Shown here: piece by piece, positions 1 to 64,000 of the stretch
Layout: each line of letters opens with the position of its first letter
How positions within the stretch are numbered: the stretch's first letter is position 1
NCBI RefSeq assembly: GCF_902170305.1
Contig: NZ_CABHWW010000011.1
Coordinates: 372,001-436,000 of the forward strand
Reading direction: 5' to 3'
DNA: 64,000 bases
From: Yersinia alsatica
GTDB taxonomy: Bacteria; Pseudomonadota; Gammaproteobacteria; Enterobacterales; Enterobacteriaceae
Notes under the pieces: generated by a model
Seen by the model: the letters and a program-made list of their open reading frames with translations, nothing else
Databases searched by the model: none
What the model was told of the DNA's origin: nothing
Made by a program: the position numbers and the translations under genes

Positions 1-1
1 G

Positions 2-739
<738 letters not shown>

Positions 740-780
740 ATATTATCCGGCCTATGCATAAGTATGGGCCGGTTAATCTA

Positions 781-1092
781 TCAGTAAGTGATTCGGGTAA
801 GTGAGTGCAGCTAACACCGCTGTAGCGTCGAGGGCCAGGAGGGTCACCCACAGTCATTGGCGTTACAGCAAGGCAGCCAGCGAACTTATCCCGACGAACT
901 TACATCAGTAAGTGATTCGGGTAAGTGAGTGCAGCTAACACCGCTGTAGCGTCGAGGGCCAGAAAGGTCACCCAAAATCATTGGCGTTACAGCAAGGCAG
1001 CCAGCGAACTTATCCCGATGAGCTTACATCAGTAAGTGATTCGGGTAAGTGAGCGCAGCTAACACCGCTGTAGCGTCAAGGACGAAGGGTAG
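781..1092 (+). repeat. Tandem ERIC array, three copies with 124-bp period
   Basis: The stretch TCAGTAAGTGATTCGGGTAA starts at 781, 905 and 1029, exactly 124 bp apart. Each copy continues with GTGAG(T/C)GCAGCTAACACCGCTGTAGCGTC, the right half of the ERIC (enterobacterial repetitive intergenic consensus) element. Copies 2 and 3 also have the left arm (GCAAGGCAGCCAGCGAACTTATCCCGA..CTTACA); copy 1 begins abruptly and lacks it. The array fills almost all of the 430-bp maeA-sanA gap. No gene is seen here. ERICs form long hairpins in RNA, and in yersiniae are known to affect mRNA stability. Confidence 0.9.
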
Positions 1093-1144
1093 AATGGCTT
1101 GCGCAGCAACGACAGGTACAGTAGCCTTGCAAATATCACAGTGA

Positions 1145-1906
<762 letters not shown>

Positions 1907-2053
1907 TTTTGGCCTTGGTGTTAGGTACAATCGGGAATATAACCAATGAAAACTACAGTTTGAGCAACCCGCCCTCCTACTCGGTTGAGCCACAGTATTC
2001 GTATTGAGAGCGAGTCAAATATCAAGCGAAACAAGGATCTCAACAACTTTTCC

Positions 2054-2326
2054 CTATTGCGCCAAAAAACGCCTCACATCACTTTCAACCTCGCCCATCT
2101 CCTGCAATAACTGTAATGTTTCCAGTGCCTCATCTTCATCTAACCGACTCATGGCAAATCCCACATGCACCAAAACCCAATGACCGATCAAGGCCAAACG
2201 GCTCGGTTCATCTGCCGCCACCAGCATAATATTGACTGAACGCCGCACGCCACAGACATCTACCCACGCGGTGCCCGCCTGAGTTTCATCCAGTGCCACA
2301 ATTTGCCCGGGAATGCCTATGCACAT
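2054..2326 (-). CDS. hypC: Hydrogenase maturation chaperone HypC/HybG
   Basis: A 90-residue HypC/HybG-family chaperone. The family carries the Fe(CN)2CO group with HypD and hands it to the hydrogenase large-subunit precursor. The invariant start MCIGIPGQ is present, and Cys2 is the essential residue, which is why the start is placed at 2326 rather than at an in-frame ATG nine codons upstream. WVLVHVGFAMSRLDEDEA is the family's second signature. Residue by residue it sits between E. coli HypC and HybG. It lies 40 bp downstream of hypA on the same strand and is presumably co-transcribed. The usual partners hypB, hypD, hypE and hypF are not in this window. Confidence 0.93.
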   Translation of the reverse strand: MCIGIPGQIVALDETQAGTAWVDVCGVRRSVNIMLVAADEPSRLALIGHWVLVHVGFAMSRLDEDEALETLQLLQEMGEVESDVRRFLAQ

Positions 2327-2366
2327 AGTCTGGCTCCTGCCGCATCTGGGCATAATGTTAATAAAC

Positions 2367-2714
2367 TCATTCCACCTCCAGCCGTTTAATCACCACGCCA
2401 TCATCATTTGCCCCCATGCGCAAATGGCTCCCGGCACACAGCGGGCAGCGCGTCACTTTACTGCTCAGCAAGTTCACATTCTGCTGGCAGTCATGGCACC
2501 ACACCTGTGACTGCTGTTGACTGAGATGTAAAACGCAACCTTCTGCTAGCGTGCCGCGGCACACTAATTCAAAACAGAACTCTAATGCTTGCGGCTCGAC
2601 ACAAGAAAATGCCCCGGTTTCTAGCCAAACCCCGGTAATTCTCTGCGCGCCATGTAATCGGGCTTGCTGTTCCATCATGGTAATCGCGTGTTGGCACAAG
2701 GTAATCTCATGCAT
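2367..2714 (-). CDS. hypA: Hydrogenase nickel-insertion protein HypA
   Basis: A 115-residue HypA, which delivers nickel with HypB to the NiFe hydrogenase precursor. It starts MHEITLCQ, with the nickel-binding His2, and contains GVWLETGAFSCVEPQALEF-type sequence like E. coli HypA. A zinc ribbon is formed by two CxxC pairs: CHDC at about residues 73-76 and CPLC at about 90-93. It is the first gene of a hypA-hypC unit divergent from hyfA. A near-perfect sigma54 promoter ends about 40 bp before its ATG, so expression should track the hyf operon. Confidence 0.94.
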   Translation of the reverse strand: MHEITLCQHAITMMEQQARLHGAQRITGVWLETGAFSCVEPQALEFCFELVCRGTLAEGCVLHLSQQQSQVWCHDCQQNVNLLSSKVTRCPLCAGSHLRMGANDDGVVIKRLEVE

Positions 2715-2752
2715 GACTGTGTTTCCTGTGTGGATATCTCGCGTAAAAACAA

Positions 2753-2768
2753 TGCAAAGATGGTGCCA
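2753..2768 (-). promoter_or_regulatory. Sigma54 promoter of hypAC
   Basis: On the minus strand the sequence reads TGGCACCATCTTTGCA, a full match to the -24/-12 form (TGGCAC-N5-TTGCA, GG-N10-GC). The GC element ends 39 bp before the hypA ATG. A divergent sigma54 site serves hyfA at 3039-3054, so activator sites in the ~270 bp between them could serve both directions. Confidence 0.85.
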
Positions 2769-3038
2769 GCAATAGGGCGCTTTTTACTTGTGAGAAAACC
2801 AATCTAACCAAATGATAAATAACACTATTAATTCAAAATCATCCTCAGCTAACTTAATCACTGAAAAACTACTGTCGAAGTGTCACCAGAATCCTGGGAT
2901 TTCGTCACTAATGTCGACACTGAGCCACGGCAATCACACTGTTTTTACTGCCATTTAAATCTCTCCGCCTTATCCACTTGCCCCCTAATGCACAGCCGAC
3001 GGGCCTTCACCACTCTTTCGCCTTGGTAGCTGCGGTAC
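2769..3038. promoter_or_regulatory. hypA-hyfA divergent regulatory region
   Basis: No gene is seen in this 270-bp stretch between the two divergent sigma54 promoters. It is where an enhancer-binding activator of the FhlA/HyfR type would bind. Two TGTCGA elements occur at 2873-2878 and 2912-2917; the second is a palindrome, TGTCGACA. TTTCGTCAC lies nearby at about 2900. Assignment of these as activator sites is inference. Confidence 0.45.
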
Positions 3039-3054
3039 TGGCACAGAATATGCT
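3039..3054 (+). promoter_or_regulatory. Sigma54 promoter of the hyf operon
   Basis: TGGCACAGAATATGCT matches the -24/-12 sigma54 form with correct GG-N10-GC spacing and one mismatch in the -12 element (ATGC for TTGC). The predicted start near 3065 leaves a leader of about 55 bases before hyfA. E. coli hyf is likewise sigma54-dependent. Confidence 0.82.
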
Positions 3055-3120
3055 TTAGAGCTGGGAAATGATTTCTATCTGCCTGACTGTCACCAGATTT
3101 TTGTCCCGGAGGGTATGGCT

Positions 3121-3762
3121 ATGAACCGCTTTGTGATTGCGGAGCCGAGGCTTTGTATTGGATGCAATACCTGCATGGCTGCTTGCAGCCAAGTGCATAA
3201 AGCCAAAGGTTTACAAGAGCATCCCAGATTGAGCGTTATGCGTAACAGCAGAGTGACGGCCCCCATTCTTTGCCGCCACTGCGAAGATGCATGGTGTGCA
3301 CGGGTGTGCCCAGTCAATGCAATCACCCTGACCAATAACGCGGTCGAATTGGATGAAACCACCTGCATCGGTTGCAAACTCTGTGGTCTTGCTTGCCCGT
3401 TTGGCGCAATTACCCCTGCGGGTAGCAAGCCATTAGCGGTGCCGGATGCCTTCCCTGAATATATCCCGATGACTGAACTGTCCGATGTTCCCTTCAGTCC
3501 GGCCAATATGAATCCGTTCCTTGCCTGGAATGCGGGAGTGCGCAGTGTCGCGGTGAAGTGTGATTTATGCAGTTTCCAGCCACAGGGGCCGGAGTGTGTG
3601 CGGGTCTGTCCGACTAATGCCTTGATGCTGGTTGATGAGCACAGCATTGAACAAGCCAATCAAGCTAAACGTCTGGCCGCCGCCAGCGGATTTGCCAACG
3701 AGCTGCCCTTTATAGTCGCGGACACTTCGTCCTCCCTCTCTCACGAGGAGCAGAAAAGATGA
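3121..3762 (+). CDS. hyfA: Hydrogenase-4 electron-transfer subunit HyfA
   Basis: A 213-residue polyferredoxin, the electron-transfer subunit between formate dehydrogenase and the hydrogenase core. It contains four Cys-rich [4Fe-4S] motifs: CIGCNTCMAAC (residues 12-22), CRHCEDAWCARVC, CIGCKLCGLAC and CDLCSFQPQGPECVRVC. It aligns throughout with E. coli HyfA. The start is set at the second ATG (MNRFVIAEP, as in HyfA and HydN), because GGAGGG lies 7 bases before it but only 1 base before the ATG at 3115. It is the first gene of the hyf operon and overlaps hyfB by 4 bases. Confidence 0.95.
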   Translation: MNRFVIAEPRLCIGCNTCMAACSQVHKAKGLQEHPRLSVMRNSRVTAPILCRHCEDAWCARVCPVNAITLTNNAVELDETTCIGCKLCGLACPFGAITPAGSKPLAVPDAFPEYIPMTELSDVPFSPANMNPFLAWNAGVRSVAVKCDLCSFQPQGPECVRVCPTNALMLVDEHSIEQANQAKRLAAASGFANELPFIVADTSSSLSHEEQKR

Positions 3763-5786
3763 TGAATTCCCTTGAGCTATTGTGGCTCTCCTTACTGCTC
3801 TATTTGGCTGGCGCGCTGCTCTCCCTGCTACTGGCACGGCGCGAAACTCTGGCAATCTATGCCGCGGGCCTGTCTTCGCTGCTGGGTGGGGTTGTTGGCC
3901 TATTCGCTGCCGCACCGACACTGCTCGGGGGCGACACGATAACTTTTGTCACTGCCGGGCCATTTCCCTTCGCCGCATTCAGTTTACGGCTTGACCCATT
4001 AGCGGCATTTATGCTGATGGTTATCTCACTCTTGGTCATCATTACTGCCCTGTATTCACTGGCTTATGTGCAGGAATACAAAGGTCGCGGGGCTTGGGCA
4101 ATGGGTGTCTTTATGAACCTATTCATCGCCTCAATGGTGGCACTGGTGGTGGTGGATAACGCGTTCTACTTTATTATTTTCTTCGAAATGATGTCGCTGG
4201 CCTCTTACTTCCTGGTGATTTCCGATCAGGACGACGATGCCATCAGTGCTGGCCTGCTTTACTTCCTGATTGCCCACGCCGGTTCCGTGCTGATTATGAT
4301 TGCTTTCTTCCTGCTGTATCGCCAAAGCGGCAGTCTGGAGTTTGCTGCTTTCCGCCAGACTCATCCACAGCCGGTCATGGCCTCGGTTATCTTTTTGCTG
4401 GCCTTCTTTGGCTTCGGGGCCAAAGCCGGGATGTTACCGCTTCACGGCTGGCTGCCGCGCGCGCACCCTGCGGCCCCGTCTCATGCTTCAGCCTTGATGT
4501 CCGGCGTCATGGTCAAAATTGGTATTTTCGGCATTATCAAAGTGGGCATTGATTTGCTTGGAGCCAGCCAATTGTGGTGGGGCGTGGTGGTGTTGGGCTT
4601 TGGCGCGGTGTCGTCGGTGCTGGGCGTGCTATATGCGCTGGCAGAGCACGATATCAAACGGCTATTGGCTTATCACACCGTGGAGAATATCGGTATTATC
4701 CTGATGGGCGTCGGTGTCGGCATGATAGGCATTGCCAGCCACCAGCCGGTATTAGCGGCCCTTGGGTTGCTTGGCGCGCTCTACCATCTGCTTAACCATG
4801 CGGTATTTAAAGGGCTGCTGTTCTTAGGGGCCGGGGCCGTCATTTACCGTCTGCATACTAAAGACATGGAAAAGATGGGCGGGTTGACCAGAATGATGCC
4901 CTATACCGCACTGGCATTTCTGGTGGGGTGCATGGCAATTTCAGCACTGCCGCCGTTCAATGGTTTTGTCAGTGAATGGTTTACCTATCAATCACTGTTT
5001 ACCATGACCAAAGATGGCGGCTTTATTATTCGTCTGGCCGGGCCCATTGCTATCGTGATACTGGCTATCACCGGTGCGTTGGCGGCTATGTGCTTTGTGA
5101 AGGTTTACGGCATCAGTTTCTGCGGCCTGCCGCGCACAGAGAAAGCCGCGCTGGCGCGGGAAGTTCCTTGGCCAATGACCCTTGCCATGCTGTTGCTGGC
5201 ATTGCTTTGTCTGGTGCTGGGGATAGGTGCGACTCATGTTGCTCCAGTTATTGCCCGTATCGCCTCCAGCCTGATAACCACTCAGCCGGTGCCCGCCTTG
5301 CAGGTGGCGCAAGGGGCCGTCTTGTTCCCGCAGCACAGCTCTCAGGCCATGCTGTCCACCCTCTATATCTTCTGCGGCTTACTCATCTTGCCACTGGTGA
5401 TTTTACTGATCGCCAGCCTCTATCGAGGCAGCCGGCTGGCATTTCGCCATGGTGGTGATCCCTGGGCTTGCGGTTATGCCTATGAGCAGGCCATGACCGT
5501 GTCAGCGGGGGGCTTTACACAACCACTGCGGGCGATGTTTGCCCCGCTCTATCGCATCCGTAAAACACTGGATCCCGCCCCGATGATGCAACGCGCACTG
5601 GAAAGTTCGGTGAGTGGTGCAGGCCGGGTGGAACCGGTGTGGGACGACAAAGTGGTGGCCCCGCTTATCCGCCTGATCCAATGGCTCAGCCAGCGTATTC
5701 AATGGCTGCAACAAGGTGATTTCCGCCTCTACTGTCTGTATGTGGTTGCCGCCTTGGTGATCCTGCTGATTGTCGCGGCTATTTAA
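3759..5786 (+). CDS. hyfB: Hydrogenase-4 membrane subunit HyfB
   Basis: A 675-residue, very hydrophobic subunit of the antiporter-like (NuoL/M/N, Mrp) family in the membrane arm of hydrogenase 4. Typical stretches are LPLHGWLPRAHPAAPSHASA, which carries the family's conserved charged helix motif, DIKRLLAYHTVENIGI and LLNHAVFKGLLFLGAGA. The C-terminus (GDFRLYCLYVVAALVILL) matches E. coli HyfB, which is 672 residues. ATGATG at 3759 gives two possible starts, both overlapping the hyfA stop, so translation is coupled. It has conserved Lys/His residues in mid-membrane helices, as in ion-translocating relatives. Confidence 0.95.
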   Translation: MMNSLELLWLSLLLYLAGALLSLLLARRETLAIYAAGLSSLLGGVVGLFAAAPTLLGGDTITFVTAGPFPFAAFSLRLDPLAAFMLMVISLLVIITALYSLAYVQEYKGRGAWAMGVFMNLFIASMVALVVVDNAFYFIIFFEMMSLASYFLVISDQDDDAISAGLLYFLIAHAGSVLIMIAFFLLYRQSGSLEFAAFRQTHPQPVMASVIFLLAFFGFGAKAGMLPLHGWLPRAHPAAPSHASALMSGVMVKIGIFGIIKVGIDLLGASQLWWGVVVLGFGAVSSVLGVLYALAEHDIKRLLAYHTVENIGIILMGVGVGMIGIASHQPVLAALGLLGALYHLLNHAVFKGLLFLGAGAVIYRLHTKDMEKMGGLTRMMPYTALAFLVGCMAISALPPFNGFVSEWFTYQSLFTMTKDGGFIIRLAGPIAIVILAITGALAAMCFVKVYGISFCGLPRTEKAALAREVPWPMTLAMLLLALLCLVLGIGATHVAPVIARIASSLITTQPVPALQVAQGAVLFPQHSSQAMLSTLYIFCGLLILPLVILLIASLYRGSRLAFRHGGDPWACGYAYEQAMTVSAGGFTQPLRAMFAPLYRIRKTLDPAPMMQRALESSVSGAGRVEPVWDDKVVAPLIRLIQWLSQRIQWLQQGDFRLYCLYVVAALVILLIVAAI

Positions 5787-5797
5787 GGAGACAAGCA

Positions 5798-6751
5798 ATG
5801 CCAACTACTGATATGCCTGCGGTCTCTATGATTGCCTTCGCCATCGGGCAGGCGCTGATCATGCTGGCGCTAGCACCGCTGATGTCGGGGATTTCGCGCA
5901 TGGTGAAAGCCAGAATGCACTCCCGCCGTGGGCCGGGCATTCTGCAAGAGTATCGTGACTTAGCCAAACTGCTAAAGCGGCAAGATGTGGCCCCCGCCAA
6001 TGCCGGGATTATCTTCCGCCTGATGCCCTATGTGTTGCTGGGCAGCATGTTGTTGATTGCTATGGCGCTGCCAATTTTCACACTGGCATCGCCCTTTGGC
6101 GTGGCGGGTGACTTGATTACCCTACTCTATCTGTTTGCGCTGTTTCGCTTCTTCTTCTCACTGGCGGGTCTGGATAGCGGCAGTATTTTCGCCGGGATTG
6201 GCGCCAGCCGCGAGTTGACACTGGGCGTGTTGGTCGAGCCCATATTAATTCTGTCACTGCTGGTGGTTGGACTGATTGCTGGTTCCACCAATATCGGCAC
6301 CATCAGTACCGCACTGTCCCAAGGACATTGGCAGTCACCGACGGCTACCGCTTTGGCGCTACTGGCTTGTGGTTTCGCGGTCTTTATCGAAATGGGCAAA
6401 ATCCCATTCGATGTCGCCGAGGCGGAGCAAGAGCTGCAAGAAGGGCCACTGACTGAATATTCCGGTGCTTCATTGGGGCTGGTCAAATGGGGCATCAGCC
6501 TCAAGCAAGTGGTGGTGGCGCAACTGTTCCTTGGCGTGTTTATTCCCTTCGGCAAACTGGCGGTGCTTAGTGGGCCGGGCCTGCTCTGGGCGCTATTGGC
6601 CGGCGTTATCAAATTGGTGGTGATATATGTCCTCGCCTCCTTGGTGGAAAACAGCATCGCCCGCGGGCGTTTCCTGTTGACCTCTCGTGTTACCTGGCTG
6701 GGGTTTGGCGTCGCCGCCCTTGCTCTGGTTTTCTATCTCACTGGTCTTTAA
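5798..6751 (+). CDS. hyfC: Hydrogenase-4 membrane subunit HyfC (NuoH-like)
   Basis: A 317-residue NuoH/HycD-type membrane protein that docks the peripheral hydrogenase arm onto the membrane arm. The loop SRRGPGILQEYRDLAKLLKR and the strongly conserved EMGKIPFDVAEAEQELQEG, with GPLTEYSG following, are the family signature facing the quinone-like cavity. About eight transmembrane helices are apparent. AGGAG precedes the ATG, 11 bases downstream of hyfB. Its length is close to E. coli HyfC (315). Confidence 0.95.
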   Translation: MPTTDMPAVSMIAFAIGQALIMLALAPLMSGISRMVKARMHSRRGPGILQEYRDLAKLLKRQDVAPANAGIIFRLMPYVLLGSMLLIAMALPIFTLASPFGVAGDLITLLYLFALFRFFFSLAGLDSGSIFAGIGASRELTLGVLVEPILILSLLVVGLIAGSTNIGTISTALSQGHWQSPTATALALLACGFAVFIEMGKIPFDVAEAEQELQEGPLTEYSGASLGLVKWGISLKQVVVAQLFLGVFIPFGKLAVLSGPGLLWALLAGVIKLVVIYVLASLVENSIARGRFLLTSRVTWLGFGVAALALVFYLTGL

Positions 6752-6769
6752 GGAGCTAATAACCCCATC

Positions 6770-8239
6770 ATGGAGAACCTGGCTCTTATGAATACAGTCC
6801 TTGTAAACACTGCCTTTGCCACCATTTTGCTCCCGTTTGCGGGTGCCATCCTGACGGCCTGTTTACCGCAGCGTATGGCGAAGTGGTCCTGCACCTTCTT
6901 TGCGCTGCTGGCAACTTTCGGGACTGTGCTACTGGCTTATGTCTATCTCACCGGCGGAAAGGTTGACGTCACGGTTGATCTGATTCATTACGGTGATATG
7001 GCGCTATTCGGGATCACCATCGACCGGATCAGTACCTTGATTGCTTTCGCCGTGGTCTTCCTCGGCTTGCTGGTTAGCCTTTACTCCACCGGCTATCTGA
7101 CACTGGAGAACCGCGAGCATCCGCATGAAGGCACTAACCGCTACTATGCATTGTTACTGGTATTCATCGGCGCAATGGCCGGGCTGGTATTGTCATCCAC
7201 TCTGCTGGGTCAGTTATTCTTCTTCGAAATCACTGGCGGCTGCTCGTGGGGATTGATTGGTTACTACCAGAGCCAAAAGTCACTACGTTCAGCACTCAAA
7301 GCCTTGCTGGTCACCCATGTAGCTGCCATCGGTCTGTATTTAGCCGCGGCGGTGCTGCTGGTGAATACCGGCACCTTTGCCCTGACCGCACTGGCGCAGC
7401 TGGACCACACCACCAAAATTATCGTGTTTGGCGGCATCCTGTTTGCGGCCTGGGGGAAATCGGCCCAGTTGCCGCTGCATATTTGGTTGCCGGACGCGAT
7501 GGAGGCACCCACACCGGTCAGTTCATATCTGCACGCCGCGTCGATGGTTAAGGTCGGCGTCTATATCTTTGCCCGCGCCATTTACTCTGCCGGTGACGTG
7601 CCACAGATTATTGGTACTGTGGGTATGGTGATGGCAGTTATCACTCTGATTTATGGCTTCTTTATGTATCTGCCGCAAAAAGATATGAAGCGGCTGCTGG
7701 CCTACTCCACCATCACCCAGTTGTCCTACATTTTCTTTGCACTCTCTTTAGCTATCTATGGTTCGAAATTGGCCTTTGATGGCGGCATTGCCTACATCTT
7801 CAACCATGCCTTCGCCAAGAGCCTGTTCTTCCTGGTCGCAGGTGCCCTGAGTTACAGCTGCGGTACCCGCATGCTGCCAAAACTCAGAGGCATCATGGGG
7901 AAAATGCCGCTCTTGGGGGTGGGGTTCTGCGTCGCCGCACTGGCCATTACCGGGGTGCCACCCTTCAACGGCTTCTTTAGCAAATTCCCTATTTTCGCCG
8001 CGGGCTTCTCACTTTCTCATGAGCATTGGCTGCTGATACCGCTGCTGGTGCTGGCACTGATTGAGTCGGTGGCCAGTTTCGGTTGGTTCCTGTACTGGTT
8101 CGGGAAAACCGTGCCCGGCAAGCCATCAGAAGAGGTTGCCAGTGCCAAACCACTGCCATTGGCAATGCAGGGGGTGCTGGTCATTCTGGTGATTATGTCA
8201 GTGTGCTCAAGCTTTATTGCCGTCGCCTGGCTTGGATAA
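6770..8239 (+). CDS. hyfD: Hydrogenase-4 membrane subunit HyfD
   Basis: A 489-residue antiporter-like (NuoN/M) membrane subunit. E. coli hyf has this extra subunit compared with the hyc operon. Motifs include [68 protein letters not shown] and FNHAFAKSLFFLVAGALS. The N-terminus MENLAL is that of E. coli HyfD. This protein then carries about ten extra residues, including a second ATG at 6788 that could also start. AGGAG precedes 6770. It lies 18 bases after hyfC in the same operon. Confidence 0.94.
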   Translation: MENLALMNTVLVNTAFATILLPFAGAILTACLPQRMAKWSCTFFALLATFGTVLLAYVYLTGGKVDVTVDLIHYGDMALFGITIDRISTLIAFAVVFLGLLVSLYSTGYLTLENREHPHEGTNRYYALLLVFIGAMAGLVLSSTLLGQLFFFEITGGCSWGLIGYYQSQKSLRSALKALLVTHVAAIGLYLAAAVLLVNTGTFALTALAQLDHTTKIIVFGGILFAAWGKSAQLPLHIWLPDAMEAPTPVSSYLHAASMVKVGVYIFARAIYSAGDVPQIIGTVGMVMAVITLIYGFFMYLPQKDMKRLLAYSTITQLSYIFFALSLAIYGSKLAFDGGIAYIFNHAFAKSLFFLVAGALSYSCGTRMLPKLRGIMGKMPLLGVGFCVAALAITGVPPFNGFFSKFPIFAAGFSLSHEHWLLIPLLVLALIESVASFGWFLYWFGKTVPGKPSEEVASAKPLPLAMQGVLVILVIMSVCSSFIAVAWLG

Positions 8240-8250
8240 GGGAGTCAAAA

Positions 8251-8901
8251 ATGACCGGGACATTACTCATTAACAATCTGGCAGGGCTGCTAATTATTAC
8301 CTCGCTTCTGGTAATCATCGTCAAGAAGCCCGCCACCTCGGCGCTGTTTTACGCCTTGCAATCACTGGTGTTGGTGCTGATTTTTCTGGTGTTGGCGGAA
8401 ACATTGCATGCTCACGAACTGTATCTGTGGTCGCTGACCGCCTTTATCACCAAAGTGGTGCTGGTACCCTGGATTATGTATCGCGCTTTTCGTCAGATGG
8501 AAGACCCCAAAGCCAACGGCGGTGTTATTGGCACGGCCACGCTAATCTTTATCGCCGCCATCATTATCTTGCTGAGCTACTTCGTGGTGGAACCGGTGCA
8601 GTTACCGATGGTTAGCGCGCTGAAACCCGCGCTCGCTGTCTCGCTGGGGCATTTCCTGATTGGCCTGCTGTGTATCGTCACCCAGCGCAATATTCTAAAA
8701 AATATTTTTGGCTACTGCCTGATGGAAAATGGTGCTCACTTGATGTTAGCGCTGCTGGCCTTCCGCGCGCCAGAGTTGGTGGAGATTGGCATTGCTACCG
8801 ATGCCATTTTCGCCGTGGTGGTGATGACGCTAATGGCGCGCAAGATTTACCGCACATTGCACACGCTGGATGTTAAACAACTGACGGCGCTAAAGGGGTA
8901 A
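8251..8901 (+). CDS. hyfE: Hydrogenase-4 membrane subunit HyfE
   Basis: A 216-residue membrane protein, the same length as E. coli HyfE. It resembles a NuoK-like segment fused to extra helices. Conserved parts are [40 protein letters not shown] and the C-terminal [12 protein letters not shown]. The start [12 protein letters not shown] at 8251 is preceded by GGGAG, 11 bases after the hyfD stop. A longer in-frame reading upstream lies inside hyfD and is not used. Six or seven transmembrane helices are visible. Confidence 0.94.
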
Positions 8902-8905
8902 TGAA

Positions 8906-10543
8906 ATGAGTAATACTGACCTGCTGTTGTTACTGCTGGCGATACCTCTGATAGCCTCGCTGTTGGCATTTGCTTGCCGCTTCTTGGGGGGCGCGGCACG
9001 AATGGCGACCACTTGGGTGCATTTTACCGGTATCACTTTGCTGCTGGTGGTGGCGATGACGGTGGTCTGTCGGGTCGCACTGGGCGGGGAGATTCTGGTC
9101 GCCCATAACTGGCTGCATATCGACAGCCTCAGCGCCCTGTTCCTCGCCATTCTGGGGGTTATCGGCTTTATCACCGGCCTCTACTCCCTCGGCTATATGC
9201 GCCATGAAGTAAATAATGGCGAAATAACCGTTAGCACGCTGTGTAACTATTATGGATTTTTCCATCTATTCCTGTTCACCATGCTGCTGGTCGTCACCAG
9301 TAATAACCTGATTTTGATGTGGGTCGGCATCGAGGCCACCACCCTCAGCTCCGCCTTTTTGGTCGGTTTATATGGTCAGCGCTCGTCACTGGAAGCGGCC
9401 TGGAAGTACATTATTATTTGTACTGTCGGGGTGGCATTCGGGCTATACGGCACGGTGCTGGTGTATGCCAATGCCGCCAATGTGCTGGCTGATCCGGGTA
9501 GCGCCATTTTCTGGACGGTAGTGGCTGAACATGCCAAAGAACTGGACCCTAGCCTGATGCATCTGGCCTTTGTCTTTATTCTGATTGGCTTTGGCACCAA
9601 AACCGGTTTGTTCCCGATGCACTCTTGGTTGCCGGATGCCCACAGTGAAGCGCCAAGCCCCACCAGTGCTCTGCTATCCGCGGTATTACTTAATTGTGCA
9701 CTGCTGGTGATTATCCGCTATTACATCATTATCAGTGCTGCTATCGGGCCGCATTTCCCGCAAATGCTGTTACTGGTATTTGGCATGATGTCAGTTGCCG
9801 TCTCCGCATTCTTTATTCTGGCGCAGCGCGATATGAAGCGCTTGCTAGCCTACTCCAGTGTGGAAAACATGGGTTTAATTGCCGTGGCACTCGGTATTGG
9901 CGGGCCGCTGGGGGTGTTAGCCGCCCTGTTCCATACCCTGAATCACAGCCTGGCAAAAACCTTACTATTCTGCGGCTCTGGTAACGTGCTGTTGAAATAT
10001 GGTACCCGGGATATGGGGGCGATTAAAGGCATTATCCGCGTTGCGCCACTCACGGCGGTAATGTTGGCTGGTGGTGCGCTAGCGCTGGCTGGGATGCCGC
10101 CTTTTAACGTGTTCATTAGTGAGTTTATGGTGGTTGCCGCCGCGATTAAAGCCGGGCATATCACACTGGTCATTGTGTTGCTGTTACTGCTGACACTGGT
10201 GCTGGCAGGTTTGGTGCGCATGATAGCCAGCACTGTGCTGGGTACCCCCCCGGCGGCAGTCAGCAAAGGTGAACTGGGTATTCTCACCACCGCCCCCATG
10301 GCTATTTTATTACTGCTGATGCTGCTGCTTGGGGTCCATATTCCCTCACCGGTGACCCGTTTATTGACTGACGCGGCACAGATTGTGCTCAATGACAACA
10401 GCAGCGACGCCATTCATCAGCCCTTTATTTTGCCGTGGGAGCATTTGTCATTCATACCAGATATATCCCCGGCTCAACCTATTACTTCCGCCGCAGAAAC
10501 GCATCCCGCTCTGCCATTCACCCCGACTCGTCAGGAGATGTAA
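8906..10543 (+). CDS. hyfF: Hydrogenase-4 membrane subunit HyfF
   Basis: A 545-residue antiporter-like membrane subunit, the third of this family in the operon (with HyfB and HyfD). It shows [61 protein letters not shown] and [26 protein letters not shown], close to E. coli HyfF (526 residues). The last ~45 residues after the final helix are a soluble, poorly conserved, proline-rich tail slightly longer than in E. coli. It starts 4 bases after hyfE and ends 1 base before the hyfG GTG. Confidence 0.94.
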
Positions 10544-10544
10544 C

Positions 10545-12350
10545 GTGACTCACGAAACGCCTATTTCAGCTATTCCAGTTTCCGGTCAGCCAGTATCAGG
10601 GACGCCACACAGCGGTGAAAAATTGGGGGCTGCCTATGTGGCCCGCCTGCGCGAGCAGTTTCCAGCGGCAATCCTTGATGAAGAGTGGCAAACAGATAAT
10701 CAACTGACCATTACCATCAAGTTAAATAGCCTGCCCGATGTGGTTGAGCACCTTTATTATCAGCAAGGTGGCTGGCTGTCGGTACTGTTCGGCAATGACG
10801 AGCGCAGTTTGAATGGCTATTTTGCTATTTACTATGTGCTGTCGATGGAAGGCCGTGAACAATACGGCATTGATACCGGCAAACACTATGGCGACAAATG
10901 TTGGGTGATAGTCAAAGCCCTCATCAGCCCGGAACGGCCTGAATTCCCATCGGTCACCCCCAGAGTCCCGGCCGCGGTTTGGGGCGAGCGCGAAGTGCGT
11001 GATATGTATGGTCTACAGCCTGTTGGCCTGCCGGATGAGCGCCGTTTAGTCCTACCTGACGATTGGCCGGATGATCTCTATCCACTGCGCAAAGACACGA
11101 TGGATTATCGTCAACGCCCAACCCCCACCAGCGAGACTGAAACTTATCAGTTTGAAAATGAAGCGGGTAGCAGCAGCCGGGTGGTGCCTATCGGTCCCAT
11201 GCATATTACTTCCGATGAACCGGGCCACTTCCGCTTGTTTGTCGATGGCGAAGATATTATCGATGCCGATTACCGCCTGTTTTACGTCCATCGCGGCATG
11301 GAGAAACTGGCGGAAACCCGCATGGGCTATAACGACGTCACTTTCCTTTCGGATCGTATTTGCGGCATTTGTGGTTTCACCCACAGTGTGGCCTACACCT
11401 CATCAATTGAAAATGCGTTAGGTATTATCGTGCCGCCACGGGCGCAGATGATCCGCACCATTTTGCTCGAAGTGGAGCGGCTGCACAGCCACCTGCTCAA
11501 TATCGGTTTGTCCTGCCACTTTGTCGGTTTTGATACTGGGTTTATGCAGTTCTTCCGAGTGCGCGAAAAAGCCATGACCATTGCCGAGATGCTCACCGGC
11601 GCGCGTAAAACCTATGGCCTTAATCTGATTGGCGGAGTACGCCGCGATATCCTGAAAGCTGATCGCCTGAAAACACTGCAATTGGTGGCTGAGATGCGCG
11701 CGGATATCAGCGAGCTGGTGGACATGCTGATGAGCACCGCCAATATTGAGCAACGCACTGTCGGTGTTGGCCTGCTGGACCGCAAAGTGGCTCGCGATTT
11801 CAGCCCGGTCGGCCCCATGATCCGCGCCAGTGGTTATGCCCGCGATATGCGCCACGACCACCCTTATGCCAACTATGCCAATGTCCCTAAAGAGCTATTT
11901 AGTCTTGATGGCTGTGACGTGCACTCGCGCCTGCTGGTGCGAGTACGTGAATTCTTCGACTCATTAGTCATGATTGAATATGGTCTGAACCACATGCCCG
12001 GCGGGCCGCTGCTGGAAGAAAAAGTCCACTATCAGCCCTACAAGTTTGCCCTCGGATTCTCTGAAGCGCCGCGCGGCGAAGATGTCCACTGGAGCATGAC
12101 CGGTGACAATCAAAAACTGTTCCGTTGGCGCTGCCGGGCAGCCACTTACGCCAATTGGCCGGTGCTGCGCTATATGCTGCGCGGCAATACCGTTTCCGAC
12201 GCGCCATTGATTATCGGTAGCCTCGATCCCTGCTACTCCTGTACTGACCGCGTGACTTTAGTGGATGTGCGCAAGCAAAAATCCGTCACCGTGCCCTACA
12301 AAGAGATCGAGCGTTATGGCATTGAGCGCACCCATTCGCCGCTTAAATAG
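10545..12350 (+). CDS. hyfG: Hydrogenase-4 large (NiFe) subunit HyfG
   Basis: The catalytic large subunit, with an N-terminal NuoC-like domain and a C-terminal NuoD/NiFe domain as in HycE. NiFe ligands are RICGIC (Cys273, Cys276) and DPCYSC (Cys563, Cys566). The tail after Arg569 is 32 residues, the same length as the HycE tail removed by HycI after its Arg, so this precursor should be cleaved at TDR/VTL. The start is a GTG with AGGAG 7 bases upstream. The 601 residues exceed E. coli HyfG (555), because of about 25 extra residues at the N-terminus with a repeated PVSG motif and a short insert (GIDTGKHYGDK). Confidence 0.95.
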   Translation: MTHETPISAIPVSGQPVSGTPHSGEKLGAAYVARLREQFPAAILDEEWQTDNQLTITIKLNSLPDVVEHLYYQQGGWLSVLFGNDERSLNGYFAIYYVLSMEGREQYGIDTGKHYGDKCWVIVKALISPERPEFPSVTPRVPAAVWGEREVRDMYGLQPVGLPDERRLVLPDDWPDDLYPLRKDTMDYRQRPTPTSETETYQFENEAGSSSRVVPIGPMHITSDEPGHFRLFVDGEDIIDADYRLFYVHRGMEKLAETRMGYNDVTFLSDRICGICGFTHSVAYTSSIENALGIIVPPRAQMIRTILLEVERLHSHLLNIGLSCHFVGFDTGFMQFFRVREKAMTIAEMLTGARKTYGLNLIGGVRRDILKADRLKTLQLVAEMRADISELVDMLMSTANIEQRTVGVGLLDRKVARDFSPVGPMIRASGYARDMRHDHPYANYANVPKELFSLDGCDVHSRLLVRVREFFDSLVMIEYGLNHMPGGPLLEEKVHYQPYKFALGFSEAPRGEDVHWSMTGDNQKLFRWRCRAATYANWPVLRYMLRGNTVSDAPLIIGSLDPCYSCTDRVTLVDVRKQKSVTVPYKEIERYGIERTHSPLK

Positions 12351-12361
12351 AGGGATGAAAA

Positions 12362-12976
12362 ATGTTCAAACTGTTTAAAACCATCCTGAAAGTCGGCGAT
12401 ACCACGGTGAAATACCCGTTCAAGCCGCTCGAGGTTAGCTCAGGATTTCGCGGCAAACCCCAATATGATGCCGAGCAGTGCATTGCCTGCGGCGCCTGCA
12501 CGATGGCGTGCCCCGCCAATGCACTGACCATGGAAACCGACCTCGCCAGTGGCACTCGCCAATGGCAGTTATTCCTCGGGCGCTGCATTTTTTGTGGCCG
12601 CTGTGAGGAAGTCTGCCCGACACGCGCCATTGTGTTGTCGCAAGAGTTTGAATTGGCGGTATTCAATAAAGCCGATTTATATCAGCGCGCCAGCTTTACC
12701 CTCGTCCATTGCCGACAGTGCCAAAAGCCCTTTGCGCCCAAGAAAGAGGTGGATTACGTCATGGCACTGCTGATTCACTCCGGGATGAGTGCTGAGGATA
12801 TTGAACAGCAGCGGCCCCATTTTGAAACCTGCCCTGAGTGTAAACGTAAGCAGAACATTGTCGGCAATGACAACATTCTGCTTAAAAACAATATTCTGTT
12901 TAAAAATAATATCTTGCCTAAGAATAACATGTCTGTGAATAACCAGACACGCCGGGATGGGGAGAGCAACTTATGA
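12362..12976 (+). CDS. hyfH: Hydrogenase-4 ferredoxin-like subunit HyfH
   Basis: A 204-residue NuoI-like iron-sulfur subunit linking HyfA-type carriers to the small subunit. It has two [4Fe-4S] motifs, [12 protein letters not shown] (about residues 40-51) and [12 protein letters not shown] (about 77-88). Two further CxxC pairs (CRQC and CPEC) match positions in E. coli HyfH (181 residues). The C-terminal ~30 residues are unusual: degenerate hexapeptide repeats [18 protein letters not shown], read from an 18-bp DNA period at about 12868-12935. It overlaps hyfI by 4 bases. Confidence 0.94.
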
Positions 12977-13779
12977 GTCAGCCACATTCATTAAAACCGG
13001 CCTGGGGCCACCATGTCAGCCAACCGGTCGCCCTTGATCCTGCGGTGGCACAGTTAAAAGGCAAACTGCTGAAGGATATTAAGCGCTCAGCCTATGTTTA
13101 TCGCGTGGACTGTGGTGGCTGCAACGGCTGTGAAATCGAGATTTTCGCTGCTATTACCCCGCTGTTCGACACCGAACGGTTTGGTATCAAGGTCGTGGCT
13201 TCACCGCGTCACGCCGATATTCTGCTGTTCACCGGTGCCGTGACTCGCGCTATGCGCACCCCGGCGCTGCGGGCCTATGAATCGGCACCGGACCCCAAAA
13301 TTTGTGTCTCTTATGGCGCTTGTGGCTGCGGTGGCGGTATCTTCCACGACCTCTACTGTGTCTGGGGTGGCAGTGACACCATTGTGCCCATTGATGTTTA
13401 TATTCCCGGCTGCCCGCCCACTCCCGCTGCCACTATTTATGGCTTTGCTGTCGCACTTGGCTTGTTGGAGCAAAAACTAAAAGGTGAGGATCATCAGGAG
13501 GCTGACGCTGAACGCGCGGCATTGATTCACCCTGATGCGCCGCTCAGCCTGCGGGTGTTATTAGAGCGCGAGGCTCGGCGGATGGCGGGGTATCGTCAGG
13601 GGCGAGAAATCACCGACAGCTTCTTGTCACTGCTGGTCAATCAGCCCTTGGCGGAGCTAGAGCTGCGCTGCAAGATTTACCTTAATAAGCAAGATGACCC
13701 ACGGCTAAGTGAGATATTTGCCAGCCTGCAACAAATCACACTGACGCAACTGGCGGGAGGGCATATTAATGTCCGCTAA
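12973..13779 (+). CDS. hyfI: Hydrogenase-4 small subunit HyfI
   Basis: The NuoB-like small subunit (268 residues) carrying the proximal [4Fe-4S] cluster next to the NiFe site. Ligand motifs are CGGCNGCE (Cys47, 50, 53), GACGCGGG and PGCPPTP. The N-terminal ~30 residues are more variable. E. coli HyfI is 252 residues. It begins in an ATGA overlap with hyfH and overlaps hyfJ by 11 bases, so translation of the three is likely coupled. Confidence 0.94.
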
Positions 13780-14173
13780 AGTTATTTTTTATGCCCTGAA
13801 CCAGAAGTTCCTCGACAGTGATGATGATATGCCCGAGCAGGCGCAGCAAGTGATGTATTACTCATTGGCTATCGGTCACCATGTCGGCGTCATCGATTGC
13901 CTGAAAGCCATTATGGAGTGCCCGCTGGCAGAGTATCAACAGTGGTTCGGTCAGCTACCTGAAGGGGAAGCACGCCGCAAAATGGCTGGCTTGCTGAAAT
14001 TTGGTGAAATCACCATCGACAGCACTCATACCCAATTACTGGCTCAGGCTTTTGCACCACTGGCACAAGACCCCGCCTCGTTGCACCAGCCATGGAGCCA
14101 ACAACTGCTGCAAACCCTGTACGATATTGAGCAGGAACCGGCAATCTATCTCATGGTGAAACGTCGCCCATGA
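13769..14173 (+). CDS. hyfJ: HycH/HyfJ-family hydrogenase maturation protein
   Basis: A 134-residue protein of the HycH/HyfJ family, required in E. coli (as HycH) for maturation of the formate hydrogenlyase large subunit. The family-typical segments [32 protein letters not shown] and [12 protein letters not shown] are present. Its molecular role is poorly defined. It overlaps hyfI upstream and hycI downstream (4 bases), consistent with a dedicated maturation block at the end of the operon. Confidence 0.9.
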
Positions 14174-14661
14174 CTATACACAACAGAGCGCTCAATTCAG
14201 GCGCAACCACTAACCTGGTATTAACGGTCGGTAACAGCATGATGGGCGATGACGGCGCTGGCCCGCTATTGGCCGAGCGCATGACCCAGCAACCATTAGC
14301 CGATTGGCAAGTAATTGATGGCGGCTCAGCCCCCGAGAATGTCGTCCATCGTATTCGCGCTTTACAGCCGACACGGCTGATTATTGTCGATGCTGCCGAT
14401 ATGGAGCTGCCCCCAGGGGAAATTCGTATTATTGACCCAGAGCGGATTGCTGAGATGTTCATCATGAGCACCCATAATTTGCCGCTCAATTTTCTGATCG
14501 ATCAACTAAAGGAAGATATCCACGAGGTGCTATTCGTGGGGATCCAACCCACATTGGTGGCGTTCTATTTTCCCATGACCGATGTCGTCAAGCAGGCGGT
14601 GGAAACCTTGTATCAGCAACTGCCTCACTGGCAAGGTGACGGCGGTTTTCATCATCTTTAA
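14170..14661 (+). CDS. hycI: Hydrogenase maturation endopeptidase HycI
   Basis: A 163-residue aspartic-type protease that removes the C-terminal tail of the large subunit after nickel insertion. Nickel-sensing residues of the family are visible: Asp in GNSMMGDDGAGPLL (about residue 27-28), Asp in IIVDAADM, and His in MSTHNLPLN. It is close to E. coli HycI but has about a dozen extra N-terminal residues. In E. coli hycI is in the hyc operon and hyf lacks it. Here it is the last gene of hyf, giving the system its own protease for HyfG. Confidence 0.94.
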   Translation: MTIHNRALNSGATTNLVLTVGNSMMGDDGAGPLLAERMTQQPLADWQVIDGGSAPENVVHRIRALQPTRLIIVDAADMELPPGEIRIIDPERIAEMFIMSTHNLPLNFLIDQLKEDIHEVLFVGIQPTLVAFYFPMTDVVKQAVETLYQQLPHWQGDGGFHHL

Positions 14662-14800
14662 TTGAGTGACGGTGTGGCGTCGTCAAATTTGCCGACGTCA
14701 CATCCACCGACAGTTACCCCCTTTATTTCCATTCTAATAAAATTCAAATAACTCATTATAAAACAATGATTTTAGCTCATTTTCATCGACTCCCGTCAAC
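14662..14800. promoter_or_regulatory. Upstream region of hydN, candidate activator sites
   Basis: This gap between hycI and the hydN sigma54 promoter contains an interrupted inverted repeat, GTGACG at 14665-14670 and CGTCAC at 14696-14701, with GTCGTCA and GCCGACGTCA inside. Its place about 100 bp upstream of the promoter fits an enhancer-type activator site. No gene is seen. Confidence 0.4.
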
Positions 14801-14817
14801 TTGGCATAAACCATGCA
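14801..14817 (+). promoter_or_regulatory. Sigma54 promoter of hydN-fdhF
   Basis: TTGGCATAAACCATGCA has the GG-N10-GC spacing (GG at 14803, GC at 14815) with TGGCAT and ATGCA as near-consensus elements. It lies about 125 bp before the hydN ATG because an ERIC repeat sits in the leader. Confidence 0.75.
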
Positions 14818-14842
14818 ATAAACCATGAAATATGTAGGGAAT

Positions 14843-14929
14843 AAGTGAAGCCCGACGAGCTGACTCCAGTCAGTGATTCGGGTGAGCGAATGCAGCCAAC
14901 ACCGCTGCAACTTGAAAGATGAAGGGTAA
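14843..14929 (+). repeat. ERIC element in the hydN leader
   Basis: The sequence CCAGTCAGTGATTCGGGTGA with flanking GACGAGCTGACT and GCAGCCAACACCGCTGCAAC is an ERIC element. It lies between the sigma54 promoter and the hydN start codon. Its right end runs into the hydN ribosome binding site (AAGGAG, just after GAAGGGT). Confidence 0.85.
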
Positions 14930-14941
14930 GGAGATTAAGCA

Positions 14942-15484
14942 ATGAACCGGTTCATAATTGCAGACCCAAAAAAGTGCATTGGTTGCCGCACCTGTGAGGT
15001 GGCCTGCGTGCTGGCACATAACGGTGGCAGGCTGGATGCCATGACCAAAGCTAATTTTGCTCCACGGCTAAAAGTGGTCAAAGGGCTCAATGTCAGTACC
15101 GCCATTATGTGTCGTCACTGCGAAGATGCACCTTGCGCCAATGTTTGCCCGAACGGCGCGATCATTCGGGCATCTGACAGCATTCAGGTATTGCAGGAAA
15201 AATGCATTGGCTGCAAAACCTGCGTTGTTGCCTGCCCATATGGGGCCATGAATGTGGTGACCAAACAGGTCGAAGTAATGTTCAACGGCCTGTCGCAAGG
15301 ATTTTGTCTGAAAGCTGAAGCCCAGAAATGCGATTTATGTGAGGGCCGCGCCGCTGGCCCGGCCTGCATTTCCGTGTGCCCAACTCAGGCACTCCACATG
15401 ATTGGTCGCGACACCATGCAGGCCATGCTACGCAAGAAACAGATGCGGGCGGCGCTGGATGAAGCCAATGAGATGAGTTTCTAG
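14942..15484 (+). CDS. hydN: Formate dehydrogenase-H electron-transfer ferredoxin HydN
   Basis: A 180-residue four-cluster ferredoxin, partner of FdhF. Its motifs are CIGCRTCEVAC (Cys12-22), CRHCEDAPCANVC, CIGCKTCVVAC and CDLCEGRAAGPACISVC. It is homologous to HyfA but shorter, and matches E. coli HydN. AAGGAG lies 8 bases before the ATG, at the right border of an ERIC repeat. The gene is followed 144 bp later by fdhF, on the same strand with another ERIC between, so the two are probably one transcript from the 14801 promoter. In E. coli hydN is next to hypF instead. Confidence 0.93.
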   Translation: MNRFIIADPKKCIGCRTCEVACVLAHNGGRLDAMTKANFAPRLKVVKGLNVSTAIMCRHCEDAPCANVCPNGAIIRASDSIQVLQEKCIGCKTCVVACPYGAMNVVTKQVEVMFNGLSQGFCLKAEAQKCDLCEGRAAGPACISVCPTQALHMIGRDTMQAMLRKKQMRAALDEANEMSF

Positions 15485-15514
15485 TCGACACGGCTGCAAC
15501 ACCCAATAAATCCA

Positions 15515-15621
15515 TAACGTTGCAGCAAGGTAGCAATTGAGCAAATCCCGCAGAACTGACCGCGGTCAGTCATTCGGGTGACGAGAGCAGCTAACCCGCT
15601 GCGGCTCCAGGAACGAAGGAT
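15515..15621 (+). repeat. ERIC element between hydN and fdhF
   Basis: CGGTCAGTCATTCGGGTGA with left arm TTGCAGCAAGGTAGCAATTG and right arm GCAGCTAACCCGCTGCGGCT is a diverged ERIC element. It fills most of the hydN-fdhF gap. Its right terminus (GAACGAAGGA) supplies the Shine-Dalgarno sequence of fdhF. Confidence 0.8.
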
Positions 15622-15628
15622 AATTAAC

Positions 15629-17776
15629 ATGCACAAGGCACTCACTGTCTGTCCCTACTGCGGCTCCGGCTGCAAAATAAATTTGCTGGTTGAAAACGGC
15701 AAGGTTGTTGGTGCTGAAGGCGCAAATGGCGTCACTAATCAGGGCGAATTGTGTCTGAAAGGCTACTATGGCTGGGATTTCCTCAATGACACCAAATTGC
15801 TGACACCGCGCTTAAAACAGCCGATGATCCGTCGTCAAAAAGGCGGCAAACTGGAGGCGGTTTCATGGGATGAAGCTATCGAATTCGCCAGTAGCAAGCT
15901 GAGGGAAATTAAAGAAAAATATGGCCCGGAAGCGATTATGCACACTGGTTCTTCCCGTGGGCCGGGCAATGAAACTAACTATGTCATGCAAAAATTTGCC
16001 CGTGCAGTCACCGGCAGCAACAATATTGATTGCTGCGCTCGAGTGTGTCATGGCCCATCAGTGGCGGGCCTGCAAGTGACGCTGGGTAACGGCGCGATGA
16101 GTAACTCCATCTGCGAGATTGAAGACACCAAATGTATTTTAGTGTTTGGCTATAATGCCGCCGACTCCCACCCTATCGTGGCACGGCGAATTCTCAAGGC
16201 AAAAGAGAAAGGCGCTAAAGTTATTGTTTGCGATCCTCGCCATATCGAAACCGCGCGTATTGCCGATCTCTGGTTGCCGTTGAAAAATGGCTCGAATATG
16301 GCGCTGGTTAATGCTTTCGCTAACGTCCTCATCACCGAAGAGTTATACGACAAAGATTATGTTTCGCGCTATACCGAAGGGTTTGATGAATATCGTGCCA
16401 TAGTCGCCAAATATACGCCGGAATATGTCGAAGGCATTACCGGCCTGCCAGCACAAACCATTCGTGAAGCAATGCGCATCTATGCCGCCGCACCTTCCGC
16501 CACTATTTTGTGGGGCATGGGGGTGACTCAATGGGGCCAAGGTGTCGATGTCGTTAAGGGATTATCCGGATTGGCCTTACTGACCGGCAACCTCGGGCGG
16601 CCCAATGTCGGTGTCGGCCCGGTTCGTGGGCAAAATAACGTGCAAGGTGCCTGCGATATGGGAGCATTGCCGAATATGTATCCCGGATATCAAGCCGTTA
16701 CCGACCCAGCAACGCTAGAGAAATTTGCCAAAGCCTGGGGAGTGCCTTCTCTGTCCGGCAAAATTGGCTACTCACTGACCGATGTTCCGCACAAAGTGAA
16801 AGAAGGCAAAATCAAAGCCAACTATGTGATGGGCGAAGATCCACTGCAAACTGAACCGGATTTATCGATGATGCGCGAAGCATTCAGCGAGTTGGAACTG
16901 CTGATTGTGCAGGACATCTTTATGACCAAAACCGCCGCCGAAGCAGATGTGATCTTCCCTGCGACGTCGTGGGGCGAGCATGAGGGAGTTTACTCGGCCG
17001 CCGACCGCGGTTTCCAGCGCTTTGAGAAAGCGGTTGACCCACAAGGTGATGTCAAACCGGATTGGGAAATTATCAGCCTGATGGCGACGGCCCTCGGCTA
17101 TCCGATGAAATATAATAATACCCAAGAAATTTGGGATGAACTGCGCGAATTATGCCCGCTGTATTATGGCGCAACCTACGAGAAAATGGCCGGTTTAGGC
17201 TATATTCCCTGGCCTTGTACCACCGAGGACAGCCCCGGCACGCCGTGGTTATATGCTGGTAATAAATTCGACCGTCCCGGCGGTAAAGGATTGTTATTTG
17301 CCAGTGAATGGCGGGCACCTATGGAACAGGTAGATGAGGAATATCCACTGGTGCTCTGTACTGTTCGCGAAGTCGGTCACTACTCTTGCCGCTCGATGAC
17401 CGGTAACTGTTCGGCATTACAGACCTTGGCCGATGAGCCTGGTTATGTGCAAATCAGCCCACAAGATGCCAATAAAATGCATCTGGAAGATCAGCAATTG
17501 GTTTGGGTTGAATCGCGGCGCGGCAAAGTTATCACTCGAGTATCGGTCAGTGAACGCATCAATGTCGGTGCGGTGTATATGACTTACCAGTGGTGGATTG
17601 GCGCCTGTAATGAATTGACTCTGGACCATTTAGACCCGATATCCAAAACCCCGGAATACAAATATTGTGCCGTGAAACTGGAACCTATTACGGATCAGAT
17701 CTGGGCAGAAAATTACGTGCAACAGGAGTATAGCCAGTTGAAGGCGCGGTTACGTAGAGAAGCTGAAGTCAATTGA
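15629..17776 (+). CDS. fdhF: Formate dehydrogenase H, cysteine form
   Basis: A 715-residue molybdenum enzyme that oxidises formate to CO2, the formate-oxidising unit of formate hydrogenlyase. Its length equals E. coli FdhF. The [4Fe-4S] ligands Cys8, Cys11, Cys15 and Cys42 are present, as are GPVRGQNNVQGACDMG and the C-terminal MGD-binding domain (YMTYQWWIGACNELT). The key difference is residue 140. E. coli has selenocysteine (RVUHGPS), whereas here codon TGT at 16046-16048 gives RVCHGPS with His141 intact. No UGA recoding is therefore needed. The start MHKALTVCPYC follows AAGGA by 8 bases. A longer in-frame reading upstream runs through the ERIC and is not used. Confidence 0.96.
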   Translation: MHKALTVCPYCGSGCKINLLVENGKVVGAEGANGVTNQGELCLKGYYGWDFLNDTKLLTPRLKQPMIRRQKGGKLEAVSWDEAIEFASSKLREIKEKYGPEAIMHTGSSRGPGNETNYVMQKFARAVTGSNNIDCCARVCHGPSVAGLQVTLGNGAMSNSICEIEDTKCILVFGYNAADSHPIVARRILKAKEKGAKVIVCDPRHIETARIADLWLPLKNGSNMALVNAFANVLITEELYDKDYVSRYTEGFDEYRAIVAKYTPEYVEGITGLPAQTIREAMRIYAAAPSATILWGMGVTQWGQGVDVVKGLSGLALLTGNLGRPNVGVGPVRGQNNVQGACDMGALPNMYPGYQAVTDPATLEKFAKAWGVPSLSGKIGYSLTDVPHKVKEGKIKANYVMGEDPLQTEPDLSMMREAFSELELLIVQDIFMTKTAAEADVIFPATSWGEHEGVYSAADRGFQRFEKAVDPQGDVKPDWEIISLMATALGYPMKYNNTQEIWDELRELCPLYYGATYEKMAGLGYIPWPCTTEDSPGTPWLYAGNKFDRPGGKGLLFASEWRAPMEQVDEEYPLVLCTVREVGHYSCRSMTGNCSALQTLADEPGYVQISPQDANKMHLEDQQLVWVESRRGKVITRVSVSERINVGAVYMTYQWWIGACNELTLDHLDPISKTPEYKYCAVKLEPITDQIWAENYVQQEYSQLKARLRREAEVN

Positions 17777-17796
17777 TAGATGAATAGCGACTGTAT

Positions 17797-17828
17797 TTTG
17801 CCAGTCTGGGTGTATCCAGACTGGCAAA
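17797..17828. terminator. Hairpin between convergent fdhF and fhlA-like gene
   Basis: TTTGCCAGTCTGG and CCAGACTGGCAAA form a perfect 13-bp stem around the loop GTGTAT, midway between the fdhF stop and the convergent activator stop. The U-tract after the stem is poor in both directions, so it is terminator-like by position and stability, not a textbook intrinsic terminator. Confidence 0.6.
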
Positions 17829-17881
17829 GCGGTGACAGCGCCCAAGGTGAAATATTTATTTAAGCCGCATTCCATTACTTT

Positions 17882-20041
17882 TCACATCAAGCTGTCTTCG
17901 TCTTCAATACTTTTTACTGATATTCCCAGGCGCTGCATGCGCGATAACAGAGTGGTGCGTTTCAACCCCAGTTTAATTGCCGCCCCTTTCGGGCCTGCAA
18001 CCACGCCGTTGGTTTCACGTAATACCCGAATAATTCTCATGCGTTCTGATTCTGAAAATTCCGGCTCTTCGCTCTCTGGTAGCAGGGGTTTATGAAGCGG
18101 TTTTTCTGGTATCGGTTTGGCAACTTCTAGTGGTGATAAATGATATTCCAGTTCTTGTAACTGTAAATTCAATGTGGTTCCACGGCTGAGTATTACCGCT
18201 CGCTCAATCACATTTTCCAGTTCACGAATATTACCCGGCCAGGGTAAACGGCTGAGCAATCGCAGAGTTTCACCCGGAATGGTATCGATAGTGCGATTCA
18301 TGCGTTTGGCTATTTTCTGAGTGAAGAATTTTACCAATAAGGGGATATCTTCAGGGCGCTCACGCAATGGCGGAATAACAATCGGAAACACATTGAGCCG
18401 ATAATAGAGGTCACTGCGATATTCCCGATTCACCATCATCAATTTTAAATCACGGTTAGTGGCGGCAATGAGCCGAACATCAACCGGAATAATTTTACTG
18501 CCGCCCAAGCGCTCTATTTCTCGCTCTTGTAATACCCGCAGGAGTTTGGGTTGCAATTCAAGAGGAATATCCCCTACCTCATCAAGAAATAACGTGCCGC
18601 CATCGGCCATTTCAAACCGACCAATACGCTGTGAGGAAGCCCCGGTATAAGCGCCCTTTTCATGACCAAACAAGTCACTTTCCATTAAACCCGAGGGGAT
18701 GGCCGCACAGTTCATTTTCACCATGCGTTTATTCTTACGGGTACTTAGATTATGAATGGCACGGGCAATTAACTCTTTACCGGTGCCAGTTTCACCAAGA
18801 ATCAGCACAGTACAATCACTGGAAGCCACCATCTCAACCTGCTCCAGTACCGCTTTAATCCCCGCACTTTGCCCGATGATTTCACCAAACTCTTCATTAT
18901 GAATAATTTGATCGGTCAGATAGAGATTTTCATTTACTAATGAATCTTTCAGGCGAGTTATTTCGTTGTAAGCCAGAGCATTATCGACCGCGATGGCAAT
19001 GCGGGCAGCGATTTGCCGTAACAATTTGAGATTGCTGTCAGTGAAAATATCACTCTGGCACTGCGCCAGTTTTAATATTCCCAACATCTTATGACCGAAA
19101 AACAGCGGTAACAGGCAAACCACCTGTAAGCCGTCATCCAACATATTGGCCAGTTGTTTGTCATCCGGCGCCAAGAGTGAAATATCGTCCAAATTAGCCA
19201 GTAATAATTCCCGACTCTGTAATACCTGACCAGCTAATGTCCCGGTCATGTCTACCCATGCCTGCCGATGCTGCACCGCTTTACCGGTCTGATAACGGGT
19301 AGAAAAAACATTCAGCTTATTTTTGTCACTATGGGTGCCGCATATTGCCAGACTGATGTAATCAATATTGAAAAAGCGGTGTATTTCCTTAGAGACCTCC
19401 ACCGCTAAGACATCCAGTTCCAGTTTTGAAATAACGGTGTTGGTGACATCCACTAATATTCGAAAATGATCACGTTCAAAACGTAGCTGTTCACGTTCAG
19501 AGAATGCGCGGTTTATTTCAATAATGTTATCAACTGCAATGGCCACGACCTCGGCCAGTAACCCCAAAAATGTCACGGCCTGTTCATCAAACTCACTGTC
19601 ATCGGTTTTAATAAACTCAACACAACCCGACCAATGATTGTCATGACCTAAGGGAAAATGGCAACCTGAATGCAATTGCTGATAAGGCGCTAAATCACAA
19701 ACAGCTAAAAACTCCCTTTGCATACGGTTAGGATCAGTTTGCAAAGGCGTCTGTTGCTGCCAAGCTACCCCGCCGGGGCCTTCGGCAAACAAGATATTTT
19801 GTGAACCCACCACCCTGTCTGTCACCTCATCATGAGTATAAAGTGACATTTGGTTATACAACGGGTTTAGCAGTAATAAATTAACACGCTGAAAACGGAC
19901 CACAGAAAAAGAGAGTTTTCTGAGTTCATTGACTAAATCGGTTATATCCCGCAGCAATAATAATTTTTTAGATACTTGGAACAATGTATCTTGCCAAACT
20001 TGAGCCAATGTGGGGCGGGGTAGTTTTTTTGCGCTATCCAT
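17882..20041 (-). CDS. hyfR: FhlA/HyfR-type sigma54-dependent activator
   Basis: A 719-residue enhancer-binding protein. Two GAF-like sensory domains occupy about residues 30-175 and 195-355. The AAA+ domain follows, with Walker A GETGTGKE (416-423), the sigma54-contacting loop GAYTGA (463-468, the Tyr variant of GAFTGA) and Walker B-type LFLDEVGD (485-491). The C-terminal Fis-type helix-turn-helix is GPKGAAIKLGLKRTTLLSRM. In E. coli FhlA senses formate and activates hyc, hyf and fdhF. This gene, surrounded by genes with sigma54 promoters, should do the same here. Whether it is orthologous to FhlA or HyfR cannot be settled by eye. It is convergent with fdhF and divergent from the formate channel gene. 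Confidence 0.92.
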   Translation of the reverse strand: MDSAKKLPRPTLAQVWQDTLFQVSKKLLLLRDITDLVNELRKLSFSVVRFQRVNLLLLNPLYNQMSLYTHDEVTDRVVGSQNILFAEGPGGVAWQQQTPLQTDPNRMQREFLAVCDLAPYQQLHSGCHFPLGHDNHWSGCVEFIKTDDSEFDEQAVTFLGLLAEVVAIAVDNIIEINRAFSEREQLRFERDHFRILVDVTNTVISKLELDVLAVEVSKEIHRFFNIDYISLAICGTHSDKNKLNVFSTRYQTGKAVQHRQAWVDMTGTLAGQVLQSRELLLANLDDISLLAPDDKQLANMLDDGLQVVCLLPLFFGHKMLGILKLAQCQSDIFTDSNLKLLRQIAARIAIAVDNALAYNEITRLKDSLVNENLYLTDQIIHNEEFGEIIGQSAGIKAVLEQVEMVASSDCTVLILGETGTGKELIARAIHNLSTRKNKRMVKMNCAAIPSGLMESDLFGHEKGAYTGASSQRIGRFEMADGGTLFLDEVGDIPLELQPKLLRVLQEREIERLGGSKIIPVDVRLIAATNRDLKLMMVNREYRSDLYYRLNVFPIVIPPLRERPEDIPLLVKFFTQKIAKRMNRTIDTIPGETLRLLSRLPWPGNIRELENVIERAVILSRGTTLNLQLQELEYHLSPLEVAKPIPEKPLHKPLLPESEEPEFSESERMRIIRVLRETNGVVAGPKGAAIKLGLKRTTLLSRMQRLGISVKSIEDEDSLM

Positions 20042-20129
20042 ATATACCCAAAGTAATTAAGCCCAAAAAATGGATGATAGTTACTTTAAAGTATTGAAAT
20101 GAACAAATATATATTAACCAGCAATAAGC

Positions 20130-20143
20130 TTGATCTGGATTAA
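20130..20143. promoter_or_regulatory. Candidate FNR site upstream of the activator gene
   Basis: TTGATCTGGATTAA matches the FNR consensus TTGAT-N4-ATCAA at 9 of 10 positions. It is about 90 bp upstream of the activator start codon, in the divergent gap. This would fit oxygen control of the system. It rests on sequence alone. Confidence 0.45.
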
Positions 20144-20379
20144 CAAACTATTTTACCAAAATTTACGTCTTCTTGCTGGCAGGTGAAATCACGTCTCATT
20201 CATACCAAAATCAAATAAAACATTAAGTTACACACAGTTACAGCTATTCGGTTTCAGCTTATCAAACACTCATCGGTGTATAACTAATTACATAGCGATA
20301 TTCCTCCTCAATGAATGACATAAATACCTCATCACCCAAGGAATAGAGAAATAAACCATAAAGAATGTTGCCGAATGGG

Positions 20380-20395
20380 TGGTATGAAAAATGCA
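20380..20395 (+). promoter_or_regulatory. Sigma54-type promoter of the formate channel gene
   Basis: TGGTATGAAAAATGCA keeps GG-N10-GC spacing, with a weaker -24 element (TGGTAT) and ATGCA at -12. It lies 85 bp before the ATG at 20480. It is the weakest of the sigma54 candidates in this locus. The rest of the 438-bp divergent gap is AT-rich and shows no gene. Confidence 0.6.
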
Positions 20396-20479
20396 TGAAA
20401 TTATCGCTAGTAAAGTCATTATTTTAATTTTTGTCTTACCACATCCTTCAACATTAAAATAAGCAATAAGGAGTTATCA

Positions 20480-21334
20480 ATGAGTATTGAAAATCCCTTT
20501 GATCTACGACTTCCGGTTGATATGGCAAAACTTGCAGAGCAAGTTGGTATATATAAAGCCACCAAAAACCCGGCAACCACCTTTTATTTAGCCATGACTG
20601 CCGGTGTTTTTATCTCAATTGCTTTTGTCTTCTACATTACAGCGACTACCGGTACTGCTGGCGTGGCATTTGGGCTAGCAAAGCTGGTCGGTGGGCTCTG
20701 TTTCTCCCTCGGCCTTATTTTGGTTATTATTTGTGGTGCTGATTTATTCACCTCTACGGTACTTATTGTGGTGGCAAAAGCCAGTGGCAAGATCAGTTGG
20801 CGGCAATTAATCTACAATTGGATTAACGTCTATTTCGGTAACTTGATTGGTGCGCTATTTTTTGTCGCCCTGATTTGGTTTGCCGGTCAGCACACGGCAG
20901 CCAATGGTTTATGGGGCCTCAATGTGTTGCAAACTGCCGACCACAAATTACACCATACTTTTATTGAAGCCGTATGTTTAGGTATTCTGGCTAATCTGAT
21001 GGTCTGCCTGGCTGTGTGGATGAGCTACTCTGGACATACTCTGACTGACAAAATCGTGGTGATGTTATTGCCTATCGGTATGTTTGTTGCCAGCGGTTTT
21101 GAGCACAGTATCGCTAATATGTTTTTGATCCCATTGGCTATTGTGATTCGTGATTTTGCTTCACCTGAATTCTGGCAGGCAATTAATGCCACTCCCGACC
21201 AATTCGCCTCCCTCACGATGTCCAATTTCATCATCGATAATCTGATTCCGGTGACTATCGGTAATATCATTGGTGGCGGGCTATTGGTAGGGCTGACCTA
21301 CTGGATTATCTATCTACGTAATCCGGCCCATTAA
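20480..21334 (+). CDS. focA: Formate/nitrite-family channel, FocA-like
   Basis: A 284-residue FNT-family pentameric formate channel with six membrane helices. Family hallmarks are ITATTGTAG, LVGGLCFSLGLILVIICGADLFTSTV (the omega-loop region), NVYFGNLIGALF, LQTADHKLHHTFIEAVCLGILANLMVCLAVWMSYSGHTLTDK with the gating His, and FVASGFEHSIANMF. It is far closer to E. coli FocA (NPFDL N-terminus included) than to FocB, although by position it replaces FocB of E. coli hyf loci. No pflB follows, so it is a locus-specific channel supplying formate to FdhF. AAGGAG lies 6 bases before the ATG. Confidence 0.93.
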   Translation: MSIENPFDLRLPVDMAKLAEQVGIYKATKNPATTFYLAMTAGVFISIAFVFYITATTGTAGVAFGLAKLVGGLCFSLGLILVIICGADLFTSTVLIVVAKASGKISWRQLIYNWINVYFGNLIGALFFVALIWFAGQHTAANGLWGLNVLQTADHKLHHTFIEAVCLGILANLMVCLAVWMSYSGHTLTDKIVVMLLPIGMFVASGFEHSIANMFLIPLAIVIRDFASPEFWQAINATPDQFASLTMSNFIIDNLIPVTIGNIIGGGLLVGLTYWIIYLRNPAH

Positions 21335-21402
21335 ATCAAAACTGCTGTTTATATCGACAATTTTGACGAAATGACTTTAATCATAATGACAGTAATAATA
21401 GA

Positions 21403-21436
21403 AAAACCAGTCGGGTTAATCCCTGACTGGCTTTTC
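21403..21436. terminator. Terminator between focA-like gene and mglC
   Basis: CCAGTCGGG and CCCTGACTGG pair around TTAAT, flanked by A-run and T-run (AAAAA...CTTTTCTT). It lies in the gap between the convergent formate channel and mglC and is probably used in both directions. Confidence 0.8.
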
Positions 21437-21497
21437 TTGTTATCGATACTTTGACAGCCAATTAACCGCTATCAGATTATCTGCTATCAACCGCCGA

Positions 21498-22508
21498 TTA
21501 TTTTTTCTTCGCGTATTTCAGTGAATCCAGTGCTACTGCAAAGATAATGATCGCGCCCTTGATAATATATTGCCAGTACGGGTTAACACCGATATAAGTC
21601 AGCCCGTAGTTAATAACGGTAAAGATGATTACCCCGGTAACAACACCGATAACCGTACCCACACCACCGCTGAATGACACCCCGCCCACCACGCAGGCAG
21701 CGATCGCATCTAACTCATACATAAAGCCGAGGTTATTCGTCGCACTACCGATACGGCCCGCTTCTAACATCCCACCGAATGCATAGAACACACCGGACAG
21801 GGCATAAATCATGATGAGGTTTAGTGGTACATTGACGCCAGAAACTTTTGCTGCTTCTGGGTTACCACCAATGGCGAAGATATTCTTACCAAAGCGAGTT
21901 TTGTTCCACAGTACCCATACAAAGCCGATAGCAATCAATGCATAGAAGGTAATGTAAGACAGTTTGAAATCACCAAATCGCAAGAAACCTTGAGCGAAAG
22001 TCGAGAAGGCGGGGTCAAAACCGGCAATCGGTGATGCGCCAACAAAGTCGTAGTACAGGGAGTTGATCCCGTAAACGATAATCATCGTACCCAATGTGGT
22101 AATAAATGGCGTCACATTCAGGTAAGCAATGATAATGCCGTTAACCAGACCAATAACCGCACCAATCAAGCAGACGGTTAAGATAACAATCGGGATCGGC
22201 ACGGTATGTAAATCAGGGAAAACTTTATTAACGTTATCCATGGCTTGCAACATAGTGGCGGCCACTACTGCCGCTAACCCCACCTGACGACCGGCGGACA
22301 GGTCAGTCCCTTGGGTAACAATCAGGCCCGCAACACCAAGTGCGATAATAATGCGCACCGAAGATTGGGTTAGAATATTACTTAAGTTCATCAGACTTAA
22401 AAATGTCGGGTCCTTGACAATAATTATTGCCAACAATACGAATAACACTACATAAATCCCGCTCTCTTTAAGGTAAGTGAGCATGCTTTTCTTATTTAAC
22501 GCATTCAT
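21498..22508 (-). CDS. mglC: Galactose/methyl-galactoside ABC permease MglC
   Basis: The 336-residue permease of the galactose ABC importer. It is a multi-spanning membrane protein (around ten helices) that matches E. coli MglC nearly throughout, for example QGTDLSAGRQVGLAAVVAA, GGNPEAAKVSGVNV, YELDAIAACVVGGVSFSGG and the C-terminal DSLKYAKKK. It is the last gene of mglBAC, 20 bases after mglA, and convergent with the formate channel gene. Confidence 0.96.
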   Translation of the reverse strand: MNALNKKSMLTYLKESGIYVVLFVLLAIIIVKDPTFLSLMNLSNILTQSSVRIIIALGVAGLIVTQGTDLSAGRQVGLAAVVAATMLQAMDNVNKVFPDLHTVPIPIVILTVCLIGAVIGLVNGIIIAYLNVTPFITTLGTMIIVYGINSLYYDFVGASPIAGFDPAFSTFAQGFLRFGDFKLSYITFYALIAIGFVWVLWNKTRFGKNIFAIGGNPEAAKVSGVNVPLNLIMIYALSGVFYAFGGMLEAGRIGSATNNLGFMYELDAIAACVVGGVSFSGGVGTVIGVVTGVIIFTVINYGLTYIGVNPYWQYIIKGAIIIFAVALDSLKYAKKK

Positions 22509-22528
22509 AATAAGAACCTTCGACTAGA

Positions 22529-24049
22529 TTAGAGATGCAAGGATGCAAGACGTAATATTTCATTCTGCGAGGTGTGTTTGGTTTCAACAATTCCCGCAAC
22601 CTGACCATTACTCATTACCAAAATTCTGTCAGTGATCCCTAATAGCTCAGGCATTTCAGAGGAAATAATAATAATTCCTTTGTCTTTCTTCGCTAGTTCA
22701 GTCATTAACTGATAGATTTCAAACTTAGCACCGACATCAATGCCTCGAGTCGGCTCATCCAACATTAATATTTCTGGCTGAGTCAGTAGCCAACGGCCAA
22801 TAATAACTTTCTGCTGATTACCACCAGATAATGAACCAATACTGGTTCGGTGACCGGGAGTTTTTACCCGCATTGCATCGATAACCCATTGGGTATCACT
22901 TTTCATGCGTGTATTATCTAGCAGCCCAAATTTGTTTTTATAGTTGCGGATATTAGATATCAGGGAATTAAAACCAACATCAAGATAAGCATAAATCCCG
23001 GTCGAACGGCGCTCTTCAGTCACCAGGGCAAAACCATGATTGATAGCTTCATTGGCGCTGTGGTTATTAATACTCTTACCATGCAATTTAATAGTGCCGG
23101 TAACTTTCTCACGAATACCAAATAAAGTTTCAACAATGTCGGTACGTTTGGCTCCCACCAATCCGGCAATGCCTAAAATCTCGCCTTTATGTAAATCAAA
23201 GGACACATCACGGATCGAAGGTTGACGCAGTGAGGTCAGATTTTTTACTTCCAGAATGACTTCACCGGGCTTGTTGAGGCGATCAGGGAAGCGCTGACTC
23301 AGCGAGCGGCCGACCATCATTGAGATGATTTGATCCATCGTCAGCCCTGCCAGCGGCTGAGTGATAATCCACTGACCATCACGCAAAATAGTAATTTCGT
23401 CGCACAACTGAAATATCTCTTCCATCTTGTGGGAGATATAGACAATTCCGCAGCCACGTTCTTTCAATTTGCGGATAATCGTAAATAGATGATTAACTTC
23501 TTTCTCGGTTAATGAAGAAGTTGGCTCATCCATAATGACGATTTTGGCATTGTAGGAGAATGCTTTGGCAATCTCGATCATTTGCATTTGAGACACGGAT
23601 AACGTGGCAACTTTATCGCGGGGGTCAATCTCAATGTCTAATTCATCGAAGATAGCTTTGGTGTCTTTGTACATCTTATCTTGATCGACAAAGAGACCTT
23701 TAGTTGGATAACGTCCTAACCACATGTTGTCCATTACAGTACGTTGCAATACCAGGTTTAACTCCTGATGCACCATAGAGACACCATGTTCTAATGCTTC
23801 TTTAGAACTTTTAAATTCTATTTCTTGCCCCTGAAAGATAATACTCCCGGAGTCTTTTTTATAGATACCAAACAGACATTTTAATAGCGTTGACTTACCT
23901 GCACCATTTTCTCCCATTAATGCATGGATAGAATTTGGCCGCACTTTAAGATTTACGTTATCTAACGCCTTTACGCCTGGAAATGATTTATTAATATTGC
24001 TCATTTCCAGCAACCACTCGCGGGGTTCTGCTGTATTAATATCGGCCAT
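22529..24049 (-). CDS. mglA: Galactose ABC importer ATPase MglA
   Basis: The 506-residue ATPase with two fused ABC domains, energising galactose/methyl-galactoside import. Domain 1 has Walker [24 protein letters not shown] and Walker [16 protein letters not shown]. Domain 2 has a degenerate Walker A ([16 protein letters not shown]), as usual for monosaccharide importers, with [13 protein letters not shown] and [15 protein letters not shown]. Its length equals E. coli MglA. About 200 bp, including a hairpin, separate it from mglB. Confidence 0.96.
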
Positions 24050-24142
24050 AGTTGTACCTGGCTAAGAACCGCGACTTAATCTGCTGAATACATATTCTAC
24101 TCGCCGATCAGCGCACGCTCTAAAATAAGGATTAATGCAAAA

Positions 24143-24189
24143 AACCTTCGGCCCCGCCACTGGTAACCCAATATTGGGGCCAGAAGGTT
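24143..24189. other. Hairpin in the mglB-mglA gap
   Basis: AACCTTCGGCCCC and GGGGCCAGAAGGTT form an imperfect stem with one bulged base around a ~20-base loop. It is placed between the binding-protein gene and the ATPase gene. In such operons an intercistronic hairpin usually stabilises the upstream message and lowers read-through, giving excess binding protein. That role is inferred here. Confidence 0.6.
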
Positions 24190-24248
24190 AATAGTTAATT
24201 CTCTGCCCTTCGTGTTCGACGACGGGTATATCTCACAGATACTTGCTG

Positions 24249-25241
24249 TTACTTGGTAAATTCAGCCAGGTTATCTTTATCAACACCTACATACGGAATA
24301 CGTACGATTTTGTTGTCGATTTTCCAGGTAGTGCCTTCAGCAGCAGGTTTGCCTGCAGCCAGGTTTTTAGCCAGATCGAAGGTCGCTTTTGCCTGGTTGT
24401 TCGCATCGTTCAGAACAGTACCGGCCATTTGACCTGATTTCACCATAGCTAAAGCTTCTGGTAAGGCATCAACACCAAAGACAGGGATACTGGTTTTGTT
24501 ATGTGCTTTCAATGCTTCAACTGCGCCCATTGCCATCGCGTCGTTGTTAGCAATAACCACTTCAATCTTGTTTGCATTAGGGCCAGATAACCAAGCATCC
24601 ATCTTATCTTTAGCCTGTGCGGTATCCCACATTGCGGTATCTAACTGCAATTGTTGTGTCGGGATGCCCTTTTCATTCAGAGTTTTAATAACATAGGTGG
24701 TACGTGCTTCAGCATCTGGATGGCCCGGTTCGCCTTTCAACAATACAAATTGGATTTTGCCGTCTTTATTCAGATCCCATGCTGGGTTGGCTTTCCAGTG
24801 TTTGGCAATCAACTCACCCTGAATCACACCGGATTCTTTAGAATCAGTCCCTACATAGTAAGCTTTGTCATAGCTATCCAGCGCTTTACGTGAAGGTTCT
24901 TTGTTATAGAAAACAATCGGAACATCGTTTGCGCGCGCTTTATCAATAACAACCGGCGCTGCTGCTGGGTCAACCAAGTTGATTGCCAGTGCTTTTACGC
25001 CTTTAGCCAGCAACACGTCGATTTGATCGTTTTGCTTGGATTGGTCATTCTGCGAGTCATTCATCAGTAAGGTAACATCAGGAGATGCTTTAGCATCTTT
25101 CTCGATAGCTTTACGGACCACGGACATAAAGTTGTCATCGTATTTATAAATAGTGACACCAATACGGGTATCAGCTTGAGCCGCCGCGCCGAACATCATG
25201 CTGGCAACCAGAGTCGCTAATGTGAAAACCTTCTTATTCAT
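24249..25241 (-). CDS. mglB: D-galactose-binding periplasmic protein MglB
   Basis: The 330-residue periplasmic galactose/glucose-binding protein, also the ligand-binding partner for chemotaxis to galactose in enterics. A signal peptide ([23 protein letters not shown]) is cleaved before [16 protein letters not shown]. Sugar- and calcium-site stretches of the family are visible: [26 protein letters not shown] (calcium loop), [16 protein letters not shown] and [10 protein letters not shown]. It is the first gene of the operon. Control sites 260-340 bp upstream include CRP and GalR/GalS boxes. Confidence 0.96.
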
Positions 25242-25518
25242 TTATATCTCCGGGTTTATGTAGGGTAGTACAGGGTGATAACACCATCGCCTTAACGTGA
25301 GAAAACCCCATCGTTCAAAGCAGCTGACACTGAATATTTATCGTCCTTGAGCGCACTCCACTCCGAAAAGCTGCCTGAGTCGTCAAAAACCATGTCACTT
25401 ACAAACTCGTCGTTTGCGGAACTCGTGTTTGTAAATCGCTATTCTAAAACCCGTTACCTGGTATTTTTTTATCCGGTAACCGATGACATATTGATACATT
25501 CAGGTAGAAAACAACTAG
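25242..25518. promoter_or_regulatory. Long mgl leader region
   Basis: This is a non-coding 277-bp stretch between the inferred mgl promoter and the mglB ATG, so the transcript should have a leader of roughly 270 bases. A small reading frame on the plus strand (25347-25550) has no ribosome site or recognisable product and overlaps the promoter. No other feature is seen. Confidence 0.5.
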
Positions 25519-25524
25519 AGCATA
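25519..25524 (-). promoter_or_regulatory. Candidate mglBAC -10 element
   Basis: On the minus strand TATGCT sits where a -10 element would be if the perfect CRP palindrome (centre about 25553) is at -41.5, giving a start near 25512. That is the geometry of a CRP-activated promoter lacking a good -35, as known for mgl in E. coli. Confidence 0.55.
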
Positions 25525-25545
25525 GACGGCCCGTTGTTAAGAATC

Positions 25546-25561
25546 TGTGAATTTTCTCACA
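25546..25561. promoter_or_regulatory. CRP-binding site of mglBAC
   Basis: TGTGAATTTTCTCACA is a perfect TGTGA-N6-TCACA match, with symmetry extending four bases further on each side. It lies upstream of mglB next to a GalR/GalS box, so cAMP-CRP activation of galactose uptake is expected. Confidence 0.88.
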
Positions 25562-25563
25562 GA

Positions 25564-25579
25564 TTGAAAACGGTTACAC
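25564..25579. promoter_or_regulatory. GalR/GalS operator of mglBAC
   Basis: TTGAAAACGGTTACAC matches the GalR/GalS consensus GTGKAANCGNTTNCAC at 14 of 16 positions, including the central CG and the TTNCAC half. It abuts the CRP site on its upstream side, the arrangement of the E. coli mgl promoter. Confidence 0.82.
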
Positions 25580-25595
25580 AAGAATAAATACCTAA

Positions 25596-26633
25596 CTAGT
25601 GAGCGACACCACAAATTGCGACAGAATGCCGAGGCACCAAGGTCGGTTTAAAACAGTAAGCGGCATGGGGGTCTGGTGCATGGCTGGCCCCCTCAAGCGC
25701 TAGCTCTGTGGCTAAAGTTGCCATAGAAACAATAGGATAACGCACTGTAGTGAGTTTGGGGCTGGTATAGCGTGCAATGGGGATATCATCGAAGCCCACC
25801 AGCGAAAACTGCTCAGGGACGCTGATACCGTTTTCTTTCAAGACGGCCAGTGCGCCTGCCGCCATTGAATCGTTGTAAGCAAACACCGCACTGAGCTGCA
25901 AATTGCGCCCCAGTAAGTCAATCATTGCCCGCTCCCCTCCCGCTAAATCAGGAGTGCCATAGGCGCGCCAACTATCAGGCCCAGTGATACCGGCCCCCTC
26001 AAGCGCCTTCAGGTAACCGGTCTGGCGCTGAAGAACATCGTCAATGGGGTGATTGGAGCCGAGAAAACCAATGCGCTGATGGCCTTGCTTGAGCAACAAG
26101 CGACACGCCATGTGCGCACCGCTAACATTGTCTAATCCTACACAGCGATGTTCAAATCCAGGAATAATCCTATTAATCAGAACCATACCGGGAACCTGCT
26201 GCAAAAAAGCGATTAACTCACCATCACTCAATGCCTTAGCATGAACCACCAGTGCGTTACAGCGCTGACGCAGTAGCACCTCAATAGCATGACGTTCTTT
26301 ATCAGCCTGATGGTAGCTATTACCAATCAACACATACTTTTGATGCCGTTGAGCCACGGTGTCTACCGCTTTCACCAGTGCACCAAAAAAGGGATCGGAG
26401 ACATCCATGACAACCACACCAACAGTGTCACTGCTCTGAGTGGCGAGCGCTTGCGCATTTGCATTCGGGCGGTAACCCAGTTCAGATACCGCTTTCAGTA
26501 CCGCAGCACGGGTTTCTGGCCGGATAGAGGCACTATTATTGAGGACTCTGGATACCGTGGCCAGCGAAACACCGGCCCGTGAGGCCACATCGCGAATGGT
26601 AATATTGTTTGCAGCTGAATGCAGAGTGACCAT
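25596..26633 (-). CDS. galS: LacI-family mgl repressor GalS
   Basis: A 345-residue LacI-type repressor. The helix-turn-helix is [23 protein letters not shown] (about residues 11-33). The sugar-binding core contains [41 protein letters not shown] and [24 protein letters not shown]. Its position upstream of mglBAC and downstream of yeiB-folE is the E. coli galS location, which supports GalS over GalR. It would repress mgl and itself through the boxes noted, with galactose or fucose as inducer. Confidence 0.92.
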
Positions 26634-26737
26634 GACCTTATCCCGTGAATCTTATTTTATAAATAAGTCACCATGCATAGGTTGCAATAACCCAGCATGG
26701 CAGGTGGCCTATCCTACCCAGTTTGTTGAAATTACCA

Positions 26738-26772
26738 CGTGAAATACGTCACAAGAAAGAAAACGTTTACAT
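26738..26772. promoter_or_regulatory. CRP and GalR/GalS-like sites upstream of galS
   Basis: CGTGAAATACGTCACA (26738-26753) matches the CRP site at 9 of 10 core positions. AAGAAAACGTTTACAT (26757-26772) carries the CG core and TTTACA half of a GalR/GalS operator, with four mismatches. The arrangement repeats that at mgl and implies CRP activation and autoregulation of galS. Confidence 0.65.
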
Positions 26773-26815
26773 ACAAATTTGCAACCGCCTCATCATTTTG
26801 ACTTTGTGGACGTAT

Positions 26816-27982
26816 TTAAAGCTTAGTGTTGCGAGGTTGTAACGATTGGCCACAGGCATAAGCGGTCAATTTTCGCCAGAGCCATTCAACTGGCCCTTGA
26901 GCAAAATAGTGCAACCATAACAAGGAGAAAAGGATGTTACATAGCCAAACCAGTGGAACGACGGCCAATAATTGCAAGCGATCGAGTTGTTGGTATAAAC
27001 CGAAGTGATAGAACAGCAGTGTGCATAACAGTGTCTGCAATAAGTAGTTGCTCAGAGCCATCCGGCCAACCTGGGCTAACCAGTGGCTGACTCGCCAAGC
27101 CGATAATGTCGGCCAGAAGCCATATAACAGAGCCAGATACCCTACAGCCTGCAATGGGGCTCCTAGCTCACGAGGGACTTGTAGTAAAAAGCCGGTCCAG
27201 CGGTAGTCCCAACCCACTGCCCATTGCATCGCCACACCGGGTATTTGGATAATTAATGAAAGCGGTATCAAACATGCAGCAAGAAGCCGGTAATGACGCA
27301 AGCTGAATTGGCCGCGTAACCAGCCGCAACGCATTAATCCAGCGCCAAATAGCATGGAGCCTGCCAGTTCCCAACCATATTGCGCGCCAATAGCAATCAA
27401 ATTGGATGACAACAGATCCAGACGATTTTTCCAGGCTTCCATCCCACCTTGTAACTTCCAGAATTGCTCATATTGCAGGTCCGCCGGCCCCGGCTGCCAG
27501 AAACGCCCCGCTTCCCCACCGGTAATAAACCCCAACAGTAGCAATACTGCGACCCCCAGCAAATACATCACCGCACCCGTGCGCAATAGACTGGTGGCAT
27601 CTTTAGCATCACGAATCATTCGCCAGCACACTAAGCCAATCAAACCATAGGCCAAGAGAATATCGCCATCCCAGAAGAAGATACCGTGAATTAATCCCAA
27701 CAATAACAGTAGAGAAAGCCGCGCCCGTATCCAGCCCTTGCCGCGCTTAAGCAGAAGCTCAAGGCCCGCACCAAATAAAATGGCGAAAATAGACAGAAAC
27801 TTGGCTTGTGCCACGATATCAAGAATGGCCCATGTCCAGGCATCAGATACCGAGGGAAGGCCGAGATAAGCAGGATTAAGGTAAGCGGCCTTTGGTAGAC
27901 CGAAGGCACTAATATTAAGCAGAAGAATGCCAAGAATGGCCAGACCTCGCGCACTGTCTAGCGTTGCGATGCGTTGACGCAT
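26816..27982 (-). CDS. yeiB: YeiB-family DUF418 membrane protein
   Basis: A 388-residue integral membrane protein of the YeiB family (heparan-alpha-glucosaminide acetyltransferase-like N-terminal region plus DUF418). Its function is unknown. The N-terminal RIATLDSARGLAILGILLLNISAFGLPKAAYLNPAY-type sequence, split here by motif, and the C-terminal YFAQGPVEWLWRKLT agree with E. coli YeiB (385 residues). The start at 27982 (MRQRIATLD) is chosen because AGGA lies 8 bases upstream and it aligns with E. coli. In-frame ATG and GTG codons lie 9 and 24 bases further upstream. It is in an apparent operon with folE. Confidence 0.9.
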   Translation of the reverse strand: MRQRIATLDSARGLAILGILLLNISAFGLPKAAYLNPAYLGLPSVSDAWTWAILDIVAQAKFLSIFAILFGAGLELLLKRGKGWIRARLSLLLLLGLIHGIFFWDGDILLAYGLIGLVCWRMIRDAKDATSLLRTGAVMYLLGVAVLLLLGFITGGEAGRFWQPGPADLQYEQFWKLQGGMEAWKNRLDLLSSNLIAIGAQYGWELAGSMLFGAGLMRCGWLRGQFSLRHYRLLAACLIPLSLIIQIPGVAMQWAVGWDYRWTGFLLQVPRELGAPLQAVGYLALLYGFWPTLSAWRVSHWLAQVGRMALSNYLLQTLLCTLLFYHFGLYQQLDRLQLLAVVPLVWLCNILFSLLWLHYFAQGPVEWLWRKLTAYACGQSLQPRNTKL

Positions 27983-28036
27983 ACCCGACATCCTGTATTG
28001 GGGCACCCATTGATGCCCGCTCTGGCAAAAGGCTAA

Positions 28037-28699
28037 TTAGCCGTTGTGGCGTACCGCACGCAGGAATTCCTGGCGGGTATTCTGGCTGGATTTGAATAAT
28101 CCGCCTAATGATGTGGTGGTGGTGGCACTGGTGGCATCACGAATTCCACGCGCTTTCACGCAATAATGTACTGCATCAATGGAAACTGCGACATTATTAG
28201 TCCCCAATAAGGTCTGCAACGCCAGCAAAATTTGCTGAGTCAGTCGCTCTTGGACTTGTGGGCGCTGGGCAAAAAATTGCACGATACGGTTGATTTTGGA
28301 TAAACCAATCACGCTATCTTTCGGAATATAAGCCACGGTCGCTTTACCATCGATGGTCACAAAATGATGCTCGCAGGTGCTGGTCAGGGTGATATCCCGC
28401 ACCGTTACCATTTCATCGACCTTCATTTTATTTTCGATCAGGGTAATTTTGGGGAAATTTTCGTAATCCAGTCCGGAGAAAATCTCATCAACATACATCT
28501 TGGCAATACGTCTCGGCGTATCAGCCAGACTATCGTCAGATAAATCAAGATTCAATAATTGCATGACTTGCGTCATATGTTCCTGAATCCGAGTTTTGCG
28601 CGTTTCGGCATCTAATTCTTGTTTGCGCAGTGGGGTTTCAAGCCCACGGGCCAGCAGTGCTTCATGAACCAGCTCAGCTTCTTTACTCAGCGATGACAT
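28037..28699 (-). CDS. folE: GTP cyclohydrolase I
   Basis: A 220-residue GTP cyclohydrolase I, the first step of folate (and pterin) synthesis, converting GTP to dihydroneopterin triphosphate. Zinc-site residues appear in [13 protein letters not shown] (Cys, His) and [11 protein letters not shown] (Cys). [13 protein letters not shown] is the family C-terminal motif. The start [15 protein letters not shown] has GGAG upstream and matches E. coli. An 18-codon upstream extension is not used. The order folE-yeiB-galS-mgl is the enteric one. Confidence 0.96.
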
Positions 28700-28876
28700 T
28701 CTTTTCTCCAACAGGCGTACGTATCTGAGCGGGATAAACATGATGCAGATCACGTTCAGATTTTGCTCCCCACTTTAGTTGAGAGCAAAATGATTATCCA
28801 GTGATTGTTATTCATTTGCGGTTGTTCTTTATATCATGATGAAAGAGCCGCATCTCTGCCAGCTCCTTATCAACAT

Positions 28877-30028
28877 TTACCCCGTGACGGCTTCTCGAGC
28901 GCGAGCTGGGGTTTTAATCACCAAGCCGCCCGCGATAATCAGCGCGACCACCGCCACATATAGCGCAGGCTCCAACCGGTGAGTCAATGCCGTTGATAAC
29001 GCAGATAATATTGGGCCAACCAACTGCCCAACAGCATAGCCGGTAGTCAGTAAACCGGCCATATAGCGCGTGTGCTCCGGGGCCAATTCGCGACCATGTT
29101 GTAAGGAAAGTTGAACAACACAGAGGAACCCGCCACCGGTCAGTAATGCACCCAACGCCAAACCACCTACCCCCGGCACCAGTTCGGCGCACAAGACACC
29201 CAATGCCTGAATCCATAACGTCAATGCCAGCCGTGTTTGCGATGTCAGGCAATGACGAGTCAAAATACCGATAGTGATACCTATCACTGCGGCCCCACCG
29301 AAAACAGGCCAGACAAACTGGGCAAAGAGGCTGTCAGGGAAACGGGCGGTAGCCATTTGCGATAAAAATGTCGCCGGTAGGATATAGCCAAACCCAGCCA
29401 GACTGTAACTCCATACCAAACGCTTCAGTGCAGGTGTTAGCGTCAGTGGAACCGCAGCGATATGTGGGCGATGCAACTCTCCACTGCGCGGCAGATTAAT
29501 ACTGATGGCCGCAATGATAATCAGTGCCAATACGCCATAGACTAACCAGGCTTCTGCGGCAGATAAACCATAACTATGGATAGCCACAGCCAACATGCCG
29601 CTGATGAATATTCCCGCCCCCGGCCCGGCAAAAACTGCCGCACTCAAGGCTGGGCGACCAAAATGCGCCAGCCGTTCATTTGTCCAGGCGGCAATCAGCA
29701 CCATCGACCAGCCACTGGCCCAACCAATAGCAAAACGCACTATTCCATGCCACCACGCCCCATCGACGACCGCAGATAGCAACGTTAAAGTTACCGCGCC
29801 CCACAATCCTAGCCATAAGCGGCGCTCGACATGGCGACTGGCACGCATGGCATCAAAGGCACCAAACAGATATCCCAAATAGTTAAAGGCCGCAACCAGC
29901 CCAGCACCGGTCAGGGTGAATTGATGCTCTGCTATCATCAGCGGCACTTGTGGAGTGAAGGCAAAACGCCCAATCCCCATCGCCACCACCAGAGCCAGAA
30001 AACCACTTAATGCAATTCTTAATGCCAT
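28877..30028 (-). CDS. MFS transporter, YbfB/YjiJ family
   Basis: A 383-residue major-facilitator protein with about twelve membrane helices, resembling the YbfB/YjiJ group (ALVVAMGIGRFAFTPQVPLM near the start is typical, as is AAFNYLGYLFGAFDAMR). The substrate is unknown. It is divergent from a LysR-type regulator gene 122 bp away, which is the usual arrangement for a regulator controlling its neighbour. Nothing in the sequence indicates what is transported. Confidence 0.85.
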   Translation of the reverse strand: MALRIALSGFLALVVAMGIGRFAFTPQVPLMIAEHQFTLTGAGLVAAFNYLGYLFGAFDAMRASRHVERRLWLGLWGAVTLTLLSAVVDGAWWHGIVRFAIGWASGWSMVLIAAWTNERLAHFGRPALSAAVFAGPGAGIFISGMLAVAIHSYGLSAAEAWLVYGVLALIIIAAISINLPRSGELHRPHIAAVPLTLTPALKRLVWSYSLAGFGYILPATFLSQMATARFPDSLFAQFVWPVFGGAAVIGITIGILTRHCLTSQTRLALTLWIQALGVLCAELVPGVGGLALGALLTGGGFLCVVQLSLQHGRELAPEHTRYMAGLLTTGYAVGQLVGPILSALSTALTHRLEPALYVAVVALIIAGGLVIKTPARAREAVTG

Positions 30029-30150
30029 CTGCCCTGCCCGCCTGTTGCTCTGTCAGTCTGTTAAAAGAAAGTTGCCAATATCATGCCTGAGCATTAGAAT
30101 CACAAAAAATGAATAATACTCATTAAGTTCATCACAAAAAGAGAATACTT

Positions 30151-31020
30151 ATGGACCTGACCCAGCTGCGCATGTTTTGTTGCGTAGCAGAAACCGGTTC
30201 CGTTGCCCGAGCAGCGGAGCAAATGCACCGCGTCCCTTCAAATTTGACGACACGCCTACGCCAGCTTGAAATCGAGCTGGGAGCCGACCTGTTTATTCGT
30301 GAAAAACAGCGCCTGCGCCTGTCACCGATGGGCCATAATTTTCTCTGCTATGCCAACCGAATTTTGGCACTGAGCGACGAGGCAATGCGCATTACTCATG
30401 CCGGTGAACCGGCGGGTAACTTCCCGCTTGGCTCGATGGAAAGCACAGCCGCCACCCGTCTACCGGGCTTGTTGGCGGCTTATCATCAGCGCTACCCCAA
30501 GGTTTCTTTATCACTCATTACCGGCACATCGGGTGAAATCATTGAGCAAGTTCGCGCGGGTACCTTGGCAACCGCATTGGTTGATGGCCCGGTGCAGCAT
30601 GATGAGCTCCACGGCTGCCGCTCTTTCGACGAACAATTAGTGATTATTTCCTGTCTGGATCATCCCCCCATTACGCAAGCCCGAGATGCTGTGGATGAAA
30701 CGCTATTTGCCTTTCGTCCCAGTTGCTCATACCGCTTGCGGCTGGAAAGTTGGTTCCGCCAAGCTGGCGTATTGCCCGGGCATATCATGGAAATCCAGTC
30801 CTACCATGCCATGTTAGCCTGTGTCGCCAGCGGGGCCGGATTAGCGCTGATCCCACACTCGGTACTAGCCCTGTTACCGGGGCATGAGCGGGTGCAAGTC
30901 CATCAATTACCGCCCGATATTGCTGATACCGCCACTTGGTTGATTTGGCGTAAAGATGCTTTTAGCCCCAATGTCCGCGCACTTAAAGAGCTGATCATTG
31001 AGCACATTGAAACAGCGTGA
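30151..31020 (+). CDS. LysR-type transcriptional regulator
   Basis: A 289-residue LysR-family protein. The winged helix is at residues 1-60 (MDLTQLRMFCCVAETGSVARAAEQMHRVPSNLTTRLRQLE-type sequence). The effector domain follows, with LGSMESTAATRLP and SGAGLALIPHSVL. The VPSNLTTRL recognition helix and the effector domain resemble E. coli YneJ (PtrR). No ligand can be inferred. It is divergent from the MFS transporter gene, its likely target, and about 140 bp upstream of frmA, which it could also affect. Confidence 0.88.
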   Translation: MDLTQLRMFCCVAETGSVARAAEQMHRVPSNLTTRLRQLEIELGADLFIREKQRLRLSPMGHNFLCYANRILALSDEAMRITHAGEPAGNFPLGSMESTAATRLPGLLAAYHQRYPKVSLSLITGTSGEIIEQVRAGTLATALVDGPVQHDELHGCRSFDEQLVIISCLDHPPITQARDAVDETLFAFRPSCSYRLRLESWFRQAGVLPGHIMEIQSYHAMLACVASGAGLALIPHSVLALLPGHERVQVHQLPPDIADTATWLIWRKDAFSPNVRALKELIIEHIETA

Positions 31021-31131
31021 TTAGGCGAGCAGAACCCCAATTTACGGTCATAATTCATACAATACCGATTGGCACTCATCGTAAACAGTTGAATGCAACA
31101 TATATGATACATAAAGAATATATTTATATAA

Positions 31132-32304
<1,173 letters not shown>

Positions 32305-32324
32305 GGCAAGGAGGCAGACAACGC

Positions 32325-33167
32325 ATGAATACGTCACTTGAACTTCTCGAAGAGCACCGGATGTTTGGTGGATGGCAACAACGCTATCGCCATGCTGCCA
32401 GCAGCCTGAATTGCAATATGACCTTCAGCATCTATCTGCCGCCGCCACGGGATGATAATCCACCTCCGGTGCTTTACTGGTTGTCGGGTTTAACCTGCAA
32501 CGATGAAAATTTTACATTGAAAGCAGGTGCACAGCGGGTTGCGGCTGAACTAGGGCTGGTATTGGTCATGCCAGATACCAGCCCACGTGGTGATGACGTC
32601 CCCAATGATGACGGTTATGATTTGGGTCAGGGTGCCGGTTTTTATCTGAATGCGACACAAGCCCCCTGGTCTGAACATTTCCACATGTATGATTACATCA
32701 GTCAGGAGCTGCCCGCATTGATCCGCCAGCATTTTAGCGTCAGTGCGCGGCAATCTATCTGTGGTCACTCAATGGGTGGCCACGGCGCACTGATGTTGGC
32801 ACTGCGAAACCCGCAGCAGTATAAGTCTGCTTCTGCTTTTGCGCCGATCGTCAACCCATGTCAGGTACCTTGGGGCCGCAAAGCCTTTGCGGCGTATTTG
32901 GGCGCTGATGAGAGCCAATGGCTGCAATATGATAGCTGTCATCTACTGACTCATGCGCAAACCCAACTGCCGATGTTAGTTGATCAAGGTGATGGTGATC
33001 AGTTCCTGGCCGACCAGCTACAACCAGCAAAACTGGCTGAGTTGGCACGTCAGCGTGACTGGCCTCTGACGCTGCGTATTCAACCAGGTTATGACCACAG
33101 CTATTTCACCATAGCGACCTTTATTGAAGATCATTTGCGCTTCCACGCAGAGTATTTGCATCCATAA
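32325..33167 (+). CDS. frmB: S-formylglutathione hydrolase
   Basis: A 280-residue esterase-D type alpha/beta hydrolase that releases formate and glutathione from S-formylglutathione. The nucleophile elbow is [11 protein letters not shown]; the catalytic Asp is probably in DQGDGDQFL and the His in [30 protein letters not shown] is also characteristic. It is translated just after frmA, with AAGGAGG upstream, and followed by an intrinsic terminator. Confidence 0.95.
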
Positions 33168-33205
33168 CTGATGTAACTAACTCAATGATCTACAGTAAAT
33201 ATTAC

Positions 33206-33229
33206 AAGCCCCTGTTGGGGCTTTTTTAT
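33206..33229 (+). terminator. Rho-independent terminator of frmAB
   Basis: AAGCCCC-TGTT-GGGGCTT followed by TTTTATT, 40 bp after the frmB stop. It separates the backbone frmAB operon from the AT-rich darobactin cluster that follows. Confidence 0.9.
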
Positions 33230-33415
33230 TTGATCAAAAATATATAATGACTTCTGTTACGAATATATCTAATAAAGAATAAAACAATAATGAAACTAAT
33301 TAATGGCGATAAAAATCTCAGATGCAAAAAACATTGATAAACTCTAAAAAAAGAATTACAAATAAATGGTTCAACACTTACCGCTGTTCTGTCACATCGA
33401 AAGGGAATTATTTAA
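33230..33415 (+). promoter_or_regulatory. AT-rich leader/promoter region of the darobactin cluster
   Basis: This 186-bp stretch is strongly AT-rich and holds no gene. A TATAAT hexamer at 33243-33248 is the best -10 candidate, but no -35 at proper spacing is clear, so the promoter is not assigned. AAGGGA at 33401-33406 is the ribosome site for darA. Confidence 0.35.
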
Positions 33416-33628
33416 ATGGAGAATTATATGTATACTTCACATCAACCAGAGAAGAAAACAAGTAATACAAATTTGATAGCACTGAGAACTAAACTGGAAT
33501 CATTAGAGGAATCCTTTAAAAATAGTGGGTTGTCTATAGATGCCCAAGAAATTGAAAATCTAAAAAATAGTGAGTCTGAAAATAAAATAACCGCTTGGAA
33601 TTGGTCAAAAAGCTTTACACAACAATAA
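33416..33628 (+). CDS. darA: Darobactin A precursor peptide
   Basis: A 70-residue RiPP precursor. Residues 61-67 (33596-33616) read W-N-W-S-K-S-F, the seven-residue core of darobactin A. They are preceded by ITA and followed by a three-residue tail, TQQ. The leader (residues 1-60) is charged and helical (LRTKLESLEESFKNSGLSID), similar in style to the Photorhabdus DarA leader, whose core is also preceded by ITA. In darobactin the first Trp is joined to the second by an ether bond and the second Trp to Lys by a carbon-carbon bond. Starts are possible at 33416 (AAGGGA 9 bases upstream) or at 33428 (GGAG 6 bases upstream, giving 66 residues). Identification rests on the exact core plus the matching gene set downstream. 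Confidence 0.95.
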   Translation: MENYMYTSHQPEKKTSNTNLIALRTKLESLEESFKNSGLSIDAQEIENLKNSESENKITAWNWSKSFTQQ

Positions 33629-33659
33629 GCTAGCCAATGAAATCATTTAATGTAAATCG

Positions 33660-33687
33660 ATTAAGATGCTTTTACTAGCATCTTAAT
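33660..33687 (+). terminator. Hairpin between darA and darB (possible attenuator)
   Basis: ATTAAGATGC and GCATCTTAAT form a perfect 10-bp stem around TTTTACTA, 31 bp after the darA stop, followed by TTC. It is a plausible partial terminator giving more precursor message than transporter/enzyme message. The short T-run suggests incomplete termination. Confidence 0.6.
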
Positions 33688-33823
33688 TTCAATAGCTAAC
33701 CAATAGATTTCAACTTGGTTCGAATGCTGAATGTAATTTATTTTAATGCTAATCAGTAATACAACGCCATTTTATTAGTAATAACATCACTAGATTTTAT
33801 TAAAACCAGTGAGATATTCCCCT

Positions 33824-36184
33824 ATGCTGACAAGTGAATTTTTTAATGATTTGAAGCTAAGCCCAATCTCAAGCCTGTTAGCAATAATAGTAACGGCCAT
33901 TGGATTAATCTCATCGTTTCTAGTGTTACTTCTTTATTTAACTGACTTTCGCATTGAAAAACAGCATGAAAACTACAAAGATATTTATCGAATAGAAACA
34001 CGCTTTAATTTGCCCAATGGTGATGAAATAAAATCAGCACAAGTTCCCTTGCCGCTTATTTCTATTTTGGAGAATGATAAAGATATCAAACATGTTAGCG
34101 CCATTGTTCGTATATTCACCCGCTTGCAAGTCAACGATAAAAACCACTCAAATGTAGATATCTATGCCGTTAGCGCTAACTTTTTTAACACTTTAAATCC
34201 TTACCAACAAAAAATCCCCTATCTGGCACGTAATGAAATTATTATCACTCCAGAATTTAACCGCCAATATCTTCATTTGGATAGTCCGCAAGGGCATGTC
34301 ATTACATTAGGGGATAAAGGGCAATTTATCATTAAGGAAGTGGTTGAATTCAATAAGTCGAGTCGTTTTAACACCAAAGCAATCATAGCATTGGCCCCTG
34401 AAATTATAGATAGCTACCAAGATAAAAGACATGATTGGTATGATACACACGCCTATGCATTTATTACTATGGAACCCGGAACCAAGCCCAATACTGAGCA
34501 ACTGAATTCATACATCAGCCAGTACGCCCCTCAACTTCCTGGTGCCCCTTTTAGCCCTGAAGAGTTCATCCAGTTATCGACTCGCCATATTACCGATATT
34601 CATTACGATAATGCATTACCTGATGAGATCAGCATGGTGATTTCATCAGCATATTTAAATATTTTATATGCCTCTGGTTTATTTGTTTTTTTAACCACAA
34701 CCATGAATTTCTTCAATATTAACAATGTTATTAATACAAACAAGAAAAACAGTTTTTATGTCAAAAAAGCCGTAGGCGCCTCCCATTATCAACTCATTAT
34801 TGAGTCATTCTTCATTGCAACATTGCAAACTGTATTTATGCTTTTGTTGGTTCTATTCATCTTAGTCTCTCTAATACAACTATCGGATGGTGTCAGAGAG
34901 CTAATTTTCACTCATGGTAGTCAAGATTTCTTAACTGCATTCTCTATTACACTAGCAGCCACATACCTGGCTATTTTACTGGCTCATTTTCTATTTTTGT
35001 TTACCCTTTCTCGCCCGAATAACAGCTATTACACTCAACAGTCTCGTAGCCAAGGTATACAGAGCCTCATGTTTTGTTTACAGTTGATTATAGCTGGCAT
35101 CATTATTTACTTGTGGGCTGGCATCACGACGCAAATGCGGTTTATGCAAAATAATAACTTTGGTTATGAAACTGAGAATATCGTAACATTCGCACTAAAT
35201 GACGAATTAAAATCTCATGTATCAATAAATAACTTGCAAGATAAATTAAGAGCAGAAATTCAAACAAATAATATTGCAATGAGTAGCTGGCAGCCATTTG
35301 ACATGTCGAGAACTAATATCTCGGTGTTTCATCATAACCAGCAAGAGAAAGATAAATTAGCCACAGTAAATACAGTAAATGTAAATAAACACTTTATTAA
35401 TACGTGGGGTATGAAAACTCTTGCAGGTAGTGAAAATCCTATCCTACCCAGTGATGATAAAAATATACATCATGCTATTGTAACCAGGTCTTTCTTAACT
35501 TTAATGGGGTTAGATTCTTATGACCAAGTATTAAATAATTTATTCTATATAAACGAAGAGGATATGCAGCAACCAGTAAAAATCATGAGGATAGTCGATG
35601 ATTTTTATCTCGCAGATCGTGAAAACACTCCATCACCACTACTTATTTTCATTAAACATGATATTCAACGCTATGCCGCAGTAAAACTCCACAACATACG
35701 GGATATAAACACTATAACAAAATTATTACAGCACTATGGTGTTAATCCTGAACAAATAAAATCAGTCAATAATTTACACAAAGAGTATTTTGACAATAAT
35801 ATACTCATGCAGAAAACCATTAGTAGAGTTACTCTATTATCAATTATATTAATTATTATTAGCACAATAATAATCAGCACATCTGAAACTAAACGCCTTG
35901 GCAAAACATTAGAAATAATGACATCAATTGGTGGTTCTATTTATACTAACATCATTTTCTTTATACAGCAGAATCTAATCCCTATAGTTATCGCCACCGG
36001 AATATCACTTCCTGTCAGTTTTTTATTATTACATCGGTGGATGAATCAGTACAGTTTAGTCAGTGGCGTATCCTATGTCTATGCAACTTGTGCACTCCTT
36101 AGTTTCATTTTATTCGTGATTGTTGTTATGACTATTACACTTATTTTTAATAACAACACACTGACTATCAGGAGAAATAAATAA
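33824..36184 (+). CDS. darB: DarB, FtsX/MacB-type ABC permease
   Basis: A 786-residue membrane protein with MacB-like architecture. An N-terminal helix (about 18-42) is followed by a large periplasmic domain, three or four helices in the middle (about 280-420), a second extracytoplasmic domain and a C-terminal helix set (about 645-780). It is therefore a duplicated FtsX-type permease. With DarD (ATPase) and DarC (adaptor) it should export darobactin. The ATG at 33824 is preferred over an upstream GTG at 33809 because a weak GTGAG ribosome site precedes it. Codon use is AT-rich, unlike the flanking backbone genes. The family assignment is secure; the substrate is inferred from the adjacent precursor. 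Confidence 0.88.
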   Translation: MLTSEFFNDLKLSPISSLLAIIVTAIGLISSFLVLLLYLTDFRIEKQHENYKDIYRIETRFNLPNGDEIKSAQVPLPLISILENDKDIKHVSAIVRIFTRLQVNDKNHSNVDIYAVSANFFNTLNPYQQKIPYLARNEIIITPEFNRQYLHLDSPQGHVITLGDKGQFIIKEVVEFNKSSRFNTKAIIALAPEIIDSYQDKRHDWYDTHAYAFITMEPGTKPNTEQLNSYISQYAPQLPGAPFSPEEFIQLSTRHITDIHYDNALPDEISMVISSAYLNILYASGLFVFLTTTMNFFNINNVINTNKKNSFYVKKAVGASHYQLIIESFFIATLQTVFMLLLVLFILVSLIQLSDGVRELIFTHGSQDFLTAFSITLAATYLAILLAHFLFLFTLSRPNNSYYTQQSRSQGIQSLMFCLQLIIAGIIIYLWAGITTQMRFMQNNNFGYETENIVTFALNDELKSHVSINNLQDKLRAEIQTNNIAMSSWQPFDMSRTNISVFHHNQQEKDKLATVNTVNVNKHFINTWGMKTLAGSENPILPSDDKNIHHAIVTRSFLTLMGLDSYDQVLNNLFYINEEDMQQPVKIMRIVDDFYLADRENTPSPLLIFIKHDIQRYAAVKLHNIRDINTITKLLQHYGVNPEQIKSVNNLHKEYFDNNILMQKTISRVTLLSIILIIISTIIISTSETKRLGKTLEIMTSIGGSIYTNIIFFIQQNLIPIVIATGISLPVSFLLLHRWMNQYSLVSGVSYVYATCALLSFILFVIVVMTITLIFNNNTLTIRRNK

Positions 36185-36189
36185 ACATT

Positions 36190-37452
36190 ATGGATATAAA
36201 AATAGAACAAAAAACATCTATAAATAAAAGTGCTAAGTTAGTCATTATTTGCGTATTGCTGATATTTATTTCAGGTATTTATTCTGTATATTATTTATCT
36301 ACCGCACAACAAACCTTACTCATTTCTCGAGACGATGCTATTTTTCATACAATAAAACTAGAAGCTTATCAAGATCGACTCATTACCCGAGCTATTACTG
36401 TACCAAAGGAGAGTATAATTGTATCGAGTGAGCGAGGCGGGAAAATTATTAATATTACTAAACAGGCCTTTGATACTGTTGTAAAAGGGGATGTTATTGC
36501 CAATTTATCAAACTATGACTTTATGCTGGAGGCAACATCCAGAATAGCCACCATTGCTGAAAAAATAAATAACCTGCGTAATATGAAAATACTGCTGGAA
36601 CAAGATAATCGAGATACAAAGATTAGCTTGCAGGAAGCTGAACACCAAATAGCTATAATTTCTAAAGATTTAAATAGACATCAAGAACTTGACAAAAAAT
36701 CGATGATTGCAAAGTCAGAATTAGAATATCAGGTTGGTATGTTAAAAAACTGGCAGGCAAAAATTGATATACTACGGGTGCATGATAATAAAAACAAAGA
36801 GTCATTCCCCCCCCAATTGAAAAGTATTGATAGTTCAATTTTATTGCTTGAACGGATGATGAAAATGATCGAAAACGGTATGGATCAGTTAGTAATAACT
36901 GCACCTATTGATGGGACATTATCTGTTTTAGATATTGAGTTAGGCCAACAAATAAAACCGGGTGAAAAAATTGCAATCATAGATAACTTACAGTCCTATT
37001 ATTTTAATGTTTACTTCAGTGAATATTATCTTGATAAGATAATCCCACAGAGCCATATCGTTTCACAAATAAATGGTCAAGATATTCCATTACTCATTGA
37101 ATCTGTATCAACCATTGTTGAAAATGGTAAATTTAAAGCAAAACTTGTACCTTACCATGATAGCGCCATCCCACTAAAAAGGGGACAATCGATTGAAATA
37201 CAAATCTCATTACACGAAGAAAATAACAATGTATTACTGGTACCTACAGAGAGTGTTATTTCAGATAAGCATGGGGATAAATTTATTTATATCTACCAAC
37301 CAGAAAAGGATCAGGCGGTTAAAACTCAGATTGAAACTAAACGTAGAAGCGCTATAAAAACCGAAATCACCACAGGATTAATGGCTGGACAACAAATTGT
37401 TATGCCTCCTAATACCAATAATAATGAATATTCTATCATTGAGTTCAAATAA
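36190..37452 (+). CDS. darC: DarC, HlyD/MacA-type periplasmic adaptor
   Basis: A 420-residue membrane-fusion protein. A single N-terminal anchor spans about residues 17-35. A lipoyl-like half (VSSERGGKIINIT, VKGDVIANL) follows, then a helical hairpin (about 110-210) and the second half of the barrel (ITAPIDGTLSVLDIELGQQIKPGEKIAII). It would bridge the permease to an outer-membrane channel such as TolC, which is not encoded here. It starts 5 bases after darB and ends 1 base before the darD ATG, so the three transporter genes are tightly coupled. Confidence 0.88.
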   Translation: MDIKIEQKTSINKSAKLVIICVLLIFISGIYSVYYLSTAQQTLLISRDDAIFHTIKLEAYQDRLITRAITVPKESIIVSSERGGKIINITKQAFDTVVKGDVIANLSNYDFMLEATSRIATIAEKINNLRNMKILLEQDNRDTKISLQEAEHQIAIISKDLNRHQELDKKSMIAKSELEYQVGMLKNWQAKIDILRVHDNKNKESFPPQLKSIDSSILLLERMMKMIENGMDQLVITAPIDGTLSVLDIELGQQIKPGEKIAIIDNLQSYYFNVYFSEYYLDKIIPQSHIVSQINGQDIPLLIESVSTIVENGKFKAKLVPYHDSAIPLKRGQSIEIQISLHEENNNVLLVPTESVISDKHGDKFIYIYQPEKDQAVKTQIETKRRSAIKTEITTGLMAGQQIVMPPNTNNNEYSIIEFK

Positions 37453-37453
37453 T

Positions 37454-38113
37454 ATGCTAACCATTCAAAATGCCCAGAAGTGTTACATCACTAAAACAAT
37501 AAAAACCAAGGTTCTTAATCATCTTAGTTTTTCTGTAGAAAAAGGTGATTTTGTTGCTATTATGGGGCCATCCGGGTCAGGTAAATCAACACTACTCAAT
37601 ATCATTGGTATGTTTGATAACCTAGACAGTGGCTCACTCACTCTCGCCGGAAAAGATGTCACCAACTTGACCTATTCACAAAAAATCATTCTGAGAAGAT
37701 CACTTATAGGTTATATTTTTCAGTCATTTAATCTTATTTCCCATTTATCCGTCTTTGATAATATTGCGTTACCGCTTAAATATCGCGGTATTAATAAGAA
37801 AGAGCGCATTGAACGAGTCGATCAAGTCTTGACGCTTTTCGGTATTGAGAACCGGAGAGACCATAAACCGATACAATTATCTGGCGGCCAACAACAACGC
37901 GTAGCAATAGCCCGGGCAATGGTATCTAAACCTGCATTACTTTTAGCTGATGAACCAACTGGGAATTTGGATAGTAAAAATTCACATACAGTGCTTCAAC
38001 AATTGAAAAATATTAATAAAAAAGGCACCACTATTATTATGGTGACACATTCAGATGAAGCTTCTGCATATGGGAATAGAGTCGTTAACATGAAGGATGG
38101 TAATTTCACATGA
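37454..38113 (+). CDS. darD: DarD, LolD/MacB-type ABC ATPase
   Basis: A 219-residue ABC ATPase of the FtsE/LolD/MacB group. Walker A is GPSGSGKST (38-46), the Q-loop is IFQSFNLI, the signature is LSGGQQQR (142-149), Walker B is LLLADEPT (162-169) and the switch His is in MVTHSDE. It energises the DarB permease. The start [14 protein letters not shown] at 37454 is chosen as the family-type N-terminus immediately after darC. A longer frame reads back into darC. The C-terminus is short. Confidence 0.92.
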
Positions 38114-38130
38114 CAAGATAGGAATACATT

Positions 38131-39456
38131 ATGGAAAATAATATACCGATTAAAAATATTGATTGCATTGATATTAATAATATAAATGTGCAAGACTTAA
38201 AGAAACTTGATACTTGTGAATATAAAAACTTATCCGCTTATCTCATAGGGAAGATTCCAGCCCCCAAATTATTAGAGACTGATGAATTAGAAATATATAA
38301 TGAAGAAATAAAACAAAATATTTCTGCCAAAGCAATTAAAGCAGAGAAGTTAGTTATTGTGTTGAAAGCAACACGTTTATGTAACTTGCGCTGCACTTAT
38401 TGCCACTCATGGGCTGAAGGCCCCAATCAGACAGTTTTATTTCAGACCTTAGTGCATACTGTACGCCAACTCCTTGCTATTCCGAATGTAAACAGATTTG
38501 AGTTTGTATGGCATGGAGGAGAAATTACACTGTTAAAACCTTCTTTTTTTAAAAAGCTTATATGGTTACAACAGCAATTTAAACGACCAGAACAATATAT
38601 AACCAACACCATGCAGTCAAACTTAGTCAACATTTCGGATGAGTGGCTAAAATTCATCCAAGGCATTGGCATGAATGTCGGGATTAGCCTTGATGGAGTC
38701 CCAACTGTAAATGATAAGCGGAGAATTGATTATCGAGGGCGAGGGACATCGGCTCGTGTTGCACAAGGAATTAAAAAACTTCGCCAGCATAATATTTTAT
38801 ATGGCGCACTCATTGTTGTTGACCGAGATGTATATCAAACTGACATGAGAGAAATGCTAGATTATTTTATTTCAATAGAATTAAATTGCATTGAGTTCCT
38901 TAATATCGTGCCAGATAATCGGTTGGTCAAAGGTGAGTATGTTGGCTATAACTTTATCAGTTATGCTGAGTTTATTCATTTCCTCTCAATATTATTTACT
39001 CTCTGGGTAAAAGATTACCAAGAAAAAATACATATTGCCGTTTTTGACGATTTTATAAAGGTGCTAAAAAATCCTAGCCAGAAACCAGCTGCCTGCTACT
39101 GGTCAGGTAATTGCTCACAAGAAATTATTACTCTGGAACCCAATGGGGATGTATCACCTTGCGATAAATATGTCGGTGATCAAAACAGTATTTATGGCTC
39201 ATTATTATCTACTGACTTAGCAGATCTTCTAGCACGCTCACCACATAATCAACAAGCCATCAATGAGGAAAAAGAAGCGACTAAAAAAATGCATCATTGT
39301 CAGTGGTTTTCTATTTGCCATGGCGGTTGCCCCCATGATCGAGTGATTAATCGTAGACACACCAAAGGATATAATGATGCATGCTGCGGCACCGGGAAAT
39401 TGCTGACCACCATCCAGAACTATATAACCAGTACTACTGAAGCCACCGGGTTGTGA
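38131..39456 (+). CDS. darE: DarE, radical SAM/SPASM darobactin synthase
   Basis: A 441-residue radical S-adenosylmethionine enzyme. The cluster motif CNLRCTYC (Cys84, 88, 91; CxxxCxxC) is followed by WHGGE, the SAM-binding GGE type. SPASM-type cysteines appear late: CYWSGNC, VSPCDKY, CQWFSICHGGC and DACCGTGK. In known darobactin clusters DarE alone forms both the Trp-Trp ether and Trp-Lys carbon-carbon crosslinks on DarA. AGGAA lies about 10 bases before the ATG. It is the last gene of the operon and ends convergent with kgtP. The stop codon lies in the loop of a 9-bp inverted repeat (CTACTGAAG/CTTCAGTAG, 39434-39465), which may help termination. Confidence 0.93.
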   Translation: MENNIPIKNIDCIDINNINVQDLKKLDTCEYKNLSAYLIGKIPAPKLLETDELEIYNEEIKQNISAKAIKAEKLVIVLKATRLCNLRCTYCHSWAEGPNQTVLFQTLVHTVRQLLAIPNVNRFEFVWHGGEITLLKPSFFKKLIWLQQQFKRPEQYITNTMQSNLVNISDEWLKFIQGIGMNVGISLDGVPTVNDKRRIDYRGRGTSARVAQGIKKLRQHNILYGALIVVDRDVYQTDMREMLDYFISIELNCIEFLNIVPDNRLVKGEYVGYNFISYAEFIHFLSILFTLWVKDYQEKIHIAVFDDFIKVLKNPSQKPAACYWSGNCSQEIITLEPNGDVSPCDKYVGDQNSIYGSLLSTDLADLLARSPHNQQAINEEKEATKKMHHCQWFSICHGGCPHDRVINRRHTKGYNDACCGTGKLLTTIQNYITSTTEATGL

Positions 39457-39494
39457 CTTCAGTAGCTAGATACTATTGGCCGCTATTATTCCGT

Positions 39495-40832
39495 TTATAG
39501 TTCAACTTCTTGTCCTTTACGATGTAAACGTAAAGAAACCAAGAAAGTTAAGAAACACATTGCCGAGACATACCAAAAGAAGCTGCTTTCCATATCAAAT
39601 GATTTGAGTGATAGCGCCACATATTCAGCACTACCACCAAACATTGCATTGGCGACGGCATAGGATAAGCCAACACCTAAAGCGCGGACTTCTGGTGGAA
39701 ACATTTCTGCTTTCAGTAGCCCGCCAATGGAGGTGTAGAAGCTAACAATAATTAGGGCCGTGACAATCAGGGCAAAAGCAATATAGGGGCTGGTGACGCC
39801 TTTTAGTGCATGCAAAATTGGCACCGTGAGCAGCATTGATAATAAAGCAAAAATCAGCATGGACGTTCGCCGGCTAATACGGTCGGATAGCGCACCAAAT
39901 AGTGGTTGGATTATCATGAAAATAAACAGTGCTGCCGTCATGACTAAGCTGGCAGTTTTTACATCCATCCCTGCGGTATTGACCAAATACTTTTGCATAT
40001 AGGTGGTATAAGTATAAAAAGAGAGCGAGCCACCGGCTGTGAAGCCCAATACCATAATAAAAGCACGGCGGTTCTTCCACAGCCCTTTTAAGCTACCAGC
40101 ATCTTTTTTATTGCGTGTCTTTTCATCCGAAGTTTCATTTAGCGAGCGCCGTAAGTAAAGTGCAACCACGGCCAGTAATGCCCCCAATACAAAAGGAATA
40201 CGCCATCCCCAACTATGCAATACTTCCGATGGCAGGGTTTGCTGTAATAAAACCAGCACTAATAATGCCAATAATTGTCCGCCAATTAGCGTGACATATT
40301 GGAAAGAGGCATAAAAACCTTTGCGCCCTTTCACCGCAACTTCACTCATGTAAGTGGCGCTAGTACCATATTCTCCACCAACAGATAACCCCTGAAATAG
40401 GCGCGCAACCAATAACAAAATAGGAGCCAGGCTACCAATTGAGGCATAAGTGGGTAAGCAGGCAATCATTAACGATCCCGCGCACATCATGTAGACAGAA
40501 ATAAGCATCGAGAGCTTACGGCCATGCTTATCGGCGATATATCCAAATAACCAACCGCCAATTGGGCGCATCAAAAAGCCCGCAGCAAAAACCCCCGCAG
40601 TTTGGACTAACTGGGTCGTAGGATTATCATTAGGAAAAAAAAGGGGCGCAAAGTAGAGCGCGCAGAATGAATAAATGTAGAAGTCGAACCATTCAACCAA
40701 ATTACCCGAAGAAGCACCAACAATGGCCCGAATTCTCTGCCGAGTATCCGCTTGTTCCGTTAGCCGAGCTGAATGCGCGGCTATTGCTGTACTTTCTGCC
40801 GATGCCGCATCTACTGATGTTGTGTCTGCCAT
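39495..40832 (-). CDS. kgtP: Alpha-ketoglutarate permease KgtP
   Basis: A 445-residue proton symporter of the MHS branch of MFS, importing 2-oxoglutarate. Nearly continuous matches to E. coli KgtP include [58 protein letters not shown] and [20 protein letters not shown]. The start MADTTSVDA at 40832 is chosen to fit the E. coli N-terminus; the reading frame extends 23 codons further. It is convergent with darE, 38 bp apart. The 324 bp upstream (to 41156) hold a palindrome and otherwise no gene. Confidence 0.92.
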
Positions 40833-41090
40833 ATTGATGTGTCCGTCATCTTGTGGGACGTCCATGCCGCCATAAACCCAGCTCCGAATATGTGCAGGCA
40901 CTGAACTCTCATTTCTATATTGTTATGTTGTTATATATTGGTAACAATATCGTTTCAATTGGAGTTCCCCCCCAGACGGCAGTTTAGGAAAAACCTCACT
41001 TCCTCTTGTGATGTCAATTGCATAAATATGTAATCAAACATGTGTGATTAGAATTTTTTGAGAGAGTAACCGCAGAAATAAGCCATCATA

Positions 41091-41130
41091 GGTAATATTC
41101 CGCCTACCGATGAAGGGGCGGAATATTACC
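41091..41130. terminator. Perfect 14-bp palindromic hairpin
   Basis: GGTAATATTCCGCC and GGCGGAATATTACC form a perfect stem around a 12-base loop. It starts 27 bases past the stop of the DUF924 gene, whose terminator it probably is, and also sits upstream of kgtP. A U-tract is lacking, so rho-independent action is uncertain. Confidence 0.55.
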
Positions 41131-41156
41131 AAGCTGTTGTACTTTATTTCTTCGGG

Positions 41157-41696
41157 CTAAAATGCTGATCCCGGCTGTAATAAAAAGGCTTGTTCTTCTG
41201 CGCTGGATACGCGCCCAAGAATATGATTACGGTGCGGATAACGGCCAAAACGATCAATAATCGCTTTATGGCGCAGTTCATAGTCCAGTTGGAGCTCATC
41301 ACCTAACTCCGTATAAAGCGCCAATGCTTGTTGATGAATTAATGCTGATTCTGAATGCATAAAGGGCAAATAGAGAAAACCACGCTGCGTCTCAGATAAC
41401 TGCCCTACCTGACCGCTGCTAACTGCCTCTTGCGCCAACACCAATGCCATACCATCACAGGAAAAAGAAGTCGGTAAATCGCGAAACAGATTTCGGCTAA
41501 ATTGATCTAATATCAGTATTTCAGCCAAGCGCCCTTCAATATTCCGCCGCCAGTGAGCCAACTCCCCTTTAGAAGCTGCCTGCCAGACTGAACCAAAATG
41601 CTGGCGTAAATAGGCGTCAAAATCCTCGTCTTTTTTAAACCACAGCGCCTGATCCATTTCTTTAAACCAGAATTTCAGAATTTTTTGATAGTCCAT
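41157..41696 (-). CDS. DUF924 family protein
   Basis: A 179-residue protein of the DUF924 family, alpha-helical and TPR-like; its function is not known. Typical motifs are ILKFWFKEMDQALWFKKD, ILILDQFSRNLFRD, FLYLPFMHSES and IDRFGRYPHRNHILGR. The start MDYQKILKFWF at 41696 is chosen because the family begins there; ten further codons are open upstream. It is transcribed divergently from moeA. Confidence 0.88.
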   Translation of the reverse strand: MDYQKILKFWFKEMDQALWFKKDEDFDAYLRQHFGSVWQAASKGELAHWRRNIEGRLAEILILDQFSRNLFRDLPTSFSCDGMALVLAQEAVSSGQVGQLSETQRGFLYLPFMHSESALIHQQALALYTELGDELQLDYELRHKAIIDRFGRYPHRNHILGRVSSAEEQAFLLQPGSAF

Positions 41697-41886
41697 ATCC
41701 CCTCCTATTTCGCCTGATAAGGGCAACTGATAATAAAAAAGAGTATTGCTGATTAAGACAATATCAGTCTGAAGCCTCTTTGCCCCCCATCAATTCACCC
41801 GCATGGCAATCTCTGCCATAATGGCTCTCTTATTTGGTAGGCATTCTATCTTTTTGCAACGATGCCCTCAGACCACGGAGTTCAGC

Positions 41887-43122
41887 ATGGATCACTGTAA
41901 TACCTCGGATTTACTCTCTCTGGAACAAGCACTGACTAAAATGCTGTCACAGGTCACGCCATTACAGACTACAGAAACCGTCGCACTCACTGATGCTGCG
42001 GGGCGTATCACAGCTTGTGCTATTACATCGCCGATTGCCGTGCCACCATTCGCTAACTCAGCCATGGATGGTTATGCTGTGCGCTGTAATGAGCTTAGCA
42101 GTACAACGCCATTGCCGGTGGCTGGTAAGGCTTTTGCAGGTGCGCCATTTAAAGATACATGGCCTACCAATACTTGCGTGCGAATCATGACTGGCGCACC
42201 AATACCCGTGGGTGCCGACGCCGTCATCATGCAAGAACAGGCGACGGTGAGTGAACAAGGGATCATATTTAGTGGCAATGTACATGCTGGGCAAAATATC
42301 CGGCTGGCAGGTGAAGATATCCAACAAGGTGCCGCCGTTTTCCCTGCAGGGGTAAAATTAGGCGTGGCGCAATTGCCGCTCTTGGCCTCATTGGGTATTG
42401 CGGAAGTGACGGTTTTCCGTACATTGAAGGTCGCCATTTTTTCGACTGGTGATGAGTTACAACCGGTCGGACAGCCCTTGGGTGAAGGTCAGATTTATGA
42501 TACCAACCGCTTTGCGGTCCGTTTAATGCTGCAACAACTCGGTTGTCAAATTATTGATCTTGGTGTCATCCCTGATGATCAACAAGCACTGCGCAAAGCT
42601 TTCGAACAAGCTGATGCTGCCGCTGACTTGGTCATTAGTAGTGGTGGTGTTTCAGTGGGTGAAGCTGATTATACCAAGCAGATGTTAGATGAGCTGGGAG
42701 ATATTGGTTTCTGGAAGTTAGCCATCAAGCCCGGTAAACCTTTCGCTTTTGGCCAGTTGGAAAACGCCTGGTTTTGCGGATTACCGGGTAACCCGGTCTC
42801 TGCGGCCCTGACATTTTATCAGTTGGTGCAACCGCTTATCGCTAAACTATCGGGCCATTCTGAGTGGCATCCGCCATTACGATTGAAGGCGAAAACAACC
42901 ACAAAATTGAAAAAAACACCGGGCCGATTGGACTTCCAGCGTGGGGTTGTCTCCACTAATGCCGATGGTGAACTGGAAGTACGTAGCACTGGTCATCAAG
43001 GTTCTCACGTTTTCAGCTCATTCAGCCAAGGTAACTGCTTTATTGTTCTTGAACGGGAGCGTGGCTCGGTAGCCGTCGGTGAAACCGTTGAGATCGAGTT
43101 ATTTAATGGGCTATTGAGTTAG
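41887..43122 (+). CDS. moeA: Molybdopterin molybdenumtransferase MoeA
   Basis: A 411-residue MoeA (the same length as in E. coli), inserting molybdate into adenylylated molybdopterin. Hallmarks are [59 protein letters not shown] and GLPGNPVSA. The start [11 protein letters not shown] at 41887 has GGAG 6 bases upstream. A 28-codon upstream extension is rejected. It forms an operon with moeB. The cofactor is needed by FdhF encoded in the same window. Confidence 0.95.
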
Positions 43123-43157
43123 TGAATAATTGAACAATCAATTGCTGAGAGGCGGAC

Positions 43158-43913
43158 ATGTTGCCTGAACTTTCCGATGCACAAACCCTGCGTTATAACC
43201 GGCAAATCGTCCTGCGTGGTTTTGATTTTGATGGTCAGGAAAAACTCAATGTAGCCAAGGTATTAATTGTTGGTTTAGGCGGTCTTGGGTGCGCAGCAGC
43301 ACAATATCTGGCAGTGGCAGGTGTCGGTCACCTTACATTGCTGGATTTTGATACTGTTTCCCTCTCTAACCTGCAGCGGCAAATTCTGCACCGCGACAAC
43401 CGCATCGGTATGACTAAAGTGGCTTCTGCGGCCCTGACACTGTCAGAGATGAATCCCGATGTACAGCTGGAAACCATTGATACGCAGTTAAATGATGAGC
43501 AACTCTCCGTTGTGATAGCTGAGCATCAGTTAGTATTGGATTGTACTGATAATATCGCCAGCCGCGAGCAACTTAATCGCCTATGTTATGCGCAGCATAA
43601 ACCACTGGTTTCTGGTGCGGCAATTCGCATGGAGGGGCAAGTCAGTGTATTTACCTATCAGGAAAACCAGCCTTGCTATCGCTGTTTGAGCCGGTTGTTT
43701 GGTGATAATGCCCTAACCTGCGTTGAAGCCGGTGTCATGGCTCCATTGGTGGGTATTATTGGTAACCTACAGGCAATGGAGGCCATAAAACTGCTGGCTG
43801 ATTATGGGCAAGTTATATCGGGCCGCCTACTGATGTACGATGCCATGACGGCCGAGTTTCGTAGTATGAAGCTGGCAAAAGATGCCAACTGCGAGGTTTG
43901 CAGTAAAGTATAG
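43158..43913 (+). CDS. moeB: Molybdopterin-synthase adenylyltransferase MoeB
   Basis: A 251-residue E1-like enzyme that adenylates the C-terminal glycine of MoaD. ATP-site GLGGLGCAAAQYLA, RYNRQI, LSNLQRQILH and DCTDNIASREQLN are typical. Two zinc CxxC pairs (CYRC, CEVC) are present. GAGAGGCGG precedes the ATG, 35 bases after moeA. It is followed by a bidirectional terminator shared with ybiT. Confidence 0.95.
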   Translation: MLPELSDAQTLRYNRQIVLRGFDFDGQEKLNVAKVLIVGLGGLGCAAAQYLAVAGVGHLTLLDFDTVSLSNLQRQILHRDNRIGMTKVASAALTLSEMNPDVQLETIDTQLNDEQLSVVIAEHQLVLDCTDNIASREQLNRLCYAQHKPLVSGAAIRMEGQVSVFTYQENQPCYRCLSRLFGDNALTCVEAGVMAPLVGIIGNLQAMEAIKLLADYGQVISGRLLMYDAMTAEFRSMKLAKDANCEVCSKV

Positions 43914-43940
43914 CTGGGCAACCACCAGATTATTCAAGCA

Positions 43941-43971
43941 AAAAAAAGCTGATGCAGAGCATCAGCTTTCT
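43941..43971. terminator. Bidirectional terminator, moeB/ybiT
   Basis: AAAGCTGATGC-AGA-GCATCAGCTTT with an A-run on the left and T-rich right flank forms a strong stem between the convergent moeB and ybiT stops. Confidence 0.9.
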
Positions 43972-43992
43972 TATTAACACTCAGCCAAATAC

Positions 43993-45588
43993 TTAGGACT
44001 GAATACCTTGGCTACGCAGATAATCTTCGTAGTTACCGGTAAAGTCGATCAGTTTTTTCGGTGTCATTTCAATCACACGCGTCGCCAGTGAACTGACGAA
44101 CTCACGGTCATGGGAGACGAAAATCAATGTGCCTTCGTACATTTCCAATGCCATGTTAAGAGATTCGATGGATTCCATATCCAAGTGGTTAGTTGGCTCA
44201 TCCATTACCAGAATGTTAGGGCGCTGCATCATCAGCTTACCGAACAACATCCGCCCTTTCTCACCACCGGACAGCACTTTAACTTTCTTCTTGATATCAT
44301 CTTGGCTAAACAGCAAACGGCCTAACACACTGCGTACAGCCTGTTCGTCGTCTTTTTCCTGTTTCCACTGACTCATCCAGTCAAATACCGTCAGGTCGAT
44401 TTCAAAATCGCTGGCGTGATCCTGCGCGTAGTAACCAATCTTACTGTTTTCAGACCATTTTACCGTGCCGGTATCAGCCTCATAATCGCCGACCAAGGTT
44501 TTCAGCAAAGTAGATTTACCGATACCGTTTGGCCCGAGGATAGCCACTTTCTCACCCACTTCCAGACGCAAATTCAGGTTCTTAAACAGTGGGCCGTTAT
44601 CAAAACCTTTGGTCAACATTTCAACTTCTAGCGCATTACGGAACAACTTTTTATCCTGATCAAAGCGGATAAACGGGTTCTGACGGCTAGAGGCCTTCAC
44701 TTCATCAAGCTGAATTTTATCAATCTGACGGGCGCGAGAAGTTGCCTGCTTGGATTTAGAGGCGTTAGCACTAAAACGGCTAACAAAAGATTGCAGCTCA
44801 GAGATCTGAGCTTTCTTCTTGGCGTTATCAGATAACAGACGCTCACGGGCTTGAGTCGCCGCGGTCATATATTCGTCGTAGTTACCCGGATAAACACGCA
44901 ATTCGCCGTAATCCAGATCCGCCATGTGCGTACACACCATATTCAGGAAGTGACGGTCATGGGAAATAATGATCATGGTGCTACTACGTTCGTTCAGCAC
45001 TTGTTCCAACCAGCGGATAGTATCGATATCCAAGTTGTTGGTTGGTTCGTCAAGTAACAGAATTTCTGGATCAGAGAACAGGGCCTGCGCCAGCAATACA
45101 CGCAATTTCCAGCCGGGAGCGATTTCGCTCATCAAACCATAATGCTGTTCAACCGGAATACCGACGCCAAGCAACAATTCACCGGCACGGGCTTCTGCGC
45201 TGTAACCATCCATTTCACCATAGGCAACTTCCAGATCAGCCACTTTATAGCCATCTGCTTCGCTCATTTCAGCCATGGCGTAAATGCGGTCGCGCTCTTC
45301 TTTTACTTCCCACAGTTCGCCGTGACCCATAATAACGGTGTCCAGCACTGTGTTGTTTTCAAAGGCGAATTGATCCTGACGCAATTTACCCAGACGCTCA
45401 TTCGGGTCTAGGAAGACGTTACCGCCACTTGGCACCAGATCACCACCAAGGATTTTCATGAATGTGGATTTACCACAGCCATTAGCGCCGATCAGACCAT
45501 AGCGATTACCGCCGCCGAATTTTACTGAAATGTTTTCAAACAGCGGCTTGCTGCCGAATTGCATGGTGATATTGTTAGTACTTAGCAC
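43993..45588 (-). CDS. ybiT: ABC-F family ATPase YbiT
   Basis: A 531-residue ABC-F protein (ribosome-associated, no membrane domain). The first ABC domain has GANGCGKST and [19 protein letters not shown]; the second has [23 protein letters not shown] and [14 protein letters not shown]. The linker between is rich in charge ([19 protein letters not shown]). The start is taken as GTG at 45588 ([12 protein letters not shown]), matching E. coli YbiT MLVSSNVTMQFG; 37 more codons are open upstream but non-homologous. It is convergent with moeB. Confidence 0.93.
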
Positions 45589-45765
45589 AGAGCTCGCTCT
45601 CGATTGGATTACTGAATAGGGATATTCAAGAATACTAGAAAATGTGATTCGGCGCGCATTATGCCACAAGATGGCAAGAGTATCGCCTCCAGTTTGCATG
45701 AAATCTCAGCAGGGGGATAAATCGGGTAGTAGGCCAACAGCATAGCGGGGCTAATGACACATCAA

Positions 45766-45783
45766 AGGGGCTAAATAGCCCCT
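45766..45783. terminator. Hairpin downstream of the M24-like gene
   Basis: AGGGGCTA and TAGCCCCT pair tightly 29 bases past the stop of the minus-strand gene at 45812. It is terminator-like by place; the T-run is weak. Confidence 0.5.
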
Positions 45784-45811
45784 GTTATAGAAGATGCAAA
45801 CAGCTCTATTT

Positions 45812-47230
45812 TCAGTGTGTTGCATCCTTGACGCATTGCAAGGCACTGTACTTATCCAACAAGAAAGGCCGTAAATAGCCCACAGTATTGGACATCGGAA
45901 GCACTTCTTCACTGAGATGAATATTCAGTGTATTGCTCAGATAGGCACGGCGCTGTTGTATTCTTTGCCAAACTTCTGGGTAATGAGCCGCCAGTTCAGC
46001 ACGCAACTGTTGGTCCGCCAGTGCAATACAATCTTCTGCACTCACCCCGGCATAGCCTTTTACCGAAGGAATTATATCAATTTGGAATAACATCCCACTG
46101 CGGATTTTTTCTTCTGAACCAGAATAAATCGGCGAGCAAAGCCACTCTTCATCTGCAGTCAAATGGCCTGGATTTAATGACCAGTGGTATTGCGCCTTAG
46201 GGAAAACAGTTTCAACTAATGCATACATCTCTTTACCCGGCATTCCGATGCGAATATTTTCCAGCCAGGCAACTACCGTGGTGTAATAGGGAATAGCAAC
46301 TTTATCGAGATAATCTCTTTGTGCCGCAGGTAATTCATCAGCATGGTGAACAGCATAACCGGTTCGACTGCTCAGGCCGCCTTTAAAACCGGTAGTCAAA
46401 GATATCTTATCGCCAAGTTGTATCGCTTTATCCCCCGGATACAAATTAGCCTGTTCAAAACGCTCGCCCGTAGCGGCAATTATCACAACCGTATTTGGCT
46501 GCCCTTCATCAGCCAAAAAGTGACCAAGTTGCTTTTCTGTTATGCCAACGTCTACCGTGGCTAATGCTTTGAGAACACAGTTAGAAGCCAGATTAGCGCC
46601 ATATTCATAATGTGCTAATTCATTAGCATTATTCGTTACTCTGGCCGCAGTATCACTGCCAATAAATAGGCTTGTAGCATTGATAATTGCTGTTTCGGAT
46701 GAAACAGACTGTTTAATCGCATCCAGAAGAAAATAAGGAATATCAAACAACTGGTTATTATCATCCAAGTGACTGGTAAACAGTTTCCACCCGACAACCC
46801 CGACCTTTTTAGCGCGCTGAATTCCGCTATCAGCCAATAATTCGGCCAGCGTTTTACTGTTTTCCATTGGCTGGTTTGGCAGTGAAAAATAGGGTACATG
46901 GATTGCTGTATTACTGACCCGAGCATATTGAGATAACTTCAAATTCTCGTTGCCCAGCAATAAATAGACTTCCCCTGAAACATGCAACACCATGGCGGCT
47001 TCTTCAAATCGGGGGATAAACCCAGTCAGATATTCAAAATTACCCCCATGTTCTTTATCAGCATAAACAAGTAAGTAGTCGATATTAGCCTGAATCATAT
47101 TGCTGATAACTTTAGCTTTACGGGCAGCAATAGTGCTATCACTTATCGCTATTTTGGCGATAGCATCGAATCTTGGTGGGGCATCAATAGGGTTAAGTTT
47201 TACATGGCGTTTAGCAATCATCTTATTCAT
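45812..47230 (-). CDS. M24 (creatinase/prolidase-fold) peptidase-like protein
   Basis: A 472-residue protein with an N-terminal creatinase-type domain (about 30-180) and a C-terminal pita-bread M24 domain (about 205-440). The metal-binding residues of active aminopeptidase P/prolidase are mostly missing. The expected Asp pair falls at LTTGFKGGLSSRTGY (Thr and Ser instead). The third region keeps His (NPGHLTADEEW) and the last keeps Glu (SAEDCIAL), with Asp in place of Glu in FQIDIIP. It is therefore more like metal-free creatinase-type members, or inactive. It is 46 bp downstream of a CDF-like transporter gene on the same strand, probably in one operon. The substrate is unknown. Confidence 0.75.
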   Translation of the reverse strand: MNKMIAKRHVKLNPIDAPPRFDAIAKIAISDSTIAARKAKVISNMIQANIDYLLVYADKEHGGNFEYLTGFIPRFEEAAMVLHVSGEVYLLLGNENLKLSQYARVSNTAIHVPYFSLPNQPMENSKTLAELLADSGIQRAKKVGVVGWKLFTSHLDDNNQLFDIPYFLLDAIKQSVSSETAIINATSLFIGSDTAARVTNNANELAHYEYGANLASNCVLKALATVDVGITEKQLGHFLADEGQPNTVVIIAATGERFEQANLYPGDKAIQLGDKISLTTGFKGGLSSRTGYAVHHADELPAAQRDYLDKVAIPYYTTVVAWLENIRIGMPGKEMYALVETVFPKAQYHWSLNPGHLTADEEWLCSPIYSGSEEKIRSGMLFQIDIIPSVKGYAGVSAEDCIALADQQLRAELAAHYPEVWQRIQQRRAYLSNTLNIHLSEEVLPMSNTVGYLRPFLLDKYSALQCVKDATH

Positions 47231-47276
47231 TACCCAAGTTAGTTAATGTAACGTCACCTGACCCATTACGTTTTCG

Positions 47277-48215
47277 CTATAACCATTTCGCATTACAGGT
47301 GAAGGAAATAGTTAACCAGCGATGTGGGCCTGACTCACCAATCGCATGAGAGATTTCATCGCGTATTTTGTCAAAATAGGATACTCCACTATTTTCCATT
47401 TCAGGCGGGATAACCACATGAATTTCAACAAACAATCCTCGGCCAATACGAGTTGCATAGTGCGAATAATCAACAAAGTTGTACTTCGCCATTAAACTGT
47501 CCATTAAGTTTTCCATCGAAGCATCCAAAGTATCTGGTGTCATTTGCAATACTTCACGGACCGCCGAGATAACTGTTTTTATCGGAACAGGAATCAAAAT
47601 CAACGTTAACAGTGCCAATACGCTAGGGTCAGTATAAACAATCAAATGCTCATAGCGGGTACCTTCCATGCTCCAGGAAAGTAAAAAAGCCACTAATAAA
47701 GCAGAGCTAATACAAGCTGACATCAGCCAACTTTTGGTATCCAGCGCGATTAATTCAGACTTAACACGTTTATTTAAACGCCGCTGTTTTAAGAAAATAG
47801 TAAAACAGAAGATGCTGACCACTAAGGCATAAACAATAGCCCAACCCAGCTCTAATTCCCGGCCACCATCAATAATACCTTTAATAGCATTAACAAAAGC
47901 ATACAGACAAAGGAGAGCCAATAAGCTGCCGTTAAAAGCCAAAACCAGAGGTTCGACATGCCAGAAACCATATTGAAAACGCCGACTATTCGGTTGGCCC
48001 AGTAATCGCGATACCAACAAAGATAAACTGCACATACCTGCATCTAAAGCAGAGAACATACCATCGAAAATAATCGACATCGAACCGCATACAATACCGA
48101 AAATGATCCCCATGATGGCAATAAATAAAGTACAAATGATCGAACGTCGTAAAATCTGCTGTTCGAGTTGAGTATCATGCAGCATAGGCGCTACCGGTTT
48201 ACTGAGTGTTGTCAT
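47277..48215 (-). CDS. Cation diffusion facilitator-like transporter
   Basis: A 312-residue CDF-family protein with six predicted helices and a C-terminal cytoplasmic domain (about 215-312). Family features are SMSIIFDGMFSALDAGMCSL in helix 2 (Asp51, Asp58) and RRFQYGFWHVEPL. The His expected in the helix 2 metal site is Phe54, and the HxxxD of helix 5 is not apparent (ALDTKSWLMSA), so metal specificity cannot be predicted and may be atypical. It is the first gene of a probable two-gene operon with the M24-like gene. Confidence 0.75.
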   Translation of the reverse strand: MTTLSKPVAPMLHDTQLEQQILRRSIICTLFIAIMGIIFGIVCGSMSIIFDGMFSALDAGMCSLSLLVSRLLGQPNSRRFQYGFWHVEPLVLAFNGSLLALLCLYAFVNAIKGIIDGGRELELGWAIVYALVVSIFCFTIFLKQRRLNKRVKSELIALDTKSWLMSACISSALLVAFLLSWSMEGTRYEHLIVYTDPSVLALLTLILIPVPIKTVISAVREVLQMTPDTLDASMENLMDSLMAKYNFVDYSHYATRIGRGLFVEIHVVIPPEMENSGVSYFDKIRDEISHAIGESGPHRWLTISFTCNAKWL

Positions 48216-48688
48216 GATTACAACCTATTTTTATAGCAACTTATTGTTTTATATTATTTATTTTTCTATTTTAGCTTGATGAATTAATCACAATCAAGAA
48301 ATGTGAAAGTCAATCAGAGCTATAAGTAGTGTGTCATATTATTCCAATTTTACCAGTAAATTACCTATAAAAACCTGAATATAAAACTTGGCTAATCTGT
48401 TGTTTTTTCTTATTTAATACAGAATGTTTTTTGTTATAAGGGATTTTATATCGCACTAATGGGTTAATTACCATCCCACTTTAGTATTTATCTTAAAGCC
48501 ATTCACGACTAAGGCTTTATACTTTATGTCTAATAACAGATTTTATTAATTTTAATAACATATAACCGAGTTTGATAGTCGTAATTAACATCAGTAGTAA
48601 ATGAGAAGAAGTTGTTATTCGTCAATAATACCGTTTCTGCATAGAGATATTATGCTCGACTTACGATAATACCCGTTCTGGGGGATAT
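48216..48688. other. AT-rich intergenic stretch
   Basis: A 473-bp AT-rich gap between the divergent CDF-like and hydrolase genes. It should contain promoters for both directions, but no operator, repeat or small gene could be recognised with confidence. Confidence 0.5.
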
Positions 48689-49381
48689 ATGGCGGCAAAA
48701 CTAAATATTCTATTAGTGCATGGCGCGTGGGCTGATGGCTCACAATGGCGATATATTATTCCCGCCCTTCACGCTATGGGGCATCGGGTTATTGCTATCC
48801 AAAATCCACTAACATCATTGGCTGATGATGTGGAACGCACAATTAAGCTAACCACTGCATTATATGGCCCAACATTATTAGTTGGTCACTCTTATGGTGG
48901 AATGGTAATTACCCAAGTTGGGCACCTGCAAAATGTGGTCGGAATGGTTTACCTTTCCGCGTTTGCTCCAGATGCTGGTGAGAGTTTATCAAGCACTTTT
49001 GCTTTGCGTGCTCCCCCTGTGGGCGCGGCTTACATTCGCCCGGATGACAATGGTTTTTTGTGGGTAGACACCGATAAATTCCATGAGAATATGTGTCAGG
49101 ATTTCGATGAAAATGAAGCTCTGGTAATGGCTTTGGTACAAAAACCCTTAGCAGCACGTGCTTTTACCGATAAATCGGCTCAGCCAGCCTGGCGGGTAAA
49201 ACCTTGTTGGTATCAGATTTCAACAGAAGACAGAATGCTGCCCGTCGAAACACAACGCGAATTTGCCAAACGCATTCAGGCACAAAAAGTCATTGAATTA
49301 CCCTCTGGCCATGCTGCACATCTCTCGCGCCCACAATCAATCATCGAGTTAATTGCGGATGCCGCCAACGCGGTGAGATAG
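48689..49381 (+). CDS. Alpha/beta hydrolase
   Basis: A 230-residue alpha/beta-hydrolase-fold protein. The oxyanion-hole region is LLVHGAWADGSQW, the nucleophile elbow GHSYGG (Ser about residue 68), the acid likely Asp in STEDRML and the base His in SGHAAHLSRP. It resembles small esterases such as the salicylate/methyl-ester esterase-like bacterial proteins; the substrate is unknown. GGGGGAT lies before the ATG. It stands alone and is followed by a terminator shared with ompX. Confidence 0.82.
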   Translation: MAAKLNILLVHGAWADGSQWRYIIPALHAMGHRVIAIQNPLTSLADDVERTIKLTTALYGPTLLVGHSYGGMVITQVGHLQNVVGMVYLSAFAPDAGESLSSTFALRAPPVGAAYIRPDDNGFLWVDTDKFHENMCQDFDENEALVMALVQKPLAARAFTDKSAQPAWRVKPCWYQISTEDRMLPVETQREFAKRIQAQKVIELPSGHAAHLSRPQSIIELIADAANAVR

Positions 49382-49449
49382 TTTTATCCCGCCCCAATGC
49401 CGCAGCGCTAAAGTCACTTTCTGATATTAATTTGATGATTACTGGCGAA

Positions 49450-49476
49450 AAAAAATCCGCTCGTGAGCGGATTTTT
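49450..49476. terminator. Bidirectional terminator, hydrolase/ompX
   Basis: AAAATCCGCTC and GAGCGGATTTT pair with A- and T-runs on either side, between the convergent hydrolase and ompX genes. Confidence 0.88.
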
Positions 49477-49531
49477 ATCAACTACAGCATCTCACTGTTA
49501 AAGATGAATGCTGATAATCCTAAGCAAATAC

Positions 49532-50059
49532 TTAGAAAGTGTAGCCGATGCCAGTAACCCAAGTACCAACATCAACACTACGGATGCGGCTCTGTTCGTA
49601 AGAAACGTCCAGGGCAACATTTTGCATCAGGTTAAACTGCATACCTGCGCCGTAAGTTAAGCCGTATTCGCTGGTGCTATCTTTAGCGCTAGCAGAAGTT
49701 GGGAAGTTCTGGCTAAAACGGCCATAACCCACACCGACCAAGCCATAAATGCTAGCCCAATCGTTGATGCGGTATGCTGGGCCACCAGTGATGGAGTAGT
49801 ATTGCGCTTTGTTGTATACAGAAGAGCTATCACCGAAGCTGCTTTTTTCAGTGTGAGTGAAAGAGGTGATGTAACCCAGTTGAGAATCACTCCACTCGTA
49901 GCGGTATTTCAGGTTGAAACCTGAAGCCTTGTTAGCAACACCTTGGTAGTCGCTCTGGGCATAACCACCAGAAACGGTACTTTCACCAGCAAAAGCAGAA
50001 CCTGCAGTGACTGCCAATACACAAGCTGCTACAGCTGAAAGACATGTAATTTTATTCAT
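49532..50059 (-). CDS. ompX: Outer-membrane protein OmpX
   Basis: A 175-residue Ail/OmpX/Lom-family eight-stranded outer-membrane barrel. A signal peptide MNKITCLSAVAACVLAVTAG...AFA is cleaved before GESTVSGGYAQSD. The C-terminal VALDVSYEQSRIRSVDVGTW and terminal Phe (GIGYTF) are diagnostic of OmpX. The start at 50059 (MNKIT) is preferred over an ATG two codons upstream. It lies head to head with rhtA, as in E. coli, across a ~400-bp AT-rich gap with no other gene seen. In yersiniae this family can aid adhesion and serum resistance (Ail), but this member is the OmpX type. Confidence 0.93.
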   Translation of the reverse strand: MNKITCLSAVAACVLAVTAGSAFAGESTVSGGYAQSDYQGVANKASGFNLKYRYEWSDSQLGYITSFTHTEKSSFGDSSSVYNKAQYYSITGGPAYRINDWASIYGLVGVGYGRFSQNFPTSASAKDSTSEYGLTYGAGMQFNLMQNVALDVSYEQSRIRSVDVGTWVTGIGYTF

Positions 50060-50462
50060 AACCACCTCGAAAGACGCAAATTTTTTAGATGAAACAAAAA
50101 CACCATCAAATTATAACAATAAACAGTTAGAAACTCTGCCTGATAATGATTGTCTAACTAATTATTTGGTGTAACAAAGAATTTCAAGCATCTTCTATCT
50201 TGTTAATACCTTTACGATTTTCTGCTATTCTACTCCTCTTTGTGACCTCCATCACTAAAAGCCTTCCAGACTATTCTTAATTTTCATGCTCAAATTAGCG
50301 ACAAAAATAGCGTTAAAAAACAGCAGCTCAAGAAAATAATTAATTTTTTTGTTCTTTTCTGCTGCCTATTTAAAGTCTTTGGTTATTTTCAAACACTTCG
50401 CTGACATTTCATTTACACTGGCTGACATTGATACCGACTATTTTTCTTTGAGGCTTAAAAGG

Positions 50463-51350
50463 ATGTCTTTGTCTCCTTCATCCAAACATTCACTCCCACT
50501 GCTTCCGATTTTCTTGCTGATAATCGCCATGATCTCAATACAAAGTGGTGCATCTTTGGCAAAAAGTCTGTTCCCATTGGTGGGTGCTCAAGGGATAACC
50601 TCCCTACGCCTTGGCATCGGCACACTGATTCTGTTTGTTATCTTTAAACCCTGGCGGATGCGGTTTGAAGCGGGTAGCCGCTTGCCTTTGCTTGTTTACG
50701 GGGTAACATTAGGTGGCATGAATTTCCTGTTTTATCTGTCGTTAAAAACAGTGCCACTGGGCATTGCCGTTGCCTTGGAGTTTACCGGGCCTTTGGCCGT
50801 CGCCATGTTAGCTTCACGCCGCCCAGTTGATTTTATCTGGGTCGGTTTAGCCATTCTTGGCTTGTGGTTCCTCTTACCATTAGGGAATAGCATCGGCACC
50901 ATTGATTTGTTTGGTGCAGCTTGTGCGCTGGGTGCCGGGGCTTGTTGGGCTCTTTATATCGTTTCTGGCCAAAAAGCCGGGGGGGATCATGGCCCCGGAA
51001 CCGTGGCTGTGGGTTCTCTGATTGCGGCACTGGTTTTCTGCCCGATTGGTATAGCTTACAATGGCTTGGCGCTGTTTGATCCGGCAATTTTACCGGTTGC
51101 TCTAGCCGTAGCTATTTTGTCTACCGCATTGCCCTACTCACTTGAGATGGTCGCTCTAACCCGCCTCCCTACACGCACATTCGGTACATTAATGAGTTTG
51201 GAACCTGCATTAGCAGCGGTTTCGGGGCTGGTATTTTTAAATGAACATCTGACATTGATTCAATGGCTGGCACTGGCATCCATTATCAGCGCGTCTATCG
51301 GCGCAACTCTGACAATTAAATCCAAACCACAAATTGATCAAGTTGCTTGA
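50463..51350 (+). CDS. rhtA: Threonine/homoserine exporter RhtA
   Basis: A 295-residue EamA-family inner-membrane exporter with ten helices in two repeats, the same length as E. coli RhtA. Conserved stretches are SIQSGASLAKSLFPLVGAQG, VPLGIAVALEFTGPLAVA, FLLPLGNS, GAGACWALYIVSGQ and ALTRLPTRTFGTLMSLEPA. The start MSLSPSSKH at 50463 fits the family; an in-frame extension of 38 codons upstream is not supported. The downstream GNAT gene starts 14 bp later. Confidence 0.93.
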   Translation: MSLSPSSKHSLPLLPIFLLIIAMISIQSGASLAKSLFPLVGAQGITSLRLGIGTLILFVIFKPWRMRFEAGSRLPLLVYGVTLGGMNFLFYLSLKTVPLGIAVALEFTGPLAVAMLASRRPVDFIWVGLAILGLWFLLPLGNSIGTIDLFGAACALGAGACWALYIVSGQKAGGDHGPGTVAVGSLIAALVFCPIGIAYNGLALFDPAILPVALAVAILSTALPYSLEMVALTRLPTRTFGTLMSLEPALAAVSGLVFLNEHLTLIQWLALASIISASIGATLTIKSKPQIDQVA

Positions 51351-51363
51351 AAAGGAGCCGTAT

Positions 51364-51861
51364 ATGGAAATCAGAATTGCGACTGCCGAAGATTTTGGCC
51401 AAATATGGCCCTTGTTTCAGGCGGTAATCAGCCGTGGTGACACCTACGTGTTCACTCCAGATACGCCTGAACAAGATGCCTATGATTACTGGTTTGGCCC
51501 CGGTGTTCGCTGTTTTGTCGCGCTGCATGAGCAACGCATTGTTGGCATGTATAAATTAATCGATAACCAACGTGGCCTTGGCTCTCATGTCGCCAATGCT
51601 TCATTTATGGTTGACGGGCAAGCTCGTGGATTAGGGATTGGCAAAGCACTGGGGATTCATTGCATTGAGCAGGCAACCACTCTGGGATACCGGGCAATGC
51701 AGTTTAACTTTGTGGTCAGCACCAACACCCTGGCAATTGCACTTTGGCAAAAGTTAGGTTTTGAGATAATCGCCACCCTGCCAGACGCATTTAACCATAG
51801 TGAATTAGGTTATGTTGATGCCTATGTTATGCATCGAGCACTGGTAGCAGATCAGCACTGA
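51364..51861 (+). CDS. GNAT-family N-acetyltransferase
   Basis: A 165-residue GNAT acetyltransferase. The acetyl-CoA site appears as SFMVDGQARGLGIGKALG (motif A, Q/RxxGxG/A type), and the C-terminal part has FNFVVSTNTLAIALWQKLGFEII. The substrate is unknown. AGGAG lies 7 bases before the ATG at 51364. Ten upstream in-frame codons overlap the rhtA end. It is likely co-transcribed with rhtA and followed by a terminator. Confidence 0.87.
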   Translation: MEIRIATAEDFGQIWPLFQAVISRGDTYVFTPDTPEQDAYDYWFGPGVRCFVALHEQRIVGMYKLIDNQRGLGSHVANASFMVDGQARGLGIGKALGIHCIEQATTLGYRAMQFNFVVSTNTLAIALWQKLGFEIIATLPDAFNHSELGYVDAYVMHRALVADQH

Positions 51862-51898
51862 CGGCCCAATTCCCCCAGAAAAAATTTTAATCGACTAC

Positions 51899-51935
51899 AC
51901 GCCAGCCCAGTTATTTCGCGGGCTGGCGTTTTTTA
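51899..51935 (+). terminator. Rho-independent terminator after GNAT gene
   Basis: ACGCCAGCCC and GGGCTGGCGT with loop AGTTATTTCGC, followed by TTTTTT. It is a strong stem 38 bp after the stop. Confidence 0.92.
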
Positions 51936-52036
51936 TTCATTATTTTTCAATTTTTTTGCATCCAAAACACCAGGCTGATTCGTATAGGTAGATGTGAGGC
52001 AAGACTTCACCTCAACTACCCTAAAAGGAATACATT

Positions 52037-52597
52037 ATGAAAACGCTTATTCGTACCGCTATCTGTGCTTCCTTAGTGTTCAGCAGTGTTTCAATGGCCG
52101 CCATGATGTCCGAAACTGTCATGGTGGGTGGCGCTTCAATGTTCCCGAGCAAAAACATTATTGAGAATGCGGTGAACTCGAAAGACCACACCACTTTGGT
52201 TGCTGCAGTGAAAGCTGCCGGGTTAGTTGATACCCTACAAGGTCCCGGTCCCTTTACCGTGTTCGCGCCCACTGACGCTGCCTTCGCAAAATTGCCAGCA
52301 GGTACGGTTGAAAATCTGGTCAAACCAGAAAATAAAGCCCTGCTCACTCAGGTCCTGACGTATCACGTGGTGGCTGGGAAGTACGATATGAAACAGTTGG
52401 AAAGTAAAATTAAAGCCGGTGGAGGATCTGCTGAACTGAAAACAGTTAACGGGCAGCCACTATGGATTATGAGTAACGGCCCACATAATATTCAGCTCAA
52501 AGATGCTAAAGGCAATATCGCCAATATCAGCACCTATGATGTACAACAGAAAAATGGTGTTATCGATGTTATTGATACTGTCCTGATGCCTAAATAA
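52037..52597 (+). CDS. Secreted fasciclin (FAS1) domain protein
   Basis: A 186-residue protein with an N-terminal signal peptide (about 1-22) and a single FAS1 domain (about 40-184). H1 and H2 motifs are visible as GPFTVFAPTDAAFAKLP and LTYHVVAGKYD, ending NGVIDVIDTVLMP. FAS1 domains mediate adhesion. It has no lipobox or membrane anchor and is probably periplasmic or secreted. AAAAGGAA lies before the ATG. It is followed by a terminator and then an ECF sigma/anti-sigma pair. In mycobacteria the SigK/RskA pair controls FAS1 proteins MPT70/MPT83, so a similar circuit is suggested. Confidence 0.9.
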   Translation: MKTLIRTAICASLVFSSVSMAAMMSETVMVGGASMFPSKNIIENAVNSKDHTTLVAAVKAAGLVDTLQGPGPFTVFAPTDAAFAKLPAGTVENLVKPENKALLTQVLTYHVVAGKYDMKQLESKIKAGGGSAELKTVNGQPLWIMSNGPHNIQLKDAKGNIANISTYDVQQKNGVIDVIDTVLMPK

Positions 52598-52647
52598 AAC
52601 CCGTCTATACTGGGTGCAGTGTCTCACTGCACCTGACGGGTTTTTTT
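52596..52647 (+). terminator. Rho-independent terminator after FAS1 gene
   Basis: AAAACCCGTC pairs with GACGGGTTTT, and inside it GGTGCAGTG pairs with CACTGCACC. A T-run follows. The stem overlaps the FAS1 stop codon and ends 13 bp before the sigma factor ATG. Confidence 0.9.
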
Positions 52648-52659
52648 AGGGATTGGCGC

Positions 52660-53214
52660 ATGAATGAATGTTCGCTGGAACAACAGATCGGGCTGATAAA
52701 TGCCATAGCTCAAGGCGATCAGTCCGCTTTTGAAAAGCTTTACCGACTCACCTCCCCCCGATTATTCGCGGTCGCTTTACGAATGCTCCGCAATCCTGCC
52801 CGAGCAGAAGAAGTTTTACACGACAGCTTTCTCACCGTTTGGAACCGAGCGGGGAATTATAATGCGCAACTCAGTGCACCGCTGACGTGGTTAACTCATA
52901 TCGTACGCAACCGGGCAATCGATCTGATGCGGGGCAGTGATAATCGCCTGCAAAGCTTGGACGATGACGACACAGATTATCTGATCGATAACTCTCTGAC
53001 GCCCCTGGCACAATTGCAGCAAGACAGTGAAGCCAAGCAATTGGCGGGCTGCCTGGCACATCTGACGGCAGAACAACGCCAAAGTATTATGCTGGCTTAT
53101 TACCAAGGGCTTTCTCATGGGGAAATCGCTGTTCATTTGCAGCAACCACTTGGTACGATAAAAAGCTGGATACGTCGTGCACTGGACCACCTGAAGGACT
53201 GCGTAGGCTTATGA
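52660..53214 (+). CDS. ECF-family RNA polymerase sigma factor
   Basis: A 184-residue ECF sigma factor of the SigK-like group. Region 2 spans about residues 22-95 (FEKLYRLTSPRLFAVALRMLRN, AEEVLHDSFLTVWNRA, APLTWLTHIVRNRAIDLMR). Region 4 spans about 130-180 (LTAEQRQSIMLAYYQGLSHGEIAVHLQQPLGTIKSWIRRAL). Its stop overlaps the following anti-sigma ATG by 4 bases. It sits directly after the FAS1 gene, its probable target, but a terminator separates them so it needs its own transcription or read-through. Confidence 0.9.
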   Translation: MNECSLEQQIGLINAIAQGDQSAFEKLYRLTSPRLFAVALRMLRNPARAEEVLHDSFLTVWNRAGNYNAQLSAPLTWLTHIVRNRAIDLMRGSDNRLQSLDDDDTDYLIDNSLTPLAQLQQDSEAKQLAGCLAHLTAEQRQSIMLAYYQGLSHGEIAVHLQQPLGTIKSWIRRALDHLKDCVGL

Positions 53215-53876
53215 AAAACAGACGCGAATATGACTCAGCACTGGCCGCAGAGTATGCGCTGGGAACCCTGCGCGGACTGGCCCGGATACGCTTTGAACGC
53301 AGAGTACGCCGTGATGCACGACTGGCGGCAGATGTTGCCAGTTGGCAAAGCCTCTTTACTCAATTGGATAACCAACTAACTCCGTTAGCGCCGCCTGAGC
53401 GCGTTTGGAAACGACTGGAGTTACAGTTGCCACCTATAAATGTACGCCACATCAAACGGAATCGTTGGTCTTATATTGGCTGGGCAGTAGCTGCCGGTCT
53501 TGCCGCCATGTTAGTGATACCCCGTTTGTTGGTAGAGCCTCCAACAGCCATACCGGTGGCGGTGTTGTCGAACAGTCAGCAAAGTGGTCAATGGGTCGTC
53601 AGCCTTGAGAAATCAACCCGCAGTTTGACACTCACACCGCTGAATCCTATTGCAGTAAGTGACAACAATAGCCTTGAATTATGGACTATTCCTGCGGGCG
53701 AAAAACCCCACTCACTGGGTTTACTCAATCCGCATGGCCCAACGCAACTGGCACTGGCCGGCAATCAATTAAGCGGGAATTCATTACTGGCTATCAGTCT
53801 GGAGCCCCACGGTGGGTCACCAACCGGCCAACCAACCGGCGCCGTATTGTTTAGTGGGCCATTACAAAATATGTAA
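53211..53876 (+). CDS. RskA-like membrane anti-sigma factor
   Basis: A 221-residue protein. The N-terminal cytoplasmic domain (about 1-80) starts EYDSALAAEYALGTLRGLARIRFERR, the usual form of RskA-type anti-sigma domains without the zinc motif. One membrane helix spans about residues 87-107. The periplasmic RskA domain (about 110-215) contains ELWTIPAGEKPHSLGLL and ALAGNQL-type motifs. Translational coupling with the ECF sigma gene (ATGA overlap) fits a sigma/anti-sigma pair, expected to be released by regulated proteolysis. Confidence 0.9.
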   Translation: MKNRREYDSALAAEYALGTLRGLARIRFERRVRRDARLAADVASWQSLFTQLDNQLTPLAPPERVWKRLELQLPPINVRHIKRNRWSYIGWAVAAGLAAMLVIPRLLVEPPTAIPVAVLSNSQQSGQWVVSLEKSTRSLTLTPLNPIAVSDNNSLELWTIPAGEKPHSLGLLNPHGPTQLALAGNQLSGNSLLAISLEPHGGSPTGQPTGAVLFSGPLQNM

Positions 53877-53977
53877 GATATTTTTGTTATTTGCTGTTGT
53901 AAAACTTGAGGTTAGAAGAGTGATAGTGACGGTTACTCACCCACATCACTCCACTGTTTTTTTACCGGAGGCCATGC

Positions 53978-54754
53978 ATGCAAGACTGGGATCCTGATTT
54001 ATACCGCCAATTCGAAGCCGAGCGCACCCGCCCTGCCCATGATCTGCTGGCACATATTGCTCTTGACGCACCACAGCGTATCAGTGATTTAGGCTGCGGG
54101 CCGGGTAACTCCACCCAATTGCTGCACCAGCGATTTCCCCATAGCCAACTTGTCGGTATCGATAACTCGAGAGCCATGTTGCTCAGTGCACAGCAGCGCT
54201 TACCTGATTGCGCTTTTCTCGAAGCCGATATCCGCCAGTGGCAACCTTCAGAGCCGCAGGATCTCATTTATGCCAATGCTTCATTGCAGTGGCTAACCGA
54301 CCACCAGCAACTTTTCCCTTCTTTATTTACCAAACTTTCGCCCGGCGGTATTCTGGCGGTTCAAATGCCCGATAACCTGGATGAACCCAGCCATAGAGCC
54401 ATGCGGGAGGTCGCAGAAAATGGCCCATGGCAACAGACGCTACAGGAGGCGGGCGCAATTCGGGCAAAAGTGCTCACGGCCAGTCAATATTATGATTTGC
54501 TAGCCCCCCATGCTGAACAAGTGGATATCTGGCGCACCACCTATTACCACCCAATGCCCTCGGCACAGGCGATTGTTGACTGGTTACGTTCCACCGGTTT
54601 GCGGCCTTTCCTTGAGCCACTTTCGGAAGCTATGCGATTGGATTTCCTACAGGATTATCTGGCTATCATTGATGCCGAGTATCCACAGCAAGTTGATGGC
54701 CGACGCTTACTCGCCTTTCCGCGCTTGTTTATTGTCGCCCGCACAGCACAATAG
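53978..54754 (+). CDS. tam: Trans-aconitate 2-methyltransferase
   Basis: A 258-residue SAM-dependent methyltransferase that esterifies trans-aconitate, an inhibitor of the citric acid cycle formed from cis-aconitate. The N-terminus [20 protein letters not shown] and the SAM motif [15 protein letters not shown] are typical of Tam, with NASLQWL and [12 protein letters not shown] further on. ACCGGAGG precedes the ATG. It stands alone; a 54765-54791 inverted repeat follows the stop. Confidence 0.92.
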
Positions 54755-54764
54755 CCACTTAAAC

Positions 54765-54791
54765 ATGCCGGTTAAATGAGTTAACCGGCAT
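54765..54791. terminator. Hairpin downstream of tam
   Basis: ATGCCGGTTAA and TTAACCGGCAT form a perfect 11-bp stem around ATGAG, 11 bases after the tam stop. No T-run follows, so termination is inferred from place only. The remaining ~390 bp before dps is AT-rich, with no gene seen. Confidence 0.6.
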
Positions 54792-55181
54792 AACATGTTG
54801 ATAAAATGGCAACAAAATAGTCCAGAAAGGAAACTATTAAGATTCCATATCATTATTATGTCAGTTATTAGCAAGTCGCCACGCCAACTTATTAATTAAC
54901 AACACCTTCAAGTTATCTTCAGCATAAAATACCACTCATAAATAACTTAAAAATATTTAAATAATAAAATACATATAAATCACAGCGATAGTCATTATCA
55001 ACTAGACGTAGAAAGGGAAAAATCCCTATTTTAGTAAAGAAACACTAAATTACATTTTCAAACACTCTCGCTAATAAGCTATTTAATTGATAGGCACTAT
55101 CTAACCTACAAAGTTAAATATCTTTGTTATACTTATGCCGGTGAAGAAATTGGCAATCAACTCAATAAAGGGATACCTATT

Positions 55182-55685
55182 ATGAGTACAGCAAAACTGG
55201 TAAAAGCAAAATCTTCCGAACTCATCTACACACGTAATGACGTTGATGAGCATACTAAAGCGTTGACGATTAAACTGCTAAACGAGATGGTCATTCAGTT
55301 TATCGACTTGTCGCTTATCACCAAACAAGCTCACTGGAATATGCGCGGTGCCAACTTTATTGCTGTCCATGAAATGTTGGATGGCTTCCGCGCGGCCATT
55401 AATGATCACCTGGATACCTTCGCTGAACGCGCCGTACAATTAGGCGGTGTTGCGCTCGGTACTGCACAACTGGTCACTGACAGAACCCCACTGAAAAGCT
55501 ATCCAACCCATATTCATAGTGTGCAAGAGCACCTGAAAGAGTTGGCCGATCGTTATGGCATCGTGGCTAACTTTGTCCGCAAAGCAATATCAGAAGTTAA
55601 AGACGAAGACAGTGCAGATATGTTCACTGCCGCATCCCGTGATCTGGATAAATTCCTGTGGTTTATTGAAGCTAATATTGAGTAA
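55182..55685 (+). CDS. dps: DNA-protecting ferritin-like protein Dps
   Basis: A 167-residue Dps, a 12-mer that stores iron using peroxide and coats DNA in starved cells. Ferroxidase-site residues of the family are in [12 protein letters not shown] (His) and [24 protein letters not shown] (Asp, Glu). The Lys-rich N-terminal tail ([13 protein letters not shown]) is the DNA-binding part. AAAGGGA precedes the ATG. It neighbours ybiI and glnHPQ as in enterics. An OxyR or stationary-phase promoter is expected but was not resolved in the AT-rich upstream region. Confidence 0.96.
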
Positions 55686-55768
55686 TTCTCTACCCATTAT
55701 CCGATAGATTCCAAGTGATAGAATCGAGACAGGGCCGGTAATTATCCGGCTCTGTTCATGGAGGTCAT

Positions 55769-56035
55769 ATGGCAAGTGGATGGGCCGGAGACGGCGCAGT
55801 ACAAGATCAAATTGACTCCACCCTTGAAGACGCAGTCCAGCGCGCCCGACAAGCTCTTGGCAAAGGTGAGAGTGAAATATATTGTCTGGAGTGTGGGCAA
55901 GCCATTCCAGAGGCCCGGCGCCAGGCATTGGCCGGTGTTAAATATTGTCTGACTTGCCAAGATGAGTTAGATAAACACCAAGCAACTCATAGTGGCTATA
56001 ATCGCCGCGGCAGCAAAGATAGCCAACTTAGATAG
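55769..56035 (+). CDS. ybiI: DksA/TraR-type zinc-finger protein YbiI
   Basis: An 88-residue protein with a C4 zinc finger of the DksA/TraR type: CLECG and CLTCQ with an IPEARRQAL helix between. It corresponds to E. coli YbiI, of unknown role. Without the DksA coiled coil it is unlikely to be a full DksA. GGAGG lies before the ATG. It follows dps by 83 bp, with an imperfect hairpin between (55729-55755). Confidence 0.9.
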   Translation: MASGWAGDGAVQDQIDSTLEDAVQRARQALGKGESEIYCLECGQAIPEARRQALAGVKYCLTCQDELDKHQATHSGYNRRGSKDSQLR

Positions 56036-56171
56036 TCCCCTCCTCCTTTTCCTCCTCCGCACCCTTTTCGCACAGAAATCCGATGGACTTAACAATATTG
56101 TTACATTAATGTTGATTACCGATTGTTTATTATTGCCTAACGAGTTAATAATAAGTAAATAATGGATTGGT

Positions 56172-56220
56172 TGCACCAAAATGATATTAATGCACTATTT
56201 TGGTGGGTCATATTGGTGCA
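56172..56220. promoter_or_regulatory. Candidate NtrC sites upstream of glnH
   Basis: Near-matches to the NtrC box TGCACC-N5-GGTGCA cluster here: TGCACC at 56172, TGCACTATTTTGGTGG at 56191-56206 and GGTGCA at 56215-56220. They lie roughly 75-120 bp upstream of a sigma54-type promoter, the normal enhancer position. Confidence 0.65.
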
Positions 56221-56292
56221 ATTGGTGTCGACTAAGTATTTGCATGCAAATTACTTCGAGAAAATTCTTTATTTTTAAATAACTTGCATTTC

Positions 56293-56308
56293 TGGCACGA
56301 TCTTTTCA
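56293..56308 (+). promoter_or_regulatory. Sigma54-type promoter of glnHPQ
   Basis: TGGCACGATCTTTTCA has a perfect -24 (TGGCACG) but TTTCA in place of TTGCA at -12. E. coli glnHp2 is also an NtrC-dependent sigma54 promoter known to deviate from consensus. It lies about 118 bp before the glnH ATG. Confidence 0.7.
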
Positions 56309-56425
56309 TATTGCATCCTGAAATATAAAAATGGATCTCCATGCCTCAGGCCATTGGCATTGCAGGTTGACTGCGATACCAAGATCACAGGGTATATCCA
56401 CAAAAGCACAAAGGAACTCCCACTT

Positions 56426-57169
56426 ATGAAGTCACTTGTCAAAGTTTCATTGGCCGCACTCGCGCTGGCCTTTGCCGTTAGCTCCCACGCCGCAGAGAAA
56501 GAACTGATTGTTGCAACAGATACCGCATTCGTTCCTTTTGAGTTCAAACAAGGGGATAAATATGTCGGTTTCGATATCGATTTATGGGATGCCATCGCGA
56601 AAAAACTGGATCTGAAGTACACCCTGAAACCGATGGATTTCAGTGGCATCATTCCTGCGTTGCAAACCAAAAACGTGGATCTGGCACTGGCGGGTATCAC
56701 CATCACCGACGAACGTAAAAAAGCAGTCGATTTCTCTGATGGCTATTACAACAGCGGCTTGCTGGTGATGGTAAAAGCAGATAACAACGACATCAAAGGC
56801 GAAGCTGACCTGGCTGGCAAAGTGCTGGCAGTAAAAAGCGGCACCGGTTCTGTTGATTACGCTAAAGCTAACATCAAAACCAAAGACCTACGCCAATTCC
56901 CGAATATCGACAATGCTTATCTGGAATTAGGTACTGGCCGTGCTGATGCCGTTTTGCATGACACACCAAACATCCTTTACTTCATCAAAACTGCGGGCAA
57001 TGGTCAGTTTAAAGCCGTGGGCGAGTCCATCAAAGCTCAGCAGTATGGTGTAGCATTCCCACAAGGCAGCGACCTGCGTGAAAAAGTGAATGCTGCGCTG
57101 AAATCCCTGAAAGAAGACGGCACTTACGCTGCAATCTATAAAAAATGGTTCGGCGTAGAACCTAAGTAA
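56426..57169 (+). CDS. glnH: Glutamine-binding periplasmic protein GlnH
   Basis: A 247-residue periplasmic binding protein of the glutamine ABC importer. A signal peptide [22 protein letters not shown] ends before [19 protein letters not shown]. Ligand-binding stretches are [37 protein letters not shown] and [10 protein letters not shown]. The start at 56426 follows AAGGA by 10 bases. A 24-codon upstream extension lacks a ribosome site. It is first in glnHPQ. Confidence 0.95.
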
Positions 57170-57204
57170 TTAATTTTTGCCGTTTTTAGACCAGGAGAAT
57201 ATCC

Positions 57205-57861
57205 ATGCAGTTTGAATGGAGCGCTATTTGGCCCGCCATCCCAATCCTGCTTGAAGGCGCCAAGTTAACCCTATGGATTTCGGTCCTGGGGTTGCTTGGC
57301 GGCCTGATTATTGGGGTTACCGCAGGTTTTGCCCGCGCCTATGGCGGTTGGCTGAGCAGAAATATCGCATTAGTTTTTATTGAACTGATCCGTGGCACGC
57401 CGATTGTGGTACAGGTGATGTTTATCTACTTCGCATTGCCGATGATGATGCCGTTGCGCATCGATCCCTTCTCAGCAGCCGTTGTGACGATCATGATTAA
57501 CTCAGGTGCCTATATCGCGGAAATCACCCGTGGTGCAGTGCTATCAATCCATAATGGCTTCCGTGAAGCTGGTCTGGCGCTGGGTTTATCCAAGCGCGAT
57601 ACCTTGCGTTATGTGATTGCACCTTTGGCCTTGCGCCGCATGTTGCCGCCATTAGGTAACCAATGGATCGTCAGCATCAAAGACACCTCACTGTTTATTG
57701 TGATTGGCGTAGCCGAACTGACTCGTCAGGGTCAAGAAATTATTGCCGGCAACTTCCGCGCTATGGAAATATGGAGTGCGGTGGCGGTGATCTACCTGAT
57801 AATCACCTTGGCTCTGAGCTTTGTTCTGCGCCGGTTAGAAAGAAAACTGAAAATCATATGA
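57205..57861 (+). CDS. glnP: Glutamine ABC permease GlnP
   Basis: A 218-residue polar-amino-acid-type permease with about five helices. The cytoplasmic EAA loop ([32 protein letters not shown]) contacts GlnQ. It matches E. coli GlnP closely ([20 protein letters not shown]). CAGGAG precedes the ATG. Its stop overlaps the glnQ ATG by 4 bases. Confidence 0.95.
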
Positions 57862-58580
57862 TTGAATTTAAAAACGTCTCCAAACACTTTGGTAAAACCC
57901 AGGTGCTCCACGACATCAATCTGAATATCACCAAGGGAGAAGTGGTGGTTATTATTGGTCCTTCCGGTTCGGGTAAATCAACCCTACTGCGTTGTATCAA
58001 TAAGCTGGAAGTTATTACCAGCGGTCAATTGATTGTCGACGGTCTGGATGTGAATGATCCCAAAGTTGATGAACGCCTGATTCGCCAAGAAGCGGGGATG
58101 GTGTTCCAGCAGTTTTATCTGTTCCCGCATCTGACAGCACTGGAAAACGTGGCATTTGGCCCGATCCGGGTGCGTAAGGCTTCTAAAGAAGCGGCCAATA
58201 AACTCGCCATGGAGTTATTGACCAAGGTGGGTCTGGAAGATCGCGCTCATCATTACCCGGCTGAGCTGTCTGGTGGTCAACAGCAGCGTGTCGCTATCGC
58301 CCGTGCACTGGCAGTCAAACCGAAACTGATGCTGTTTGATGAGCCCACCTCTGCGCTGGACCCGGAATTGCGCCACGAAGTCTTGACGGTAATGAAAGAT
58401 TTAGCCGAAGAAGGCATGACCATGGTCATCGTGACCCATGAAGTTGGCTTCGCGCAGAAAGTGGCCTCTCGCCTGATCTTTATTGATAAAGGCCGGGTGG
58501 CACAAGATGGCGAGCCAGATAGCTTGATTTCTAATCCGCCAAGTGAACGTTTACGGGAATTCCTGCAACACGTTTCTTGA
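57858..58580 (+). CDS. glnQ: Glutamine ABC ATPase GlnQ
   Basis: A 240-residue ATPase: Walker [11 protein letters not shown]-loop [12 protein letters not shown], signature ELSGGQQQR, Walker [15 protein letters not shown] and switch His in VTHEVGFAQ. The start [12 protein letters not shown] in the ATGA overlap with glnP is the E. coli form; a longer frame running back into glnP is rejected. It is followed by an intrinsic terminator. Confidence 0.96.
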
Positions 58581-58596
58581 TGAGCAGCTAAAACAG

Positions 58597-58634
58597 AACT
58601 GGCGGGTATCAGTAAGATACTCGCCAGTTTTTTT
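58597..58634. terminator. Terminator after glnQ
   Basis: AACTGGCG-GGTATC pairs with GATAC-TCGCCAGTT, followed by a T-run (TTTTTTATTTT). It lies between the convergent glnQ and chemoreceptor genes. Confidence 0.9.
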
Positions 58635-58655
58635 ATTTTGTCGCCATCTGCCCGG

Positions 58656-59960
58656 TCATACCATGCTTTGCTGATTCTTCACCTGAGCAAATGCTGCCAT
58701 CAACTTCACAACATCTTGCATCCCAATATTGACCTGATTGATGACCTCACCGGCATCTTGCGTCAGCGTTACCCCGCCCCCCGCATGCTCAACACACACA
58801 TCCATACCCTTAATGGCCGCCGTGACGCCATTCTGAATGGTCTTTGTCATGTGTTCGATTTCCGTCGCCGCCTTACGTGACCTCTCTGCCAGCATGCGCA
58901 CCTCACTGGCTACCACAGAAAAACCTTTTCCATGCTCACCGGCATGAGCCGCTTCAATAGAAGCATTAATCGCCAATAAATTAGTTTGCGAAGAGATTTT
59001 GCGGATAGCTTCTACAATGGTGCCAATCTCTTTTGAACAGCGGCCTAAATCACTGACGACATCCGATGTTTCACGGGCAACAGACTCGACTTCCTGCATA
59101 CCACGTACTGCCTGCTGAACAATCTCGGCTCCCTGTGATGCCGAGCGGTCAGTGGTTAATGATAAATGATGCACATCGCGGATCAGGTTTTCTTCATGCT
59201 CCTGCTGCAACATCAGTTGCGTAATATCTTGGGCAATTTTTACCACTTTCAGTATTTGCCCGTCATTGTCCATAATCGGGTTATAACTCGCCTCCAGCCA
59301 TACTCGCTCACCACGGCTATTTACCCGCTCAAAACGCCCGATAATAAACTCTCCCCGCGCTAACCGTTGCCAATGCTTACGATATTCATCCGAGTGAGCA
59401 AATTCAGGGGTACATAACATCTGATGGGATTTATGTTGGATATCAGCCAGGGAGTAACCAATAACTTTTAGCAGGTTATCATTGGCATCTAAAATAGTGC
59501 CTTGCGGAGTGAAGGTAATCATTCCCATGGAACGATTAAGTGCCGCGAGCAAACTCTGATGCTCCTGAGATTGTAAAATTCGATCAGTAATATCACTCGC
59601 CAGTTTGATTATCTCGACCACTCTGCCCTGGCTATCAAGCACTGGTGTATAGGTTCCCTGCAACCAAATAATAGTGCCGTCTTTACGGACACGCTTAATA
59701 TTGTCGGTAATGGGTCGCCCTTCATTTAGCAATTGCCAATGGCGGCGATAAGCATCACTTTGTACATAATGCGGCTCACAAAATAATTTATGATGCTTAC
59801 CTACCACCTCATCTTGTTGATATCCCATTGCCTGTAAAAATAATGAATTAGCATGTTTTACTGTGCCATCAGGCTTAAAAATAATCATCGGAACAGCATT
59901 ATCAATTGATGTTAGTTCTGCGCGCGGGGAGGCATGAGATGAGCTGAAGTTAAACAGCAT
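58656..59960 (-). CDS. Soluble tandem-PAS chemoreceptor-like protein (BdlA-like)
   Basis: A 434-residue cytoplasmic methyl-accepting protein without membrane helices. Two PAS domains occupy about residues 12-130 ([30 protein letters not shown]) and 135-250 ([31 protein letters not shown]). They have near-duplicate motifs, W(L/Q)xAxYxPxxDxxG and [10 protein letters not shown]/[11 protein letters not shown] shortened MCP signalling domain (about 255-425) contains [30 protein letters not shown]-type hairpin sequence. The layout resembles Pseudomonas BdlA and E. coli Aer-like soluble receptors. A heme or flavin cofactor is possible but not shown. It is convergent with glnQ. Confidence 0.87.
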
Positions 59961-60249
59961 AAGTTAAGTCCTTATGGCGAATGATTGAGCTGCAAATTAA
60001 CAATGTGCTTATCAACGTGCGTACCATATAAAACCCAAACAGCCTTTAGAACTCTTTAGGTTTTATTCTTCACCCTGGACGATGAGGTATATGAGTTAAT
60101 GAAATTAAAAGATAACTAAAAATCAAAATATAACGATTACTTGCCAGCTTATAATGCCTGACTAAGACTTATCTTAATCAGCTTAGCCTAAAGTAAGTAG
60201 GCAGCAAGTAATAAGCTTACATAAGTAAATTATTCAACTAAGCAAATAC
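59961..60249. other. AT-rich gap upstream of the PAS receptor
   Basis: This 289-bp AT-rich stretch must hold the promoter of the minus-strand chemoreceptor gene. No clear promoter, repeat or gene is recognised before the ERIC pair begins. Confidence 0.4.
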
Positions 60250-60476
60250 AAGAAGCAGCGCCGCAAGTGAACTCACCCCGATGAGCTTACATCAGTAAGT
60301 GATTCGGGTGAGTGAATGCGGCGAACACCGCTGTAGCATCAAAAACGAGGGATACCCAAAGTTATTGGCGTTGCAGCAAGGCAGCAAGTGAACTCATCCC
60401 GATGAGCTTACATCAGTAAGTGATTCGGGTGAGTGAATGCGACGAACACAGCTGCGGCGTCAAGAACGCAGGGTCC
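60250..60476. repeat. Tandem ERIC pair at the 3' end of rlmF
   Basis: Two ERIC copies share GATGAGCTTACATCAGTAAG with starts of TCAGTAAG at 60292 and 60413 (121 bp apart), each with left arm (GC)AAGTGAACTCA and right arm AATGCG(G/A)CGAACAC. The right terminus of the second copy runs into the rlmF reading frame and contains its stop codon. Confidence 0.88.
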
Positions 60477-61434
60477 AGCGTTCGGCTTTCCAGGCGGCTT
60501 GCTCCTCCGGCGTCAAAAACGTCCACGCAACAAACCGGCTCACCTTCTGCCCTTGTGCCATGTCAATGGTACGAACTTCTACTGCATTGGCATAACGCAG
60601 TGCATGATAAATAGCGGGCAATGTCGTCTTCTTGGAAATCAATGAGGTAAACCAGAAGCAGTTCTTCGCCTTGGTTGCGCTTTCCGCCACCATGCGGCTG
60701 ACGAACCCTTCTTCACCGCCCTCACACCACAGCTCACTATTTTTACCACCAAAGTTTTGCACGGGCTTGAACGCGACTTCACCTTTGCCCAATTTGTGCA
60801 ACTTGCGGCGCGTGGTTGCGGCGGCCTCTTCTGCGGAGCCATGGAACGGCGGATTACACAAGGTGGCATCGTAGCGCTCATTCAGTGCCAAAATCCCGTC
60901 AAAGATAGCTTGTGGGTCTTTCTGATGCTTAAGCCGCAACGTATTTTTCAGTGTCGGGTTCATGGAGACCACCATTTTTGCCGCACTGAGTGCTTGCGAA
61001 TCAATGTCAGTCCCGGTAAAGCGCCAGCCATATTCTCGCTGACCAATAATCGGATAAATACAGTTAGCCCCGACACCGATATCCAGCAACGCGATATTTT
61101 TGCCCTGCGGGATCACTCCATCATTGCAACTGGCTAATAAATCAGCCAAATGATGCACATAATCAGCACGCCCCGGAATCGGCGGGCATAAGAAGTCTGC
61201 GGGAATATCCCAATATTCAATGCCATAAAAATGTTTTAACAAGGCTTTGTTTAACATTTTCACTGCCGCAGGATCAGCAAAATCGATAGAAATATCACCG
61301 TAAGCATTTGGGGCCAAAAAAGGGATTAATTCTGGGCAACTCACTGAAAGCGCATCAAAGTCATAACGCGAGCGATGACGGTTTCTAGGGTGCAATCCAC
61401 TTTTTTCTTGCGGGAATACTTTTTTGTTTTCCAT
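60460..61434 (-). CDS. rlmF: 23S rRNA (adenine-1618-N6) methyltransferase RlmF
   Basis: A 324-residue methyltransferase that modifies A1618 of 23S rRNA. The SAM region LLDIGVGANCIYPIIGQREYGW and the catalytic CNPPFHGS motif are diagnostic; GLHPRNRHRSRYDF at the N-terminus and MAQGQKVSRFVAWTF near the end match E. coli RlmF (YbiN). The start is at 61434 (MENKKVF); an upstream ATG 15 codons earlier lacks support. The last four residues (TLRS) and the stop are read from the end of an ERIC repeat, so the original C-terminus has been replaced or trimmed. Confidence 0.93.
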   Translation of the reverse strand: MENKKVFPQEKSGLHPRNRHRSRYDFDALSVSCPELIPFLAPNAYGDISIDFADPAAVKMLNKALLKHFYGIEYWDIPADFLCPPIPGRADYVHHLADLLASCNDGVIPQGKNIALLDIGVGANCIYPIIGQREYGWRFTGTDIDSQALSAAKMVVSMNPTLKNTLRLKHQKDPQAIFDGILALNERYDATLCNPPFHGSAEEAAATTRRKLHKLGKGEVAFKPVQNFGGKNSELWCEGGEEGFVSRMVAESATKAKNCFWFTSLISKKTTLPAIYHALRYANAVEVRTIDMAQGQKVSRFVAWTFLTPEEQAAWKAERWTLRS

Positions 61435-61606
61435 CGTACTGACTCTCTGATAGGCATTTTCTGGCGCGTAAGATAGCATAAATTAGCGCTCAGCGGGCGA
61501 GCAGCTAAAGAGACTGCTCGCCGCTAGCCCATTTATTGCTAGCCAGAATGGCTGACGGATTTGCCAGTTTTGGCCTTATGTGACCATCGTGCAATGGTAG
61601 GAATGT

Positions 61607-62251
61607 ATGAGTACTGAAAATTATTATTACTACGAACCTGCGGCTGGCCATGGCCTGGCTCATGATCCTCTGAAATCGATTATTGGCCCACGTCCTATCG
61701 GGTGGATATCTTCGGTGAATCGTGCGGGCCAACGTAATCTCGCACCTTATAGTTTCTTTAATTGTTTTAGTGACCGCCCACCGATTATTGGTTTTTCCAG
61801 CAGTGGCTGGAAGGATAGTGTCGCCAATATTGCCGAGACCGGTGAGTTTGTGTGGAATTTGGCAACTCGACCACTGGCGATGGCCATGAATAACAGCTCC
61901 GCCACCCTGCCGTCGGAGCAAGATGAATTTCTGTTTGCTGGCTTGACGCCCAGAGCAGGTCGCTGCGTCAATGTCGATTGTGTGGCAGAAAGCCCGGTGA
62001 ATTTCGAATGTAAACTGACCCAATGTATCCAGCTAAAAAATGCAGCAGGGGCAACGATTGATAACTGGCTAGTGCTAGGCGAAGTAATTGCGGTACATAT
62101 TCATCGTGAATTAATTAATGCCGAGGGGATTTATCAAGCAATGGCGGCACAACCCATTTTACGTGGCGGCGGCCCCAGCACTTATTACCAAGTCTCCGAC
62201 GATTTACGCTTTGACTTACTGCGGCCAGAGGGAACACAACCGCGGCAATAA
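61607..62251 (+). CDS. Flavin reductase-like FMN-binding protein
   Basis: A 214-residue protein with the FMN-binding split-barrel of the flavin reductase-like family. Family-typical stretches are IGPRPIGWISSVNRAGQRNLAPYSFFNCFSDRPPIIGFSS-type sequence and VNFECKLTQCIQL, with NWLVLGEVIAVHI. The oxygenase partner and physiological substrate are unknown. It is divergent from rlmF. GTAGGAATGT precedes the ATG. Confidence 0.85.
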   Translation: MSTENYYYYEPAAGHGLAHDPLKSIIGPRPIGWISSVNRAGQRNLAPYSFFNCFSDRPPIIGFSSSGWKDSVANIAETGEFVWNLATRPLAMAMNNSSATLPSEQDEFLFAGLTPRAGRCVNVDCVAESPVNFECKLTQCIQLKNAAGATIDNWLVLGEVIAVHIHRELINAEGIYQAMAAQPILRGGGPSTYYQVSDDLRFDLLRPEGTQPRQ

Positions 62252-62374
62252 ATATTCAAATATTTTGAATGATTTACTCAATTCTATCCGGTTTTTAAAT
62301 TTCAACAAGGGCGTAACATAGCTTCTATCGAAAGGGAGCGCCCTTTCAACCTTAAAACCGAATAGGAATACATC

Positions 62375-62635
62375 ATGAAAAACATCAAAAATTTCGTTGC
62401 AGTTATCGCCCTCTCTACTCTGTCTTTCGGTAGCTTTGCCGCAGAATACGTTAACAGCCAAGATGCCGCTAAATTAGACCAAGTCGGTGTGATCTCTGTC
62501 AGTGGTGTCACCAGCCTAAGCAGCTTGAAAGCGCAACTGGCAGAAAAAGCCGATGCTGCCGGTGCTAAAGCCTTCACCATCACTTCAGCAACAGGCAATA
62601 ACTTGATGCACGGTACTGCGGTTATTTATAACTAA
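62375..62635 (+). CDS. DUF1471 (BhsA/McbA/YdgH-type) small periplasmic protein
   Basis: An 86-residue protein with a signal peptide (MKNIKNFVAVIALSTLSFGSFA, cleaved before AEYVNSQDAAK) and the DUF1471 fold: GVISVSGVTSLSSLKAQLAEKADAAGAKAF and HGTAVIYN at the end. Family members BhsA and McbA affect stress resistance and biofilm in E. coli; which one this matches cannot be said. AATAGGAAT precedes the ATG. A terminator follows. Confidence 0.9.
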   Translation: MKNIKNFVAVIALSTLSFGSFAAEYVNSQDAAKLDQVGVISVSGVTSLSSLKAQLAEKADAAGAKAFTITSATGNNLMHGTAVIYN

Positions 62636-62714
62636 TCTACTGTTTATCTTTGAATTTACAGCAATGTTAGCGATATTCAAATTTCATCCCAACTAGCATT
62701 ACTGCTAAAAAAGA

Positions 62715-62762
62715 AAAAGCCCATCAGTACTGTGTTAATCAGTGCTGGATGGGCTTTTTTTT
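62715..62762. terminator. Terminator between DUF1471 and M3 peptidase genes
   Basis: AAAAGCCCATC pairs with GATGGGCTTTT, with an inner CAGTACT/AGTGCTG stem, followed by a long T-run. It separates the convergent genes. Confidence 0.9.
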
Positions 62763-62786
62763 GCTTACAAAATACCAAATTTACAC

Positions 62787-64000
62787 TTAATCAAGCAGGG
62801 CATTTATTGCTTTGGCGAATGTGCGGCACATCATCTCATCCCCCTGCTGATTGTCGGCCAGCAGTTTATCGCCATCCACTATCCGCAGAGTGACATTTAA
62901 ATCAAAATCTGCGGTGGGTTGCGGGCGCAAAGCGGCCTGTTCAATGGTTTGCTGTGCCAGCAGCCAAGCTTCTTCAACGGTTTGATTACACACATTTGCC
63001 AGATAATCTGGGTTAAAACCCTCTCCTGTCAGACTGCGCAGTGTCTCGTCATGGCTGACACTGTTGCCCGGCCGCCAATAATGTTGAGCCAGATCTGGGC
63101 CAACTGCCGGGTTATCCGTTAAATAGCCATCGCGTTTAAGGAAGAAAGCTCTGGTCTGCTCAACCGCCATCAGCGCCAGTAAATACCCTTGATAGGAGCA
63201 CGCAGACTCCATCGACAGTAAGTGAGGAATAGCCAATGTTGGCCGTGGGCTACCACTGACGTCTAGAATTTTTAACTCAATATCCCGGGCTAATTGAGTT
63301 ATGGCCTGTGGCGTGCGCTGTGCATCATCCCACTGATAAAGCTGCCATTCAAAATAAGGAACCAACAAGATATGTCGCTCATTAAAAGCACGCATAGGTT
63401 GCCGTGCCCGAATACTTTCTTGAATCAAGGCATCAGGAACGGGTTCGCCGGCACTGTTTTTGGCATAACGTTTTAACCAATCGGCATCATCGAGCAGGCT
63501 ATCGCAGAACATAGATTGGGTTTCGGCGTAGGCCATAGATGTGGGCGGAAACTCCTGCGAAAAACAGGGCGCATTTTGCACAATATTGGCGAAATGCGCC
63601 GCGTGTCCACCTTCATGAAATAAGGTATTCAGCCCTGAGGCACCACTTCCGACCTGATCTGGCTTGGCCAAACTGGTGAAGTTGATCCGCGCCGGTATCC
63701 ATTTCCCTTGGTCAACAAAAGGCGGAACCGGGCCATGCATAAAGCCATTTTCATATTTCCCCGGCCGAACCAGCAGATCCAAGTTCATCTGCGCGCCACG
63801 AAAACCAATATGCAACCGTTTAAAGCTATTGACCCAGCGGTCAAGGGAGTCGGCAAATGGGAAATAAGGGTCTAATTGGCGGGTAACATCACCACTGCTG
63901 GCATAGCGAATATTCCATGGCTCCAGTGTTTCCGCACCTTTTTCTGCGGCTAATTGCTGCAAGCTGCGCTGGTTAGCTACACGTGTCTGTTCTTCAAAGC
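62787..64000 (-). CDS. M3-family zinc metallopeptidase (5' end outside window)
   Basis: The C-terminal ~404 residues of an oligopeptidase-type M3 metalloprotease. The zinc motif HEGGH (LFHEGGHAAHF, 63603-63617) is followed by YAETQSMFCDSLLDD, giving the usual third ligand Glu. KWIPARINFTSLAKP precedes it. The reading frame stays open through the right edge of the window, so the start is missing. It resembles PepF/Dcp-like enzymes but was not matched to a named enteric gene. Confidence 0.85.
   Translation of the reverse strand, partial: FEEQTRVANQRSLQQLAAEKGAETLEPWNIRYASSGDVTRQLDPYFPFADSLDRWVNSFKRLHIGFRGAQMNLDLLVRPGKYENGFMHGPVPPFVDQGKWIPARINFTSLAKPDQVGSGASGLNTLFHEGGHAAHFANIVQNAPCFSQEFPPTSMAYAETQSMFCDSLLDDADWLKRYAKNSAGEPVPDALIQESIRARQPMRAFNERHILLVPYFEWQLYQWDDAQRTPQAITQLARDIELKILDVSGSPRPTLAIPHLLSMESACSYQGYLLALMAVEQTRAFFLKRDGYLTDNPAVGPDLAQHYWRPGNSVSHDETLRSLTGEGFNPDYLANVCNQTVEEAWLLAQQTIEQAALRPQPTADFDLNVTLRIVDGDKLLADNQQGDEMMCRTFAKAINALLD

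Follow-up and report, generated by a model that had tools for sequence, protein, structure and literature searches.

The dar operon described in this study represents, in complete form, the darobactin A cluster type already published for Yersinia, a reading to which we assign a probability of about 95% and which holds, in addition, that the product would be exported by DarBCD and that this export is the likeliest means of self-protection. The operon lies in a Yersinia alsatica genome of 5,007,657 bases in 40 contigs, on contig C11, within the stretch of 64,000 nucleotides that was analysed as a whole (the window). It occupies positions 33428-39456 of the plus strand, with darA, darB, darC, darD and darE following each other in this order and with every frame open. 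All five Dar proteins (5/5) score above the NCBIfam equivalog cut-offs, the models being curated and darobactin-specific. The initial annotation of this DNA had proposed a complete darABCDE operon of five intact genes in a Yersinia-like genome; the five models and the five open frames confirm this, and its readings of the core as ITA-WNWSKSF-TQQ and of the motif as CNLRCTYC were likewise correct. The operon and its surrounding elements are listed here by window coordinates.

33206..33223, + strand: intrinsic-terminator-like hairpin with a T run, 3' of frmB (consensus scan)
33334..33362, + strand: promoter-like footprint TTGATA-17-TACAAA, 5' of darA (alignment of 18 Yersinia)
33428..33628, + strand: darA, precursor, probably 66 aa, core WNWSKSF, follower TQQ (NF038004, 80.8 bits, cut-off 45)
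33659..33688, + strand: conserved RNA hairpin 3' of the darA stop codon, lacking a strong U run (fold and covariation analysis)
33824..36184, + strand: darB, ABC permease (NF038008, 1253.9 bits, cut-off 700)
36190..37452, + strand: darC, periplasmic adaptor of the HlyD type (NF038010, 706.4 bits, cut-off 450)
37454..38113, + strand: darD, ABC ATPase (NF038007, 436.5 bits, cut-off 375)
38131..39456, + strand: darE, radical SAM/SPASM darobactin synthase (NF038005, 838.4 bits, cut-off 650)

Identity of the operon and start sites

The precursor model NF038004 gave a single match in the whole 5.0 Mb genome (E=4.6e-22), so that the identification is not a matter of chance, and no second precursor was found by searching the genome with this model up to E 10. 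The matched peptide exceeds the cut-off of its model and has a core of the type W-x-W-x-K/R-x-F, the genes of the DarBCD exporter are placed in order between darA and darE, and DarE is a radical SAM/SPASM synthase by its NF038005 score, its place in the DarE tree and its cysteines: the motif CNLRCTYC, at residues 84-91, and eight further C-terminal cysteines are invariant in 11 of 11 aligned DarE sequences. DarB had been described as an FtsX/MacB-type permease, of which the MacB part holds (MacB_PCD, 31 against a Pfam cut-off of 27), whereas FtsX stays below its threshold (19.2 against 25.5).

The precursor had initially been read as a peptide of 70 residues. An in-frame ATG does exist at 33416, and this longer form of 70 aa may be made; however, translation probably starts at 33428 and gives 66 residues, since GGAG (33418-33421) stands six bases 5' of this ATG, the DarA printed for Y. 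frederiksenii begins at the second Met of the window frame, and the second site has ATG in 17 of 18 aligned Yersinia sequences (the first in 10 of 18). The exception is G215 (L103), which has ATA at the second site and an ATG four codons upstream; the DarA printed for Y. rohdei (PMC8694152), otherwise like that of G215, begins with Met where G215 has ATA. For darB, the ATG at 33824 rather than the GTG at 33809 is probably the start: this ATG is present in all 18 aligned Yersinia (18/18), and AGTGAGATAT is exactly kept before it in 9/18.

Genomic site, spread and descent in the genus

Each of the 25 genus genomes compared has one copy of frmB (25/25), and in the assembled carriers the dar operon occupies one common site 3' of this gene. 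DarE exceeds its cut-off in 14/25 genomes, the window genome included, with partial matches in 2 more, and DarA is matched in 18 of the 25. The order in the fetched stretches is frmA, frmB, dar, an MFS gene (if present), a gene which we take to be DUF924-like, and moeA. The DUF924-like gene has no match in G217; the operon is split across two contigs in G200, the fetched stretch stops short of moeA in G202, G212 and G218, and the latter two are cut by contig ends. The MFS gene had no match in the stretches fetched from G203, G200, G213, G215, G201, G205, G176 and G216. In the window, an MFS transporter gene adjoins darE on the minus strand (39495-40901), and a run of hydrogenase-4/formate hydrogenlyase-like genes was noted by eye at 3115-17776. 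The gap between frmB and darA measures 255-282 bases in 15 of the 18 genomes compared and 456-459 bases in G214 and G217; in G203 (L100) it is 1838 bases.

The dar operon is under purifying selection, as judged by comparison with 7 other genomes out of the 13 that have a full darE. Against the nearest relative (G040), dN/dS was 0.21 for darA, which comprises 66 codons only, 0.14 for darB, 0.13 for darC and 0.07 for both darD and darE (frmA 0.01, frmB 0.03). Against six further genomes the dar genes gave values of 0.04 to 0.24, which are rough because dS exceeded 1 in 29 of the 30 comparisons.

The DarE tree (22 rows) has three radical SAM matches below the cut-off as its outgroup. The 14 Yersinia sequences form one branch in it, with support 100/99, apart from Photorhabdus, the other daropeptide enzymes and the three below-cut-off proteins, and the window copy pairs with that of G040 (100/99); the tree has long branches, that of G004 above all, and 8 of its 19 inner branches are open. 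The NF038005 score and this branch together support DarE as a darobactin synthase.

Daropeptide loci were also seen in other genera. A small frame in G004, a member of another genus of the family (L117:7087-7317), ends in LAWNWSFRF and precedes darB, darC, darD and a DarE scoring 719.6 against 650. It has Phe where Lys or Arg is expected, the analysis covering one genome of that genus; no NCBIfam model matched it at E 1e-5, that of the darobactin precursor among them, and the literature searched did not contain the string WNWSFRF. In one other genus, precursor frames with the core WNWSKGF and a different leader are present in G167 (L114) and G022 (L118), and this string was likewise not found in the literature searched. 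DarE exceeds the cut-off in 4/5 genomes of the latter genus, two of these having an internal stop, and is incomplete in G022.

Conserved elements around darA

The consensus scan gave 7 terminator-like sites, compared with 4.1 for shuffled sequence. The hairpin at 33206..33223 probably keeps the frm transcript apart from that of dar, and a similar stem-loop with a T run was seen by eye 3' of frmB in 18 aligned Yersinia. In a conserved A-rich context 66 to 94 bases upstream of the darA start lies a footprint with TTGATA in all 18 aligned Yersinia (18/18), followed 17 bases on by TACAAA, which is exact in 14/18. A longer pattern of this footprint occurs once in the genome at <=3 mismatches, the reversed-pattern control giving 0, and TTGATA-17-TACAAA is read as a putative promoter. 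The footprint was absent from the list of the promoter scan, a scan which carries no weight since it gave 29 sites against 33.0 in shuffles. A small leader peptide of 47 aa before darA (33322-33465) was considered and rejected: its start codon is lost in G204, G207, G209 and G212, and the conserved stretch before darA is therefore read as DNA rather than as a gene.

On the other side of darA, the 65 bases at 33626-33690 fold with an MFE of -14.4 kcal/mol (z -3.69). The consensus hairpin (33659..33688) comprises 10 pairs, and 95.9% of its cells are paired over an alignment of 18 sequences, 17 of them distinct; slid controls did not exceed 49.4%. Changes on both sides were counted in 32 cells, compared with 11.4 in shuffles; the number of pairs changed on both sides, 6, was not above that of shuffles (mean 5.5; reached by 298/500), and further pair types, of which there were 10, were fewer than the 13.6 of shuffles. 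Most of these changes fall within a single group (5 or 6 sequences), which leaves few independent covariation events, and in the folds of the relatives the hairpin was not predicted in G217. As the hairpin has no strong U run, we favour for it a role in partial termination or 3' protection, which would leave more darA than darB-E transcript. In the part of the darobactin literature that was consulted, the word 'hairpin' refers to beta-hairpins of BamA.

Decay of the locus

Remnants of dar without a whole darE were found in five Yersinia genomes among the 25 (G198, G199, G204, G206 and G211), which argues that the trait is dispensable. The breaks lie inside assembled sequence, and assembly errors may be behind single ones. 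G198 (L112) keeps darA to darD and has a broken darE. darA is also kept in G204 (L136), with darB in two pieces and darE reduced to residues 1-69, and in G206 (L137), with darB in several pieces and darE reduced to residues 350-434. In G211 (L168, 7521-11850) darB, darC and darD are open and neither darA nor darE is matched, and G199 retains residues 1-83 of darB only. Across the five, darC and darD are present in 4/5, darA in 3/5 and an unbroken darB in 2/5 (G198 and G211). These two genomes keep DarBCD open, and cut-offs are passed by DarB of G198 and by DarB, DarC and DarD of G211. A clean rule by which the exporter is kept is nevertheless disfavoured, since darB is also damaged in three of the five. 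dar is absent from G210, which has the MFS gene, and from G205, G176 and G216, which have neither and are the three most diverged genomes by frmB (88%). A thin literature search found no published account of dar decay in Yersinia.

It is possible, if doubtful, that dar is an old genus-wide trait of Yersinia which decays synthase first, that some lineages keep DarBCD against producing neighbours, and that the covarying hairpin after darA sets a surplus of precursor transcript over that of the genes for exporter and synthase. The small leads that this locus offers are in any case two: the conservation seen on both sides of darA, and the loss of darE, in some genomes beside a retained exporter.

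Self-protection, product and alternative explanations

According to the proposed mechanism, DarA would be made in the cytoplasm and DarE would introduce an ether bond between Trp1 and Trp3 and a C-C bond between Trp3 and Lys5 of the core WNWSKSF. Leader and follower would be trimmed off by housekeeping proteases, and the product, exported by DarBCD, would block BamA of Gram-negative competitors, the producer being protected by this export rather than by an altered BamA. In relatives, the chemistry of DarE, the trimming of leader and follower by E. coli proteases and an exporter-linked tolerance have been established by others. For darobactin A, whose mass is given as 965.4032 Da ([M+2H]2+ 483.7089), killing of Gram-negative bacteria directed at BamA has been reported (PMC8694152).

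BamA was compared between all 25 genus genomes (25/25) and E. coli K-12. Within residues 418-448 (E. coli numbering) all 25 differ from E. coli at 426 and 442, and D447E occurs only in G209, a carrier, and G210, a non-carrier; in the C-terminal stretch 798-810, position 799 differs from E. coli in 25/25. Over the whole length of the alignment, no column distinguishes the 14 carriers from the 4 genomes that have no dar remnant. An altered BamA in carriers was not supported as a means of self-resistance, as the gate region compared does not set carriers apart from non-carriers. Since residue 426, at which every one of the 25 Yersinia has Leu and E. coli has Phe, has been reported to make a backbone contact with darobactins (PMC10107326), the genus-wide change (426, 442) could possibly affect the target. 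In E. coli Nissle, plasmids with dar genes gave an MIC of >16 vs 1.6 ug/mL, an effect that the authors credit to the exporter genes (PMC11559228). Because BamA is alike in carriers and non-carriers, and in view of this plasmid-borne tolerance, self-protection is probably achieved through export by DarBCD.

It is unlikely, although this is the alternative that weighs most, that the operon, for all its intact sequence, is cryptic and rarely or never expressed, in which case the strain would not truly be a producer. Five predicted producers, which according to the methods of PMC8694152 were four Yersinia strains (including Y. frederiksenii ATCC 33641) and one Photorhabdus strain, showed in culture neither matching activity nor the mass; there, five strains stand beside four analog letters, and the pairing of strain with analog is not fully clear. 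The remnants without a whole darE in 5/25 genus genomes point the same way. Silence in three media (PMC8694152) is, however, weak evidence, and the purifying selection on the five genes, together with the conserved promoter-like footprint and hairpin, argues for use in nature. We infer that the strain expresses the operon in its natural setting.

As regards the product, a monocyclic daropeptide would result if DarE formed the ether ring only, as the Y. intermedia enzyme did when supplied with DarA of P. khanii (PMC9055067). That precursor was foreign, however; acting in E. coli on its own WNWSRSF precursor, the same enzyme made both crosslinks and a bicyclic product (PMC9055067), and the window precursor, with its standard Lys core, is encoded next to its own DarE, which makes a monocyclic product highly improbable. 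Least probable of all is a recent arrival of the operon in this strain as a foreign island. Its G+C content (34.5%, against 46.8% for the window) would favour such an origin, but the assembled carriers of the genus have the same site after frmB, the Yersinia DarE sequences form the single branch described above, and no tRNA was found in the window. A site common to the genus speaks against recent acquisition, and the low G+C would fit an old acquisition of dar by the genus. The cluster serves as the setting for two small questions, namely the silence of Yersinia dar in the laboratory and the possible retention of the exporter as immunity by non-producers.

Comparison with known systems

dar clusters of Yersinia, Vibrio and Pseudoalteromonas have already been published (PMC8694152, PMC9055067), and Table 1 of PMC8694152 gives DarA sequences under the names of seven species of Yersinia. 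When DarA was checked against characterised clusters, it proved identical over 66/66 residues to the peptide printed for the darobactin A cluster of Y. frederiksenii (row 'Y. frederiksenii, A'), so that the precursor is already in print and the strain, judged by this one peptide, would probably be assigned to Y. frederiksenii; no difference was seen between the two clusters, the comparison covering DarA only, which is the sole peptide printed there (PMC8694152). The dar operon in Yersinia is thus already known and adds neither a new producer genus nor a new compound. The suggestion that a carrier outside Photorhabdus would be notable does not hold, given these clusters and the full-length darE in 14/25 genus genomes.

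Yersinia DarE is assigned to cluster III of the daropeptides in PMC9055067. The Y. intermedia system shares this DarE type and differs in its core, WNWSRSF there and WNWSKSF here (PMC9055067). The motif scan of genome contigs used two unspecific motifs and matched at least 44 loci, and the absence of Yersinia from the listed matches carries no weight; among the matches listed, the close relative of DarE is L055 of Photorhabdus asymbiotica with 56% identity, the next having 32%. DynA, the dynobactin maturase, and DarW belong to related peptide clusters and are likewise radical SAM/SPASM enzymes, and the window DarE falls below the cut-offs of both, at 191.3 bits against 450 for DynA and at 493 against 650 for DarW. 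The Photorhabdus darABCDE operon of the P. khanii type (G138), in which one frame contains the DarA printed for P. khanii (PMC8694152), bears out the likeness in layout that had been drawn at the outset: its gene order and its core WNWSKSF are the same, all five genes are matched and its DarE exceeds the cut-off. This DarE is 56% identical to that of the window, the leader differs, and the follower is QEI in Photorhabdus and TQQ in the window.
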